Assembly: GCF_032118995.1 (NCBI RefSeq)
Contig: NC_092661.1
Span: 20,059,006-20,123,005, forward strand
From: Asterias amurensis
Taxonomy: Eukaryota; Echinodermata; Asteroidea; Forcipulatida; Asteriidae
DNA length: 64,000 nt
Direction: 5' to 3'
Of this stretch, positions 1 through 64,000 are shown piece after piece. A model generated the notes under the pieces. The model was not told the origin of the DNA, made no database searches, and saw only the letters and a list, made by a program, of their open reading frames with translations. Numbering within the stretch: the first letter of the stretch is position 1; each line of letters starts with the position of its first letter. The position numbers and the translations under genes are program-made.

Positions 1-602
1 TTATTATTTTCCTATAGCACATGATTCAGTCAGAATGAAGGTAACAGATATAAAATCAGTGTTAGAGCCAGTATCAGAATGAAGGTAACAGATATAAAAT
101 CAGTGTTAGAGCCAGTATCAGAATGAAGGTAACAGATATAAAATCAGTGTTAGAGCCAGTATCAGAATGAAGAGCAGGTTTAGGCTTGAAGGCACACTTG
201 AAGTCAAAATAATAGTCTGTTAAAGTTTAAGGGTCTTCTAGCTCAAAGTCAGACTGAATTTAAAGGGCTGGAGCGTTTAATCAAAGTAAAACAAAACGGA
301 ACAGCTTTGTGTTTTTTCACAATTACCTAATGACTAGTTATTGTTATTATGTATCTACTGCCGTGAAGTAAATTATGAAAACTTGACAGGATAATAATAA
401 GAATCTCTCTTTAAGAAGCAGTGTTAGTTTAGAGGATGAAAACATTGATGTTTCAAATGACAGGTGATTACAACATACCAGTAGAAATATCAGTTTGTTC
501 TCTCATCTATTTTTTCTCCAAAGCAGCACTTTATCCAAGAAGTAGGTTTTGGCTCCTAATCTAAATTCCTTTCACCGTCCACACTTTCTTGTTTTCTAAC
601 AG
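1..602. other. Upstream ATM intron (no exon seen)
   Basis: No coding exon is recognisable here. The first ATM exon that can be supported begins at 945, with decoy copies of its start from 603, so this stretch is presumably intron. It holds a three-copy 44-bp tandem repeat at 31-172, described separately. The residues expected just upstream of the 945 exon by comparison with vertebrate ATM are not encoded here, so the rest of the gene lies to the left of the window. Confidence 0.5.
31..172. repeat. 44-bp tandem repeat, 3 copies
   Basis: Copies start at 31, 75 and 119, with a partial fourth at 163-172. Each copy contains GAATGAAG followed by GTAACA, which resembles a 5' splice site. I could not show that the preceding bases are an exon. 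Copies are identical or nearly so, which suggests recent expansion. Confidence 0.9.
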
Positions 603-944
603 TGACAGTAAATACTTACGTACCCTTCATAAGCAATCTGAGATTGATGAGCTAGAGTTGGGTTCACTTTCCACTCCATGTAGAGTATTAAATCTCACTT
701 TTTTGTTTTCTAACAGTGACAGTAAATACTTACGTACCCTTCATAAGCAATCCGAGATTGATGAGCTAGAGTTGGGTTCACTTTCCACTCAGTGCAGAGT
801 ATTAAATCTCACTTTCTTGTTTTCTAACAGTGACAGTAAATACTTATATACCCTGCATAAGCAATCTGAGATTGATGAGCTAGAGTTGGGTTCACTTTCC
901 ACTCCATGCAGAGTATTAAATCTCACTTTCTTGTTTCCTTACAG
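603..944 (+). repeat. 114-bp tandem copies of an ATM exon start with its acceptor
   Basis: Three extra copies start at 603, 717 and 831, ahead of the true exon at 945. Each has the acceptor (TTTTCTAACAG), about 65 bp matching the first part of the exon, and about 50 bp more. The unit is exactly 114 bp (38 codons), and the ATM reading frame stays open through every copy. Using an upstream acceptor would therefore lengthen the protein by 38 residues per copy with no stop. No good donor is visible inside the units, so exon extension is more likely than separate cassette exons. Confidence 0.9.
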
Positions 945-3900
945 TGACAGTAAATACTTACGTACCCTTCATAAGCAATCTGAGATTGATGAGCTAGAGT
1001 TGGGGTCCATGATGGAAGACAGAGAGAACTTCTTACAGAAAGCGATTGAATGCTACTTAAAGTGTCTTCAGCATGGAAGCCAAGATCATGATATGAGAGT
1101 CTTTAGAGTTTGTTCATTGTGGTTTGATAACTCATCAGATGACTATCTTAATCAACTCATACAGGTTGGTAGTAAGGCTTTTACAGTCCTTTTCACACTA
1201 CTCTATTCCCAGGGGTTGATAATGTCTAGCCCCTTTCACACTACTCTATTCCCAGGGGTTGATAACGGCTAGCCCCTTTCACACTACTCTATTCCCAGGG
1301 GTTGATAACATCCAGCCCCTTTCACACTACTCTATTCCCAGGGGTTGATAACGGCCGGCCCCTTTCACACTACTCTATTCCCAGGGGTTGATAACGGCCG
1401 GCCCCTTTCACACTACTCTATTCCCAGGGGTTGATAACGGCAGGCCCCTTTCACACTACTCTATTCCCAGGGGTTGATAACGGCCGGCCCCTTTCAGGGG
1501 ATGATAATGGCTGGCCCCTTTCACACTACTCTATTCCCAGGGGTTGATAACGGCTGGCCCCTTTCACACTACTCTATTCCCAGGGGTTGATAACGGCCGG
1601 CCCCTTTCACACTACTCTATTCCCAGGGGTTGATAACGGCCGGCCCCTTTCACACTTGGATCCCTTCATCCCTGATCTAACGTGGCAATTGGCCATACCC
1701 CTCAAACACCTTTTTTGCTTCTTGAGTAACTCCGGCCTGTGAAATCTCCGCTTTAAAGTGGAATTCTGCTTTTTTCATTTTCCCATTTTGCGTTTTTCTT
1801 GCACTCTGCTTTTTTTCCCATTTGTTTTATCTTCTTTTTTTTTCATTCGAAATAGATCATCAAGCAGCACGTATCTGGAATCGGAAAGCACTTTAATTGC
1901 GATTTGATTTTGACATGTGAATCGGGGGCTAGACCCAGTAAAATGCTCTGCGTTGGTCTTTCATTGGAGCCGTTGTTAATTTTTCGTTTAGCGCGATGTC
2001 CATTATACATGTACTTCAATGTCATTGTTCCATTGCACCAAGAGAGGGCGCTTTACTGAAAGCTGTATTAAAAAGCCAACACCTTGAGACAAGACTAGGC
2101 ACACATGGTCTTCCCACACAACATACGTATGTTGTGTGTGTATTTTGCGACAAGGAAGGTAAACAAATTATATGCCAGTCAGCGTTCTTGCATAGTGCTT
2201 GTGGAATATCTGTCTAAGCAATGTAATAAAAATATCTTGAGAATGAGGATGCACAACACATTGTTACAATGTAAGAATTGTAGCCTATGTTTCTGTGAAT
2301 GTTTTGTCTGCGCTGCAGTTTAAAATCTTTCCTTGTAGTGCTGGTCCAAAATCGAGACAAGTTTCCCGATAGCCCAAAATCCGGACAACCGTTTTCTGCT
2401 GAGTTTTAAAGGTCACCTTAAGCACATCATAAAACAGCAGTGGGATTTGAATTAATTTTCCCTCCCCAGGGTTACATTTGAAGTTCTTCTCATGTAACTG
2501 CTATTTACTGTGTGTTTGTTTTCTTCAGGAATCTTGTGAGAGAATTGAAAGTCGTAAGTTCTTACCCATGTTGTATCAACTAGCAGCTAGGATGACCACA
2601 AAGACTCAAGATAAACAACTGTTTCATGAAGTACTTAATGAGGTAAAGTCACCCAAGAATATTAATATCACTAAATAGTATACAAATAGTGCAATGGACA
2701 TAATCATTTCAGAAATGGAGTGATTAGGAAGATTTAAACGATATTATTATTGTTATTAATCTTTGTATTTAACAATCTTCAGTTGATAGAGAAGATGGCT
2801 AGGGACCATCCTCATCATGTACTGCCTATTATTCTAGCTCTTGTTATTAATCTTTGTATTTAACAATCTTCAGTTGATAGAGAAGATGGCTAGGGACCAT
2901 CCTCATCATGCACTGTCTATTATTCTAGCTCTTGTTATTAATCTTTGTATTTAACAATCTTCAGTTGATAGAGAAGATGGCTAGGGACCATCCTCATCAT
3001 GCACTGCCTATTATTCTAGCTCTTGTTATTAATCTTTGTATTTAACAATCTTCAGTTGATAGAGAAGATGGCAAGGGACCATCCTCATCATGCACTGCCT
3101 ATTATTCTAACTTTTGTTATTAATCATTATATTTAACAATCTTCAGTTGATAGAGAAGATGGCTAGGGACCATCCTCATCATGCACTGCCTATTATTCTA
3201 GCTCTTGTTATTAATCTTTGTATTTAACAATCTTCAGTTGATAGAGAAGATGGCAAGGGACCATCCTCATCATGCACTGCCTATTATTCTAACTTTTGTT
3301 ATTAATCATTATATTTAACAATCTTCAGTTGATAGAGAAGATGGCAAGGGACCATCCTCATCATGTACTGCCTATTATTCTAGCTCTTGTTATTAATCTT
3401 TGTATTTAACAATCTTCAGTTGATAGAGAAGATGGCTAGGGACCATCCTCATCATGCACTGCCTATTATTCTAACTCTTGTTATTAATCTTTGTATTTAA
3501 CAATCTTCAGTTGATAGAGAAGATGGCTAGGGACCATCCTCATCATGCACTGCCTATTATTCTAGCTCTTGTTATTAATCTTTGTATTTAACAATCATCA
3601 GTTGATAGAGAAGATGGCTAGGGACCATCCTCATCATGCACTGCCTATTATTCTAACTCTTGTTATTAATCATTATATTTAACAATCTTCAGTTGATAGA
3701 GAAGATGGCAAGGGACCATCCTCATCATGCACTGCCTATTATTCTAGCTCTTGCTAATGCAAACAAGGATGCCCTCATCACTGCATCTAAGACTACAGGT
3801 AGACTGGCCCGTACTCCCTCATCAGTCAAAGACTCAGATACCAGCCATGCTGATCAAGTAAGTACAACGATTCATCTATAGTTTGTTTATATACAACGTC

Positions 3901-6900
3901 CAAACAGACAAGGAGACTGGCGGCATTGTAAGTCATCCAGAAGCTGAAGCTGATGGTTTGGAACTCTATTGCTCCTTTTGAAGTTAATAAATAGGCGACT
4001 CAAGTCTTACTCGAGTCCAAGACAGCAACTTGATTCAACAACACTTCTTTGACAGCATTTCAGATGGAACATTTCCCTGGAAGATTTGCACAATTTAAAC
4101 TTAATAACATTTCATAGAGCTGCTAAAGAAGAACATTTCTGCTCAGCAAACATAAGCAGGATACCAGTCATAGATGCTACATATAACATGGTATTTTGGC
4201 TGATAACAATATTCTGGTAATCAAGCTACATTTTGTGCATAAGCAGCTCTATAAATTTGGCACCTGAGCTATCAGCTTATTTATACTAAGAAATCTGTTC
4301 AATTTTAACAGTGAATAATTTTGTACATTGACCTTTAACCTTTAGGCCAGAATGCAAGCAGCTAAAGGCATGTTAGAGCGATTGAGATCTACTCCTAGTA
4401 TTCGTGATATTCTTGCTGGATTAGAGAGACTATCTGATGCTTATATTGAACTGGCTTATTGGGATGTCTCGGATCGCAAGAGAGAAACAGGTTTGTATAC
4501 ACAGTTTCTTACCCTACAGTAAGCACACTGGACTCAAGCTCTGGTGTTTCTCATCAGCACAGTGTGGGTTGGAGTCATGGTCATGACTCTTGTGTACTTA
4601 GGCAAGACACTAAATCATTATTGCTTTGTCCTTAGGATGGTATTATATAATAATAATAGTATCACTCAGTGACTCTCATGGCTTCAGTATCGGTATTCTT
4701 CCTGCAAGGTCTGCGGAGCTACGTTTGTAGTATGAGGCATATTCCGTTACATAGCACAATGGAATGGTTTACAAAGTGCTGTGGTGCAATATGGTGCTGA
4801 TCAGACCAGGAACACCAGGCAAATCTCTTTTCTTTACAATAAGAGCACTAGCTTCTTGTACTTGCATTACACCATGTACGGACCTACAGCAACAATAATG
4901 GTTAAGTGGCTTGCTTAAGGTCACAAGTTTCACGACTGGGTCTCGAACCCACACTCTGGTGTTCTTATCCACTTGGCCACGACATGCCAGTTTTCCAACT
5001 GACACACACGGCGGGTCCATTGGCTTGGCAGAGCATTGCATATGAATGTTTAACACACCAATGTGTAAATAACCCATTAAGGAATGCTCCTATACTTTGG
5101 TATAATGCTACGGTCCAGCAGAACATTCTTGTAGTCCAGTGGATTGTGAGTAAAGGGAGGATGTTGTATTTGGCCAGTGGATGTCAAGTTTCTATGTTTT
5201 TTTTACGTGGACAATAAATAAATCTATTCTATTTGTTCTATTCTTGCAGTTAAGAAGCAGAAGAAACTCCCTGACATTACAATAACAAAAAAACCTATAA
5301 GTCACTCTTTACTTTCCCCAGGAGCCATTCGACTTCCCTCGACTCAACCACTGACTCAACTAGAGCACTTACAACATGTTGCCATGCCAACCATGGAGGT
5401 ACCTATTGATGCAAACTGTCGCTATGACAACATAACTTCGATTGAAGGTTTTGAAGGGACGTTCAAGTTAGCTGGAGGGATTAACCTTCCTAAGATTATT
5501 ACTTGCATCGGATCAGATGGGATCAAGAGGAGGCAGCTTGTTAAGGTAAGAAAGGAAAGCATCATCCAAAACATTTACTGTAACACTCCTAGCTCCTTGA
5601 CTCTACTTACTGCAAGTTAAAGATAACACTCTCAGTAGAAAAAGACAAAACCAGACAAAAAAGACTTAATTTGTAATGATCACGTGCCACATTGTGGTGT
5701 GTCATGGTGAAATGGTTAAGAGAACCCAACTAAAGCTCTGGTGTTTCTGATCAGCAGAGTGTTGGTTCAAGTCCTGGTCATGCCCCTGTATCCTTTAGCA
5801 AGATACTTTACCATAACTGCTTTGTCTTCTGGATTAGACATTAAGCTGTAAGTCCCATGCACTACAATTGGTAATAACTGTAAAAGGACCTACATGTAGA
5901 ACACTTAAGATGGAAGAGTAGGGGTTAACCCTAGTGTTTCTTGTTCACATAACAAGCACCGTTGTTTACAGGTTTCCTCAGGCTTGGGAGCTACAGTGAT
6001 TATGTTAGGGGTTAACCCTAGTGTTTCTTGTTCACATAACAAGCACCGTTGTTTACAGGTTTCCTCAGGCTTGGGAGCTACAGTGATTATGTTCACTTAT
6101 GAGGTATCCTTGATATCATTACCAGAATTATTTAGCAATAATAGTAATTCTCAACTTAAAGGTTTGGGTATTTACGAATGGGAATAAAAGAGTAGTGACT
6201 CAGCCGGTTTTAAACGACCATTTAAGACTTTGTCACTGCTTGCTTTTTGGATTAACTAATGACAAATATTCTTACATAGGGGAAGGATGATCTGAGGCAG
6301 GATGCAGTCATGCAACAAGTGTTCTCATTGGTCAATAAGCTTCTTCAAAGAAATCAAGAAACAAGAAAACGGAGACTGCAAATCAGAACATACAAAGTAA
6401 GATTGTAGGTCATTATCAGTCAAAGGTAGAAACATAGCTAGTTTTTCAAAACCTTGAGGTTGGGCCTAATTGTTATGATTGATAATTATGGAAATTCCAG
6501 ACATAACAAATTATCAAGATATCAATTATATGATGAACAAACCCATTTTACAAGTTAAAATAGCATTCATATTAATAATGTTCACTCAAGTAGCTTCTAA
6601 AACACAATAAGCACTTTGAGATAATAAAGTTCTTTATAAGACTGGGTTATTATAATTACCTATGTGGGATAGCCCCGGAGAATACCTACAACCACAGAAT
6701 GTGACCTTGTTAGTTTTTGTTTCTTGGCCTTTAGATTGTACCTCTTTCTCAGCGTAGTGGCTTACTAGAATGGTGTGAGGGTACAATGCCTATTGGTCAA
6801 TATCTCATTGGGAATCAAAGGACTGACTTTGGAGCTCATAAACGCTACAGACCTCAAGATTGGACATCCATGGAATGCAGATCTAAAATGGCGGTAAGTT

Positions 6901-9900
6901 AGAAATATTCAGTAAGAATTATAATAAGAATGGCTTTCATGTTTCCCTGATCAGTAAAGCATCAATTATCATGAGAGTTGTATTGGTCATTCACATTGGT
7001 TAAATTGCATAAGAGATGCAGAGGAAGACCGATTTGACCCATTACACTGGCATTGCTAGCCCTGGCAAACTTGCAGGAACTAGCTACCCCTGCTTTGGAG
7101 TTGAGTCAAGAGAGACTATCAGGGTTAGCATAACAAGTGTTTATTTCCCAGAAAATTTCTTTGAGAACTAATTTGACGTGTTCACATTTGAATTGTTGTA
7201 ACCCTGGTGTACTCTCTTTAGAAAAAGCTACCCCTGCTTTACAAACCTGTCATTGGTTGAGTGTTTTGAACCACAACGATGCCAGGCTATGCAAGGGGGT
7301 CTACAGTATGTCTTTGACTGTTTTTACAGACACATAACAAAGTTGATAAATTAAATTTTAAAAAACTTATGTTGTGATGTTTTTACTCGTAGCAAGCGCA
7401 CAAAAGCTCTGAACAAGGGAAGAAGTACAGAGAGTATTTGGCTGTGATGGCACATTTCAAACCGGTGTTCCGTCATTTCTTCTTGGAGAAGTTTCCTGAC
7501 CCTGCTGTGTGGCTTGAGAGGAGACTAGCCTACACAAGAAGTGTAGCTACATCCTCTATTGGTAAGACAACTATTTGTTTGTCAGTGAGCAGGTTGTTGG
7601 ACATTGTAGTGTCAAGTTGCTACATTATATTTGCTTGAGTCAAGAATAGCCTACACAAGCTACGCTTGCTGTTCAAATATTCATGTGTTTGAATTTGAAT
7701 AAAAATGATTTTTTAAGAATTATTATGAACTAAGACTTGAAATTTCAAAGAATTTTTAATAGTGATTCACCCATTACAAAATCTGTACTTTCAAACACCT
7801 TCTTTGGCGAAAAGAAATATTTCCAATTGTATTTATTTGTTTGATTGATTGTTTATTAATTTTAGTTGGGTACGTTGTTGGTCTTGGGGACAGACATGTA
7901 CAGAACATCCTGGTGGATTGTAACCTGGCTGAGTTGGTGCACATTGATTTAGGTGAGTAAATATTCTTGATGTCCTCATCAAAATTAATAATCTCTTCAC
8001 TTGTGTTTGGCTCTCTCTGGGTTCTATGTCTATAATATGCATTGATCATGTGAGTGTTATAAGCAGAGATGCATGGACAGATGTTTTTATTAAAGATAAT
8101 TGCCCTAGTTGTACAAATCCAGTGTGATTCTAATGTATTTATAACCCAGTTGATAATGTGAGAATCTAATTCAGTTGATAATGTGTGATTCTAATGTATT
8201 TATAAACCCATTTGATAATGATTGATTGTATTCAGGTGTGGCCTTTGAGCAAGGAAGGATTCTACCAACTCCAGAGACTATTCCCTTTAGGCTTACTAGA
8301 GATCTTGTTGATGGAATGGGTATCGCTGGAGTGGAAGGGGTCTTTAGGAGGTAAGAGAGACCCCCCCCCCACTATTCCCTTTAGGCTTACTAGAGATCTT
8401 GTAGATGGAATGGGTATCGCTGGAGTGGAAGGGGTCTTTAGGAGGTAAGAGAGACACCCCCCCCCACTATTCCCTTTAGGCTTACTAGAGATCTTGTAGA
8501 TGGAATGGGTATCGCTGGAGTGGAAGGGGTCTTTAGGAGGTAAGAGAGACACCCCCCCTCCCACTATTCCCTTTAGGCTTACTAGAGATCTTGTAGACGG
8601 AATGGGTATCGCTGGAGTGGAAGGGGTCTTTAGGAGGTAAGAGAGACACCCCCCCCCCCTCCCACTATTCCCTTTAGGCTTACTAGAGATCTTGTAGATG
8701 GAATGGGTATCACTGGAGTGGAAGGGGTCTTTAGGAGGTAAGAGAGACACCCCCCCCCTCCCACTATTCCCTTTAGGCTTACTAGAGATCTTGTAGATGG
8801 AATGGGTATCGCTGGAGTGGAAGGGGTCTTTAGGAGGTAAGAGAGACACCCCCCCCTCCCACTATTCCCTTTAGGCTTACTAGAGATCTTGTAGATGGAA
8901 TGGGTATCGCTGGAGTGGAAGGGGTCTTTAGGAGGTAAGAGAGACACCCCCACTTTTCCCTTTAGGCTTACTAGAGATCTTGTAGACGGAATGGGTATCA
9001 CTGGAGTGGAAGGGGTCTTTAGGAGGTAAGAGAGACCCCCCTCCCACTATTCCCTTTAGGCTTACTAGAGATCTTGTAGATGGAATGGGTATCGCTGGAG
9101 TGGAAGGGGTCTTTAGGAGGTAAGAGAGACCCCCCTCCCACTATTCCCTTTAGGCTTACTAGAGATCTTGTAGATGGAATGGGTATCGCTGGAGTGGAAG
9201 GGGTCTTTAGGAGGTAAGAGAGACCCCCCCCCCCCCACTATTCCCTTTAGGCTTACTAGAGATCTTGTAGATGGAATGGGTATCGCTGGAGTGGAAGGGG
9301 TCTTTAGGAGGTAAGAGAGACCCCCCCCCCACTATTCCCTTTAGGCTTACTAGAGATCTTGTAGATGGAATGGGTATCGCTGGAGTGGAAGGGGTCTTTA
9401 GGAGGTAAGAGAGACACCCCCCCCCACTATTCCCTTTAGGCTTACTAGAGATCTTGTAGATGGGTATAGCTGGAATGGAAGGGGTCTTTAGGAGGTAAGA
9501 GAGACACCCCCCCCCACTATTCCCTTTAGGCTTACTAGAGATCTTGTAGATGGAATGGGTATCGCTGGAGTGGAAGGGGTCTTTAGGAGGTAAGAGAGAC
9601 ACCCCCCCCACTATTCCCTTTAGGCTTACTAGAGATCTTGTAGATTGAATGGGTATCGCTGGAGTGGAAGGGGTCTTTAGGAGGTAAGAGAGACCCCCCC
9701 CCCCCACTATTCCCTTTAGGCTTACTAGAGATCTTGTAGATGGAATGGGTATCGCTGGAGTGGAAGGGGTCTTTAGGAGGTAAGAGAGACCCCCCCCCCA
9801 CTATTCCCTTTAGGCTTACTAGAGATCTTGTAGATGGAATGGGTATCGCTGGAGTGGAAGGGGTCTTTAGGAGGTAAGAGAGACCCCCCCCCCACTATTC

Positions 9901-11532
9901 CCTTTAGGCTTACTAGAGATCTTGTAGATGGAATGGGTATCGCTGGAGTGGAAGGGGTCTTTAGGAGGTAAGAGAGACACCCCCCCCCCCCCACTATTCC
10001 CTTTAGGCTTACTAGAGATCTTGTAGATGGGTATAGCTGGAGTGGAAGGGGTCTTTAGGAGGTAAGAGAGACACCCCCCCCCCCCCCACTATTCCCTTTA
10101 GGCTTACTAGAGATCTTGTAGATGGAATGGGTATCGCTGGAGTGGAAGGGTCTTTAGGAGGTAAGAGAGCTGCTAAATGAAATTTCTGCCTTGATAAAAA
10201 GAGGATTACCAACCAAATTTCCACATGACTTTCAGGATGAGCAAACATAAGCTGAATACCAGTAACAAGCAATATGCAACAATTGGAAATGTTGTTTGTA
10301 ATCCTGTTTTTATCAAGGAAGAATTTTCATGCTGAGTAAATTTTTATGCTTAGCGGCGCTATGAAATTGGGCCCTGGGCACAATTTGATGGCACTGCTTA
10401 TCATATTAAAGGAAAGTGTCAGCGCTTATGGAAGCAGGAATTCCACGCAGCCATCAAGCATAGTTCATTGGTTAGCAGGGATTTGTTTTTCTTGTGCACA
10501 AGGGTTGTCCACATTACTAGACTATCTTCACTTGGCACAGCTAGTGCAGAAACTTGGTGCTTTCTCTGTAAGTGCAGTATTCACTGGTAAGTTGAATGTT
10601 TCAATCAATATAGTTTTTGACAATGATACTGATTCCGAATTGCTTTGATTGTTTAGGTGTTGTGAGAAGACAATGGATGTAATGCACAACTCACAGGAGG
10701 CTTTGCTCACCATACTCCAGGTAAGGTCATAGGTTACCAACATGTAGGCATTAATTATCCACTAGTAGGGATCTCTGTGTATACAATGTGTATAGTGCTT
10801 TGGGTAGGTAGCATTGCCCCTCATTGAGACCACTTTATTTCACTAGGTTTTGGTCACACAAGTTGTTATTGATAGTTCCTTTTGCCAGTACCAGTGTATC
10901 TCAAAGTCAAGATCCATGCCTTTTGGAGAAGGTGTCAATGATCTTTATGTACATGCAGTAGTCCTAAATAATAGACAGTTCTAGTGGTGACTATTTATTT
11001 TATAATATCTTTACATGTATAGAAAGTAGTGCATTGTGCTATGTAATGATTATAAGTGCCTCCTATTTTATAGATTATGCCTCATTGAGTTGGTACCAGT
11101 GCCTCATTGAGTAGAATTAAGTTTCTCTTATTGAGTCTGTCTGGGTACTAAGTGTTAATGGTTCATGATGATTCTTTTACTACTCATCAGGTACTTCTAT
11201 ACGACCCTCTCTACATCTGGACCATGTCTCCACATAAAGCCATTGCACTCCAACAGCGCCGCGATCGCAACGACCCCGATGCCTCAGACCTCAACACCAC
11301 CGCAACAGACCTTCCAGATGGTGAGACAACCTTCAAAGGTCAAGACAGTAATGATGGGTCAGAGGTTAACAAGGTAGCTGAGAGGGTGGTACTAAGATTA
11401 AGGCAGAAGCTACAGGGTGTAGAGGAGGGGGTCGCAATGAGTGTCAAAGGTCAGGTCAACAGATTAATCCAAGAAGCTACTGATTCTAAGAATCTATGTC
11501 GAGTCTTTCCAGGTTGGCAACCTTGGTTGTAA
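945..11532 (+). CDS. ATM: ATM serine/threonine kinase, C-terminal part
   Basis: DNA double-strand-break checkpoint kinase of the PIKK family; nuclear and activated by MRN. Twelve exons are readable: 945-1164, 2529-2642, 3693-3857, 4346-4490, 5250-5545, 6280-6396, 6735-6893, 7393-7561, 7866-7952, 8236-8350, 10657-10720 and 11191-11532. All phases match and give about 663 residues against roughly 3050 for whole vertebrate ATM. Visible in order: end of the FAT domain ([35 protein letters not shown]); the kinase N-lobe lysine region ([19 protein letters not shown]); catalytic loop [14 protein letters not shown]-equivalent HIDLGVAFEQG; activation region [20 protein letters not shown]; and the FATC end [22 protein letters not shown] with stop TAA at 11530. 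The 5' two-thirds of the gene lies off the left edge. Three exons have tandem copies of their own boundary beside them. Identity is near certain; exact splicing around the arrays is not. Confidence 0.95.
1188..1656. repeat. 43-bp minisatellite just downstream of an ATM exon
   Basis: About ten full copies plus one shortened copy near 1497-1510 begin only about 25 bp after the donor at 1165. Each unit has a pyrimidine-rich CACTACTCTATTCCCAG followed by GGGTTGATAA, so each resembles a 3' splice site. Copies differ mainly at the GGCCGG, GGCTGG and GGCTAG positions. Confidence 0.92.
1657..2528. other. ATM intron remainder
   Basis: Ordinary intronic sequence between the 43-bp minisatellite and the exon at 2529. 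Short open frames at 1843-2323 show no domain or codon signal. Nothing else is recognised. Confidence 0.6.
2740..3692 (+). repeat. 91-bp tandem copies of an ATM exon start with its acceptor
   Basis: Ten copies, spaced 91 bp, precede the true exon start at 3693. Each holds an acceptor (AACAATCTTCAG, or CATCAG in one copy), the first ~55 bp of the exon (codons for [12 protein letters not shown]...), then TTGTTATTAATC. 91 is not a multiple of three, and reading past the exon-like part meets TAA in the linker. Use of an upstream acceptor would thus add a premature stop, unlike the 114-bp array. Small shared variants (GCTAGG versus GCAAGG) recur in more than one copy, suggesting segmental expansion or conversion. 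Confidence 0.92.
4105..4267. mobile_element. Small foldback element (GGGCCCAATTTCAT family)
   Basis: In the ATM intron 3858-4345. The left end (TTTCATAGAGCTGCTAAAG) and the right end (GCATAAGCAGCTCTATAAAT) are inverted copies of each other. The same termini recur at 10166-10374 and 60716-61109, and as fragments near 11540, 13740 and 39560, so this is a dispersed non-autonomous family. No coding capacity. Confidence 0.7.
4505..4760 (+). mobile_element. SINE-like fragment, degraded
   Basis: Contains ACTCAAGCTCTGGTGTTTCT and the downstream GTGTGGGTT-type segment shared with the tRNA-derived SINEs at 5701 and 59862 (- strand). The tRNA-like head is mostly lost. Intronic in ATM. Confidence 0.5.
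4868..4995 (-). mobile_element. tRNA-derived SINE fragment
   Basis: On the minus strand it shows an A-box-like TGGCCAAGTGGATAAG and a B-box-like GGTTCGAGACC about 25 bp downstream, followed by SINE body. It lies in the ATM intron 4491-5249. Pol III internal promoter elements are visible but it has no full tRNA fold. Confidence 0.6.
5701..6170 (+). mobile_element. tRNA-derived SINE with an internal 87-bp duplication
   Basis: The head shows A-box-like TGGTGAAATGGTTAAGAG and B-box-like GGTTCAAGTCC. The body runs through GGGGTTAACCCTAG to CCAGAATTATTT. The same order is found at 59545-59862 on the other strand, which defines the family. The segment starting at 5921 is repeated at 6008, an 87-bp tandem duplication (29 codons long, but not coding). 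Lies in the ATM intron 5546-6279. Confidence 0.7.
6397..8235. other. ATM introns with little structure
   Basis: Introns 6397-6734, 6894-7392, 7562-7865 and 7953-8235 contain no repeat array or gene that I recognise. A 25-bp duplication around AGTTGATAATGTG is visible near 8148-8220. Confidence 0.6.
8280..10170 (+). repeat. About 95-bp tandem array of ATM kinase-exon end plus donor (20 copies)
   Basis: Copy 1 is the 3' part of the true exon 8236-8350. Nineteen more follow, starting near 8371, 8466, 8562, 8662, 8762, 8861, 8951, 9046, 9139, 9237, 9331, 9426, 9516, 9610, 9706, 9800, 9894, 9991 and 10088. Each unit runs from a poly-C tract of variable length, through ACTATTCCCTTTAG (acceptor-like), a 60-nt exon piece and the donor GAG/GTAAGAG. 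The 60-nt piece starts in the phase left by the true exon and has no stop in most copies. Exceptions: units at 9426 and 9991 lack 5 bp, the unit at 9610 has a TGA, and the last lacks one G. Confidence 0.95.
10166..10374. mobile_element. Foldback element abutting the ATM array
   Basis: Directly follows the last array unit (TAAGAGAG/CTGCTAAATG). The arms CTTGATAAAAAGAGGATTAC and its near-complement (GTAATCCTGTTTTTATCAAG) are inverted, and the right end is ATGAAATTGGGCCC. The left end lacks the GGGCCCAATTTCAT expected for the family, so it is truncated where it meets the array. Confidence 0.7.
10721..11190. other. Last ATM intron
   Basis: Intron between the exons ending at 10720 and starting at 11191. 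Contains a short local duplication of GCCTCATTGAG near 11079 and 11101. No gene or mobile element recognised. Confidence 0.6.
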
Positions 11533-12417
11533 CATGCAGGGCACAAGTTTACTTAGCATGGAACATTTGTGCTTAGCATAAACAGGTTACCTGTTGATTG
11601 CGTTTGGTTCATTGCTAACCATGATAGCATGGAACTTAAGCAGCTCTGGATGTAGGTGTGGAGTCAGTGAGTCAAGACTTTCCATTCCGCCAAATCGTAC
11701 GATGCATTTTACTGAATAACTTTGTATTCAGTTTGTATTGGAGTCGTCCTTGCCAGTGCAACACTGCACTAAAACAAAGTACTAACAAAAATAGTTTGCT
11801 GCAAAAATATCTTTATATTGTATTCTTCCATTTGTGAATTGTATACCAAGTTGATCATCAATTAATACTCATAAGATTCACCCAGCATTTGGATGTCTCT
11901 TAAGATTATTTCTCTACACAGAATCTCTATCAGCAATAAGTTCAAGTAAATTTACAAAATTGTTGTTTATCCGACATAGCTTTATAGAAATCTTTCGCTT
12001 TTCTGAGAGATGATCAATTTGACTGAAGTTGGATTTCATTAAAACTTTAAAAAATATTCAATATTACATTTATATCGATACAAGTAAACTTGGCATAATT
12101 TCTTTTTAGATGTGCAGGTATAAAAACCCAGAACACTTATAGGTTTCCCCCGCCTTCTAAGTTTCAATGATTAGTTTCAATCATTAACTTCGCTTTTGAA
12201 GATTCCTTGATTTCATTACCATAAATGAATAATTAATAATCATTCTTCACACTGAGTTGTCTTTGCCAGCTAGTTTTCATTTGTATAACTATCATCATGG
12301 TGTATGAAGAATGTCTAAGCTCAGGGCAGAGTGGCTACATGACATATAGAGTGTATTGCCTTATAATGTAAAATCTTTAACCATTGTGGAGCTACTGTCA
12401 TTAAAAGGATTTGTTGC
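11533..12417. other. ATM 3' flank, probable 3' UTR, with a repeat fragment
   Basis: Begins just after the ATM stop. 11540-11652 resembles the GGGCCCAATTTCAT foldback family (GTGCTTAGCATAAAC, TTAAGCAGCTCT). 12120-12260 weakly resembles the 3' part of the SINE at 5701. No further gene is seen. Confidence 0.5.
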
Positions 12418-12793
12418 TTAAAGGGAAGGTACACGTTTGGTAACTACTCAAAACAATATGAACTTAAAAACTGACTTGGTAACAAGCATTGGAGAGCTGT
12501 TGATAGTTTAAAACATTGTGGGAAACAACTCCCTCTGAAGTAACGTAGTCTTTGAGAAAGGGGTAATTTCTCGCTAAAATAATAAAAGACTTCTAGCTAG
12601 AAGTCTTTTATTCCTATCTGAAAGCACACAAAATTCGTCCAACAAGGGTGTTTTTTCTTTCATCGTTTTCTCACAACTTCGATAACCAATTGAGCCCAAA
12701 TTTTCACAGGCTTGTTATTTTTTGCTTATGATGGGATACACCAAGTGAGAACACTGGTCTTTGACAATTACCAAACGTGTACAGTGCATTTAA
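12418..12793. mobile_element. TTAA-flanked foldback MITE
   Basis: Left end TTAAAGGGAAGGTACACG and right end CGTGTACAGTGCATTTAA are imperfect inverted copies, each beginning at a TTAA that may be the target duplication. A perfect hairpin sits in the middle near 12582-12612 (AAAAGACTTCTAGCTAGAAG onward). No open frame of note. A TTAA target is typical of piggyBac-type elements; that link is inference. Confidence 0.6.
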
Positions 12794-12979
12794 AGGTCAT
12801 GTCACACAGGTTGATTTTTACAGCTTGGAGTAAAAGGAAGACCTCATCAATACAAGAGACACTCCTATAGCTTTCAGTTACTATCTCCAAGAAACTAGTA
12901 AGAAAGCTGGAATGGGAATGTCTTTTCTTGGTACTGGTTGGCTGTAAATTACCTCATCACGTGTGACATAGCCTTTAGA

Positions 12980-13318
12980 TTGGGCGCTTCGGGCTATTAC
13001 GTGTTTCCTATGAAATGAATATGTTTTAAAAGTAGAATATAATGATCCATACAAATATGCCTCAAAACTGTGTGGTTTTCTATTTACTTGGTCAACCAAC
13101 ACAGTCCGTCATTTTGTGTTGTCAAAAATTTGAATTTGACAAGATGGCGGACTGTGTCAGTTCATAAAGTAGAAAGAGAACACTCAATTTCAAGGCTTGT
13201 TTGTGTGGATCATTATATTCTACTTTTAAAACATCTTTCCATCCGTATTACTTTCCTAAGAAATGCTTTGTATAGCCTGAATTGCCCTAATTTGAGGCAC
13301 CGTGTTCCTTTAAACCAA
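12980..13318. mobile_element. Diverged copy of the TTAAAGGAACACG MITE family
   Basis: Internal inverted arms around GTAGAATATAATGATCC and GGATCATTATATTCTAC match the arms of the better copy at 25240-25630. The right end CACCGTGTTCCTTTAAA matches the family terminus; the left end is degenerate. Non-coding. Confidence 0.7.
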
Positions 13319-13959
13319 AATATGCAATGCATATTGTCTCAACTTGTGATATTCAGAACTGTTTCAAATAAAACAATAAAATAGAAAGACAAAGCCAAAT
13401 CCCATTGGTCACCATTTATTTATTTATTGATTTGCAAAAATCTTTCACCCTCGTGTAAAACAATGATATGTTTATATACAATGTACTAAAGATTAGGGTT
13501 GACATTTTGGGCTTTATAAACAAGTGGTTTAAACTGTGCCAGTAAGGTCACAGCATTGTTAATAATGCACAACGCAGAACACACTGTGCATCATTTTGGG
13601 AGTCAATTCCTTTGTGTTTATCCTGATACCCAAAATGGCAGACAGGATAGGCATGTGTTAGTGCGCTGTGCAGTGAGTTAGTGTTTAATGAAATCTTGGA
13701 TGGTAAACTTATTCTGTTAAGTGAAAGTTTTGTGCTTAGCTACTTTTTGTGCTTAAGCAGCTCTATGAAACTAGCCCCTGATTATATCATCTGAATGACG
13801 CATTATACTAAACCTGATTACAAATAATTGAATTTGTATGGAAAAAATAGACATAAATATTGGTCAACTACAAAATGTGAATTACTCTGCCAACATTTAT
13901 CTTATAGATGACATGGTATGAAAAATTAGTGTTAATGTAAATAAGTTTGTATCATTGGT
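13319..13959. other. Intergenic between ATM and P450
   Basis: AT-rich spacer. 13735-13790 carries the GTGCTTAAGCAGCTCTATGA end of the GGGCCCAATTTCAT foldback family. No gene seen. Confidence 0.5.
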
Positions 13960-14235
13960 ATTCAGGTTTGGCTCAGTGGTTTCTTTCTGTGCCCATCTCT
14001 GTGGTGTGGACCCTGGTTCGAATCACATCTCAGACCAGAGCCTTGCATGTGGATCAGGGTTTTCAGTCCCCATCAGGTTGTGTGGGTTTCCTCCATTTGA
14101 GTTTTCCTCCCATATCTAAAAGTTACATTTTTTCATTATCTTTGCTACACTCAAATATCTTGAGGCCTTTGGGTCACACTTAAAGGCTCAGGTTCCAAGG
14201 TTTTGTTACCAGACACATATTAATGATAATGATAA
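13960..14235 (+). mobile_element. tRNA-derived SINE
   Basis: A-box-like TTTGGCTCAGTGG and B-box-like GGTTCGAATCA, then a body with GTGTGGGTTTCCTCC, ending near TTACCAGACACATATTAATG and an imperfect ATAATG tail. It belongs to a different SINE family from the one at 5701. Confidence 0.65.
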
Positions 14236-14546
14236 TGAATAATCATGCAACTATTACTGTATTGATTTATTGTCAATTATTATTTGAAACAAGTCATTTG
14301 AATCAGGTGAGGTTTGCGGTGACATTATGTTTAAAATCTCTCTGAATAGTGGTGGTTATGAGAGGAGCAGGAATGGTTCTCAGAATCAGTTCTATCCAAT
14401 ACCTCCATTATGGTGCTAACAATTTAGTTTTTTTCCCCATTCAGTTCATTGTGATCAAAGTGAGGCTTGGAGGTAATTAGTCTGGCTCCTGTGTATAAGA
14501 TCAGATTCTATGATTATTATTATGCATGATGGCATATTGTATACTG

Positions 14547-17500
14547 TCAGCGTTTAACGCAGCAGACTTTGAATTTTGGAGCATACATGACGAGACCTCC
14601 AGTGGGTAGATCTAGAGGCGGGAGCCCCTCTCCTTCTGGTACCTTGAAGGTGAATCGTTGTAAGATGGTCACAGTGAATATAAACAGCTCCATCTTAGTC
14701 AATGCTTCACCCAGACACATACGCCGACCTGAAAATTGGCAGGAATTAGACAAGGAATAATCAATTTTTAGTCATTTGCATATGCCCTGTTTTTTCCTGG
14801 AATCACTGGCAATTTTGGTGTGTACAAAGAACACATTGACTGGAATAGGATTCGAACCTGTGACACCTGGATTTACATTCTAGTCAGAATTTTAAACTAG
14901 GGGTGGCAGGTTCAAATCCCATTCCAGTCACTCGTTGTTCACTCCAAAACAAGAATTTCTAAATGAAACCATTCTCCAACCAGGTACTTTTATGTTGCTT
15001 TATTATTCCTGGGGTTTCACCAAGGTTAGTTATACTTTGTCCAGTGTGTTTGTTTGTTTTGTCTTGTTTTGATGTTAACTTACCCAAACCAAAAGGAATC
15101 CAGTCTTTCCTAGGAACGAGTGTCTTTCCATCTTCAGACAGGAATCGCTCTGGTCTGCATTCAGTGGGATTGTCAAATACTGCTGGATTGTTGTGAATGT
15201 AGAAAACATTGCCAAACACTGGAGTTCCTACACACACAAGTAGATAGCAAACAAATACAAAATAAGACGAGTGTTTTGTCAACATGAAAATTACTGAATT
15301 TTCCAGCAAGAAAGAAATAAGAACAAAATTGCCCTGTTTGTATGATAGATAAAACAGTGAAGACAGTGGGAGCACTGACGCCTAACGCCTTTTGCAATGT
15401 TTTAATGTAACTAGTTAATCTTTTTTGTTTCATGTACTAAATGATAATTGTTGGTTTATAAGACAATTATTAGTTTGCAAAATAAGAATATTATTTTGTT
15501 TAAAAAAATGTTAGCTCTAAAATATGTAAAAATACTGAGAAACAAATATGAGAAAGGTTATTGTAAACAATAGGTGAACAATTCTTTATACAATTTTTGT
15601 TGTATTTCTCTTTAATTCTTTGAGCTAATATCCAAAGTTGAATCAATTACCCTTTGGAATGTTATAACCGCACAATTGAACTCCAGACTGTTGTAGATGT
15701 CTAAAGATGATTGCCGCTAGAGGGCGCAGTCTCTGGACCTCCATCAAGAAGGCACATGTGTATGGCATTGCTTCTCTGTGTGTAGTGGAGACTATGCCAT
15801 TTGCTCCCACGGCGTGATCTATCTCAGCCAGTATCTGTGTTCAATTAACACAACATAAACATTGATATAAATTGTTTTTAATTGGTGATAACCTTTTGTG
15901 TATAAAACGTATAAGGAAGAAGATAACTTGTGACAAAATAATGTGTTAATGTATAAATGAAAAAGTTGTGACATGGTTCGTTGAAATTGAAAGTCTTTCA
16001 AAGCGCAAATTGATCTTCAAATATGTTTAAATATCAACAAGAAATATTAGTATTTTGTGTATACGACAGAAGGTTGTACTAATGAAAGGGTTGAATTTTT
16101 TCACAAGTTTGCAGTAAGAGTGTTACTATGATTTTTGATGTATTTACAAAATATTCCTACTTTTTTTTATACAATGGTGGCAAATTGTTATAATTTATTT
16201 TACTTTACCTTTTTCTGTATTTCGGGGTATCGTATCAAATACACAATGATCCACAGTGTGGTATTAGACAAGGTACCAGTCCCTGCTCCAAACAAGTCCG
16301 ATATACTGTGTACAATTCCTAGCTCACTATGTTGTATTGGATCGTTGGTTTCCTGACGTCTCTCCATCTCAACTAGATATGCATCCATCATATCCCGTAA
16401 GTTGGTTCGATCCAATGTGGCTTTATGACGTTCCAAATGTGCCCAGATGAAGTCCTCATGCGCTTTGAACATTCCTCGTCGTCTCTTGTACCATCTTGAA
16501 TGCCATAGTGGTGGGATAATATTAGCAGGCTCTAACAGTCTTACTCCTTCAATAAGCTCCATCATGATGTTAAGCTGCTCCTCAAAGTTCTTATCATGGA
16601 AGTCGTATCTCGTCCCGTAAGTGATTGTACTAATGATGTTAGATGAAGCATTGAAAAGGAGGCTGTTTAGAATCACAGGTTGCCCGTTGAGTCTTTCCAT
16701 CTCTTGACAGAAGAATCGCCCTTCTTCCTGGATGCGAGATTCTAAGCTTCTCTTACCGAATCCGAAACCTCGAAGTGTCTTCAAGGAAAAACGTCTTCGT
16801 TGTCTCCATTTCTCTCCGTTCTCCCAGAAAAGACTGCCTGGTATTAAAGTAAAACGATCATTATCCGAATAGCTAATAATATGCGATCTCAATTAACTTG
16901 GTCAAATTTTAATGGGGTTGTGCAAAAGTTCTGAAAATGCTTTCATACTTTAATATGTTTTAATAAGGGAATACCAATATGAATAGCGAAACTGTCTGAG
17001 GTTTTTATGAATAGATGTTTCAAATGTGCATAAGGGTTAAAGAATATTAAATGTGTTTTACTTTTTATACATGGCAGGCCATTCATTTTTGCAAATGTCG
17101 AGAGGTTCGGATCCCACTCAAGTAATATTTACCTGTGGACTTTTTCCCCAAAAAGTATGTGGTAGTAGACGATGTAACTTGGGTTTAAATGATACTTTTT
17201 TTGATAATGTATAAGTCCTGCAGGATGTCTTACCTACATCTCGTTTACTCTCTAAAACCCAAGACATTATCATATTATCTGAGAACTCATCAGCTCTGCT
17301 CACATAAGCACTTCTCAACGTCTCGTAGTCACTCAACATCACTACAAGCTGCGGCCCCATACGAATGCTCAAGATCTTGCCATATTTATCAGCAAGATTG
17401 CAAAAGGAAACCAGTGGGTCCGGGAAGAGCCCAGGGAGGTAGCCGAGTAGAGGCCAACCCATGGGGCCTGGAGGAAGATTCTTTGGCTTGAGAATGTAGA

Positions 17501-17618
17501 TGAGGAAACATATGAGGCAAACTATGACTGCTGTTATAATATGCTGGCTCTGGATGAACTCCGGCAGCATCGCTTGCCTGACTGCCTCCATGATAAATCC
17601 CTCCACAAGAATATCCAC
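14547..17618 (-). CDS. Cytochrome P450, CYP2 clan, complete
   Basis: Microsomal haem monooxygenase; the substrate cannot be told. Five exons, transcribed right to left: 17618-17234, 16837-16209, 15834-15651, 15227-15084 and 14728-14547. They total 1524 nt, with consistent phases, and encode 507 residues, the usual CYP2 length. Visible: N-terminal membrane anchor (residues ~25-43); hinge LPPGPMGWPLLG; C-helix region WRQRRRFSLKTLR; I-helix FGAGTGT near residue 310, where CYP2 proteins usually have AGTET; K-helix EVQR; RPERF; and the haem loop FGLGRRMCLG, which is split by the last intron with cysteine ~452. The first ATG (17618) is chosen; in-frame ATGs at 17591 and 17570 are alternatives. The 629-nt second exon fuses several exons of vertebrate CYP2 genes. 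It converges on ATM, with 3 kb between the stops. Confidence 0.94.
14835..14932. mobile_element. tRNA-like inverted fragment
   Basis: TGACTGGAATAGGATTCGAA and GTTCAAATCCCATTCCAGTC are inverted repeats about 50 bp apart, each containing a B-box-like motif. It lies in the last intron of the P450 gene. Probably the remnant of tRNA-derived SINE ends in inverted orientation. Confidence 0.5.
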
Positions 17619-19072
17619 AAGGTTTGGATTTCTCTTGTGCAGGAGGTGTGTAGTTCTCTGCAGTTCTCTGGTGTTCTGGACTAAAGTCTGTGTCGAGAAT
17701 GGTGAACCTCCCTCGTGATCTTTGGAATTTATACTAAATGATAAAGGCTAGCAGGAATTTGACCCAACAAACTATGCTGTGGCTAAATTTGTTTCAAAAG
17801 CATTTGTTTATTCTGCTTAACTTGGCTTGTCGCTGCTGTATCAGTGTGTTATTTGTTTATAAAGTTAAAAACATTATATGCGGATTCGGTGCTACAAGCA
17901 GCTAAAAAAAGCTATATAATTTTTCAGAAGCCTGTTATTTGTTATGCTGGATCCAACAAAAAATTAATTCTCAATGAAATAGTATATCAGAGAGACCTGA
18001 AAATCGATTTGTGTTTAATTTTAGAGAATAGGCAATGTGAGGTCTAGTTAAAATGTCTATATTTGTCAGTAAAAAGGTTCATGGTGGGATATAGCATTAT
18101 CTGTTACTCTTTGTTAATTGAAATGGAGGTCAACATCGGTATTGAAATAGACCAGTGTATTGTTTGGGAAACTAATAATAGTAGATTATCACACTATTAA
18201 TCTTGAACTTGGGATGCTAAAGTTCAGTACGGGGCATGCAGGAATTATCACACAGTGTGCAGTAACCCCTTCGACCTGTATTTAATTGAACTTTGTTGGG
18301 TACCCTTTTTATTAGCATGAGTATTGATAGTTTCTGCATATACGAGCCAGCCTACTGCTTGTGTGGTCTCAGTGTTAAATTCAAAATTGTGCCCCCCCCC
18401 CCTCCAAAACAACAAGCGGAACATACCAGTGGTACTATAGATAGGTAGGCCAAGGCCTAATTGAAAACAAACACAGCTCAGAATATGAATAATGTTTTTC
18501 AGTTTTTTAGTTTACAGTGTGAGTTGCGAATGGAATCGTTTTTACAAAACAATACAAATGTTATTTTTTTAACCGTGTAGTCTTTTCGAAACGAAAACAT
18601 CATGAGATAGGCCTAGGCACCATACTTCCACACCTTGAGTTGTTGCGCCTGCACTACACTGTTTAAGTTTTCTAAACGAATCAGTTTCGTTTGATGAACT
18701 TTTCAATTATCCCTATACCCCGCCACTGTGCAATTTGTTGTGAACAGTAACCAGTTCACGTTATAGCACCCGTTGTGTTCATTAGCTGAAATTCTCATTT
18801 CCTTTGATCAAAGGTCTTTAGAAACTTCCATTACGTGTGTTGTCTTTTTATTTAATAGGTAGATAATCATACGCCACTCACAACCCTATTATAATGTCCT
18901 TAGAGATTACCATGAGGCCCTGTATTATTAGAATCACATTCGTTTCTCTGCTATAGACCTATAAAAACTAAATTTAATATTTAAAAATAGATTTATGGTC
19001 TATTGATAAACCTGTAGCCACCCCTCCGAGATTAATTTGTCTCACCAAAAAGGTTTGGAGCCCTTTCTGTGA
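17619..19072. other. Spacer 5' of the P450 gene
   Basis: Upstream of the P450 start; it should hold the P450 promoter, but I see no clear TATA box. A poly-C tract lies at 18392-18403. No gene is supported. Confidence 0.5.
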
Positions 19073-19082
19073 CCATATAAGG
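19073..19082 (+). promoter_or_regulatory. CArG-box match overlapping a TATA-like motif
   Basis: CCATATAAGG fits the SRF consensus CC(A/T)6GG exactly and contains TATAAG. It lies about 130 bp upstream of the orphan ATG at 19205, in a locally GC-richer stretch (GACGCGCAAGCGCAG). Placement is suggestive of a promoter; function is inference. Confidence 0.35.
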
Positions 19083-19204
19083 ACAAAGGGTTCTCACTTG
19101 TTGGTGTTATGCAAATCAGCCTAGTGGCGTGACCCCACGACCCCGAGAGACGCGCAAGCGCAGTAGCCGTGCCGTCCGTGAACGTTTTTCATACTGAAGA
19201 AGCA

Positions 19205-19297
19205 ATGGACGACTTCAACATGTTACATGTCTTCGTCTCAGAAATTCAATATTTTGACCGCGATTCCGGCTTCAAAATTACCCCCAAAGGATGCATG
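19205..19297 (+). CDS. Candidate orphan first coding exon
   Basis: ATG at 19205 opens 31 codons, ending exactly at a good donor (GCATG/GTAAGT) in phase 0. The peptide starts MDDFNMLHVFVSEIQ and ends FKITPKGCM. It follows a CArG/TATA motif and a GC-rich leader, as a real first exon would. I recognise no family, and no downstream exon is evident in the following 3 kb before the minus-strand CAP gene. It may be a gene with long introns, a retained promoter, or chance. It is divergent from the P450 gene. Confidence 0.3.
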
Positions 19298-22055
19298 GTA
19301 AGTTGAGAGAGTCTTTGTTCGAATAATATGAAAGTATGAAAATATTACTCGTAAACTTTGAAGAATATTAAGCTTGTTTCCAGTACAGGGCGGTAAATTA
19401 AAGATTGAAAATACCACGTGTGGATGTGACGTGAGCAGACGATATTTTAGTGTTCAGTTTTGTGTTTGTTGACATGTTTACTTTTGTGCTTTTGACATGT
19501 TAAGTTTGAATTCCGACCCTTTATTGTTTGGCTCTTAAGTAGAAGAAATTTTAACCGTATTTCCCTCTTTACTTTTGAATGTTTTTAAAAAGTGGGAACA
19601 AGTTATGGAGGCCTGAAATAGAGCATATTGAAGTCCACCACTTCATGATGGGGGTAGGCAAACAGTAAGGGGATTGGGATCTCCTCTCCTTAAAAAGTGG
19701 GCTGACCTTACCCTACTCCTAGAACTATGACGTTCGTTCCTATGAGTAACCTTACCCTAGCCAGGATTCAGGTCCTATTATGACTGGTAGGTGGAGTGAG
19801 GCAATTGAAAACAACAATTTAAGTCACAAAGGACAAATATATAGCAGTGTATATACACAGCATTTTATTGGTTTAAGTTGAGTTGACCAGACCCAAGAAC
19901 AAAGAAATACAAAAGCAATATAATTAATAAGCTAATAAGATGATTACTAAGTGTTGAGGAGATTGCATTTTTTAAATGCAAATAGGGGTTTTCTCTATTC
20001 TAAATTTTCCGTTAGAAGATTTGCAATGAGATGATCTTGAAAAGTTAACCCAAGCTTAAAACTAGATTACAACATTAAAATTCACTAAGAAAAACTTTCT
20101 GAACCCTTCTTGTTACCTAGTACCCTCAGTTTTTCCCTTTTAAGTACTCTCGTCCAAAGCAACAAAAAAACTTTTCAGTTTTGTGAATTCAAAACAGAAA
20201 ACACCAACTCAAAAAAAAAAGACACAAATTTCAGCCACAAATTTTTAGTCTGGAGAGCGTGCCTCGTTATCAAACACAGTTTTAACCACGTGTGAGCCGT
20301 TTTCATCCAGCGACTAGGAACACTGACCCAAATTTGAAACGATGCGCACTAAAAGTTTGTTCTCTGCAGAAAATATTAAATTATTCTTGAAAAACACTTG
20401 TAGCTGTCACTGACCACGGTGTTTTAGTTATGACACTTTGCATTTCCAAGCTTAAACATTTGAACTTTAGTTTCTGGCAACCATTGATCTCCGCAGTATA
20501 ATGGAGATAATTGGTTTCAACTCCTCGGTAAACATGTTAAAAGTGACGTCGGGGGTTGGAAAGAAGGGGCTTTTGATAATCAATGGGCAGAGAAGGAGGG
20601 TTGAGTTAAACTCAAATACTCTCTTGGTGTGTTAATCTAATTAGTTATCTTAAAAACCTTATAAGTTGAACGTCTGCATGGCGGTCTTAAATGACTATTT
20701 TGCCCTCGGTAGGGGGGGGGGGGGTTGATTAGAACCAGGGTTTTCAACATTTATATAATAGAAAACGAATAACATTTCATGAGAACAACTTCGTTGGGTT
20801 TATTTCGTATAATATCTCGCATAAAGACATACATTTCAAATAAATAACTGGCCGTTTTTAACAACCCATGTTTTTAATAACAACCGGATGTCAACTTTAT
20901 TAAAATCATGCAATTATAGACAATGTTTTAGTAATAATCTTCCGTTTTGAGGATTTTAAAAGCACGATTTCATTAATAATAGTTTTGTCGGAAGGGGAAC
21001 TGCTTGTGAATATGGGTTTCAAATAAAAAATCTCATGTTGGTAATATCTTCAGCTCGGGCGTCTGAAAAATGTTGAACATTTCGGTAAACCCATAAATAA
21101 ATAAAACGTTTATTTGACGTAGCTTTATTTATATATCATAGAACCTCCGGTGGATATTACAATCATTTAACAAGTATTGATAGCTCTATAGTGAACTATT
21201 GAAGCGGTCGTTGATCTTTCTTCTTTTTCAACCCAGTCAAGCGGAACCAACAGCGGATCATGACGTCATCTATTAGTCCAGAGCTGTCAACAAAAATAAA
21301 ACACCAAACGTTTTTTAAACAAAAGACCGTATAAGTTTTCCCTGTATTTTGACGATTGGGGGGAATTTTCAAGTATAAAACGTCTGATGACGTCACAATT
21401 TTTTCGTTGTCTATTTTAAAGTACTTAAAACGTGCAAGTCACAATTACATACGACGTCATCTGACCGCCATCTTTGATAAAATAAATGAAATCGTCCTGT
21501 GCACGCGCGACACGCTGCGCACAGTTCACATTGTGCATGTTTCATCAGAGATTGTGACTTTTAGCAGCAACGCAACGCTGGATGACACGCGTACGTATTG
21601 TGACACTCCGTGCATGTAAAATCATGTTGCTCTAGCATGTACCCGCATTGATAATGAAAGTGACAAGGATCAATTGATTTCCATTATAATTGAGATCAAA
21701 TAGATTGGTATATCCTGTTGGAACAGTTTGGAAAGTCATTGCGTCACACGTGCGCGTATCTGCCTCACCTTAAAATGGTTGTGTGTTTGTTTTCTTCAAA
21801 AATTACATGTTATCGTTCAAAAGCATTTCTTATGACAGAAACGTTTAGATCCTTTAAAAACTTAGTATACAAAATGTAATATGATCTGTGGTGATTGAAA
21901 TGGTTACTGGTTGCCTTTTTTTTTTTTTTTTTTAATGACTTATTTCTAATGACTTAAATATTTTTCAGAGTCATTAGTCAAACAGTCAACACCAATAACT
22001 AGTATTTCTTGCATGCACGCATCCCTGTAGGTGTTCCTTTTTCTGTAATGATGTA
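19298..22055. other. Gene-poor spacer
   Basis: No exon that I can support. Holds a poly-G run at 20713-20724 and a poly-T run near 21919-21932. An open frame on the minus strand at 21196-21296 follows an acceptor-like TTGTTGACAG, but in the phase left by CAP exon 4 it stops after three codons. Confidence 0.5.
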
Positions 22056-24623
22056 TTAAAACATGCACACTATACCTTCCATGTCACTGGGGGTCTCAAA
22101 ACACCTTCGTCGACGTGGTTTGGATTTCTTAGAGCAGAGATTGTCCTTGCAGGAGGTGAAGCCGTCTGGGCAGGCGCTGCATTTCTTACCAGACGTATAT
22201 GGTTTCTCACCAATCATGTTGCCGCTTAAGAGAAACATAGACAAAGAAACATTTACCATTAATTATTGTTTATCATAACCATAGGGAGATATTCACTCTT
22301 ACTTTATTTCATTCCTGCATTTAGGTTTGTGATGGTTTCGATTGTAGCTCTTACTTTATTTCATTCCTGCATTTAGGTTTGTGATGGTTTGGATTGTAGC
22401 AATTCAAATAATTAACGGTAATCACTTTTGAAATTGGAATTGACGGTAACACGTTTTTTATGGATTCGCCTTGGATTTTTAAAAAAACTTTATGCATGTT
22501 TGATTATTTCCATTGTGCGATTTAAGTGCAATATAAAGCAGTTGTCATTAAAACTAGGGGTCTACGAAGTATATGGATTTGCTCGACATGACAGTATTTT
22601 ATGTGGAATAATTCTCTGGGTGAACTTTCTACTTTGTGAAACTCTTTATCTACCCGGGGCTCCCCGATGAGGCAAGTCGGCATCACTAAAAAGTCATTGA
22701 AGACTAGGAACCACGATTTACTATAACTTACCCGATAGCGTAGTTACAGACGAGTCGATTAGGCAAGTATCCAGGACAACCAAGCTTCACACCACACCCT
22801 ACGAAATGAGTCTTGGCCCATACCATCTGAAAATAACAATAATATTAGGTGTTGGTTAACGGGCTGCGGATCTGACAACGGTTGACATTTGCACCAAAAG
22901 TTTAATAATTTTGTTATCAAACTTTTTATCAAACTAATTCTAAGCCATTTTATAAGGGCTTGGTGTTGACATACGGGCTCAATACATAGTTGCTTTATTA
23001 ATTCACTCCTCAAGAAAATGTATTTGTTATTTAGAGTGTAGTTGAGGTTTGCGAAATGTATTTGTTATTTAGAGTGTAGTCGAGGTTTGCGGTATCACCA
23101 TGTGTGTTATTCTCTGTTGAGTAGTGCTTGGTTTCTTAAAGAAATGGTAATTCACATCTTAACATTTCGATCAGTATGGTCTGATCGTCTTCAGGAGAAC
23201 GAGTTGTATGAAGTTGAGCCCCGTCAAGTTTGCTCAGAATGAGAGTTGATAAAAACTATCGGAACAACTGTTTGGGTTTAAGGTAGTCATTTGTAGAAAG
23301 TTGTGTAATTTATTGTCATGGATGTAACTTATTGTCATTGTCAATGTCATTCACCCGACTCAATGTCCGCGCAGTGGGTCATCAATATTGTTTATGAAGA
23401 GTTTTTGGAGCAAGTAATTTCGGGGGTCATTTTACAGTAGGCCCCTATTGGATGTCATTTATTGTCATTGTCACTGTCATTTACCTGAATGTAATGTCCA
23501 CAAACTCTAAGCAGTGGATCACTATAGGGTGTGGGTTGCGTTGATTGGAGTAAGTCATTGGGTCATTTACAGTAATGGATGTCATTTATTGTCATTGTCA
23601 ATATGTCATTTACCTGAGTGTAATGTCCACAAGCTCTCAGCAGTGGGTCACTAGGGTGTGGGTTGCATTGATTGGAGTTGTAGTCGAAGATCTGCTGTTC
23701 TTCTTGCCACATTTGCACCATATTTCCCAGATCTTTCTCAGTACTGAATGCCATGTTCTCTCCAATCCAACTCCATGATTTGCCGCTGATGGTATGGGAA
23801 GGGTTGTGGCCAAGGGTACATGTATCCGCCCAGTCCTGGGCCTTCTTTGCCAGTGAATTGTCCCATTCCTGATGGTCAATTATATGCGGACAATTATTAT
23901 ATTAATTACTTCAAATTACCAAGATCGATGTCACAGAGTGTCGTCCAAGTGTTACTTCTACCAGATAAAGACCATAACCACTCGGCCTACGATAACAGGT
24001 ATTATTTCGACATTAAATTGAAAAACTAAAACAGGCATTAAAGTTAGTTATACCATTGGCCTAAAAACGGTCTCACACAAATAAAACAAACCAAGTAGTT
24101 CAAATTAATTGTGCAAGAAAATACAGTATGAATGACAAACTAGGGTTGCACCTGTTCGACAATCCCTATATTGTGCCATCTCAAACGAAACAAAAAATGC
24201 ATTCAAAGGCACGAACAAAAAACAAATAATCCATAATGCAAAATATCACATTTTACAATTCTTAAGACGCTTTATTAAAATAAAATAAAAAGTCGTATAT
24301 TGCGTTTATCTAACTAAAACAAAGGTCTGGAAACAATATAATTGTGAATGGTGGCACAAGTCAAAATTTGTCGCAGTGTCTTAAAATGTAGACCTAAGTA
24401 CAACACTGAATCAAAGTTGAACATTGATCGGACATCAGAAATGCAATTCTCAATTATGAAATAATGTTCTAAGACTTACCAGTTTCACCATATCAGATGC
24501 TTTAATGGAAGCACGGAACTCATTATGCTGGTTAAGGATTTTTTGTTGTTCCTTCTTGCTTAACCCAGCAGCAGCAGCATAGCCGATAATACAGCATACG
24601 ATAAGAACAAGTGAAGTGTTCAT
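22056..24623 (-). CDS. Secreted CAP-superfamily protein (CRISP/PR-1 like)
   Basis: Four exons on the minus strand: 24623-24480, 23868-23614, 22826-22732 and 22224-22056. Phases agree and give 220 residues. A signal peptide (residues 1-~19, hydrophobic, ending AAAAG) is followed by a single CAP domain: HNEFRA, CTLGHNPSH, IGENMAF, the CAP1 signature GHYTQMVW and the CAP2 signature LVCNYAIGGN. A short cysteine-rich tail with a basic KPRRRR patch follows. The CAP cavity residues (His of LGHN, Glu of GEN, Glu of WQEE, His of GHYTQ) are all present. CAP proteins are extracellular and bind lipids or serve as immune, reproductive or venom components; the role here is unknown. The end is ambiguous: reading on gives a stop at 22056, but GAAG/GTATAG at 22076 could be a donor to a further exon. 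The 3' end of exon 2 is repeated in the next intron. Confidence 0.9.
22296..22399. repeat. 52-bp direct duplication in a CAP intron
   Basis: Two nearly identical 52-bp copies start at 22296 and 22348 (CTCTTACTTTATTTCATTCC onward). They lie about 70 bp from the acceptor of CAP exon 4. Intronic and non-coding. Confidence 0.9.
22995..23205 (+). mobile_element. Dispersed element with GATCAG/CTGATC hairpin
   Basis: Shares GTTTGCGGTA(A/T)CACCATGT and TTTCGATCAGTATG(C/G)TCTGATC plus CGTCTTC(A/T)GGAGAA with 34965-35090. A 45-bp segment is tandemly duplicated at its left (22998 and 23052). A further fragment of the left motif is at 14315. No coding capacity; class unknown. Confidence 0.6.
23317..23680 (-). 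repeat. Tandem copies of the 3' end of CAP exon 2 with its donor
   Basis: The true boundary is at 23614. A copy at 23449-23555 repeats the last ~70 bp of exon 2, its donor (CAG/GTAAATGACA on the minus strand) and about 40 bp of intron, with a few changes. A third, more decayed copy lies at 23317-23440, and its donor is degraded. The unit is about 118 bp. Exon-like parts of the copies keep the CCACTGC..GTGGACATTACA core. Confidence 0.85.
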
Positions 24624-24709
24624 GATGACGAGCAGTAGACAGCTTCCTCTGTGGATGTAACTCTGTTGATGCTTAGAGGCAACTGAGATATCCAGGGGGC
24701 TTGGATGTG

Positions 24710-24719
24710 CTTTTATATA
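24710..24719 (-). promoter_or_regulatory. TATA box of the CAP gene
   Basis: On the minus strand TATATAAAAG lies about 90 bp upstream of the ATG at 24623. That predicts transcription starting near 24680-24690 and a 5' leader of about 60 nt. It is a strong TATA match, fitting for a tissue-specific secreted protein gene. Confidence 0.6.
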
Positions 24720-24723
24720 CTCT

Positions 24724-25239
24724 GATAACCCATCGTGATTGGTGCTCAAGCTTGGTTGGGTTGTTATATTCTCATATAGCTCATCGTACCACTGCCATCA
24801 GTTGCCACACCCACTCGTGGTTCCACCCACATCTCTGTATCTATATTATGCACTGCAGTATGGCAGCAGAAGTTGAAGTGGTTTTCACAACCGACAAGTC
24901 AGGCTTCAGTGACTTTTTAATGTTTTCTTAAGCGGTTTTTATTTCTGATGTGATGACGGAGCTGAAAAACTATACCGATTGTCTATACCAATATCGTGGT
25001 AAAAAAAAAACTAAAGATACATTTTCTACAAAATGTTCTCAAAAAAATTACACTTCATGAATACGTCGAACTAAAAACTAGCATAATGTTTTTTTTTAAA
25101 GTAACAACTGAACCTGAAATGTTTATTTTGGTGGTTTCCTTTTCTTTGTAAACTCTAACAGGTAAATCAATGAAATCACATTTGAAAAAATGTTATATAT
25201 TCCTATAGTAAATCTCCACATACATTTTCGATTTTGTTC
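24724..25239. other. Upstream region of the CAP gene
   Basis: AT-rich; no further gene or repeat recognised before the MITE at 25240. Confidence 0.5.
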
Positions 25240-25630
25240 TTAAAGGAACACGTTGCCTTGGATCGGCCGAGTTGGTCTTTGGAAAGCGTTTGTAACAGTT
25301 TTTTATAAAATGCATATGGGTAGAAAGATGTTGTAAAAGTAGAATACAATGATCCACACAAACATGCCTCGAAATTGCGTGGTTTTCCTTTTACCTCGTC
25401 GACTAACACGTCGGCCATTTATGGGGGTCAAAATTTTGACTCCCATAAATGGCCGACCATGTTAGTTCGCACAGTAGAAGGAAAACCACGCAATTTCGAG
25501 GCAAACTTGTGTGGATCATTGTATTCTACTTTTAAAACATCTTTCCAACCATATGCATTTTATAAAAAAACGGTTACAAACGCTTTTGTTTTGACCAACT
25601 CGTCCGATCCAAGGCAACGTGTTCCTTTAA
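25240..25630. mobile_element. Long-palindrome MITE with TTAA ends
   Basis: Begins TTAAAGGAACACGTTGCC and ends with its inverse followed by TTAA. The two halves are near-perfect inverted repeats along ~190 bp, meeting at a short centre near 25430 (CATTTATGGGGGTCAAAATT). A TTAA at both borders fits a piggyBac-type target duplication. Apparent open frames inside are mirror images of each other and not coding. Diverged relatives lie at 12980-13318, ~43860-43990 and ~46835-46930. Confidence 0.85.
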
Positions 25631-27899
25631 TGTGGACGTTGTACGGGGGAAACCAGAAGACTTGTTGCAGTTTGTGAGCTTACCGTCGCTGTTGTTCTAA
25701 CCGAATATGAAAGACTCGGGCCGTTGCGCATAGGAATCCAACACCCTCTTTTATATGGGAAGCTTGATAACAAATGGCTCTCAAAATGATAGGCTTTCCT
25801 TTCTCCTAATTGTGAAAACTTACTTTCTAAGAGATACAAATTCTAGACTGTTTGAGAATAAAATGGTAGTGAATGTCCTGGTTATATAATCATTATGCAG
25901 AGATGTGTGACAACACCTTTTTGGCTTAATGTTTTGACAGTGGTATCTATATACAAATAGATTTATATTTGGGGATGCCCTGAAAACAGCTCGCGGCAGG
26001 TCTGAGGTGCATTATTTACCAAAATTATTAATAAGATCAAATGTTTACACAATATTTTGGAATAAATAAACATTTAATGCTTTTGTAATTACAAAAACAA
26101 AGTGACCCTTTTACGAGTAGCCTATACGTATAAACGGAATCAATGAAGACCACCGCAAGAGGGCTGCTGGACTTAATTGGGCTTTGTTTTAAAAAAAGTA
26201 ATAATATGTAATGAAGACCGTCTGCATTGGAGCGTTTCAGAAAAGAGTCTGCATCAAAGAGTCGTTGCTGAGTTAAAGAGCACTACACCCACCAATCCGC
26301 ATGTGCCTTTAATATTTACAGATAACTATTTGATGAAGAGACTGGAGCACAATAACTTCGTTTCTAACTATAATGAATCTGGTGGTGGAGGTTATAAATA
26401 GATTGATATGGCCGTGGACTCCTCGCTAACTGACACACATTGAGTCGAGGTTTGTGTAATAAGACATTGGTATTCTATTAGGTTTATATTGATACCAAAC
26501 TAACCAAATTACTTAAATTAATGAGAATAAATTGTGTTCCAAAGCTAAAACAAATGCACAAGTGAAAACGAATATTATGCGAGTTATGGATTATTACCGA
26601 AAATTGGTTTGGGATTTATTTTTATGAAATGAAGCTATATATTTTTATTTACTCATGTTTCGGTGGACCTATATCTCCCACAGGAATAAATAACAAAAAC
26701 AAACAACACATACAAAAACGAGTGTAAAAGTTTAAACATCCACGAAACCGTCAAGTAAAGAATTTGTGATCCCGGTGGTAAAAGCACAGTGCTTCAGACA
26801 TGACATTAAGCTAACCCCCCCTCCCCCCCCCCCCCCAAATAATAAAAATGTTGTTCAATGACAAACAAACACCCCAACAAACAGTTTTATTCAGATGATC
26901 AAGATTTCAAATCTTCAAATATTGCAAAGAATGTATGGGGTTATTTAGGGCATGAAATACTCAACACAATTTTCAACACTCAAGTCAATCAGTTTTAAGT
27001 TAAACCATCGCTAATATTTACCCTCTATAGGTTCAAAGCTTTACCTTCTTTACTCAGATGTTTTTTTCAAAGTTGGGTTTAGGGTATATTTCCTAACAGT
27101 ATCCTCCTTGATAACACGTTATCAATTAGCACTTCAATAGAAACTTGTGTCATCGTTATCTTAACATATCAAATATTTATTTATTATGCTTTTCATGACT
27201 TATAGATCTGAAAAAGGTGCAGATACAAATATTTGTGTTTAATGGCAATATGAACTATCAGGAAACTTGGCTTTTATAAAGGACTTTGTTATGTTCTCGA
27301 TGGGTGATATCTTCTGCTGATGTATGGATACAGAATTGACCACTTCGGATCGTTTATGTGTTTATAAACGTGTATACAGTTGCAGTTTCAAATAGCAAGT
27401 GACCATTCTTTGTGTATTTTCATTCACAATAAACCAATAGCTTTTAAACTCAGCGTGGAAAGAAAAACTCACCAAGTATGGAAAGTTTGGAAGGGTTTCA
27501 TTGCTGCTGACATAACCAAATGGGCTTAAATGACAATTGTTGAGGAAACTGATGCAGATGTTACGGTGGACAGTTTCATGGCGTAACATCCAAACTGATA
27601 TGACAAAATAAAACATCTGTTATCTAGTATTTAAAACTATTAGCGTGATAGACATATATAATAAGAGACAAGAAAATAAATGTAAGAGCAGACACTGAAC
27701 ACCAATGGAAACATGAGGCATTGGTAACTAGAGCGTGTTCTACGTAATAGGGGAGTGTCCAAAACCGGAAATATTACCACTTTCTGGAAATTCTATCATG
27801 TCTAAAAAAATAAATAAAGGGAAGGTACTTTTTAAAAGCTTAGTTATTCTCCGATTTTTATTTTTAAGCTTGCAAAATATCTCTCTAGATGCAAAGGAG
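25631..27899. other. Gene-free AT-rich region
   Basis: No gene or array that I can support. A C-rich run lies at 26815-26836. Short open frames at 25627-26401 and 27362-27925 show no domains. Confidence 0.5.
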
Positions 27900-28090
27900 T
27901 GAAAAGGCACTCTTTGAAGAACCATATGAGGGACAACTCTTTTTCGAGTGTTCTTCCACTCTTTTAGATTGAAGTTTGCATCTTTTTGAGTGATTTTTCA
28001 CCTGGAGTGAAACCCCTCTAAAAGAGTGAAATAACCACCACTCTTTTTAAAGAGCCATATGAGGGACAACTCGAAATGTAAATAGTGGTG
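27900..28090. repeat. Diverged direct/inverted repeat with AGGGACAACTC
   Basis: CCATATGAGGGACAACTC occurs at about 27921 and 28055. Between them are complementary ACTCTTTTAGA and TCTAAAAGAGTG arms. Likely a small foldback element with a duplicated terminus. Confidence 0.55.
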
Positions 28091-28684
28091 TTTTTCAATC
28101 TTACATTTGCGAGTATACTTGGAAACTGCCTCGCATCTACATTGGCTACTTGTGAAGTTTATATATATGTCAAACTTCAATGTCAACCTGACATTGACAT
28201 ATTGGCCGATATATATATGATGGTCTCAACCTGTTCAAGAACAACGTTTATTGGAAATTGATATGAAGTTTTTCTTGTTCCTATTGTTATTTTTTCTGTT
28301 GGTCTTTGATTAAGGACAAGTAAACATTACCTAGGAGATGATTTCACAAAAAGCCAGGATTGATTTTAGAGTGCCAATCAATTTTAACTGTTAAGCAATA
28401 TGGCAATTCTGACAACCCATCTTAAAATGAATTCTTAGTGGTTTGTTAAGTCAAGCCCATGCTTGAGTGGTTTTAGGTCAGTTTTCATCACTGTAATTCA
28501 CAAGAACGATGCATAAATGTTTCTAAAATAAAGTAGAAATGATTACAGCATCAAATGTTTCTGATGGGACATTTCATTCGAGGGGCAGGCGGTTCTGAAG
28601 CTTCATTGTTGACGGACAGGGCGTTTTTCCTAAGTGAAGGGCAACTCCATTTTGAGAGAAAGTTTTTGAGGCACCAAGGCAGTG
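28091..28684. other. Gene-free spacer
   Basis: AT-rich sequence with short TATA-type dinucleotide stretches near 28156-28218. Nothing else recognised. Confidence 0.5.
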
Positions 28685-28686
28685 AC

Positions 28687-28829
28687 CGGGGTGGTTTCAC
28701 AAAGAGTTAGGTCTAGTCTTATCTCAAGTTGGGACCAGTTACTCGTCCTAGGCGGTTATATTTGTATATTTCCTAGGACTAGTCCTAAGTCAGGACTAGT
28801 CCTAACTCATTGTGAAATCGACCCCGCGA
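28687..28829. mobile_element. Short foldback MITE (GGTTTCACAAAGAGTTAGG ends)
   Basis: Left GGTTTCACAAAGAGTTAGG and right CCTAACTCATTGTGAAATCG are inverted repeats, with GACTAGTCCTA motifs repeated inside in both directions. About 143 bp, non-coding. Confidence 0.75.
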
Positions 28830-29876
28830 GCATTGAGGCAGTTCTGACGTGTCAGACCTTGTCATATTCAAAGAACCATTCAATATATTCAAACCTTCTT
28901 ACCAGAGTTTATATTTGGGGGCGGGGCAAGCAGGAGCAAAGACACACATTGGAGGAGGGGCTATTTAAAGACAATGACAATGCAAACTGTCTCTTGCCTG
29001 AGAAAATTAAGTGAACACAATTACTCAATATTTGAGTATTAGTCAATGTACCAGACCTTATTCCAATCTACTCACAGTGCCACCATACCATGCATTTGTT
29101 CACTGTAGTCACTTGTGCATTGTTGTCTCTCCATTACATATAGATACTTGGTTATGTTAAAAGTAACACTATAACTCCAAAGCACTGCACGCAAGTCCAG
29201 CTTATGGTATTTGTCATGGTGGTTTAATTTACTCTGGTGGTTTCCAATTCCTTCATGAAACTCTACCCAGGTGAACCCAAAGGCGTGAACCCAAAGGCTT
29301 GTACTTCAACCGAAATACAGATGTAACAAGGTTACATAGCTTTCAGTTCAGATGTAACAAGGTTACATAGCTTTCAGTTTAAAACGTGTGAATGCAGCTA
29401 TGCAGGACCATGTCATGTGATGAGGGTTTAAGCCCAACCTCATAACTCATCAACAATATTAGAAAGTAACCAATATTGAAAGCAACAAGGAAAACAAAAA
29501 CACAAATTGATTAGCAAGTTTCTCCATTTTTACCATTCTGCTTGCTTTTCTTTAAAACAGCTACCGACCCATTGAAATATTTAGACAAATTAAACCAACT
29601 ACGTAGAAACCGTCTTCAAAAGCGTAAAACGAAAACTTTTACAAAGTTTTCCACACACTTTGTCTGTTGACATAAAGTTTGTGGGGGCTGCTGCCGCTGG
29701 TATGTAATGACCACATGAGGGCGCTATGCTCCTCACTTTTGTGTTTTGCTTTTACACCACAGACGTACGGCCGTTTTATAAACCACGGATTCAGCTCCAG
29801 GTTCGGCTCAGGCTTTACACACCAGTAGATCAAAGTGCAGTTGCTATAACAGTACATGTACACTGTACCCTGAACA
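28830..29876. other. Spacer with small duplications
   Basis: A 32-bp direct duplication (CAGATGTAACAAGGTTACAT onward) lies at 29317-29380, and a 14-bp one at 29272-29298. Overlapping open frames on both strands at 29639-29944 share a palindromic stretch and are not convincing genes. Confidence 0.5.
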
Positions 29877-29932
29877 TGGAGACGACGGACACGAAACCAT
29901 GCTTTAAAAATCCGCCCATCAAAGCTGACAGG
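29877..29932 (+). CDS. Weak candidate first exon
   Basis: ATG at 29877 opens METTDTKPCFKNPPIKAD and runs into a strong donor (GACAG/GTAAGT) in phase 2. A plausible internal exon 93 bp further on (30025-30086) has a different phase, so the two do not join directly. No family recognised. Confidence 0.15.
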
Positions 29933-30024
29933 TAAGTTCCTCAAATCTCAACATAAACAGCTGTGTATAAAGGCTTTGTCAAACACGAGATGTAACTTTT
30001 CTGCACTGATTATGTTTTATTTAG

Positions 30025-30086
30025 CCAACACCAGGATCCGAGAAACACTTTCTAACCGACTACCTGCTACAAGGAATGTCTAAAAG
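30025..30086 (+). CDS. Weak candidate internal exon
   Basis: Flanked by an acceptor (TTTTATTTAG) and a donor (AAAAG/GTAGGC). In one frame it reads PTPGSEKHFLTDYLLQGMSK with no stop, which has a protein-like composition. No partner exon with the right phase is found, and no family is recognised. Confidence 0.15.
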
Positions 30087-31351
30087 GTAGGCCTACAATA
30101 TATTGGGAGGTTTCATGGGGAGATGGTTGAATTGCCTCTAAATCGCCTGGTGAATGTATAATGATGGACACTTTCGGTAAACAGTATTGTCAAGGCTCAC
30201 ACTTCGTGTATCACAACTTATTATATAACGTCACAAACCTGTGAAAGTTTAGGCTCAATCGGTCATCGGAGTCGGGAGAAAATAACGGAAAAACCCACCC
30301 TTGATTTCGCACGTTTCGCCGTGTCATGACATGCGTAAAATAAATCCGTTAATCTCGATATCGAGAATTGATATTGTTTTACTCTCTTCTCAAAAAGTAA
30401 AGCATTTCATGGAATAATATTTCAAAAGAAGTCTTTCACCATTACCTTCTGTGTAAACCCTACAAGTTATTTGTAAATCTGTGAAAAATTCTGTTCCGAA
30501 AGTGTAAACTGAAAATAATATATAGCAGGTGTTAACCCCCCCCCCCCCTCCAAAAAAAATCGTCTGATATAGCGCCCTCTTTTTTTTCGTACATGAAATT
30601 AACGGGACGATATAACAAAGAAACGAGCAATACAAGTTTACCTTTGAGGTTATCTAACTAAATGCAAAAAACTCTGAAAGATCCTAAAATAAATATGAGA
30701 GGCGATTAAGATTGTCATTTTCTAAATACTCTACACAATGATCCTTATTAAATACAAATAACAAAAGTAGAAACATATTTAGAAATAATAAATAAAACTA
30801 TCTATTCAAAAGACCCAAAAAATAAATTAAAGTTTGGCAGAGGGTAATTATTGTCTATAACGTATCAATTTAAAGCAATATATAACTAGCACACGGAGAA
30901 AGCTACAACCGTCCGCACGGTGGCCATCAGAACTGTTTATTGAGAGAGTTTCGAAGGGGGGGGGGGGGGCAGTTTTCTGTTATCACGTGGCTGATGAGCG
31001 CCAGTTGTCATCACGTAGTTGGTGGGCGCCGGTTGTCGCTTACAAAAAATAGCACAAAGAATGTGCAGTCTAGTCTGGAACCCTGTATGCGGACATACGT
31101 TTCTCTCGGACCTTTGCTATAGTTGTGTCTTCATAGTGTGTGTGCTTGGACTCTCAGGAGTTCTGTAGAGGAATTTAGGAATGGGGCGGGGTGTAATTCC
31201 ATAACAGGAACTCAGTAGGGCCACCCCTGCTCCCATATCGGGCAAGATGGGGAGATCTTGTCTGTGTTTGCTGTGCACACCATGTCCGCTATGTTTTTAT
31301 ACATAACTTCCTTACATGAACGTTAAATGAAACTTTGTGAAAGAAATCACA
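30087..31351. other. Gene-free spacer with repeat fragments
   Basis: 30225-30310 resembles 48030-48110 (CCTGTGAAAGTTT..GCTCAATCGGTC), a dispersed family. A poly-C run lies at 30535-30548 and a poly-G run at 30956-30969. No gene supported. Confidence 0.5.
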
Positions 31352-31435
31352 GGTATATTACTCAGGTGGGATTCGAACCCTTGACCTTCGAGTTCATCTT
31401 AAATCTGCCGTTCGACAACTTCACTCCGACCCCGT
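31352..31435 (-). mobile_element. tRNA-derived SINE fragment
   Basis: Holds GGGATTCGAACCC, an inverted B-box, and a downstream segment ending GACCCCGTCGA. It directly abuts and overlaps the last codons of the transporter gene, so the C-terminal residues of that protein may be SINE-derived. Confidence 0.45.
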
Positions 31436-34400
31436 CGACGTATGAACATCAACAAGGATACAATACAAAAGGCTGTCAGATACATTCCACCTCCAACCAA
31501 GAAAGGAGCTATGTAGTTCCCTGTTGCGTCATAGATCTCACCTAGAAACAAAAAGATGAAGAAGAAGGGATTTATAAGTCGTGAATCATTGTTGTGAACA
31601 TACAAACAGAGCGGTAAACGTCATGAAGTAACAAATATTCATTATATTGCAAGTGTACTGAACTCTATGAAGTCACTTCTTGAAGTGACACATTGATTAC
31701 CGGAGAGTTCTTCTCCAAATGTTAATCACAAACACTTAAGAACTAGTGTCAGAGTTGTTACTATAGCGGAAAAACGTTCAGGACTTAAAAGTCGACCACA
31801 AGGCCTTGGTTTTTTTTCTCACTAAACGGTAGTTTCATAGGAACAGGAAATCAGAAATGCTGACAAAATGAGGCGAGCGTCCTTTGTGTATAATCCCAAG
31901 ACGCATGGTTAAAAACGCTAAAAAAGACAAAACACTTCAAGTATACTTGACACTTTTGTAAATTGAAAGGTAACAAATTAGTTCCTTTTGCATTACCCTG
32001 GGTGTTTGGTAATTAAGCGATGGCGCTGTCCAATTATGACTGTTGACTTGAAGACAATGGGTTTGCAAATTAAATCTTGTATTATTGGTGCGGTCCTTGT
32101 CATTTATATATCCGCCTCCGCTATTGTGGCCAAGGGGTGTGGTGGGCATTTGGAGGTGCATCTTTAGGAATAACATTTTATCATGCCTTCTTGGCAATCA
32201 CCAGTTGCGGGTGTGGGTGATTCTAAATGAATCGGTGGGTCTCACATCTTATGAAAGACATAATTTATAACTTACCATACCTGAAGAAGGGAAAGGAAAA
32301 TTTGATAACTTACCTGCAATCAGTGTTCCAGTTCCCGCGAAGAGAAAAAACACCGCTGAAATCAAGCTGAGAGCTGAGGGTAGTTGAGCAGGGCTTGCCA
32401 AAGTTCTCACATTATATATCAATAAAGGAGAACCAATGCCAGTGAATGCACCGACAACTATAGAGTTACCAACCAAGAATGCATAACTGTCTGATATAGG
32501 GTTTAAGAAAGTTGCCACAGCGCTGCCTAAGATTACAATCTGTTGTAGAGTGAAGGAGTTGATGTAGTTTCGATCTACAAACCAACCATGGGTTGCTCTG
32601 GTGATCAAAGACACAACTGCAAACATTGTAAGTAGTGAAGCACTCTGGACATTTGACACCCCGCCCTCCACTGCCCGTGCAGGTATATGCACGAGGTTGA
32701 CCATCAAACCACATGCATACAGGCTGGTAACTAGAAGCATCATAATGACCGGTACATTTCGAAAAACCATCAAATTTCTCTTTAGGATTTGCCATTGAGT
32801 TTCCTTTCCATCTTTTACTTGTTTAGTGTCTGCATCGTCAAGTGTCTCCATTTCTAAAACATTTTCATAAACTACAGGAAGTTTAGCCTTCAAGGGTCTA
32901 AAAAGAGCACTGGCAGCGACGCCATTTAGCTGAATTGCTCCAAATATAAACATAGCGCCTCTCCATCCATATTGATCTACAAGATGACGAAACAACGCAG
33001 AGAAGATCATCTGACCAACATTGGCCCCTACGTTCACAATCCCATTGGCAAGTGCAAACTTGTCATTAAAGTATTGGGACAGTATTATAAACGCCGGTGT
33101 GACAATCATGGTAGTTCCTATCCCTGTAATATAGATAGACAAATAAACGATAAAAGAGTCTTTTATAAGACACGTGGATATGACGCCACAAGCTCAAACA
33201 ATGTTTACAGACGAGGTCAGAAATGGCCGAGTGTTTGACCTCCCATATCATGGCGGCCAAAGTGAAAGGTCAATGCTATAGTTAGAAATGAACATCCAAG
33301 TACATTGAATAAAGGGTGTATTTTTTTTTTTAAAGTTTAAACAAGTAAGCTTGAAACACTTTTGAGAAAACATAATAAATTTTCAATACGTTAATACCAA
33401 CAATGGGGAAAACGACAGAAACAAAATTGTGACTTTTATCAGTTGTGACAAATCACTTTAAATTGCTCGTTATTATCTATATTTACGATGTGTATTCGCA
33501 GTCAATTCAATCCATATTGTTTGTTGATTTGATGTTCATTAAGTTATTGATATTACCTGACATTACACCACATAGGTAGAGTTGTTGTACATTACTTGAG
33601 TACGATCCAAGTACAGTGGCAAGTCCATTAATTACTGATCCTATCATAGCTACTCGACGCACTCCAAACCTGGTTGCAATCATACCGCTTATAAAACCTG
33701 GGAGTAAAGACAAGAACATCATCTAAGAATGAAATAGATGGTTCAGACTGCACTCACGGTCATCCATTATATGTTGATGATCTAGTAAGGTCAAAAATAA
33801 TATTTTCATGAACTAGTTGCTCTGATATTATTCAGGCGAGATTATTACCTAATATATTGTATCTCCAACATGCACAGTTATAAATCTTATGTGTTCTATT
33901 AGAGTTACACCCACCGCTTAGACCAAATATAAATAAATACCAGTGGATCGTCCGGATTTTACGAAAAAGAGGAGGAAGAGGGCCATTTTATTTAGTATTT
34001 GTTATTTTTTTCCAAGATGGCGGCTTAGTATTTCAAATCAAACAGGCCACCAGTTCTTCAGTTTGAACCCACCGCAAACTTATTTTATATCTATTTGACT
34101 CGTGTTAACAGGGTCAGATAATATTACACTAACACTATCTCCTGGTGGTAGGCATTCACTAATATGTTTTATGAAACAGACGGTTACACCTTTTAAATGG
34201 ATGGATTTAAAAAATAAATAAAAATATCGAAAAATAATAAATAGTAAACAAAAGGATGCGGGCGGGGACGATCAACTGGTATTTTTATTACTATTTATCC
34301 TCCAAATTAATCTAATTCTTCAGATGGCTGGTTATTTTTTAACTTCTAGTTTTGACAGGTAGACAGGGTCAACATTGGGTCATGTCTGTGTAAGAAATGT

Positions 34401-34696
34401 AGCACTAAAAATAAGCTGCAAGACTGCATACAATGATAGAGCTTGAACTTACACAATGGACTAGCAACCAGGAATGGTATACTGACGATCCAGCTAGATC
34501 CTGCTGCAGTTAATGCAAAGTATTGTTTCCATTCAATATAGAGTACTCCTAGGGAAGTAATATAACCTGGTGACAACATCACACATAGGTGACCACCAAA
34601 GCACACCATCCATGCCCATCCACCATCTACAGTAGCTGGAGCGTGTTGAGCAGAGGCTACATCTCCAGTTGGTTTGTTCCTTCGTCTAAGATTCAT
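31399..34696 (-). CDS. Monocarboxylate-transporter-like MFS protein A (SLC16 type)
   Basis: Plasma-membrane 12-helix MFS carrier; the substrate cannot be read from sequence. Four exons: 34696-34453, 33697-33557, 33123-32314 and 31541-31399. All junctions are phase 1 and encode 445 residues. The SLC16 signature DGGWAW lies at residues 24-29 at the start of helix 1. The helix-5 region reads YFNDKFALANGIVNVGANVG (family pattern YFxxRRxLAxGxxxxG). A charged cytosolic loop of about 50 residues (MEMETLDDADTKQ-like) separates helices 6 and 7. TRATHGWFVDRNY and the closing GEIYDATGNY match the second half of the family. Stop at 31399, in or next to a SINE fragment. It is the downstream member of a tandem pair with the gene at 37794-44749. 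Start: first ATG after an upstream AT-rich leader. Confidence 0.93.
32037..32280. other. Intron between transporter A exons 3 and 4
   Basis: Part of intron 31542-32313. Open frames on both strands are short and have no domain. No array seen. Confidence 0.4.
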
Positions 34697-34964
34697 GATT
34701 GTTTGTATTTCTCACCTGGAGACAAGATAGAAACTGAATCTTAATACATAGATGTAGAAAGATGAATTTAGGCTCCAGCTGTTTCTGTTTCCTTCATCTG
34801 TATTCTAATATTTACTGGATCTTGAATGTTTTTACTTATTAATATTGTGAATTAGCCTATTGTATTTTTTATCTACCGGAGAAATATGCAATTATAATAT
34901 AAACACAAATAAACACCGTGTAAGTAGGATTTGAAACTTTGCATGGTGGAGATAAGATATAGAA
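34697..34964. other. 5' flank of transporter A
   Basis: Expected promoter region. No clear TATA box or repeat. Confidence 0.4.
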
Positions 34965-35090
34965 GAGTTTGCGGTAACACCATGTAATAACAATCTCTAA
35001 ATGAGTTGGGGTGGTTCTGAAAAGAACCGTTGGGTTAACTCGACGTTTCGATCAGTATGCTCTGATCGTCTTCTGGAGAATGCTGGACTC
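34965..35090 (+). mobile_element. Dispersed element with GATCAG/CTGATC hairpin
   Basis: Second copy of the element at 22995-23205: GTTTGCGGTAACACCATGTA, then TTTCGATCAGTATG and CTCTGATCGTCTTC. The pair GATCAG and CTGATC forms a 6-bp stem with a 6-nt loop, kept in both copies. The strand is nominal. Confidence 0.6.
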
Positions 35091-36465
35091 TGATGCTGCA
35101 TGCTGCTTAAGTACTAGGCGGTGGATCAGCGGTGATGCACGAAGGGTGTGTTGATTTTGCCGAAACTGCCGAATCTGTATTTGTGTCAATTACTCGTTTA
35201 TTAGTGTCCCCACCTGCAACCTGTCCCCACACTTGAAAATCATGTGCGCTATGACCTTATTTTGACCGCCCCCCCCCCCCCCCCCCGCCCCACAGCTTAG
35301 GGCACCCTTATTTTATGTGCATCAGATCCATTGTCATTATGAGTAAGATTTACGACGTTGAATTAAAGATTGCAAAATGATGGTATATTTGTAGGTTTAC
35401 TTCCTGTATCAGTTCATGTACACTTCGTTAATAATTACTACAGTGGTAAGGTATATGATCGGCACTATATCACGTATTTCCTTCAGATCTAACATTATGA
35501 TAATGTATCATTCTTGAATAGGACTACGAGGGATGGCTTATCTATCACACCATAGAGTATGATCACACTCACCGTTCAGTCGTGATGGTTCTTCTATCTT
35601 CAGCTGCGACTGCAACAAGTCAAAACGGAGATGAAATGGGCCCGATGGCCATACCGGCCCGACACAAAACAGTACACAGTGTGGATGGTTAATGCAGATG
35701 TGAATTCACAATACAATCGACAATCGACAATTGAGAAGGGAATATTATAGCTCGAGTAGGCAAACTGGCCAACAATGGCGGTGTATTGACCTTGCACACA
35801 CACGTGTGGAAATCGGTATGCCAACAACCCGTACACACAACGGGAATACAACCATGACGTACGTGGGGTAAGAAGAGGCTTGGTAGTCAAACACACTATT
35901 TTCTTATTGAACAGATGTAGGCCCCTACCCTAAAGTCCTCAAAAAACATTCTCAGATTCCCAAACACTATTATATAATAATGAACACTCCTTTCATTATT
36001 ATTATTATTTTATTTTATGTATGTATTATTTATTTTTCCTTTTTGGGGGGTGGGGGGGGGGGGCGGCAAGTCAGGGCTTACGTGTTTTGTTTCTAACACA
36101 TTGTTCTTCATCAGTAAACGCCAGTGTCCCAGGGAATCTTTCTCCAAGAGATTCTATCCCCACATGGGAAAATACTGGATGAACTTCTAAAACATTTTGT
36201 TTGGGCGTAAAATAATTGTACGCTCGGGCCCTCTTTTTCTTCTTTAAATTAAGTTAAGCCAACAAAACACGAGGTGTTATAAGTGCGTACAATTTATTAT
36301 GTTGTTGTGGTTTCGTATCTTGAGAAATAAACGTATGAAGACACAATCGTATCACTATCTTCGAAGGTGAAAATAGTTTTCCTTTAAATAATTTGAATAA
36401 TATAGTGTACTTAAAAGTTCAAACAAAAGATGGCTTTGACCGTTTAATGGACATTAAGCACTGAT
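35091..36465. other. Intergenic between the two transporters
   Basis: A poly-C tract at 35268-35286 and a poly-G tract at 36046-36063. The open frame at 35600-35896 on the minus strand has no recognisable domain. No gene supported. Confidence 0.5.
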
Positions 36466-36952
36466 AGCACACTAATCCAGAGGGCAACTGGTTACACACT
36501 AATCCAGAGGGCAACTGGTTACACACTAATCCAGAGGGCAACTGGTTGCACACTAATCCGGCGGGCAACTGGTTACACACTAGTCCGGAGGGCAACTGGT
36601 TACACACTAATCCAGAGGGCAACTGGTTACACACTAATCCGGAGGGCAACTGGTTACACACTAATCCAGAGGGCAACTGGTTACACACTAATCCAGAGGG
36701 CAACTGGTTGCACACTAATCCGGAGGGCAACTGGTTACACACTAATCCGGAGGGCAACTGGTTACACACTAATCCAGAGGGCAACTGGTTACACACTAAT
36801 CCAGAGGGCAACTGGTTACACACTAATCCAGAGGGCAACTGGTTACACACTAATCCAGAGGGCAACTGGTTACACACTAATCCGGAGGGCAACTGGTTAC
36901 ACACTAATCCAGAGGGCAACTGGTTGCACACTAATCCGGAGGGCATTGGTTG
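36466..36952. repeat. 27-bp tandem repeat, about 18 copies
   Basis: Unit of the type ACTAATCCAGAGGGCAACTG GTTACAC. As 27 is a multiple of three, long frames are open on both strands (repeats of HTNPEGNWL on one, CNQLPSGLV on the other), but they lack start context and composition variety and are not likely genes. The third base of CCAGAG/CCGGAG varies in a patchy way. Confidence 0.95.
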
Positions 36953-37309
36953 AAACTCCGCCCTATAGTTAATGTTTCTTTGTTGAACCCGTAAAAATTA
37001 GGTTTAAACAATGCTCTTGGCATCTTCATCATTAACCTTTGTCATGGTGTTTTTGTAGGGTGTCATATTATTCGAGCAGTTCAGAGCATCGGATTCAAGA
37101 TCAAGTGGTATTTCGTCATTAGATATTTAGGGTGTGGGTTTTCGACTCCTGGTCATGTGATTTGTGTCTTTGAGCAAGGCACTTCATCATAATTGCTTCT
37201 CTTCACCCAGGGGAATAAATGGGACTTGCGGGGGGGGGGGGGTGATATTGTGTTTGATAAAGTTTTTGGAGCGCCTTGGCAGCCCACCTCCCAGGGCTGT
37301 ATACTCCAT
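36953..37309 (+). mobile_element. Spacer with a tRNA-derived SINE fragment
   Basis: 37075-37290 shows a SINE-like order: GTTCAGAGCATCGGATTC, GGTGTGGGTTTTCGACTCC (B-box-like), GAGCAAGGCACTTCATCATA. It ends at a poly-G tract (37228-37239) and then runs into the 37310 array. Confidence 0.5.
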
Positions 37310-37812
37310 ATTGGGGCTTCATCACACAGCTACAGTTATGTCTTGCGTGCAATGTGTTTATCTTGGGGCTTCATCACACAGCTTCAGTTATGTCTTGCGT
37401 GCAATGTGTCCATCTTGGGGCTTCATCACACAGCTGCAGTTGACATTATACTTTCTGACTCTTTGCACAATGTCTTGCGTGCAATGTGTCCATCTTGGGG
37501 CTTCATCACACAGCTACAGTTATGTCTTGCGTGCAATGTGTCCATCTTGGGGCTTCATCACACAGCTACAGTTGACATTATAGGTCCTGACTCTTTGCAC
37601 AATGTCTTGCGTGCAATGTGTCCATCTTGGGGCTTCATCACACAGCTTCAGTTATGTCTTGTGTTCAATGTGTCCATCTTGGGGCTTCATCACACAGCTT
37701 CAGTTATGTCTTGCGTGCAATGTGTCCATCTTGGGGCTTCATCACACAGCTTCATTTATGTCTTGTGTTCAATGTGTCCATCTTGGGGCTGCATCACACA
37801 GCTACAGTTGAC
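37310..37812 (-). repeat. Tandem array covering the stop codon and 3' UTR of transporter B
   Basis: About nine units of 52 bp, some enlarged by a ~30-bp piece. On the minus strand the larger units contain ATGTCAACTGTAGCTGTGTG A, which is the same as the last six codons and stop of transporter B, followed by AGCCCCAAGATGGACACATT. The last coding exon therefore ends inside the first unit, and the downstream copies lie in the 3' UTR. Copies are highly similar. Confidence 0.9.
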
Positions 37813-40800
37813 ATTGGTTCTGACTCCTCACAAGGGTTGTTAGTGAATGTCTTGCGTTCAAGTTTACCATCTCTTCGCTTTTTCAGGAACAAAATTAAGA
37901 TAAAGAGTAAGAACGATGCCATGAAAAGTGCTCCGGCGGTCAAGAAAGGAGCAACGTAGTTTCCAGTGCCATCGTATATTTTACCTGGAAGAAAAATCAA
38001 ACATTATTTTTAATGTTGTTTCACATTCCTTTTTGAAACAAACTTAAACAAACTTAAACAAACATACAACAAAAGTTATAAACTTGCATCACAAATGCAT
38101 GTGTCCATCTTTTTGTAAGACCTTAACATCCTACCAAAAATACCAGTTAACTTTTGCTACAAATAATTTAAATACTGGATCAAAACTTTAAATAAATATA
38201 AGATATTGATGGATATAACAACAGATAGTAACACAAATATGAGTGAAATTGATCTTACCTGCAATAACTGTACCGATTCCATTGAAGAGAAAGAACACTG
38301 CGATTATTAAGCTGAGTGAAGCAGGCACATGGGACGGATGAACCAAACTCCGTAAATTCACGATCAATAGCGGTCCACCTATACCAACGAATGCTCCTAC
38401 TAGTATTGTATATCCCACTAGAAACACGTAGTTATCAGACACAGGGTTTAAGAAGGTTACAATAGAAGCTCCCAGAAGAACAATCCAATGTAGTTTATAG
38501 GCACTCACGTAGTTTCGATCCACAAACCAACCATGGGTAGCTCTCGTTAACATGGATACAATCGCAAAGGATATAAGTAACATTGCCCCTTGGTCATCAG
38601 ACCAACCACCCTCTTTAGCTCTAGCTGGTAGATGGGTAAGATTTGTAATCCAGCCTATGGAATATAAAGCTGCAGTTGCAAGCATCAACATCGCTGACAA
38701 ATCAGAGAATATATCTAGAAACTGTAAATTTCTCAAACATGTATTACCATCATTTGGTCTGGCATCCTTTTGGATAACTGATGTTATTGGGTTAGGTGGT
38801 GTTACTGCAGTCTGATTTACCTCCAAATCTAATTTCACTTTGATGGTGGTTGTCTTAAGAGGACGGAAGAGGGCACAAGCAGCAACACCATTCAGCTGAA
38901 TTGCTCCAACAATCAACATAGTTCCTCTCCATCCATAATGAGCAATAAGGAGACGAAACAAAGGAGGGAAGATGATTTGCCCAGTGTTGGATCCCAGAAC
39001 AACAATTCCATTGGCGAGAGCGTATCGTGTCTTGAAGTATTGAGACAATGCAACCATAGCTGGAGGGATCATTAACACTGTACCCAAACCTACAAAGTTA
39101 AACAAAGTATAGATCAACTCAAATTATAAAGAAAACAAAATACTTCAAGAAAATAAGTGAGCTGCCCCATTTATGCGGTTTTGTTTCATCATTGTATGAA
39201 TTCAATCAATTCAAAATATGATAAACATTGTGTCAATTTTGTAAGATATACTATTACTATGGCCTCATTTTGGGGTAGAATAGTGACGTATTCATGAATA
39301 CATTATTATAAGAGGTGTATACCGATGTCGTATTTGGATGTGGTATTCTGTTTTTAAACAAACTGTTTTTATTGTTTACTCCGCAATGAGCGTTATGACT
39401 GATGCTGGATATACCAGCACTTGTTCATTTATAGCTGGTCCGACATAACAGTAGTTTTCGTCAAGTTTTCTAATTGCTTTTATGATTAAATATGCTCATT
39501 TAAAACAAAAATCCATAAACAGTTTGTACACGAGGAATGGTATTTTCGCGAACCTTATTCTGGTAAGCAACCATTGTTAGCGCTAAGCTACTTTCTGTGC
39601 TTGAGCAGCTCTTTGAAACTGGGCTCTGATCTTACAATACTGGGTTTAAATTTAAAAAAAATTAGACTAAATTTGTGGGTGGAATAATGATGTGGTAATT
39701 ACCTGACAAAGCACCACAGAGGTAGAGTTGAGTGACATTGTTAGCGAACGATCCTAATATTGTGGCCAGTCCATTAATTGCTGATCCAACCATAGTTAGT
39801 CGACGTACACCAAGCCGAGTTGCAAGAACACCACTGAACAAAGCTGTGCAAGGAGAAACAGTGTTTACTGTCAGTTCTTTTAAATTATTTCAATTTTAAG
39901 GCTCACCGATTTAAAAGTTCATATCAGCACCAATATGCATCCAGAGAAGAGTTTCCATTTGAAATAAGTAGCAAACCTTGTTATTATGTTTAATTGTTTT
40001 TTATTGGGTTTTATGCGCCATGATCATGCCTGGTGGATACCAGCACTAATAGTATACAAGTGTTTATTATTATTATTATTAGCTGGTCTCCAGTTTGTAT
40101 TTGCTTTTACGATAACTTATCTATTTTTTCAGACAATCAAATCTCATTCATTACGTCGTATGTTTGTTCTGTCTTGTAGCATAGGACACTTTTTATTCAA
40201 AATGATTACCCACTTTGACTTTTACTTCTAGTCAAAACGGGAAGCTCTCAAATTAAAAGAAAATCATATCTCCTAAACCTGATATCATAAAGTCGTTTGT
40301 GCTGTCTGTATAGCTTACAATACTTATGCAATTTCATTCAAAAAAGTCGCATCCCCTTAAGGTGATCCCCTAGCTGCCGCTTCCCAGGTTGTATCGTAAT
40401 TTGGGTGTGATCCCTGGCTACACGGCAGTTAACGGTTGTATGGCGTCTGACAGGCACCCCCGAACAAAGATATTGACAAAATTGGGAGACCACCAACATA
40501 GGGCTAGATAGCTCAGTTGGTAGAGCGCCGGCACGTTAATTCGGAGGTCGTTGGTTCAAATCCTACTCTAGTCAATTCTTTGTTCAGCCCCAAAAAGCAA
40601 TTTCATTCAAAAAGATAACCCTGCTTTAGCAGTAAAAATGGGTTTGACCAAAGTGAAGTCGCTATTCTTCTTAAAATATGAATCCTGAATCTTTAGGGTT
40701 CTCCTTCGAAGGCATAAACATCTCAAATAAATATAAATAATTTATAGACGTGCCTTTTAGGAAGAAATACTGGGCTCCATGGAGGCAATTGCCTCAGTCG

Positions 40801-43800
40801 CTTATCGGGCCCCATAAAGCATGTGTTTGTTAAAAACTAATTTCACAACAAGGAGGATATTTTTGCGCGTGTTGGCTCAGCATGCGCGTTACTGCTCTTT
40901 GGGTGTTGGGGCCAGAATCCCCCCCCCCCCATAGGGGGGGGGGGGGGGAGCAGTTTAGTCTTGTAAGAGCAATCTTCAACCAGCGTTAAATGCACAAACG
41001 ATACTTTAACCACTTTACCATAAGTCTTCTTTGGGCCTTCAATTTGCATCAGGGATAAATTATTTATGTTTGACCCTAGTTATGAGTATTTTAAGCACGA
41101 CGTCAGGCCATTAACTATCAGAAGCAACCAAGATAATAAGAGTATTATTTACATAATGCTCCTATTTTAGAGTCATTAGAGCGTGATGAAGCAATTCTTG
41201 GTTAATGGGATAATTATAATTGTACAGTGCCGCCCCTGTATATGCTTAAGCTAACCCTAATATGCTTGATAAATAAATTACATTGGTATGATAATGGACA
41301 ATGGTCGCAAATTGGTCTAAAGCAACTATGAATATAGTGCAACAGAAATATTACTGCGTCACGCACGGACTCTCACTTCACTTGTGACTGCGTTTAACAA
41401 CTGACCATCTTGGAGTTTGCGTCTCAACATAGCATATTACAAGAAACCAGAAGATTACTGAAAATGAAGTTCTTTATAGTGACCTCAATCACTGTGTTTG
41501 CTTTCTCTGTAATCATGGTAACCAAGGCCTTTGCAGCTAGTGGGTGCCCTGATGGATGGGTGCCTTATGCTGATTCTTGCTACTTGGGTCTGGATGGATC
41601 CATGAAGGGCAACTGGTCCACTGCCGTGAAGAAGTGTGATCAGAACAACGCGTCAATAATGCTCCCAAGTTCAGATGGCGAAAATGAGTTCATATTTACA
41701 TCGTGTCAGCACCATGAAGATCTATATGGTGCTTGGATCAATTGTAATGACATCGAAGTTGAAGGTGAATGGAACTGCTACGAGGATGGTAAATATCTAA
41801 CTGAATATCGGAAATGGGAACCAAACCAACCAGATGACAATGAAAAACCAGGAGATCAGGATTACGGCTTCATGTTGACCAAAGACTACAAAAACAATCC
41901 TGACATTCTGGGTTATTGGGGGGATACCTGGGGAAATGAAAACCAAATGTTTGTCATTTGTGAACGTCTTCGTCAAGCAAGATGTGTTCAATCCACTACG
42001 TACTGCCTGACAGCAGATGATTCTACTGGTCGCTTTGTGCCTAGATGTCTCTTCAGCCACACCCTGGACAGATATCCAACTACCACAGTAGCTGCCTGCG
42101 GACAACGATGTATGGAGCGCGAAGACTGTCTCTCATTCAACATCAAGTCAAGTTCCACGTCCCGTGTTTGTGAGCTCAATAACGCCACTCGCTACCAAGT
42201 CTTGAAGGAGTATTTTCAAGAAAGTAAGGGATGCAACTACTTTGATTTTGAATGTGTTGAATAAATGATAAATTTTTGATTTGGCAAATATTTAGTATTA
42301 CTAGATAATTTCTCAATAAGCTTGTTGAATTTGTTTAATATCACAGTAACTTGGTAAAGTAGGCCTATACGTAAAAATTGTGTTGTTTTTACGTATCAAG
42401 ACAATTTTAGCTTTGTTAATTTTATTAATATATAAACTTAAGTGGTATAACTTTAATATGCCGTTATCTTTGAGCAAAGTCATTGTATTCATTGTTTTTT
42501 TACTTGCACTTTAGGCTAGTTTGAAGGGAAATAATTAAAAATATAAGTTTTCTGAAGTCTTGAAATAATATAGAACATAAAAAAGATTCAATGTTCAAGT
42601 ATAACTAGAATATTTTTCTAAGAACCAACGCTGTACCAGAATCCATGTTGCTTCATTGATCGCTACTGACTTTTTAAATACATTTTGAACATCAGTTTGA
42701 AAAAAGTGACGTACTACACTTTGTATGGGAACGGGAATGTTTTGGTTCATATAACTGACTTTTTCAGAGCGAAACTTGAAACATGACGTCAATTTGATTT
42801 CAACAACTAATTGATCTTTACACTTCAAGGAAGATTTTGTTTTGTCAGTCAAAAGGTCAAGTTCAAGCCCATTGTGATTGAATATTATCGAAAGTCGGGA
42901 ATGAACACAAAATCCCTGTACAAATCTAGTGGAAATTTATTACATCACAAAAGTGAATGTTACATTATCTTCCTCTTTAAAAAAGATATTATCCTTTTAG
43001 ACATTCTATTGTGGTTATCTGTTTACTTACACTTTTTGAAAAATCATTGAATAGATGGATGAAGAATGTTGTACTTATCTTTTTGTTTTTCCCTTTGGTA
43101 AAATTTCCCCGATACTAAATTTGGGATGAGCACAAATCTGTCCAATATCAGGAACTCTCTCATTAAAGACATTATGTTTCGGGGGAAAACATGTATAAGC
43201 TTAAAGCTGAAAGAGTTTGAACAGAAAACAGACGGCCAGTTTGAGAAGGCATGTTGAGTATAATTAAACTTACTGTTTCTGTTTGTATAATGATAACTTA
43301 TGTTATTGTTTGCTTTAATACAATGTACGATGACAATATTAAAGTAGTATTCCAAGTGTTGCCATTATATTCTAAAAATGGAAATGTTGTTAGAGGAGCA
43401 GGTTTTTGAGTAATGGATTGTGCAGGTGTTAGCGTATTAAACCTCTGGGACCATGTCATTGAGTTTTGTACATATTTATGCGCTGTTCGGTTTCTTTAAA
43501 CACTTCAGTTTAGTGGTTTATGGCTACACAATTATGTTGGGAAAATGATATAAATTTAACAACACAACAACAAAACACGAAAATAAGACTTGACCTCCAT
43601 TTCTGATTTACCTGTAAAATAGTTTGCCTAATTGACGTTCATGTTGTCATAAGCCAAGGCTGTATAATTATTATAGTAACTCGGTCAATTCTGTTTACTA
43701 CTATCGGTTTATGAACAATAAATATGTAAATTTGATTGGTTGATTGAAATGTATGGTTTAAAAAAGAAATTGGCATCAATGGGGTTCCTACAAAACGCTG

Positions 43801-44749
43801 TAAGCATCTTCGTCCCCAGTTTTAAATTATATTCAATGATAATTAAATTGTTACGGTCCATGCCATCTTGTGGAATCAACAATTTGGTTCAATGGAACGG
43901 CAGTTTGTGTGTTACGAAGTAAAAGGAAAATCACACAATTTCAATGCAAAGTTATGTAGATCATTCTTAACAACATCTTGCCAAACATGTTTTACCGGTA
44001 AAATAGATGACACACATATTCAGGGTCGGGGGGGGGGGGGCTTTTCTAAATCAGGGAATGATTTTAATGCGGCCTTTCAAATCCACAATAAAAGTGTATA
44101 ATATTGTAGCCTAAGTCTATAGACTGAAGGTCTATCCAACTTCCACTTTTTCACGAAAAAATCAAAAGCAACATCTCATTATAAAAAGTGGCAGGCGGAT
44201 ATTGAAGTTTAACCCATCCCAGAATGTAAATGGTGTCAATCCACTTCATCAATGGTCATAATGACCCTTATTCATCCATGGGGCTAATATCTTAATAACA
44301 TCACATGAGTGAGAGGCTACTGGTGTACTCAGACAGCTTAAAATCTAGCATAGACACTGTAGAAACAATGGGACGGTGAAGCTACACGCTAAGTAATTGA
44401 TGATTTGGAAATCTATTGCTACACACGTGTCATTGGTTCCATGTGTTCCAACTCACTGGTCCATTTGTTACACATTAAAATGTATAACGGCCTTTCATTG
44501 ATGGTGGTACTTACTCAATGGACTAGCAACCAACAATGGCATGCCAACTAGCCAGCTGGACGATGTAGCAGACAAATCGAAGTAATCTTTCCATTCAAGG
44601 TAGAATATCCCAAGAGTAGTGAAATATCCCGTAGTAACGACGAAACATACATGAGCAGCAAAGCATATAGCCCATGCCCAACCAGTGCCGTCCCTCATTG
44701 CACTGCCTGCTACAGCACTGCTTGGTTTGCTCGCTGTTTTCAACCTCAT
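37794..44749 (-). CDS. Monocarboxylate-transporter-like MFS protein B (SLC16 type)
   Basis: Paralogue of the gene at 31399-34696. Four exons at the same positions and phases: 44749-44515, 39843-39703, 39089-38259 and 37984-37794, encoding 465 residues. The helix-1 signature is DGTGWAW (residues 20-26). The helix-5 region reads YFKTRYALANGIVVLGSNTG. The helix 6-7 loop is seven residues longer than in A and rich in N, T and P. TRATHGWFVDRNYVSAY and GKIYDGTGNY are shared with A; the cytosolic tail is longer. Exon 2 is exactly 141 nt in both genes. Intron 1 is 4.7 kb and contains a whole lectin gene on the opposite strand. The last six codons are part of a tandem repeat. The substrate is unknown; the family moves lactate, thyroid hormone, creatine or aromatic amino acids. 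Confidence 0.93.
39545..39632. mobile_element. Foldback-family fragment
   Basis: GCGCTAAGCTACTTTCTGTG CTTGAGCAGCTCTTTGAAAC resembles the right end of the GGGCCCAATTTCAT family. Located just upstream of exon 2 of transporter B on that gene's strand. Confidence 0.5.
40501..40580 (+). mobile_element. tRNA-like SINE head
   Basis: Folds partly like a tRNA: a 7-bp acceptor stem (GGCTAGA with TCTAGTC), D arm GCTC..GAGC, and a T arm with TTCAAAT. The anticodon position would read GTT, but position 33 is C instead of U and the anticodon stem is short. The following sequence resembles other SINEs, so this is a tRNA-derived SINE, not a working tRNA. Confidence 0.6.
40581..41463. other. Upstream of the nested lectin gene
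   Basis: A poly-C/poly-G hairpin-like stretch lies at 40919-40948 (C run, ATA, G run). The rest should hold the lectin promoter, but no clear TATA box is seen. Intronic to transporter B. Confidence 0.5.
41464..42264 (+). CDS. Secreted C-type lectin with a C-terminal PAN/apple domain
   Basis: Single-exon gene of 266 residues, nested in intron 1 of transporter B on the opposite strand. Start chosen at 41464, since the residues from there form a clean signal peptide (MKFFIVTSITVFAFSVIMV..). An in-frame alternative 18 codons upstream would bury it. A C-type lectin domain spans ~27-173: CPDGWVPYADSCY, an EPNQPDD ligand-loop motif of the mannose-type EPN class, and YWGDTW then FVICE in place of the usual WND. 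A PAN/apple-like domain covers ~177-258 (CLFSHTLDRYPTTTVAACGQ, with C-rich DCLSFN). Likely a secreted carbohydrate-binding protein, possibly in immunity; that is inference. The gene lacks introns while its neighbours are split, which may point to a retrocopy. Confidence 0.93.
   Translation: MKFFIVTSITVFAFSVIMVTKAFAASGCPDGWVPYADSCYLGLDGSMKGNWSTAVKKCDQNNASIMLPSSDGENEFIFTSCQHHEDLYGAWINCNDIEVEGEWNCYEDGKYLTEYRKWEPNQPDDNEKPGDQDYGFMLTKDYKNNPDILGYWGDTWGNENQMFVICERLRQARCVQSTTYCLTADDSTGRFVPRCLFSHTLDRYPTTTVAACGQRCMEREDCLSFNIKSSSTSRVCELNNATRYQVLKEYFQESKGCNYFDFECVE
42265..43859. other. 3' flank of the lectin gene inside the transporter B intron
   Basis: AT-rich. No array or gene; short open frames at 42595-43355 carry no domains. 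A possible polyadenylation signal (GATAAA) lies close after the stop. Confidence 0.45.
43860..43990. mobile_element. Fragment of the TTAAAGGAACACG MITE family
   Basis: AAAGGAAAATCACACAATTT and GTAGATCATTCTTAACAACA match the right half of the element at 25240-25630. The left half is missing. Confidence 0.6.
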
Positions 44750-45835
44750 TATTTCACAAGGTGTTATGGAAAGACTAAAACGGTAGACAATCCCAGTCTC
44801 ATGGAGAGTGTTTTAATGTCCCCTTTTATTGACGAAATTCTATCCTTTGTCAGTGTCTGGTTATGTCATTTCCCTCATACCATGTTGGGGTCGACCTTGC
44901 TATACAGACCAGGGTGGTGGTGTGTGACGTAATACCCTGCCTACGTCTGAAGGCAAACAGCAGTGAGTTGGCGTTATTTGTGTATGCGGGTACCCGGCCC
45001 AAGGTGGTACCGTGTTGTGTCGTCTGCTCCGAGACTGGCTGGCTGCTTGCTACGATCCGTCCATGAACATCCAAGGTACCCTGTTGTGTCGTCTGCTCCG
45101 ACTGGCTGGATGCATGCTCCGTCCATGAACATGTCCTGAAGGCGTACACTCAACATTGCAAAGGGACCACATTTTATCTCTATGAGTTAACAGTCATTTC
45201 TGGTAGCATTTTATTCCACATTACATACGTTCACTTTAAAATCCTTGTATATATTCATTCATCACTTTAAAAGAAACTTCTTAATATTAGTTTGCCTCTA
45301 CCTGCGTGTAGAGTTCATGCGTTATGGATTTGGGCAAACTTTATGACACTTTCAACTTGGGCTTCGTTTCGGGATGAATTGCCGCCTATGATTATGAATT
45401 CGCCCCGGGCGTGATGAAAGTGCACGTCTGCTGGACGTAGTCTAAACCGAAGCCGTGTTTCAGAGGTAGTTTGGAACCTGTGGTTTAGATTATGGTTATA
45501 TTGTCCTAATCAAAGTAGCTGGCTGGACTGGTTTGCATTAGAAAACAGACTGTGTTATTTTTTTGCACAGCTACAGCGCAAAATATTACTGAAATAAATT
45601 CAACCACGAGCCAGGCACTTTGCACAAAAAGGTTCCCTAAAAAGCTAAAGACAGGTGGAAATAATGCTCACTAAGGATAATTATGGACATAATTGGACAT
45701 AATTGACAATAAAAGGCACAATCTTTTTGTGTGTTCGTCAATCAGATTATTTTTGTAAAACTGAGGCGTGAAAACCTTTTTGAACTTTATGCCACTTCGG
45801 GTCATTCAGCAAAATCAATCAGCCGGTCATCTCAT
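44750..45835. other. Upstream of transporter B
   Basis: A near-duplicate pair of ~60 bp lies at 45005-45070 and 45078-45130 (TGTTGTGTCGTCTGCTCCGA, then GTCCATGAACAT). Apart from that no recognisable gene. Confidence 0.5.
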
Positions 45836-46795
45836 CATCATCATCATCATTCTCTGTGGACCATCAAGGGGGACGTAGAGCCGCCCAAACCAGACGACTG
45901 CTTGCAGACTGCCACAGCTGCTGTGCCGGTGAGTGGTGGTCGACTTCTAGCTGGCGCAACCAGGTGTTGCGTGGTCGCCCTCTGGGTCTCTTCCAGGCAG
46001 GGTCAGGACGTAGTCCCCCTCGGGCGTTGACGCTCAGCTTGAGGGCGGCATGTGCTGGAGTGTCTTCGGGAAGCCGACGGACGTGGCCAAAGAGGGAGTG
46101 GCGTCGCCGTGAGATGGACACACGGATGTCCTCGAGACCGGTGGTTTCCAAAATTGATTCGTTGGAGACGAAGTCTGACCAACGGACACCGAGTATCCGC
46201 CGTTGGCATCTGGTGTTAAAAGCTTGAAGCCTACGACCATCCTCTACCAGAAGTGTCCAGGTTTCTGACCCATAGAGTAGGATGGGGAGAACGCATGTAG
46301 TGTACACCCTCAGCTTGGTTTTGAGGTTGAGACGCTTGTTCCGCCACACGCGATCTAGCTGGCCAAAGGTTGAAGAGGCGAGCCCGAGTCGTCGATGGAT
46401 GTCAGGAGAAGAGTGACCTTCAGAGCAGATGTCGCAGCCGAGGTATCTGAACTTATCTGTGGTCCCGACAGGCTGGCCCTCAACATACGCTGGAACAGAA
46501 GGTGGTCCGAGGCCGGTGCAGTTTTGGATCTTGGTTTTGGCCCAGGATGTGTGTAGACCCATTGTCCCAGCTTCTTCCTCGAACTTCTGGAGCTTGGTAG
46601 GCCACTCGTTGGGCTCTCTTGTGAACAGGACGGCATCGTCAGCGTAGGCTAGGTCGGTGAAGGACGTTTCTCCTGCCAGTATGCCGAGATCAGCCTGACA
46701 GCTGTTTAGTACCCAATCAATTGCACAGCAAAATAGGGCTGGGGCCAGGACGCAGCCTTGGCGAACACCAGAGGTCATCTCGATAAGGACAATTG
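45836..46795 (-). mobile_element. 5'-truncated non-LTR retrotransposon (reverse transcriptase end)
   Basis: One open frame (46795 to 45864) encodes the C-terminal part of a LINE reverse transcriptase: TSGVRQGCVLAPALF, the catalytic YADD box (AYADDAVLF), a YLGCDI thumb motif, and the RRILGVRWSD..RPRGRPRNTW tail common to these ORFs. The endonuclease and N-terminal RT are missing. The 3' end runs into a short ATG/ATC repeat (45832-45848), as is usual for LINE tails. Not functional alone. It is an ordinary cellular retroelement rather than a virus. Confidence 0.88.
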
Positions 46796-46834
46796 TTAAC
46801 ATTGATTACAATTGAAATCAGGGGGTCTATAGAG

Positions 46835-46930
46835 TCAAAATGAAAATCACACAATTTCAAACCAATAATTTTCCAACCACTCATTTGTTATGAATCATTT
46901 CATAACAAACGCTGTTAATAGCCGAAATCA
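46835..46930. mobile_element. Fragment of the TTAAAGGAACACG MITE family
   Basis: AAATCACACAATTTCAAACC and CATAACAAACGCTGTTAATA resemble parts of the right half of the 25240 element. Short and degraded. Confidence 0.4.
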
Positions 46931-46961
46931 CCTCCAATCCGAAGTTAAACCCCTTTCAGCA

Positions 46962-47535
46962 ACAGTCCCGGTGTCCAAGGGAATTCTGTCCGCCTGAAAT
47001 TCGGTCACCGGTGGCGGTTTCAGTCTTCCGCCGTGTTCAGTTTTCCGGGTGACGTAGTCGGTCATATCAGCACGTTGTTCGAACGGTTTTAGCTTTCCGG
47101 CGTGTTCAGTTTTCCGGGAGACTTGTCAGATTTACCTCCGCGAGTACCCTGGCGAGGTAGTTCTCTCAGCAGTGACCCCACATTGTTTATATTACGATTC
47201 TTTTCTGTGTAGTCACATAATCTCTTGCCCCATCTTTACATGTATTCATGGGTACAACTTCAGGCAGGTCACACTCTGCTTGCATAAAAAAACAACTCAT
47301 ACGATCCACGCGTTTGCCGCTAGTTGTACTCGACTCGTTGACGCCGCCATGACAGCTACCGGAGGGTAACGGATGACTCAATACGGCACTAAAAATGGAC
47401 TACTTTCGCTTGCTGTGCGCAGGCATCGCATGAGGTAATGCTACCGTATTTGGTCTTTCGGAAGACTGAACACAGCGGAAAGTTGAAACCGCCACACCGG
47501 TAATCTTTGGAAGTTTGAACACTGGGCTGTATTAG
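46962..47535. mobile_element. Foldback element (CGGTGGCGGTTTCAGTCTTCC arms)
   Basis: Left arm near 46970-47060 (GTGGCGGTTTCAGTCTTCCG, CCGTGTTCAGTTTTCCGG) is complementary to the right arm near 47455-47530 (GGAAGACTGAACACAGCGG, TTGAAACCGCCAC). The left arm is partly duplicated at 47090-47125. No coding capacity. Confidence 0.65.
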
Positions 47536-47979
47536 GAAAAGAGGGCATGCCATGCTAGCAAAAGAAGTTTATATAGTTTGCCATTTTGGGGGACTGAATC
47601 ACGGTCCCGAACCATCGGGGGGGGGGGGGCGGGGGAGGGAACCGGCTAATTATAGATTATCATTCAGGTCCCCACAAAAAAATTAAAACCGTGCTGTTGA
47701 TATGATAAATGAAACTATGGTTATAATATAGTGGAAAGATGTTGTACTCTAAGTCTATCTAAACCAAACTATTTAGGCCTTAACTGTATTGGCTTAGATA
47801 TAAGTGCGCTTTCATCATCATGGGGCCTTTATTTGGGCGGATTGATCCAAAAACAAAGCCCAATCAATCTTACGAAATAAAGTTTGCCGGGCCCCAGACA
47901 AATTACGCATGAACTGTACAAGCCGTAGAGGTCGCTATTGCAAATTAGCGGTCACCGCGCCGAAGGGTGCACCATACCA
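47536..47979. other. Spacer
   Basis: Poly-G tract at 47620-47629. Otherwise unremarkable. Confidence 0.4.
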
Positions 47980-48320
47980 AGTGGCCACAGAGACTAGTCT
48001 TCACACAGTCGGTATATCCCAACATATGCATAAAATAACTAACCTGTGAAAGTTTGAGCTCAATCGGTCGTCGAAGTTGCGAGATAAAGAAAAAACACCC
48101 CTGTCACACGAAGTTGTGTGCGTTCAATGCTTGATTTCGAGACCTCAAATTCTAAACCTTGAGAGGTCTCGAAAATTACTTCTTTCTCAAAAACTACGTC
48201 ACGTCAGAGATGGTCAGAGGGAGCTGTTTCTCACAATGTTTTATACTCAATCAAGAAAGGTTTTATGGTGATAATTATTTTGAGTAATTACCAATAGTGT
48301 CCACTCCCTTAAACAATGAT
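47980..48320. repeat. Dispersed repeat (CTGTGAAAGTTTGAGCTCAA)
   Basis: Also represented at 30225-30310. It contains an internal inverted pair, TTTCGAGACCTCAAATTC and its near-mirror TTGAGAGGTCTCGAAA. No coding capacity. Confidence 0.5.
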
Positions 48321-48939
48321 AATGCTAAATATTATTCCCCAAAACATAGAATTATTATAATATCTTAGCCCCTTGAAAGCCAATCGGATATTATTTTCAG
48401 ACAACTAAACGTAAACCCCCCCCCCCCCCCTTTGTGGTAGGTCAGCCGTTTCGATTTATGTTTTTGCTAATATTATTATTACCCTAGTAAAAAACAACAT
48501 CCGAAGCCTTTTTCCAAACTCAGTGAAACCTGACAACCTAAAACCGAGCTAAAAGTGCGATTACTGCTGCTTTCTACGCCTTTTTAATGATTGATAACTG
48601 TATTTCAGTACTCTATGGATCGGTATCATCGTGCTTGATTAGGACAAAAAGTAGAGTCAAATACGATTAGTCGATTTTTTCAACAGCGCTCGTCATCTCC
48701 CTGGTACCTGAGCGACATTCCTCGCCTTTATTATTGTAACACTGATTACCAGCTATAATACATGCATGCTCCCGTTCGCCGTGTAGCTAGCGCTGTGTGG
48801 TGTGTGCATGTGTGTATAAGTACGTGCGAGAATTTGCGCAATACACAAAACAACACAATATTGAACTTGTTTGTCAGATTTTCAACAGAAAAACAACAAA
48901 CCAGATCGTCAAAAGTAGTTCATACATAGACTTGTAAAG
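48321..48939. other. eIF1A upstream region
   Basis: A poly-C tract lies at 48416-48430. The expected eIF1A promoter and 5' UTR fall in 48700-48939, where a TG-rich stretch (GTGTGTGCATGTGTGTATA) is seen; no clear TATA box. Confidence 0.45.
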
Positions 48940-51900
48940 ATGCCCAAGAATAAAGGTGAGATTATAAATTTGTTTCAACATTAATACAATAATTGTATTG
49001 GTTCATTTGACCATGGAGGTAGAATTACGCAGTGTTTGATTTTTGATTGTTCACAACCCACGAATTCTGTTTGTGCATGTTTTGTTTTTAGTTTAACTTT
49101 TAGAAAATTTAACCTAAATCAAATAATTGTTTTTTTTGTCCCTTCTCCAATCATGCTCCCCAACGATAATACTGTAATGAGATCATAAGTTAAGTTATTA
49201 TTGTTTGTTTGTTGAACAGGAAAGGGAGGTAAAAACAGAAGGAGAGGAAAGAACGAAAATGAATCTGAAAAGCGTGAGCTGGTTTTCAAGGAAGATGGAC
49301 AAGGTAAAGTTAGTTAAATTGCAACACTGGTCGCACTAATAATTTTTAAATGTTTAACAACATTTGAACATAATTCAACCGTTTAATATGTGCACAATTA
49401 CAAGAGTCAAATGCATCTAAATCACTTTCAAACTGTTGAAAAAATTGAAGGATTTTTAACTGTAAAAAAGTTGTTTTGTACACCGAATTTAGTAACGAAC
49501 AGAAATATTTGCCATGTTGTCTTTCGATGAACTTGGACGATTCTATTACACCGCAGGGGGCGAGTTAATTTCTGAGGGCTGAGTTGTATATTTTTCTTTT
49601 TGGTTTTAGCAGAGCTGTAGTTGCGATAACGTAACCCTCCTGCCGACGGCGTAGCCGGAGGGTTACGAGTCACTCCCATTCGATGTCACTCCCATTCGAC
49701 CACTTTAAAAAATAATGACACAAATTCTATGAACACGAACTTAATCCTCAATGTCTAATGAATAACATTCAAAAACACAATTGAGAAAATATTTTGAAAA
49801 AAAGGATAAAAAGTAAAAAACTTACCAGATTCCGGGAGCAAAACAGTCACAAATTTCCCAGGTTCTCTTTTTGAACCTGTCGCTGGTTACCATGCGCTGA
49901 CCCCAAGCGCTGAACCATACCGCAGGTACCAGCCAATTGAATTGACTACCTGCCGACCGAGCCGCAGCCGAGTTTGACTAAACCATTCTATAAAAGGGGT
50001 GTTACAAGGGGTGCTGCAGTGCGGCAGTGCTTTAAGTGAGTGAACAGCGGGCAGTGTAAACAGACAGCGCACACGCACTGTCGCGCTGCCTTATAACACC
50101 CCTTTTACAGAATGGTTTAGTCCAACAGCAATGAACATTGGGAAGTCGCAAAATGGCGAAGCGACAGGTTCAAAATAGAACCTGGGAAATTTGTGACTGT
50201 TTCGCTCCGGGATCTGGTAAGTTTTTGTACTTTATTTCAAAATACTTTCTCAATGGTGTTTTTAATGTTATTCATTAGATATTGAGGATTAAGGTCGTGT
50301 TCATAGAATTTATGTCATGATTTTCGAAAGGGGTAAAAATTGAGCAAATCTGTTGACTAGCTGTCGAAATTGTACGTGTTTGACCATTTCGCCCCGCATC
50401 GAATGGGAGTGACTCGTAACCCTCCGGCTCCGCCGTCGGCAGGAGGGTTACGTTATCGCAACTAGCAGAGCTGCTGTTTTTTCTTTCTCAGGGGTTGCCC
50501 TTAACTTTTTTTTCAACTGGCCAGCAGGACCAGTTGGCTTGAATTTTCACTGGTCCGCCAGGTTTCTGACTGGTCCGTCAATTTTTTTATATATTTTTTT
50601 AAACTATTAGTATACTGTTGTATACCAACTGCTCGATATCCAATCGTCGCTATTTCAAAATTCAACATGAATTGCAACGTCAACTTGACTGCACTGGAAG
50701 CCATACTTTATTTTTGTGTACCAAGTTATTGTGTTCATAAGGGGGCTCTCTAATTTGAGAGTATTTTTTCTTTAAAAATTGAATAACAACAATATTGTTA
50801 AAATTAAATTAAAAACAGGTCAAATTATTTGTCAGAGCAAATTGGAAAATTTAACATGATCTTTATTTAGGTAGTTTTTTTTAGTCCACGGTTTATTGTA
50901 AGCACTCGACATCGAAGTATTCCCAAGTAAAAACCTTTTTTTATGAAAAAAAATTAGCGTTTTACTAAACAAACAAAAAAACACTTAAAAACTGACTGTT
51001 AAAATATCATTAACTTTTTATGTATTGTCTTCAAATCAACGGTGGGGAGGGTTACGTACAATCGCTCAAGTTATTTTATCATGTATAAACACTGCCTATT
51101 ATTGTTCATAAACATTTTTAATACATCGTACCGATAATCGAAGTTCCCAAAATCTTCCCACGTTCGTCCTGAAAAACCCCCAACAAAAAGTAGACATTAA
51201 AATAGTTGCAACATTCATGAAGAAGCATATGAGTTTTACGGTATTTTTTCAATTATGTGTATGGAATGGTCGGTGCCAGCGTCTGTTTTGTGAACAAAGT
51301 TTTCTTTTAAAAGCAGCAAAAACGACTGTGCCTTTGTTTAACCATGGAGGTTTTGCATTCTAGAACCAAAGTCTTTCTTGAAACCAACCCGCAAAAAAAC
51401 CCTAACAACCACGCATTATATTTGACCAATAAAGTCATGGGGCAAAACTAGATCGCCACCAATCGCCCGCAAAAAAAAAAAAAAAAAAAAAAAACAAGCC
51501 CCAAAAAACAAAACAATTAAGCAAAATCAGGACGGAAGAACCTTACTAAACACAATTAAATACTCCTTTTTGTTCATCCAGAGTATCCTAACTTGGTAAT
51601 TTTTGTTGAATGAAGCCTCACCGTCTCGCTCGTTTTTCGTAAACACGCTAGACTCTTATTCTCACACGGAAATCTGCGACCATGCTGCTGACAGAATGTG
51701 TTTGCTTTGTGGTCTTTTGTCAAGGCGATTGCAGCTAGTTTTGTAAGCTATTGCGTACTTTCACCAATAGAGGGCGTCTATTCTCACGCTATCGAATATT
51801 CTGAAACGCCCTCTAGCGTTCAATGTTTCTTACACTTTTGATACACGTGAACTAATACGAAGACTACAAGCCTTTGCGTTGCATGATGGGATTTTGCGCT

Positions 51901-54900
51901 GTGTGTGTACATGTGTATGGGTGCGTGATCGTCGGAAGTTTGCCAGCGTTCAGCGGCACTTCGCGTGATTTTTTTACGTTTTATCCAAACCTTGAGTGAA
52001 TGTTTTTAGGTTTTATTCGAGCCTAAAAATATTTAGAAAATAGCCATAGTTCTGTAGTACCGCTGCCGACATTTTTGACTGGTCAGCCGGACCAGTTAGC
52101 AAGGTGTTTCAGCTGGTCCGACGCGATTTCTACTGGCATTTGGCCAGCGGACCAGCGTTAAGGTCGAACCCTGTTTCTTGTTAGTAACTAAGCCGCCACT
52201 CTGGAATTCGAAGTTAAAAGGGGAGATTCAAATAAAATATTTTTTTAAACTCCATGAGAGGCACATAAAATGGTAAATAATCATCTTGCATGTATCACCC
52301 CTGCGGTAGAATAGAACTGTCCAATTTGTTATTTGTTATTGTACGCTATAGTTTATTTATTTTTTGTTTACATTGCTTTGACATCTACATATGAATGTTG
52401 TGCTGGTTGCAGGTTAACACTGCAGCAGATTTTATGTCTTTTAATAGCCTATCATTTGATGCATTTCTTATCTTTGGTTGGATTTTATAACTGATATGTT
52501 GGAGCTTGGAGCATCACTGAGTGACAAGTTTGTGTGCTGAAAGAAGTTCTTATTAGTAGTATTCTTATAAAGACAATATTGTTATTTAAGATTGTTTTGT
52601 ACACGTCTGATGTACAATGTATAGCATGTTATTTGGTAATAAACCCTTCTATAGAAATTGTCATGGTGTCATTGTGCAAACTGGAGTTTCTAATGACTAT
52701 CTCTATTTTACAGAATATGCACAAGTATTGAAGATGTTGGGGAATGGCCGATTGAAGGCTCATTGTTTGGATGGACCAGAACGATTGTGCCATATTAGGG
52801 GAAAGCTGCGAAAAAAGGTAACACTTTTGCAACATTTGTATCTCAAACAATTTTAGAGAAAATACTATTTCATGGGCTGTTACAGGGAGATTCCAGATTA
52901 AAGTTGCAATTGAGTTTTCAGTCACTAATCCTTTTCATTAACTTTAAATGTGTAAATCCTTTCATTCAGCTGTGTGCACATTGCATTTGTAGGAAGTCAA
53001 GTTTCTCTGGCTCTTTGTAATCCTTTTAATTACGAGTATGTATTTTCAAATATTTTTAGAACCTAGTGACTTGTTTCATGGACAGGCCTTATGTAAATGA
53101 TCATTTAATTGCATATTCCAAGATGGCTAAATATCCTCCATATGGTGTACACATGTGGTGAAGTAACCTGACCAATCAGTGCCACGGATTGCCACTGCAG
53201 AAAGTGACAGAGATTGCTCTTCCAATAGTTGCCTCCAATTCCATTGCAATTGAGCACAACTTGTAGATACTTACCACTCATTGGAGCATTTTGGGTTCTA
53301 CTCATTAGCATACATGTATGTGTGCCTCAAAGTGCCACTGTTGTAGCATAGTTAGGTATGGGGTGGTTGCCTCAAGACACTGATTGATAGTACTTGCATG
53401 TATGGAGGGAAATGTTAATAAACACCATGTCATTATTGACATTGACTTCATGATCTAAAACTGTTTAGCAAAAGATGTTGCAAACCAACCCTCATTGATC
53501 TAACACTGTTGTTTAGCAAAAGATGTTGCAAACCAACCCTCATTGATATAACACTGTTGTTTAGCAAAAGATGTTGCAAACCAACCCTCATTGATATAAC
53601 ACTGTTGTTTACCTAAAGATGTTGCAAACCAACCCTCATTGATCTAACACTGTTGTTTAGCAAAAGATGTTGCAAACCAACCCTCATTGATATAACACTG
53701 TTGTTTAGCAAAAGATGTTGCAAACCAACCCTCATTGATCTAACACTGTTGTTTAGCAAAAGATGTTGCAAACCAACCCTCATTGATCTAACACTGTTGT
53801 TTAGCAAAAGATGTTGCAAACCAACCCTCATTGATATAACACTGTTGTTTAGCAAAAGATGTTGCAAACCAACCCTCATTGATCTAACACTGTTGTTTAG
53901 CAAAAGATGTTGCAAACCAACCCTCATTGATCTAACACTGTTGTTTAGCAAAAGATGTTGCAAACCAACCCTCATTGATCTAACACTGTTGTTTAGCAAA
54001 AGATGTTGCATACCAACCCTCATTGATCTAACACTGTTGTTTACCTAAAGATGTTGCAAACCAACCCTCATTGATCTAACACTGTTGTTTACCTAAAGAT
54101 GTTGCACACCAACCCTCATTGATCTAACACTGTTGTTTACCTAAAGATGTTGCATACCAACCCTCATTGATCTAACACTGTTGTTTACCTAAAGATGTTG
54201 CACACCAACCCTCATTGATCTAACACTGTTGTTTACCTAAAGATGTTGCAAACCAACCCTCATTGATCTAACACTGTTGTTTAGCAAAAGATGTTGCATA
54301 CCAACCCTCATTGATCTAACACTGTTGTTTACCTAAAGATGTTGCAAACCAACCCTCATTGATCTAACACTGTTGTTTACCTAAAGATGTTGCACACCAA
54401 CCCTCATTGATATAACACTGTTGTTTAGCAAAAGATGTTGCACACCAACCCTCATTGATCTAACACTGTTGTTTACCTAAAGATGTTGCAAACCAACCCT
54501 CATTGATATAACACTGTTGTTTAGCAAAAGATGTTGCATACCAACCCTCATTGATCTAACACTGTTGTTTACCTAAAGATGTTGCACACCAACCCTCATT
54601 GATATAACACTGTTGTTTAGCAAAAGATGTTGCACACCAACCCTCATTGATCTAACACTGTTGTTTACCTAAAGATGTTGCAAACCAACCCTCATTGATA
54701 TAACACTGTTGTTTAGCAAAAGATGTTGCATACCAACCCTCATGACACGTACTTGTTTGATTGACCAGGTATGGATCAATACTGGTGACATCATACTGGT
54801 AGGTCTACGAGATTACCAAGACGACAAAGCTGACGTCATTCTCAAATATAGTACAGATGAAGCCAGATATCTGAAGGACTATGGGGAGTTACCTGAGTCA

Positions 54901-56309
54901 TGTAAGATCAATGACACAGCGACGTTTGGACCTAATGATGATGACGATGATATCCACTTTGGGGACATTGAAAAGGTAAACAAATTCTTCTTTATCCTCT
55001 TTGACTAAATGAAGGATTCTAAATAATAATTTCTTTATTTACATATCTGGTAATGGAACAAGGATGCCTTATAAGTGAACTTAATCACTGTAGTCGCAAG
55101 TCTGAGGAATTCTGTTAACAAGTATGCTTGCTAAGTGAACCCAAAACACTGGGGTTAACCCTAGCCCTGGCGGCCTTACACTTTCGTTTTGTACTACAGT
55201 GACGTCCTGGACATCAGGGTACATTTCTGGGGCGGAAAATGTTTACAGCTTCATAACTCAAATCTTACCCGCAAGAAAGCACCAATTTCAACAGATTCAC
55301 ATTCCATGGCAGCATATGTTTTTCTGCGGTGGGTTTTGATCGTCATATATTCTTCACAAATCCGTCATTTTCATGAAATAATGCAGCTCCCAATGTTAAG
55401 GAATTCCCATTTTTGTTCGTACTCTCACAGTCTGCCGTGTGTACGCAAGACGCACGACGCGCAAATTTTGAATTGTGTTGTTAACGCTGTGCAGTCAAGA
55501 TACGGTGACCAAGAATTCATGCGTCTAAGCTTGTATCGTGCGTCTTGCACGCGAATGTATACGCCGTACGCACGACAACAGACAACACTGTGAGAAAACG
55601 ATCGAAACGGGTATTTTTTAACGTTGGAAGCTGCATTATTTCACGAAAATGACGGATTTGTGAGGAAAATATGAGGACCAAAACCCACCGCAGAAAAATG
55701 TATGCCGCCATGAGAAATGTGAATCTGTTGAAATTAGTGGCTTGTTGCAGGTAAGATTTAAGTTATGAAGCTGTGAAATTTTTCCGCCCCAGAAACGGGC
55801 CTCAATAGTTAGGACTCTGTTCCTGTGTACAGAGAAAGAGTCCTATATAGGGCTAGGGTTAACCCCTACTCTTACATGATAAGGTTGGTTTATTTTACAT
55901 GCACTACTTATTTTATTGCATCCACTATATTTACACACCAGTATTCCTGCACAGGGGAACAACGCATGCCTAGTAGACATGTGCAACAGTCTACTACTCA
56001 TTTACTTTACAAAGCAATCACAAACAATGCCCTGGTATAGAAATAAATAAATTGCGACACACATACAATGTCAAGCCATGTTTTGCAGAGCTCAATGATG
56101 CTGGACTAGTACTGGGTATACCAAAACAAAAACAACCTGGTTAATTCGGCTGGGTATTGGAAGATGACAAACTACGCTTCGAGAACTAGTTTTTGGAAAC
56201 CAATACTGACTATTCACCCTCAAACCCTGTAATGTTTGTTAATAGCCTAATTCTCTTTTAACAAAGTGTTATTTTCTATCTTCTTATCTGTTTGTTTGAC
56301 CAGGTTTGA
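48940..56309 (+). CDS. EIF1A: Translation initiation factor eIF1A
   Basis: Small factor in the 43S pre-initiation complex that promotes scanning and start-codon choice. Exons 48940-48955, 49220-49303, 52714-52817 and 54769-54975 join in phase. They give the N-terminal basic tail ([20 protein letters not shown]), the OB fold ([54 protein letters not shown]) and the acidic tail ([17 protein letters not shown]). Reading after exon 4 would add NKFFFILFD in the intron. A good acceptor at 56303 instead gives valine and a stop (GTTTGA 56304-56309), for 138 residues; vertebrate eIF1A has 144. The conserved DIDDI end used to bind eIF5B was not found. Intron 2 contains two foldback elements, intron 3 a 48-bp array ending 26 bp before exon 4, and intron 4 a third foldback element inserted in a SINE. 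Confidence 0.93.
49618..50464. mobile_element. Foldback transposon with 9-bp target duplication
   Basis: 847 bp. Left end TAGTTGCGATAACGTAACCC; the right end is its inverse. The 9-bp GCAGAGCTG occurs immediately outside both ends (49609-49617 and 50465-50473). Arms of about 170-200 bp contain GGTTCTATTTTGAACCTG-like and CATTCTATAAAAGGGGTG segments in mirror order. A 9-bp duplication with long arms is like Mutator (MULE) foldback elements. No transposase. Confidence 0.85.
50489..52173. mobile_element. Long element with CAGGG termini
   Basis: Left end CAGGGGTTGCCCTTAAC and right end (inverted) CAGGGTTCGACCTTAACGC are imperfect inverted repeats, each followed by subterminal GGACCAG/CTGGTCC clusters. 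1685 bp, with only short open frames. CAGGG ends occur in hAT elements, but I see no clean 8-bp duplication. It also holds a poly-A run at 51473-51494. Confidence 0.65.
53452..54742. repeat. 48-bp tandem array in eIF1A intron 3
   Basis: About 27 copies of a unit containing CCAACCCTCATTGATCTAAC and TGTTGTTTAGCAAAAGATGT. Two alternatives recur at each of three positions (GATCTAAC or GATATAAC; TTAGCAAAAG or TTACCTAAAG; GCAAACC, GCACACC or GCATACC). The array stops 26 bp before the acceptor of exon 4 (54769). The unit is a multiple of three, so both strands have long open frames that are not genes. Confidence 0.95.
55020..55161 (-). mobile_element. SINE 3' half, left of an insertion
   Basis: Shares CTTGCTAAGTGAACC and the reverse order of the SINE at 59545-59862. 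Its continuation is at 55856-55900 (GGGTTAACCCCTACTCTTAC), so the SINE is split by the foldback element between. Confidence 0.65.
55162..55855. mobile_element. Foldback element inserted in a SINE, 10-bp duplication
   Basis: 694 bp. Long inverted arms (~190 bp; for example CATTTCTGGGGCGGAAAATG and its mirror at ~55784). Ends TAGCCCT...AGGGCTA. The 10-bp GGGTTAACCC flanks both ends (55152-55161 and 55856-55865) and matches a site within the SINE consensus (as at 5922 and 6009). It lies in eIF1A intron 4. Confidence 0.75.
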
Positions 56310-59300
56310 AAATCGATGTCATATGGAAGCCAGAGCGGTGCTGTAAAGATTTGTAAAATATGAAGTTTTCTAAAACGAGAGAGTATGTGAGTGAACACAT
56401 AAAGTGACTTAACTCAATGTCCCCCCCCCCCCCCCCCCCCCCCCCACTGATTGTTACTAGCCAATATCAATTTATTTTTCCAAAGAGATTTGTAAATATT
56501 CAGCAAGTCTTGCTTGGTTTCTATCCGAGGAAACCAATGCAGTGCTGAGGTTTTAATGCTTGTATCCCCAGCATGGACTTCTTCTAATTGTCCTAATTCA
56601 CCCGATGTCATAGTCTAAGCTGCGCCATAATGGGAGTCAATGTCACTGTGTGAAAACAGTGTAGTGCAACAGTTACTATAATTTGTACTCCCAAAACGGC
56701 CTGCCTGGCAGACAGTATTTGTGTTTGTGGTTGGTGTAGAGGGTTAATATACACATGTACATTTAAGATGTTTTGTTAAAGGGTCATATATTGTTAACTC
56801 CTCCAAGAGTCAACTACCCAAAAAACTTCCTTGATGAGAAGCACTGCAGCTGTAGATAACTAGTTTGAGAAAGGATTCCCTTTGAAGATGGTTCCACCTA
56901 AAAATATTTGATTTGAGGAACGATTCCTGCATGAATCACGACTCAAATTTCTGAAGTTTAGTGTCCAGTTTTGAATGGTGCTGCCACAGAGATGCAAGAT
57001 GGGCTTAACGTAGATGGATTGGACCTTGATTTGAAAATACTGCGACGGTTATTTCTGTTATCTCAGCAAGCAGATACTGCAATGGGCTGAATCTTTCGCA
57101 TGTGACTTTTAGCTTACCTGTCTTTATAATGTTGCTTATAAATCAGCATAGCATTGACAAAAACCAATCTATGACCCTCCCTTTAACAGTGTCCAGATTA
57201 ACTACTCTACATTGGGTCACTTTATAGGGTTTCTCACTGCTCAAGGAGCATGAATTACTGTATTTATACTAAAACTTAGCTGTAAAATCAACATGCAGAG
57301 CTAACCAACACATAATGACACTGATTAGTGCAATTGTATATTTTACCTTTCAAAGAAAACTTCATTAAAATCTGTTGATGTTGCATACGAACTTTGGTAG
57401 AATTTCTTCCGTTTTTAATATCTGAAAATATTTTGTGGAGATACGTCATAGGCGTGCATCTGACTGAGGGGGAAACCTTCCGAAATGAAATCGCATTTGA
57501 TTTTACAAAATAAGAAAAGTGTTGAAAGTTCTTAAACCCTCTTACTGTGTGACCAATCAATATCATCTACTTTGGTTTGGAAAGATTGATGCACAATGCC
57601 AGCCTGCAATATTTCATGTGGTGAATGCACCTTCACAGTACACAGTCAACCCTCCTACTGTGTGACCATTCAATATCATCCAGTGTGGTTTAGAAAGATT
57701 TATGCACAATGCCATTCTGCTAAGTACATGCTGTGTTTAGAATCAGCCAATGCGCAATCATCTGCTGACCTCTGCACGAGGGCGCCCTACTACAGTAACG
57801 TCATGTGTATAAGGTCTATTTATTCTATTTGAATGCACACAATGTTTTCTATTATACGATTTTGCACCCTCTTGGGTTTTGCTTTCTGAGGTTCTTGAAG
57901 GTTAGGATTAATAAATAATGTACATGTATAAATGCCTCCTTAAAAACATTTGCTTTTTCAATGAAAATAAAATAACGCTTTGTTCTAGTCATTCACAAAT
58001 TGTTTAGGATAATGAGCACATGCATATTCATGCCATCAGCTAAAAGTTTGTACTACTTAAAGATCTTGTACCTTGGGCTCTTTAAGTGTACTTCAAAAAT
58101 ACAAGAAATATTTCTCTGTATTAGAAAACATTGCGGACTGTCAATGTGATGCCGAGGATATGATGTGTTCTAAAAAGTTTGCGTTTACTTTATGGATTCA
58201 GTTGTGTATTGGCCGTCTTGTGCCATCCAAACAACTCCACTGTTCTATGGTGTCGACTGTATGCATTTTCAAAGTCTTTTATGTACAGAGGTTATTGAGG
58301 CATTAACTAGAATGCTATTTCTTTGGTTTAACCATGGAGGAAGGAGTAACCACATTGTTTTAAGCCTACTTGGCAAAGACATGTTTGAGGCTGGTGTATG
58401 ACTGAGGAATGAATTGTCAGTACAAACCACAGTACCTACATCCCTGTGTTGCAGTCACTCTGTGGACATTCCTTTGTTCTATACACTGATGGAAAATCAT
58501 ATTCTTCAACACTGGGTAAGTCCACAAAGTGATACAAAACTCTGCCTAATGTGGACTTCTTTTGTTCTCCACACATCATGCTTATCCATGTATACTAATT
58601 ATGCGTGTAGTTAAAAGATTTCTGTGACACACAGGAAAGACCAACTCGCTATGTATACAAAAACTTGGATACAGCCACGCAGCTTCAAATCGCAGGCCAT
58701 GTAAGGACTCTGGTCAAGTTACATGCCTAGCTCTTAGACGAAATCAATCATGTTTTATTCATCGTTGCATCATATTATCAAAGCTTCCAGTTAGTTAAAT
58801 CAACATGCTCTCATTTAGATTTTCATGCATCTTACTCTAAAACATTTCAGAGAACAATTTTATATTTCTGCAGGTGTACAGTCTAGTGTGTTATCAAGTT
58901 GTCTTGTTTTAGGATTAGAGATTAGAAAAAAAGATGTCTGTGGGGTTAGGTAAAATCACGGCAAACCTCTTTCTACATACCTGGCATGGTAGTAAATACC
59001 ATAGGTTAACGCCTCCGTTTTCAAATAAAATTTCTCTTTTGATTGATTGTAAAGTTAAATGAAATGCTAGTAACAAATTTGTAACAAAACTGGTTGTAGG
59101 TTGAAAAAAAGAAAAAGTAATTTGTCAACGTGAAAAGTGTTGTGTTAAAGATGTTAAGTTAACTCGTAAGATAGCGTTTATTTTGGTACGCAAGATTGAA
59201 AATGTATTGAAAATTGCTACAAAATTACAAATATTGATGGATTTTGGACAGTAATAAGATTTTTGGAATGATGTATCTTTTTGTTTAGATAGAAAAATAA

Positions 59301-59544
59301 CCTACAATTTGATGTCATTTGAAATACTGTTTATTTTTCCTGTCCATTAAAACTTTGGGCACCCAACCTCGCCACCTGTAGTGAACACCTCACTCATTGT
59401 TTGTCAATATCAACACCTTGCTGTGAAGATTTGCCACACAAGTACTCATACACAAATGTTCATTTTGTGTCATTTATGTCTTTTCCTTCATCTCTATGTA
59501 TCAAAAATTCACGATTTTGATGTGGTGTTATTATTATATATTTC
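56310..59544. other. Gene-poor region after eIF1A
   Basis: A very long poly-C tract lies at 56421-56446. Probable eIF1A 3' UTR for an unknown distance. 57530-57600 and 57645-57712 are partial duplicates (CTGTGTGACCA, AATATCATC, GATT.ATGCACAATGCCA). Short open frames show no domains. Confidence 0.45.
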
Positions 59545-59862
59545 TGGCAATGAAATTGAGGATGTGTCATAGGTGAACTGGATCACTATTGCTCGTAAGC
59601 CTGAGAAAACAAAGGTGCTTGCTATGTGAACCGGAAACATAAGGGAACCCCTATTCTTCCACGATAATTGTTCTGAGTTCTCCTAAATTCACTACTAATT
59701 CTCGAGCACAGGACCTATGGTTTAATGTCCCATCCGATGAAATAAATTATCTTGCCCAAAGACACAAGTGTCAAGATTGGGACTCAAACCCACACTCAGC
59801 AGATCAGAAATACCAGAGCTTGAGTCCGTTGCTTTTAACCACTGCTCAGCCATGACACATCA
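59545..59862 (-). mobile_element. tRNA-derived SINE, full length
   Basis: Minus strand: A-box TGGCTGAGCAGTGG, B-box-like GGTTTGAGTCC, then the body with GGGACATTAAACC and ATAGGGGTTCC, ending TTTCATTGCCAGAAAT. Same order as the copy at 5701-6170 on the plus strand, so it can serve as the family reference here. Confidence 0.7.
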
Positions 59863-60715
59863 AGAAATTGTACGAGTGCTGCGTTCTTGTCAGTTTACAA
59901 AAATATTGCTTCAACTCTGTATGAGAAAATAGATTGTAGTAATAATATTTGAAACTTGGATTTTTCAAGAAAAGTGTTTTGGGAAAGAATGCAGTCTTAA
60001 TATCTAGAGCTATGTCTTGAGTATCTTCATTTATTCTTGTTTTATTTTCTAAGATGTAAAACAATTGCTAGCAAAGGTGACATGGTTACTATTGTGAGAA
60101 ACATTCAAGAAAATGTACGAATAAACAATTTATTTCTGCTTCTTAAATTTATGGATTTGTTATCCTTTTTGCTTCTTCAAGTTACACTGTATTTATGAAT
60201 TTCTTGGGAATAGTATTTACTTTGCTGTGTGTTGTTCTTGTAAGAACTTGTCCTGCTGTTGTTACTACTGCCGAAGGTAAATTCTGAAAACAAGAAGACT
60301 ACTCATTTCTAAAAAGAGCTTGTCCTGATGTTTACCTACTACCTCAAGAGTTCTACTTTCACTGTAGTGACTAGGGAACCAATGGACTGTCTTCACTGAA
60401 TAGCAGTGGACTCAACTTGCCTGCTCTAGTTATCGTACAGAGACTGAACGGCGAATAATTAAATATAAATTAATCCAAAACAGCAACGTTGTGAAATGTT
60501 TACTTTGAGATGCAAATACTGACACTTCACACCAATTTATAGAAACTTGTAAAAAAGAAATTTATTTCACTCGGGTTTTCAGAGAACAAAGAGTAGAAAA
60601 CGTGTTAGTTATAGTACATATAATCAAAATGGTTCAAGACAACACTGGTTCAGACATTTTTAAAATCTTTCAACTCAATGAAGAAAGATTTTAGAGGGAA
60701 CAGGTTAATACCTAA
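59863..60715. other. Spacer
   Basis: A 30-bp similar pair at ~60240 and ~60320 (AGAACTTGTCCTGCTGTT, AAGAGCTTGTCCTGATGTT). Nothing else. Confidence 0.4.
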
Positions 60716-61109
60716 GGCCCAGTTATGGGGTAATAGAACAACATGGTTAGGTGCTTAGATGATGCAATGTTTAAAAGCACCTGATAAAAAGCCTACTATT
60801 AATATTTTCAGAGATCATGTAGAACAGTGCAATCGGCAAATCATTTGTAAGAGTTTGTCGTCAACACAAAGCCTGTAAGCAGACACTTTCTGCTTACTAA
60901 GCAGCCATTAGCATAATTCCTATCTCATAAACACTGCTAACCATAATCAAAGTAAAAGGCACGCTAGCTTGTTAGCAGTTCTTGTAAGCAGATGAGAGAT
61001 GCAGTTATGCAAATGTTGATCAATATGAAATAAACTTTTACTTAAGCATGTTTTTTAATAAGCACCAAAGTTTGCTGACCATTTAGCAGCTTTATGAAAT
61101 TGGGCCCAT
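60716..61109. mobile_element. Foldback element (GGGCCCAATTTCAT family), about 394 bp
   Basis: The right end ATTTAGCAGCTTTATGAAAT TGGGCCC matches the right end at 10374. The left end (AAGGCCCAGTT) is weaker. The inside is rich in AAGCAGAC, GTTAGCAG and AGCATAA motifs in both directions. Non-coding. Confidence 0.6.
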
Positions 61110-61321
61110 TTGCAACCAAGGTGAGATGTCAAATCGTATATTGTAGATGCCAAGTCTGAAGATTTATACCAAAGTTAGGTGACTTTGGCTGTTGCTTGTG
61201 GCTGCAGCTAAAATATTGAAGAATAGGGTTTGCTTTTCAACTGGTAACATTAACATGTCTAGTAACCCTGACTCCATTCCCAGATGACAGCCTAATTAAC
61301 CATGGTTGGATTAACTTTTTT

Positions 61322-62618
61322 TTATCGAATCCGATCCCATCTCCAGACTGTACTGTCGTCACTCACACCAATAATAACGGATCCATCTCGAGATATACTC
61401 GTCTGTCTGATTGCAGATAAACACTTGGGATGAGTCAGCTTTGTGCATCTGTCAATGAGAAAAAACAAGACACTAGTTAGTCAAGATGTTGGACCATGCA
61501 ACAATCAAGAAACTTCAGAGTAGGAGTTGTTGGCTATAATAGCAAGGGAGTTGTGGGTTCAAATCCAACCCGAGTAATATGCATGTGATTTTGTTTCACA
61601 GAGCTCGGGAAAGTACTGAGTATACAGTGCTAACGCAAATCGATGTCTATGGGTAAAACAAAAATCAGTATTCTTTATCCCGATGCAAACTTCCATCTAT
61701 TAAAAGGGATTTATGCAAAGAAAAAGTATAGAAATCGAAAAATGAAAAAGAAAAGCCCAAATTTATTGGCTTACCTTGCTTTACTTGGCTCTTCTACATC
61801 CAGATCCCAAACATAAAGTTTACCAACTTGATTACCAAGAGCTAAGATCTGAAATAAAAATATAATAATAAGAATTATACTGGGTTCATAAATAGCGCTT
61901 GATCAAATCCCTAGGAGGTGTATTGAAGCACATTCAACAGCCACTGCCAGAAACACAGAATAGAGAACCTACAGCTTAATGTCTCATCTGAAGGAAAAAG
62001 CAATAATGGTTAAGTGTCTTGCTGAAGAACACAAGATTAGACATGCCAGAATACAAAATAAATGAAGAAACACTTAGCCTGGCACCTTGCTTACCTTCTG
62101 TGCGTAATCCATACTGAAGCGCATAAACCAGATGTCGCATTGGGCGTATTCAAACTTGTGTAGTACGGTGACGCGTGATGGAGATGACTTTGTTATGGTG
62201 TCCAATGGGTCCGAGATGAGACCGGGTTTCCAGCAGGCTATGCAGTTCTCACATGACTTAAAGAATAAGAAAAACATATAACAAAGTCAGACCAGTCAAA
62301 TTCATAAACAAAAAGCCTAGCTGAGCACATGTAAACAGAAATGGAACACAAATGCTGAGCTATTGGGGTTTTTCTCCCACATCTATAACTGATATTTCTT
62401 TTTACTATCTTCTCTACACAGATATCTTCAGGTCAACGGGTGACAGTTCTAGAAACTTTTAAGGGTCCCATTCCTAGAAAGATATATAAATAATAACAAT
62501 AAAAAACCTTACCTTGGACAGGACAAATTCTCCCAACCATCGCACACAATCGACGTAGTTCCGATGTATATCTCTCGTTGAGAAGTCTGGCGTATTAACA
62601 TGGACAGTCCTGAATGGC
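61322..62618 (-). CDS. EED: EED, WD40 subunit of Polycomb PRC2 (3' end)
   Basis: Chromatin protein that binds H3K27me3 and activates EZH2. Four exons on the minus strand: 62618-62513, 62256-62095, 61848-61775 and 61448-61322, in phase, giving 155 C-terminal residues (human EED has 441). Recognised by [20 protein letters not shown], then [53 protein letters not shown] and the end [12 protein letters not shown]. These are the last WD blades of the propeller. The 5' exons lie beyond 64000 or in the repeat-rich part and were not seen. The stop TAA is at 61322-61324. The intron upstream of these exons carries a 21-bp array (62840-63850). Confidence 0.94.
61532..61590 (+). mobile_element. tRNA-like SINE fragment in an EED intron
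   Basis: TTGTGGGTTCAAATCCAACC followed by CGAGTAATATGC, a B-box context. Very short. Confidence 0.35.
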
Positions 62619-62839
62619 CTAGTAAACAAAAACAATACAAGTACAAATATTGTTTAATGGTGAATTTAATAATGTGGAAAAGTATTTACAGTTTAATTTG
62701 GTAATTTTTTTTAAATCCATCATAATGTTATGGTAAAATGTCACATGGTTCAACACCCGAACTTGTGGAATAAATTGGATTTACAACAATGTATCTTGCT
62801 AAGAATAGCTCAGGCCTGATACTTCATGTAGGTCATTGC

Positions 62840-63850
62840 CTTCATGCCCCTGGTCATTGCCTCCATAACCCTGGTCATTGCCTCATTGCACCCCCCCCCC
62901 CCCCCCGGTCATTGCCTTCATGCCCCTGGTCATTGCCTCCATGCCACCAGTCATTGCCTCCATGCCCCTGGTCATTGCCTCCATGCCACCAGTCATTGCC
63001 TCCATGCCCCGGTCATTGCCTCCATGCCACCAGTCTTTGCCTCCATGCCACCAGTCTTTGCCTCCATGCCCCTGGTCATTGCCTCCATGCCACCAGTCAT
63101 TGCCTCCATGCCCCTGGTCATTGCCTCCATGCCACCAGTCATTGCCTCCATGCCCCGGTCATTGCCTCCATGCCCCTGGTCATTGCCTCCATGCCCCTGG
63201 TCATTGCCTCCATGCCACCAGTCTTTGCCTCCATGCCACCAGTCTTTGCCTCCATGCCACCAGTCTTTGCCTCCATGCCCCTGGTCATTGCCTCCATGCC
63301 ACCAGTCATTGCCTCCATGCCCCTGGTCATTGCCTCCATGCCACCAGTCATTGCCTCCATGCCCCGGTCATTGCCTCCATGCCCCTGGTCATTGCCTCCA
63401 TGCCCCTGGTCATTGCCTCCATGCCACCAGTCTTTGCCTCCATGCCACCAGTCTTTGCCTCCATGCCCCTGGTCATTGCCTCCATGCACTCGGTCATTGC
63501 CTTCATGCCCCCTGGTCATTGCCTCCATAACCCTGGTCATTGCCTCCATGCCCCCCTGGTCATTGCCTCATTGCACCCCCCAGTCTTTGCCTCCATGCCC
63601 CCCTGGTCATTGCCTCATTGCACCCCCCCCCAGTCTTTGCCTCCATGCACCCGGTCATTGCCTTCATGCCCCCTGGTCATTGCCTCCATAACCCTGGTCA
63701 TTGCCTCCATGCCCCCCTGGTCATTGCCTCATTGCACCCCCCCCCCCCCAGTCTTTGCCTCCATGCACCCGGTCATTGCCTTCATGCCCCCTGGTCTTTG
63801 CCTCCATACCCCAATGGTCATTGCTCATTGCTTCCTGGTTGTGGACTTGA
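62840..63850. repeat. 21-bp tandem array in an EED intron
   Basis: Degenerate units of TCATTGCCTCCATGCCACCAG type, mixing three endings (CCCTGG, CACCAG, CCCGG), with C runs at 62889-62906, 63628-63637 and 63737-63750. Higher-order copies are visible (for example 63013-63180 resembles 63208-63420). Length multiples of three keep all plus-strand frames open; these open frames (for instance 62789-63873) are not genes. Confidence 0.95.
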
Positions 63851-64000
63851 TGCCCCTTGAAATGTTCCTGTAGAAATGTACTTTTCCCTCATTAAGGTGT
63901 CGTTTACAAGGGAAAAACTGCTGTGTCCTAATTACAATATCAGGCATACAGTAGCTATGGCCATGCAGTGTTTATCTATAATTCAAAGCAACAAAGAATG
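63851..64000. other. Right edge
   Basis: Unique sequence, presumably EED intron. Nothing recognised. Confidence 0.4.

Follow-up and report, generated by a model that had tools for sequence, protein, structure and literature searches.

One exon/intron boundary of a putative sea star ATM gene is repeated in tandem to give an array of 20 units, found in the 64,000-nucleotide stretch of DNA analysed here (the window). From its sequence, we consider it very probable that this array is an intronic 'mirage' minisatellite, in which the exon/intron boundary has been multiplied in tandem, and that it is removed when position 8350 is joined to position 10657. This join would be the most likely outcome of splicing. 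A preliminary description had proposed that splicing ignores the extra units, that the animal makes ATM variants with repeated activation segments, or that the array controls splicing or expression; the sequence appears to support the first of these best. We judge that the value of the array lies in a natural experiment and in a warning for gene prediction, and not in a new system of ATM isoforms.

An exon end repeated in the ATM kinase region

A spliced model of 12 exons, running from 945-1164 to 11191-11532, forms a single open frame that ends in TAA. Over 634 residues the modelled protein is 85.0% identical to the ATM of Patiria miniata, and it is 83.8%, 73.5% and 64.5% identical to the ATM proteins of Acanthaster, Amphiura and Diadema, respectively; for the same part, Patiria and Acanthaster share 89.8% identity. 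With exon 8235-8351 as the query, ATM chains in the PDB were the best matches (best E 5.9e-18). The exon model and the PDB matches support the assignment to the ATM kinase domain made in the preliminary description, and by these sequence comparisons the gene that bears the array is ATM, with its C-terminal part intact. The relatives of this gene and of a monocarboxylate transporter gene in the window suggest that the animal is most likely a sea star, and on these grounds we rejected amphioxus as the source. The 11 modelled introns measure 283-2306 nt, and the longest is the one that holds the array and consists mostly of it (Table 1).

Table 1 Features of the ATM gene and its boundary arrays
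Feature	Position	Strand	Basis or content
Tandem array, 20 head-to-tail units	8277..10169	+	Tandem Repeats Finder and unit parsing
19 extra exon pieces (described as decoy mini-exons)	8385..10160	+	15 open 60-mers, 1 with TGA, 2 x 55 nt, 1 x 59 nt
Authentic ATM exon	8236..8350	+	Donor GAG/GTAAGAGAG, phase 2; 12-exon model, PDB ATM matches
Inferred intron, 2306 nt, containing the 19 extra units	8351..10656	+	Exon model
Next authentic ATM exon	10657..10720	+	12-exon model
Last ATM coding exon, stop TAA	11191..11532	+	12-exon model
Second boundary array in ATM: acceptor and exon start, 114-nt unit, 3.7 copies	582..1004	+	Exon starts at 945
Third boundary array in ATM: acceptor and 58 nt of exon start, 91-nt unit, 11 copies	2750..3753	+	Exon starts at 3693

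Tandem Repeats Finder reported the array at 8277-10169 with a period of 94, 19.9 copies, 95% matches and a score of 3248. Each unit is composed of 74 nt of the exon 3' end, the donor, approximately 10 nt of intron and a C run, which unit 20 lacks. The authentic 3' end of exon 8236-8350 forms unit 1, and the other 19 are extra copies. The exon end ACTATTCCCTTTAG is found in every unit (with a single-base difference in one) and is followed by 60 nt, or in three cases by 55 or 59 nt. In 20 of 20 units the piece is closed by the donor GAG/GTAAGAGAG, with GAGGTAAGAGAG common to all of these donors. Parsing thus recovered the nineteen extra units with a shared donor that had been described earlier. 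Chance would not come close to producing twenty copies so nearly identical.

Across all 20 units the exon piece measures 60 nt in 17, of which 16 are open and one (9624-9683) contains TGA. The two pieces of 55 nt (9440-9494 and 10007-10061) share a 5-bp deletion, and one base is missing from the final piece (10102-10160), which measures 59 nt. These are the exceptions that the preliminary description had listed (two 5-bp deletions, a TGA and a 1-bp loss in the last unit), and all of them are present. In line with its statement that the 60-nt pieces begin and end in the same phase, 15 of the 19 extra units are open and in phase; the other four are those just listed. Judged from the phases and the anatomy of the units, it was also correct that any number of them could be spliced in without breaking the frame. 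Successive pieces are separated by 31-41 nt. The C run at the junctions of units 1 to 19 has 5 to 14 C and is absent from the 45-50 nt inspected on each flank of the array. Runs of at least eight C or G (9 to 25 bases) occur at 17 other places in the window, and a C run is therefore not special to this array.

Phase and splice sites of the extra units

The phase of the extra units can be traced to the codons that they copy. In the real exon, CCC TTT AGG encodes Pro-Phe-Arg, and the AG of the 'acceptor' is the first two bases of the Arg codon. Twenty codons further along, the donor splits another Arg codon, that of the last residue of VFRR, between its second and third bases. We compared this spacing in 129 ATM-size proteins (at least 1500 residues) among the matches listed, which for one search were the best 120 of 129; these proteins are mostly vertebrate, mostly predictions, and include eight named echinoderms. 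In 124 of the 129, the Arg of PFR is 19 residues from that of VFR, and our Arg-motif expression found no motif in the remaining five. Because the spacing of the Arg codons is conserved, any tandem copy of the exon end yields an in-phase 60-mer, whatever the cause of the copying. The idea that the units were phase-matched for a purpose is thus not supported, since the match follows from conserved codons.

The same reasoning bears on the acceptor. The sequence CCCTTTAG, which had been read as an acceptor, is acceptor-like in the extra units, but it is the coding sequence for Pro-Phe-Arg, and its copy in unit 1 lies inside the real exon. The pyrimidine tract described ahead of the extra units is present and is mainly the C run at the junction, which gives the AG a more acceptor-like setting. 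We take the repeated segment of ATM to lie in the activation loop.

To score the splice sites we used matrices built from the gene model. The donor of the array is the highest of the 11 real donors, with a score of 11.6 in a leave-one-out matrix. The acceptor matrix is a rough one, built from 12 real sites; by it, the extra acceptors of 12 units score 1.3 bits, that of one unit 2.2 bits and those of six units 5.7 bits, all within the range of the real acceptors scored leave-one-out (-2.2 to 12.9 bits). Among 322 other intronic AGs, with those in the three boundary arrays excluded, scores exceed 2 in 14.6% and 0 in 20.5%, and the extra acceptors outscore about four fifths of them. By this 12-site matrix the extra acceptors are not obviously dead, a point that we count against the array being a mirage.

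YTNAY is the branch-point motif. It occurs at -50 to -12 in 10 of the 12 real acceptors and in 0 of the 19 extra acceptors; the closest upstream YTNAY of the first extra unit is at -74, and each of the other 18 has its closest one within the preceding unit, at -86 to -97. The gaps between pieces, set against introns of 283-2306 nt, make direct joining of neighbouring units hardly possible, and only joins between non-neighbouring units would have a normal intron size. When the real acceptor is paired with a later donor, read-through past the first donor gives AGG AGG TAA (VFRR, then stop), an immediate stop. A second copy of the ATM segment (RDxVDGxG-type) was found in 0 of the 129 ATM-size proteins, which are among the matches listed, come from other species and are mostly predictions. 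We also considered a hairpin that pairs exon GGGGUCUUU with intron AGAGACCCC and places the donor in its loop. It can form in 19 of the 20 units at -10.9 to -16.0 kcal/mol, and ten other real donors gave -1.8 to -6.8 kcal/mol. In three hairpin-bearing units it proved no better than dinucleotide shuffles (z of -0.76, 0.04 and -0.48), and we therefore built no argument on it.

Proposed formation and removal of the array

We propose that a stretch reaching from 74 nt inside the exon to approximately 10 nt into the intron was duplicated between presumed breakpoints that share AGAG. This tetranucleotide occurs both at the left edge of the array, CCAGAGACTATT, and in the sequence that flanks the last unit on its right, GTAAGAGAGCTG, and it suits slippage or microhomology joining. 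The C run would have grown at the junction, and local duplication would then have expanded the array to 20 units. Consistent with such duplication, as in minisatellites, the junction types are clustered: 10 of 18 neighbours are alike, versus 4.5 expected by shuffling (P 0.004, with types assigned by eye). GTT is found only in unit 1 and GTA in the 19 others, as expected of an edge unit that lies outside homogenisation. The changes that we counted in the extra units include one stop and three frame breaks. Their sequences have nonetheless decayed little; concerted evolution explains this low level of decay, but selection fits it too.

During splicing, the spliceosome would pair the authentic acceptor (8235/8236) with the donor closest to it (8350) and join that exon to 10657, and all 19 extra units would leave with the intron. 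Donor strength cannot decide among donors that all match the real one, and the choice must instead depend on position and on the weakness of the extra acceptors. A choice by position could operate through exon definition, or through use of the first donor to be transcribed. The phase match would come free with the duplicated codons. The array therefore offers an exceptionally clean natural test in the gene of a major DNA-damage kinase, with twenty identical 5' splice sites, one real acceptor before them and one after, in which donor choice tests exon definition and first-transcribed choice unconfounded by site strength.

The main rival to removal of the whole array with its intron is a regulatory one. 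The extra units could act as pseudo-exons that bind U1 and U2AF and engage the flanking sites unproductively, such that the intron is held or the transcript decays; this would set the level of ATM, and copy number would tune it. The closest functional analogue appears to be the decoy exons of retained introns. In the text available from the study of OGT (PMC12017769), a single decoy exon with usable-looking alternative sites was tested and promotes intron retention, and decoy exons are reported for other human genes, with SF3B1 and ARGLU1 named. As described there, such decoys resemble the ATM units in being exon-like intronic pieces with plausible splice sites that are rarely spliced in, but the ATM units differ in being tandem copies of the upstream exon end, with a hypothetical role. 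That the longest of the gene's 11 modelled introns contains 19 units whose donors are strong and whose acceptors are moderate is in keeping with a regulatory role, as is the immediate stop that a later donor would give with the real acceptor. However, the units are byproducts of exon-end copying, they contain a stop and frame breaks, none of the 19 extra acceptors has a branch-point motif nearby, and the two other boundary arrays in ATM copy exon starts only. Together these points make such regulation unlikely. Quite unlikely, on the sequence, is an extended form of this proposal in which array length and the state of splicing factors set full-length ATM, as 19 pseudo-exons, most of them in matching phase, compete with the real donor through their own strong donors and through C-rich acceptors that PCBPs could switch on, with rare isoforms that carry repeated activation segments. 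In mammals, poly(C)-binding proteins (alphaCP/PCBP) can activate C-rich tracts before cassette exons, according to the portion of that literature available. The likeness to ATM lies in a C-rich tract ahead of an acceptor; as that portion describes them, the mammalian tracts precede true cassette exons, whereas the tract in ATM is an expansion at a unit junction.

It is very improbable that the units are spliced in as 60-nt cassettes to give ATM proteins with repeated activation segments. Fifteen of the 19 extra pieces are open, keep the phase and have AG and GT at their borders, the extra acceptors score within the real range, and the annotated Amphiura ATM has in-frame tandem copies of other segments. 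Nonetheless, no second RDxVDGxG-type copy appears in any of the 129 ATM-size proteins among the matches listed, the spacing at this site is constant in 124 of them, and the kinase would probably not tolerate an insertion there. The lack of YTNAY in its usual range and the 31-41 nt between neighbouring units also argue against cassettes. We likewise give very little credence to the idea that the array, or the length it has, is an artefact of assembly or sequencing. Errors arise readily where C runs are long and units nearly identical, but the variants that distinguish these units are clean, shared or clustered (the 5-bp deletion shared by two units, GAC and ACT types, and C/T junction types), and stuttering does not make such variants. 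The two other boundary arrays and many further arrays in the same window also speak for a real array, even if its copy number may be off.

Related repeats and the surrounding window

By its anatomy alone, the array would be filed as an amphioxus-type mirage: its repeat unit lies across an exon/intron boundary, the array includes the authentic boundary, at one of its edges, and the gene keeps an intact frame. In the portions available of the two amphioxus reports (PMC3087553, PMC3902484), mirages affect both 5' and 3' exon boundaries and many units have AG/GT signals, and RT-PCR of Adh3 and globin is said to suggest undisturbed splicing. The globin paper, as available, also describes 6 and 3 repeat units in two haplotypes of BflGb6, and proposes that mirage units can become new exons and introns (PMC3087553). 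Minisatellite-like units that carry an exon/intron boundary, many with AG/GT signals, are thus common to both cases as far as these portions describe them. The two differ in that the host is a cephalochordate there and an echinoderm here, that ATM has 19 extra units compared with the 6 and 3 given for the BflGb6 haplotypes, and that the ATM units have both an acceptor-like site and a donor, in phase, with three arrays in one gene. We recognised no boundary repeats from echinoderms or other non-amphioxus animals in the open-licence literature, judged mostly by titles and the starts of abstracts. The array would be best explained as a minisatellite of known type whose host belongs to a phylum in which our search of that literature met with no earlier case, and echinoderm mirages would extend a phenomenon described from amphioxus.

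In-frame tandem repeats are found in three of the 129 ATM-size proteins among the matches listed, and all three are from echinoderms, of which eight are named in the set. The annotated ATM of Amphiura filiformis has a 33-residue unit three times and a 29-residue unit twice, in frame; a Lytechinus prediction has a 12-residue in-frame tandem repeat; and a prediction from Anneissia japonica has a 157-residue near-duplicate, possibly an effect of annotation or assembly. Since these are gene predictions, the repeats may reflect annotation and not mRNA, and the Amphiura copies are perhaps mirage units called as exons. Predicted proteins of array-rich animals may hold spurious in-frame repeats, for which Amphiura filiformis ATM is a candidate.

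In the second boundary array of ATM (582-1004) the last copy continues into the exon, and in the third (2750-3753) the last copy alone continues into the real exon. The 114-nt unit of the second equals 38 codons, and the full array lies inside one frame (ORF 565-1272); use of its first acceptor (exon start 603) would therefore add three 38-residue copies to ATM. In all three boundary arrays the copy used in the gene model is the one nearest to the opposite splice site of its exon; this reflects the location of the remaining exon sequence and does not test splicing. Seven arrays make up 36% of positions 1-11532, compared with 13% of the window for its 25 arrays, and this density is what stands out in the ATM span. 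Boundary-straddling arrays number three of the seven, versus 1.1 expected (P 0.07), and special targeting of exon boundaries need not be invoked. Another ATM intron contains two exact 87-nt copies (5919-6093) with an acceptor-like TTGTTTACAG; they have no match to Patiria or Amphiura ATM among the matches listed. Outside ATM, two 52-nt copies at 22296-22400 include a short open piece and the sequence CATTTAG, which resembles an acceptor. A Pfam search of four of the six frames of approximately 18000-33000 gave nothing at E up to 0.01, and that array is thus tied to no gene.

The window also holds other genes. On the minus strand, 31357-44728 contains a tandem pair of monocarboxylate transporter 13-like genes, each matched in four exon blocks. 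For a monocarboxylate transporter gene of the window, the proteins named among the matches (15 of 21 listed) are all from sea stars (Asterias, Patiria and Acanthaster), and one of the other six is 97% identical. Downstream of ATM, pieces of a cytochrome P450 lie at 16200-17747 on the minus strand. A reverse transcriptase fragment (PF00078) at 45864-46805, also on the minus strand, presumably belongs to a mobile element. An open frame at 41398-42264 has a C-type lectin match, together with a PAN match below the curated cut-off.
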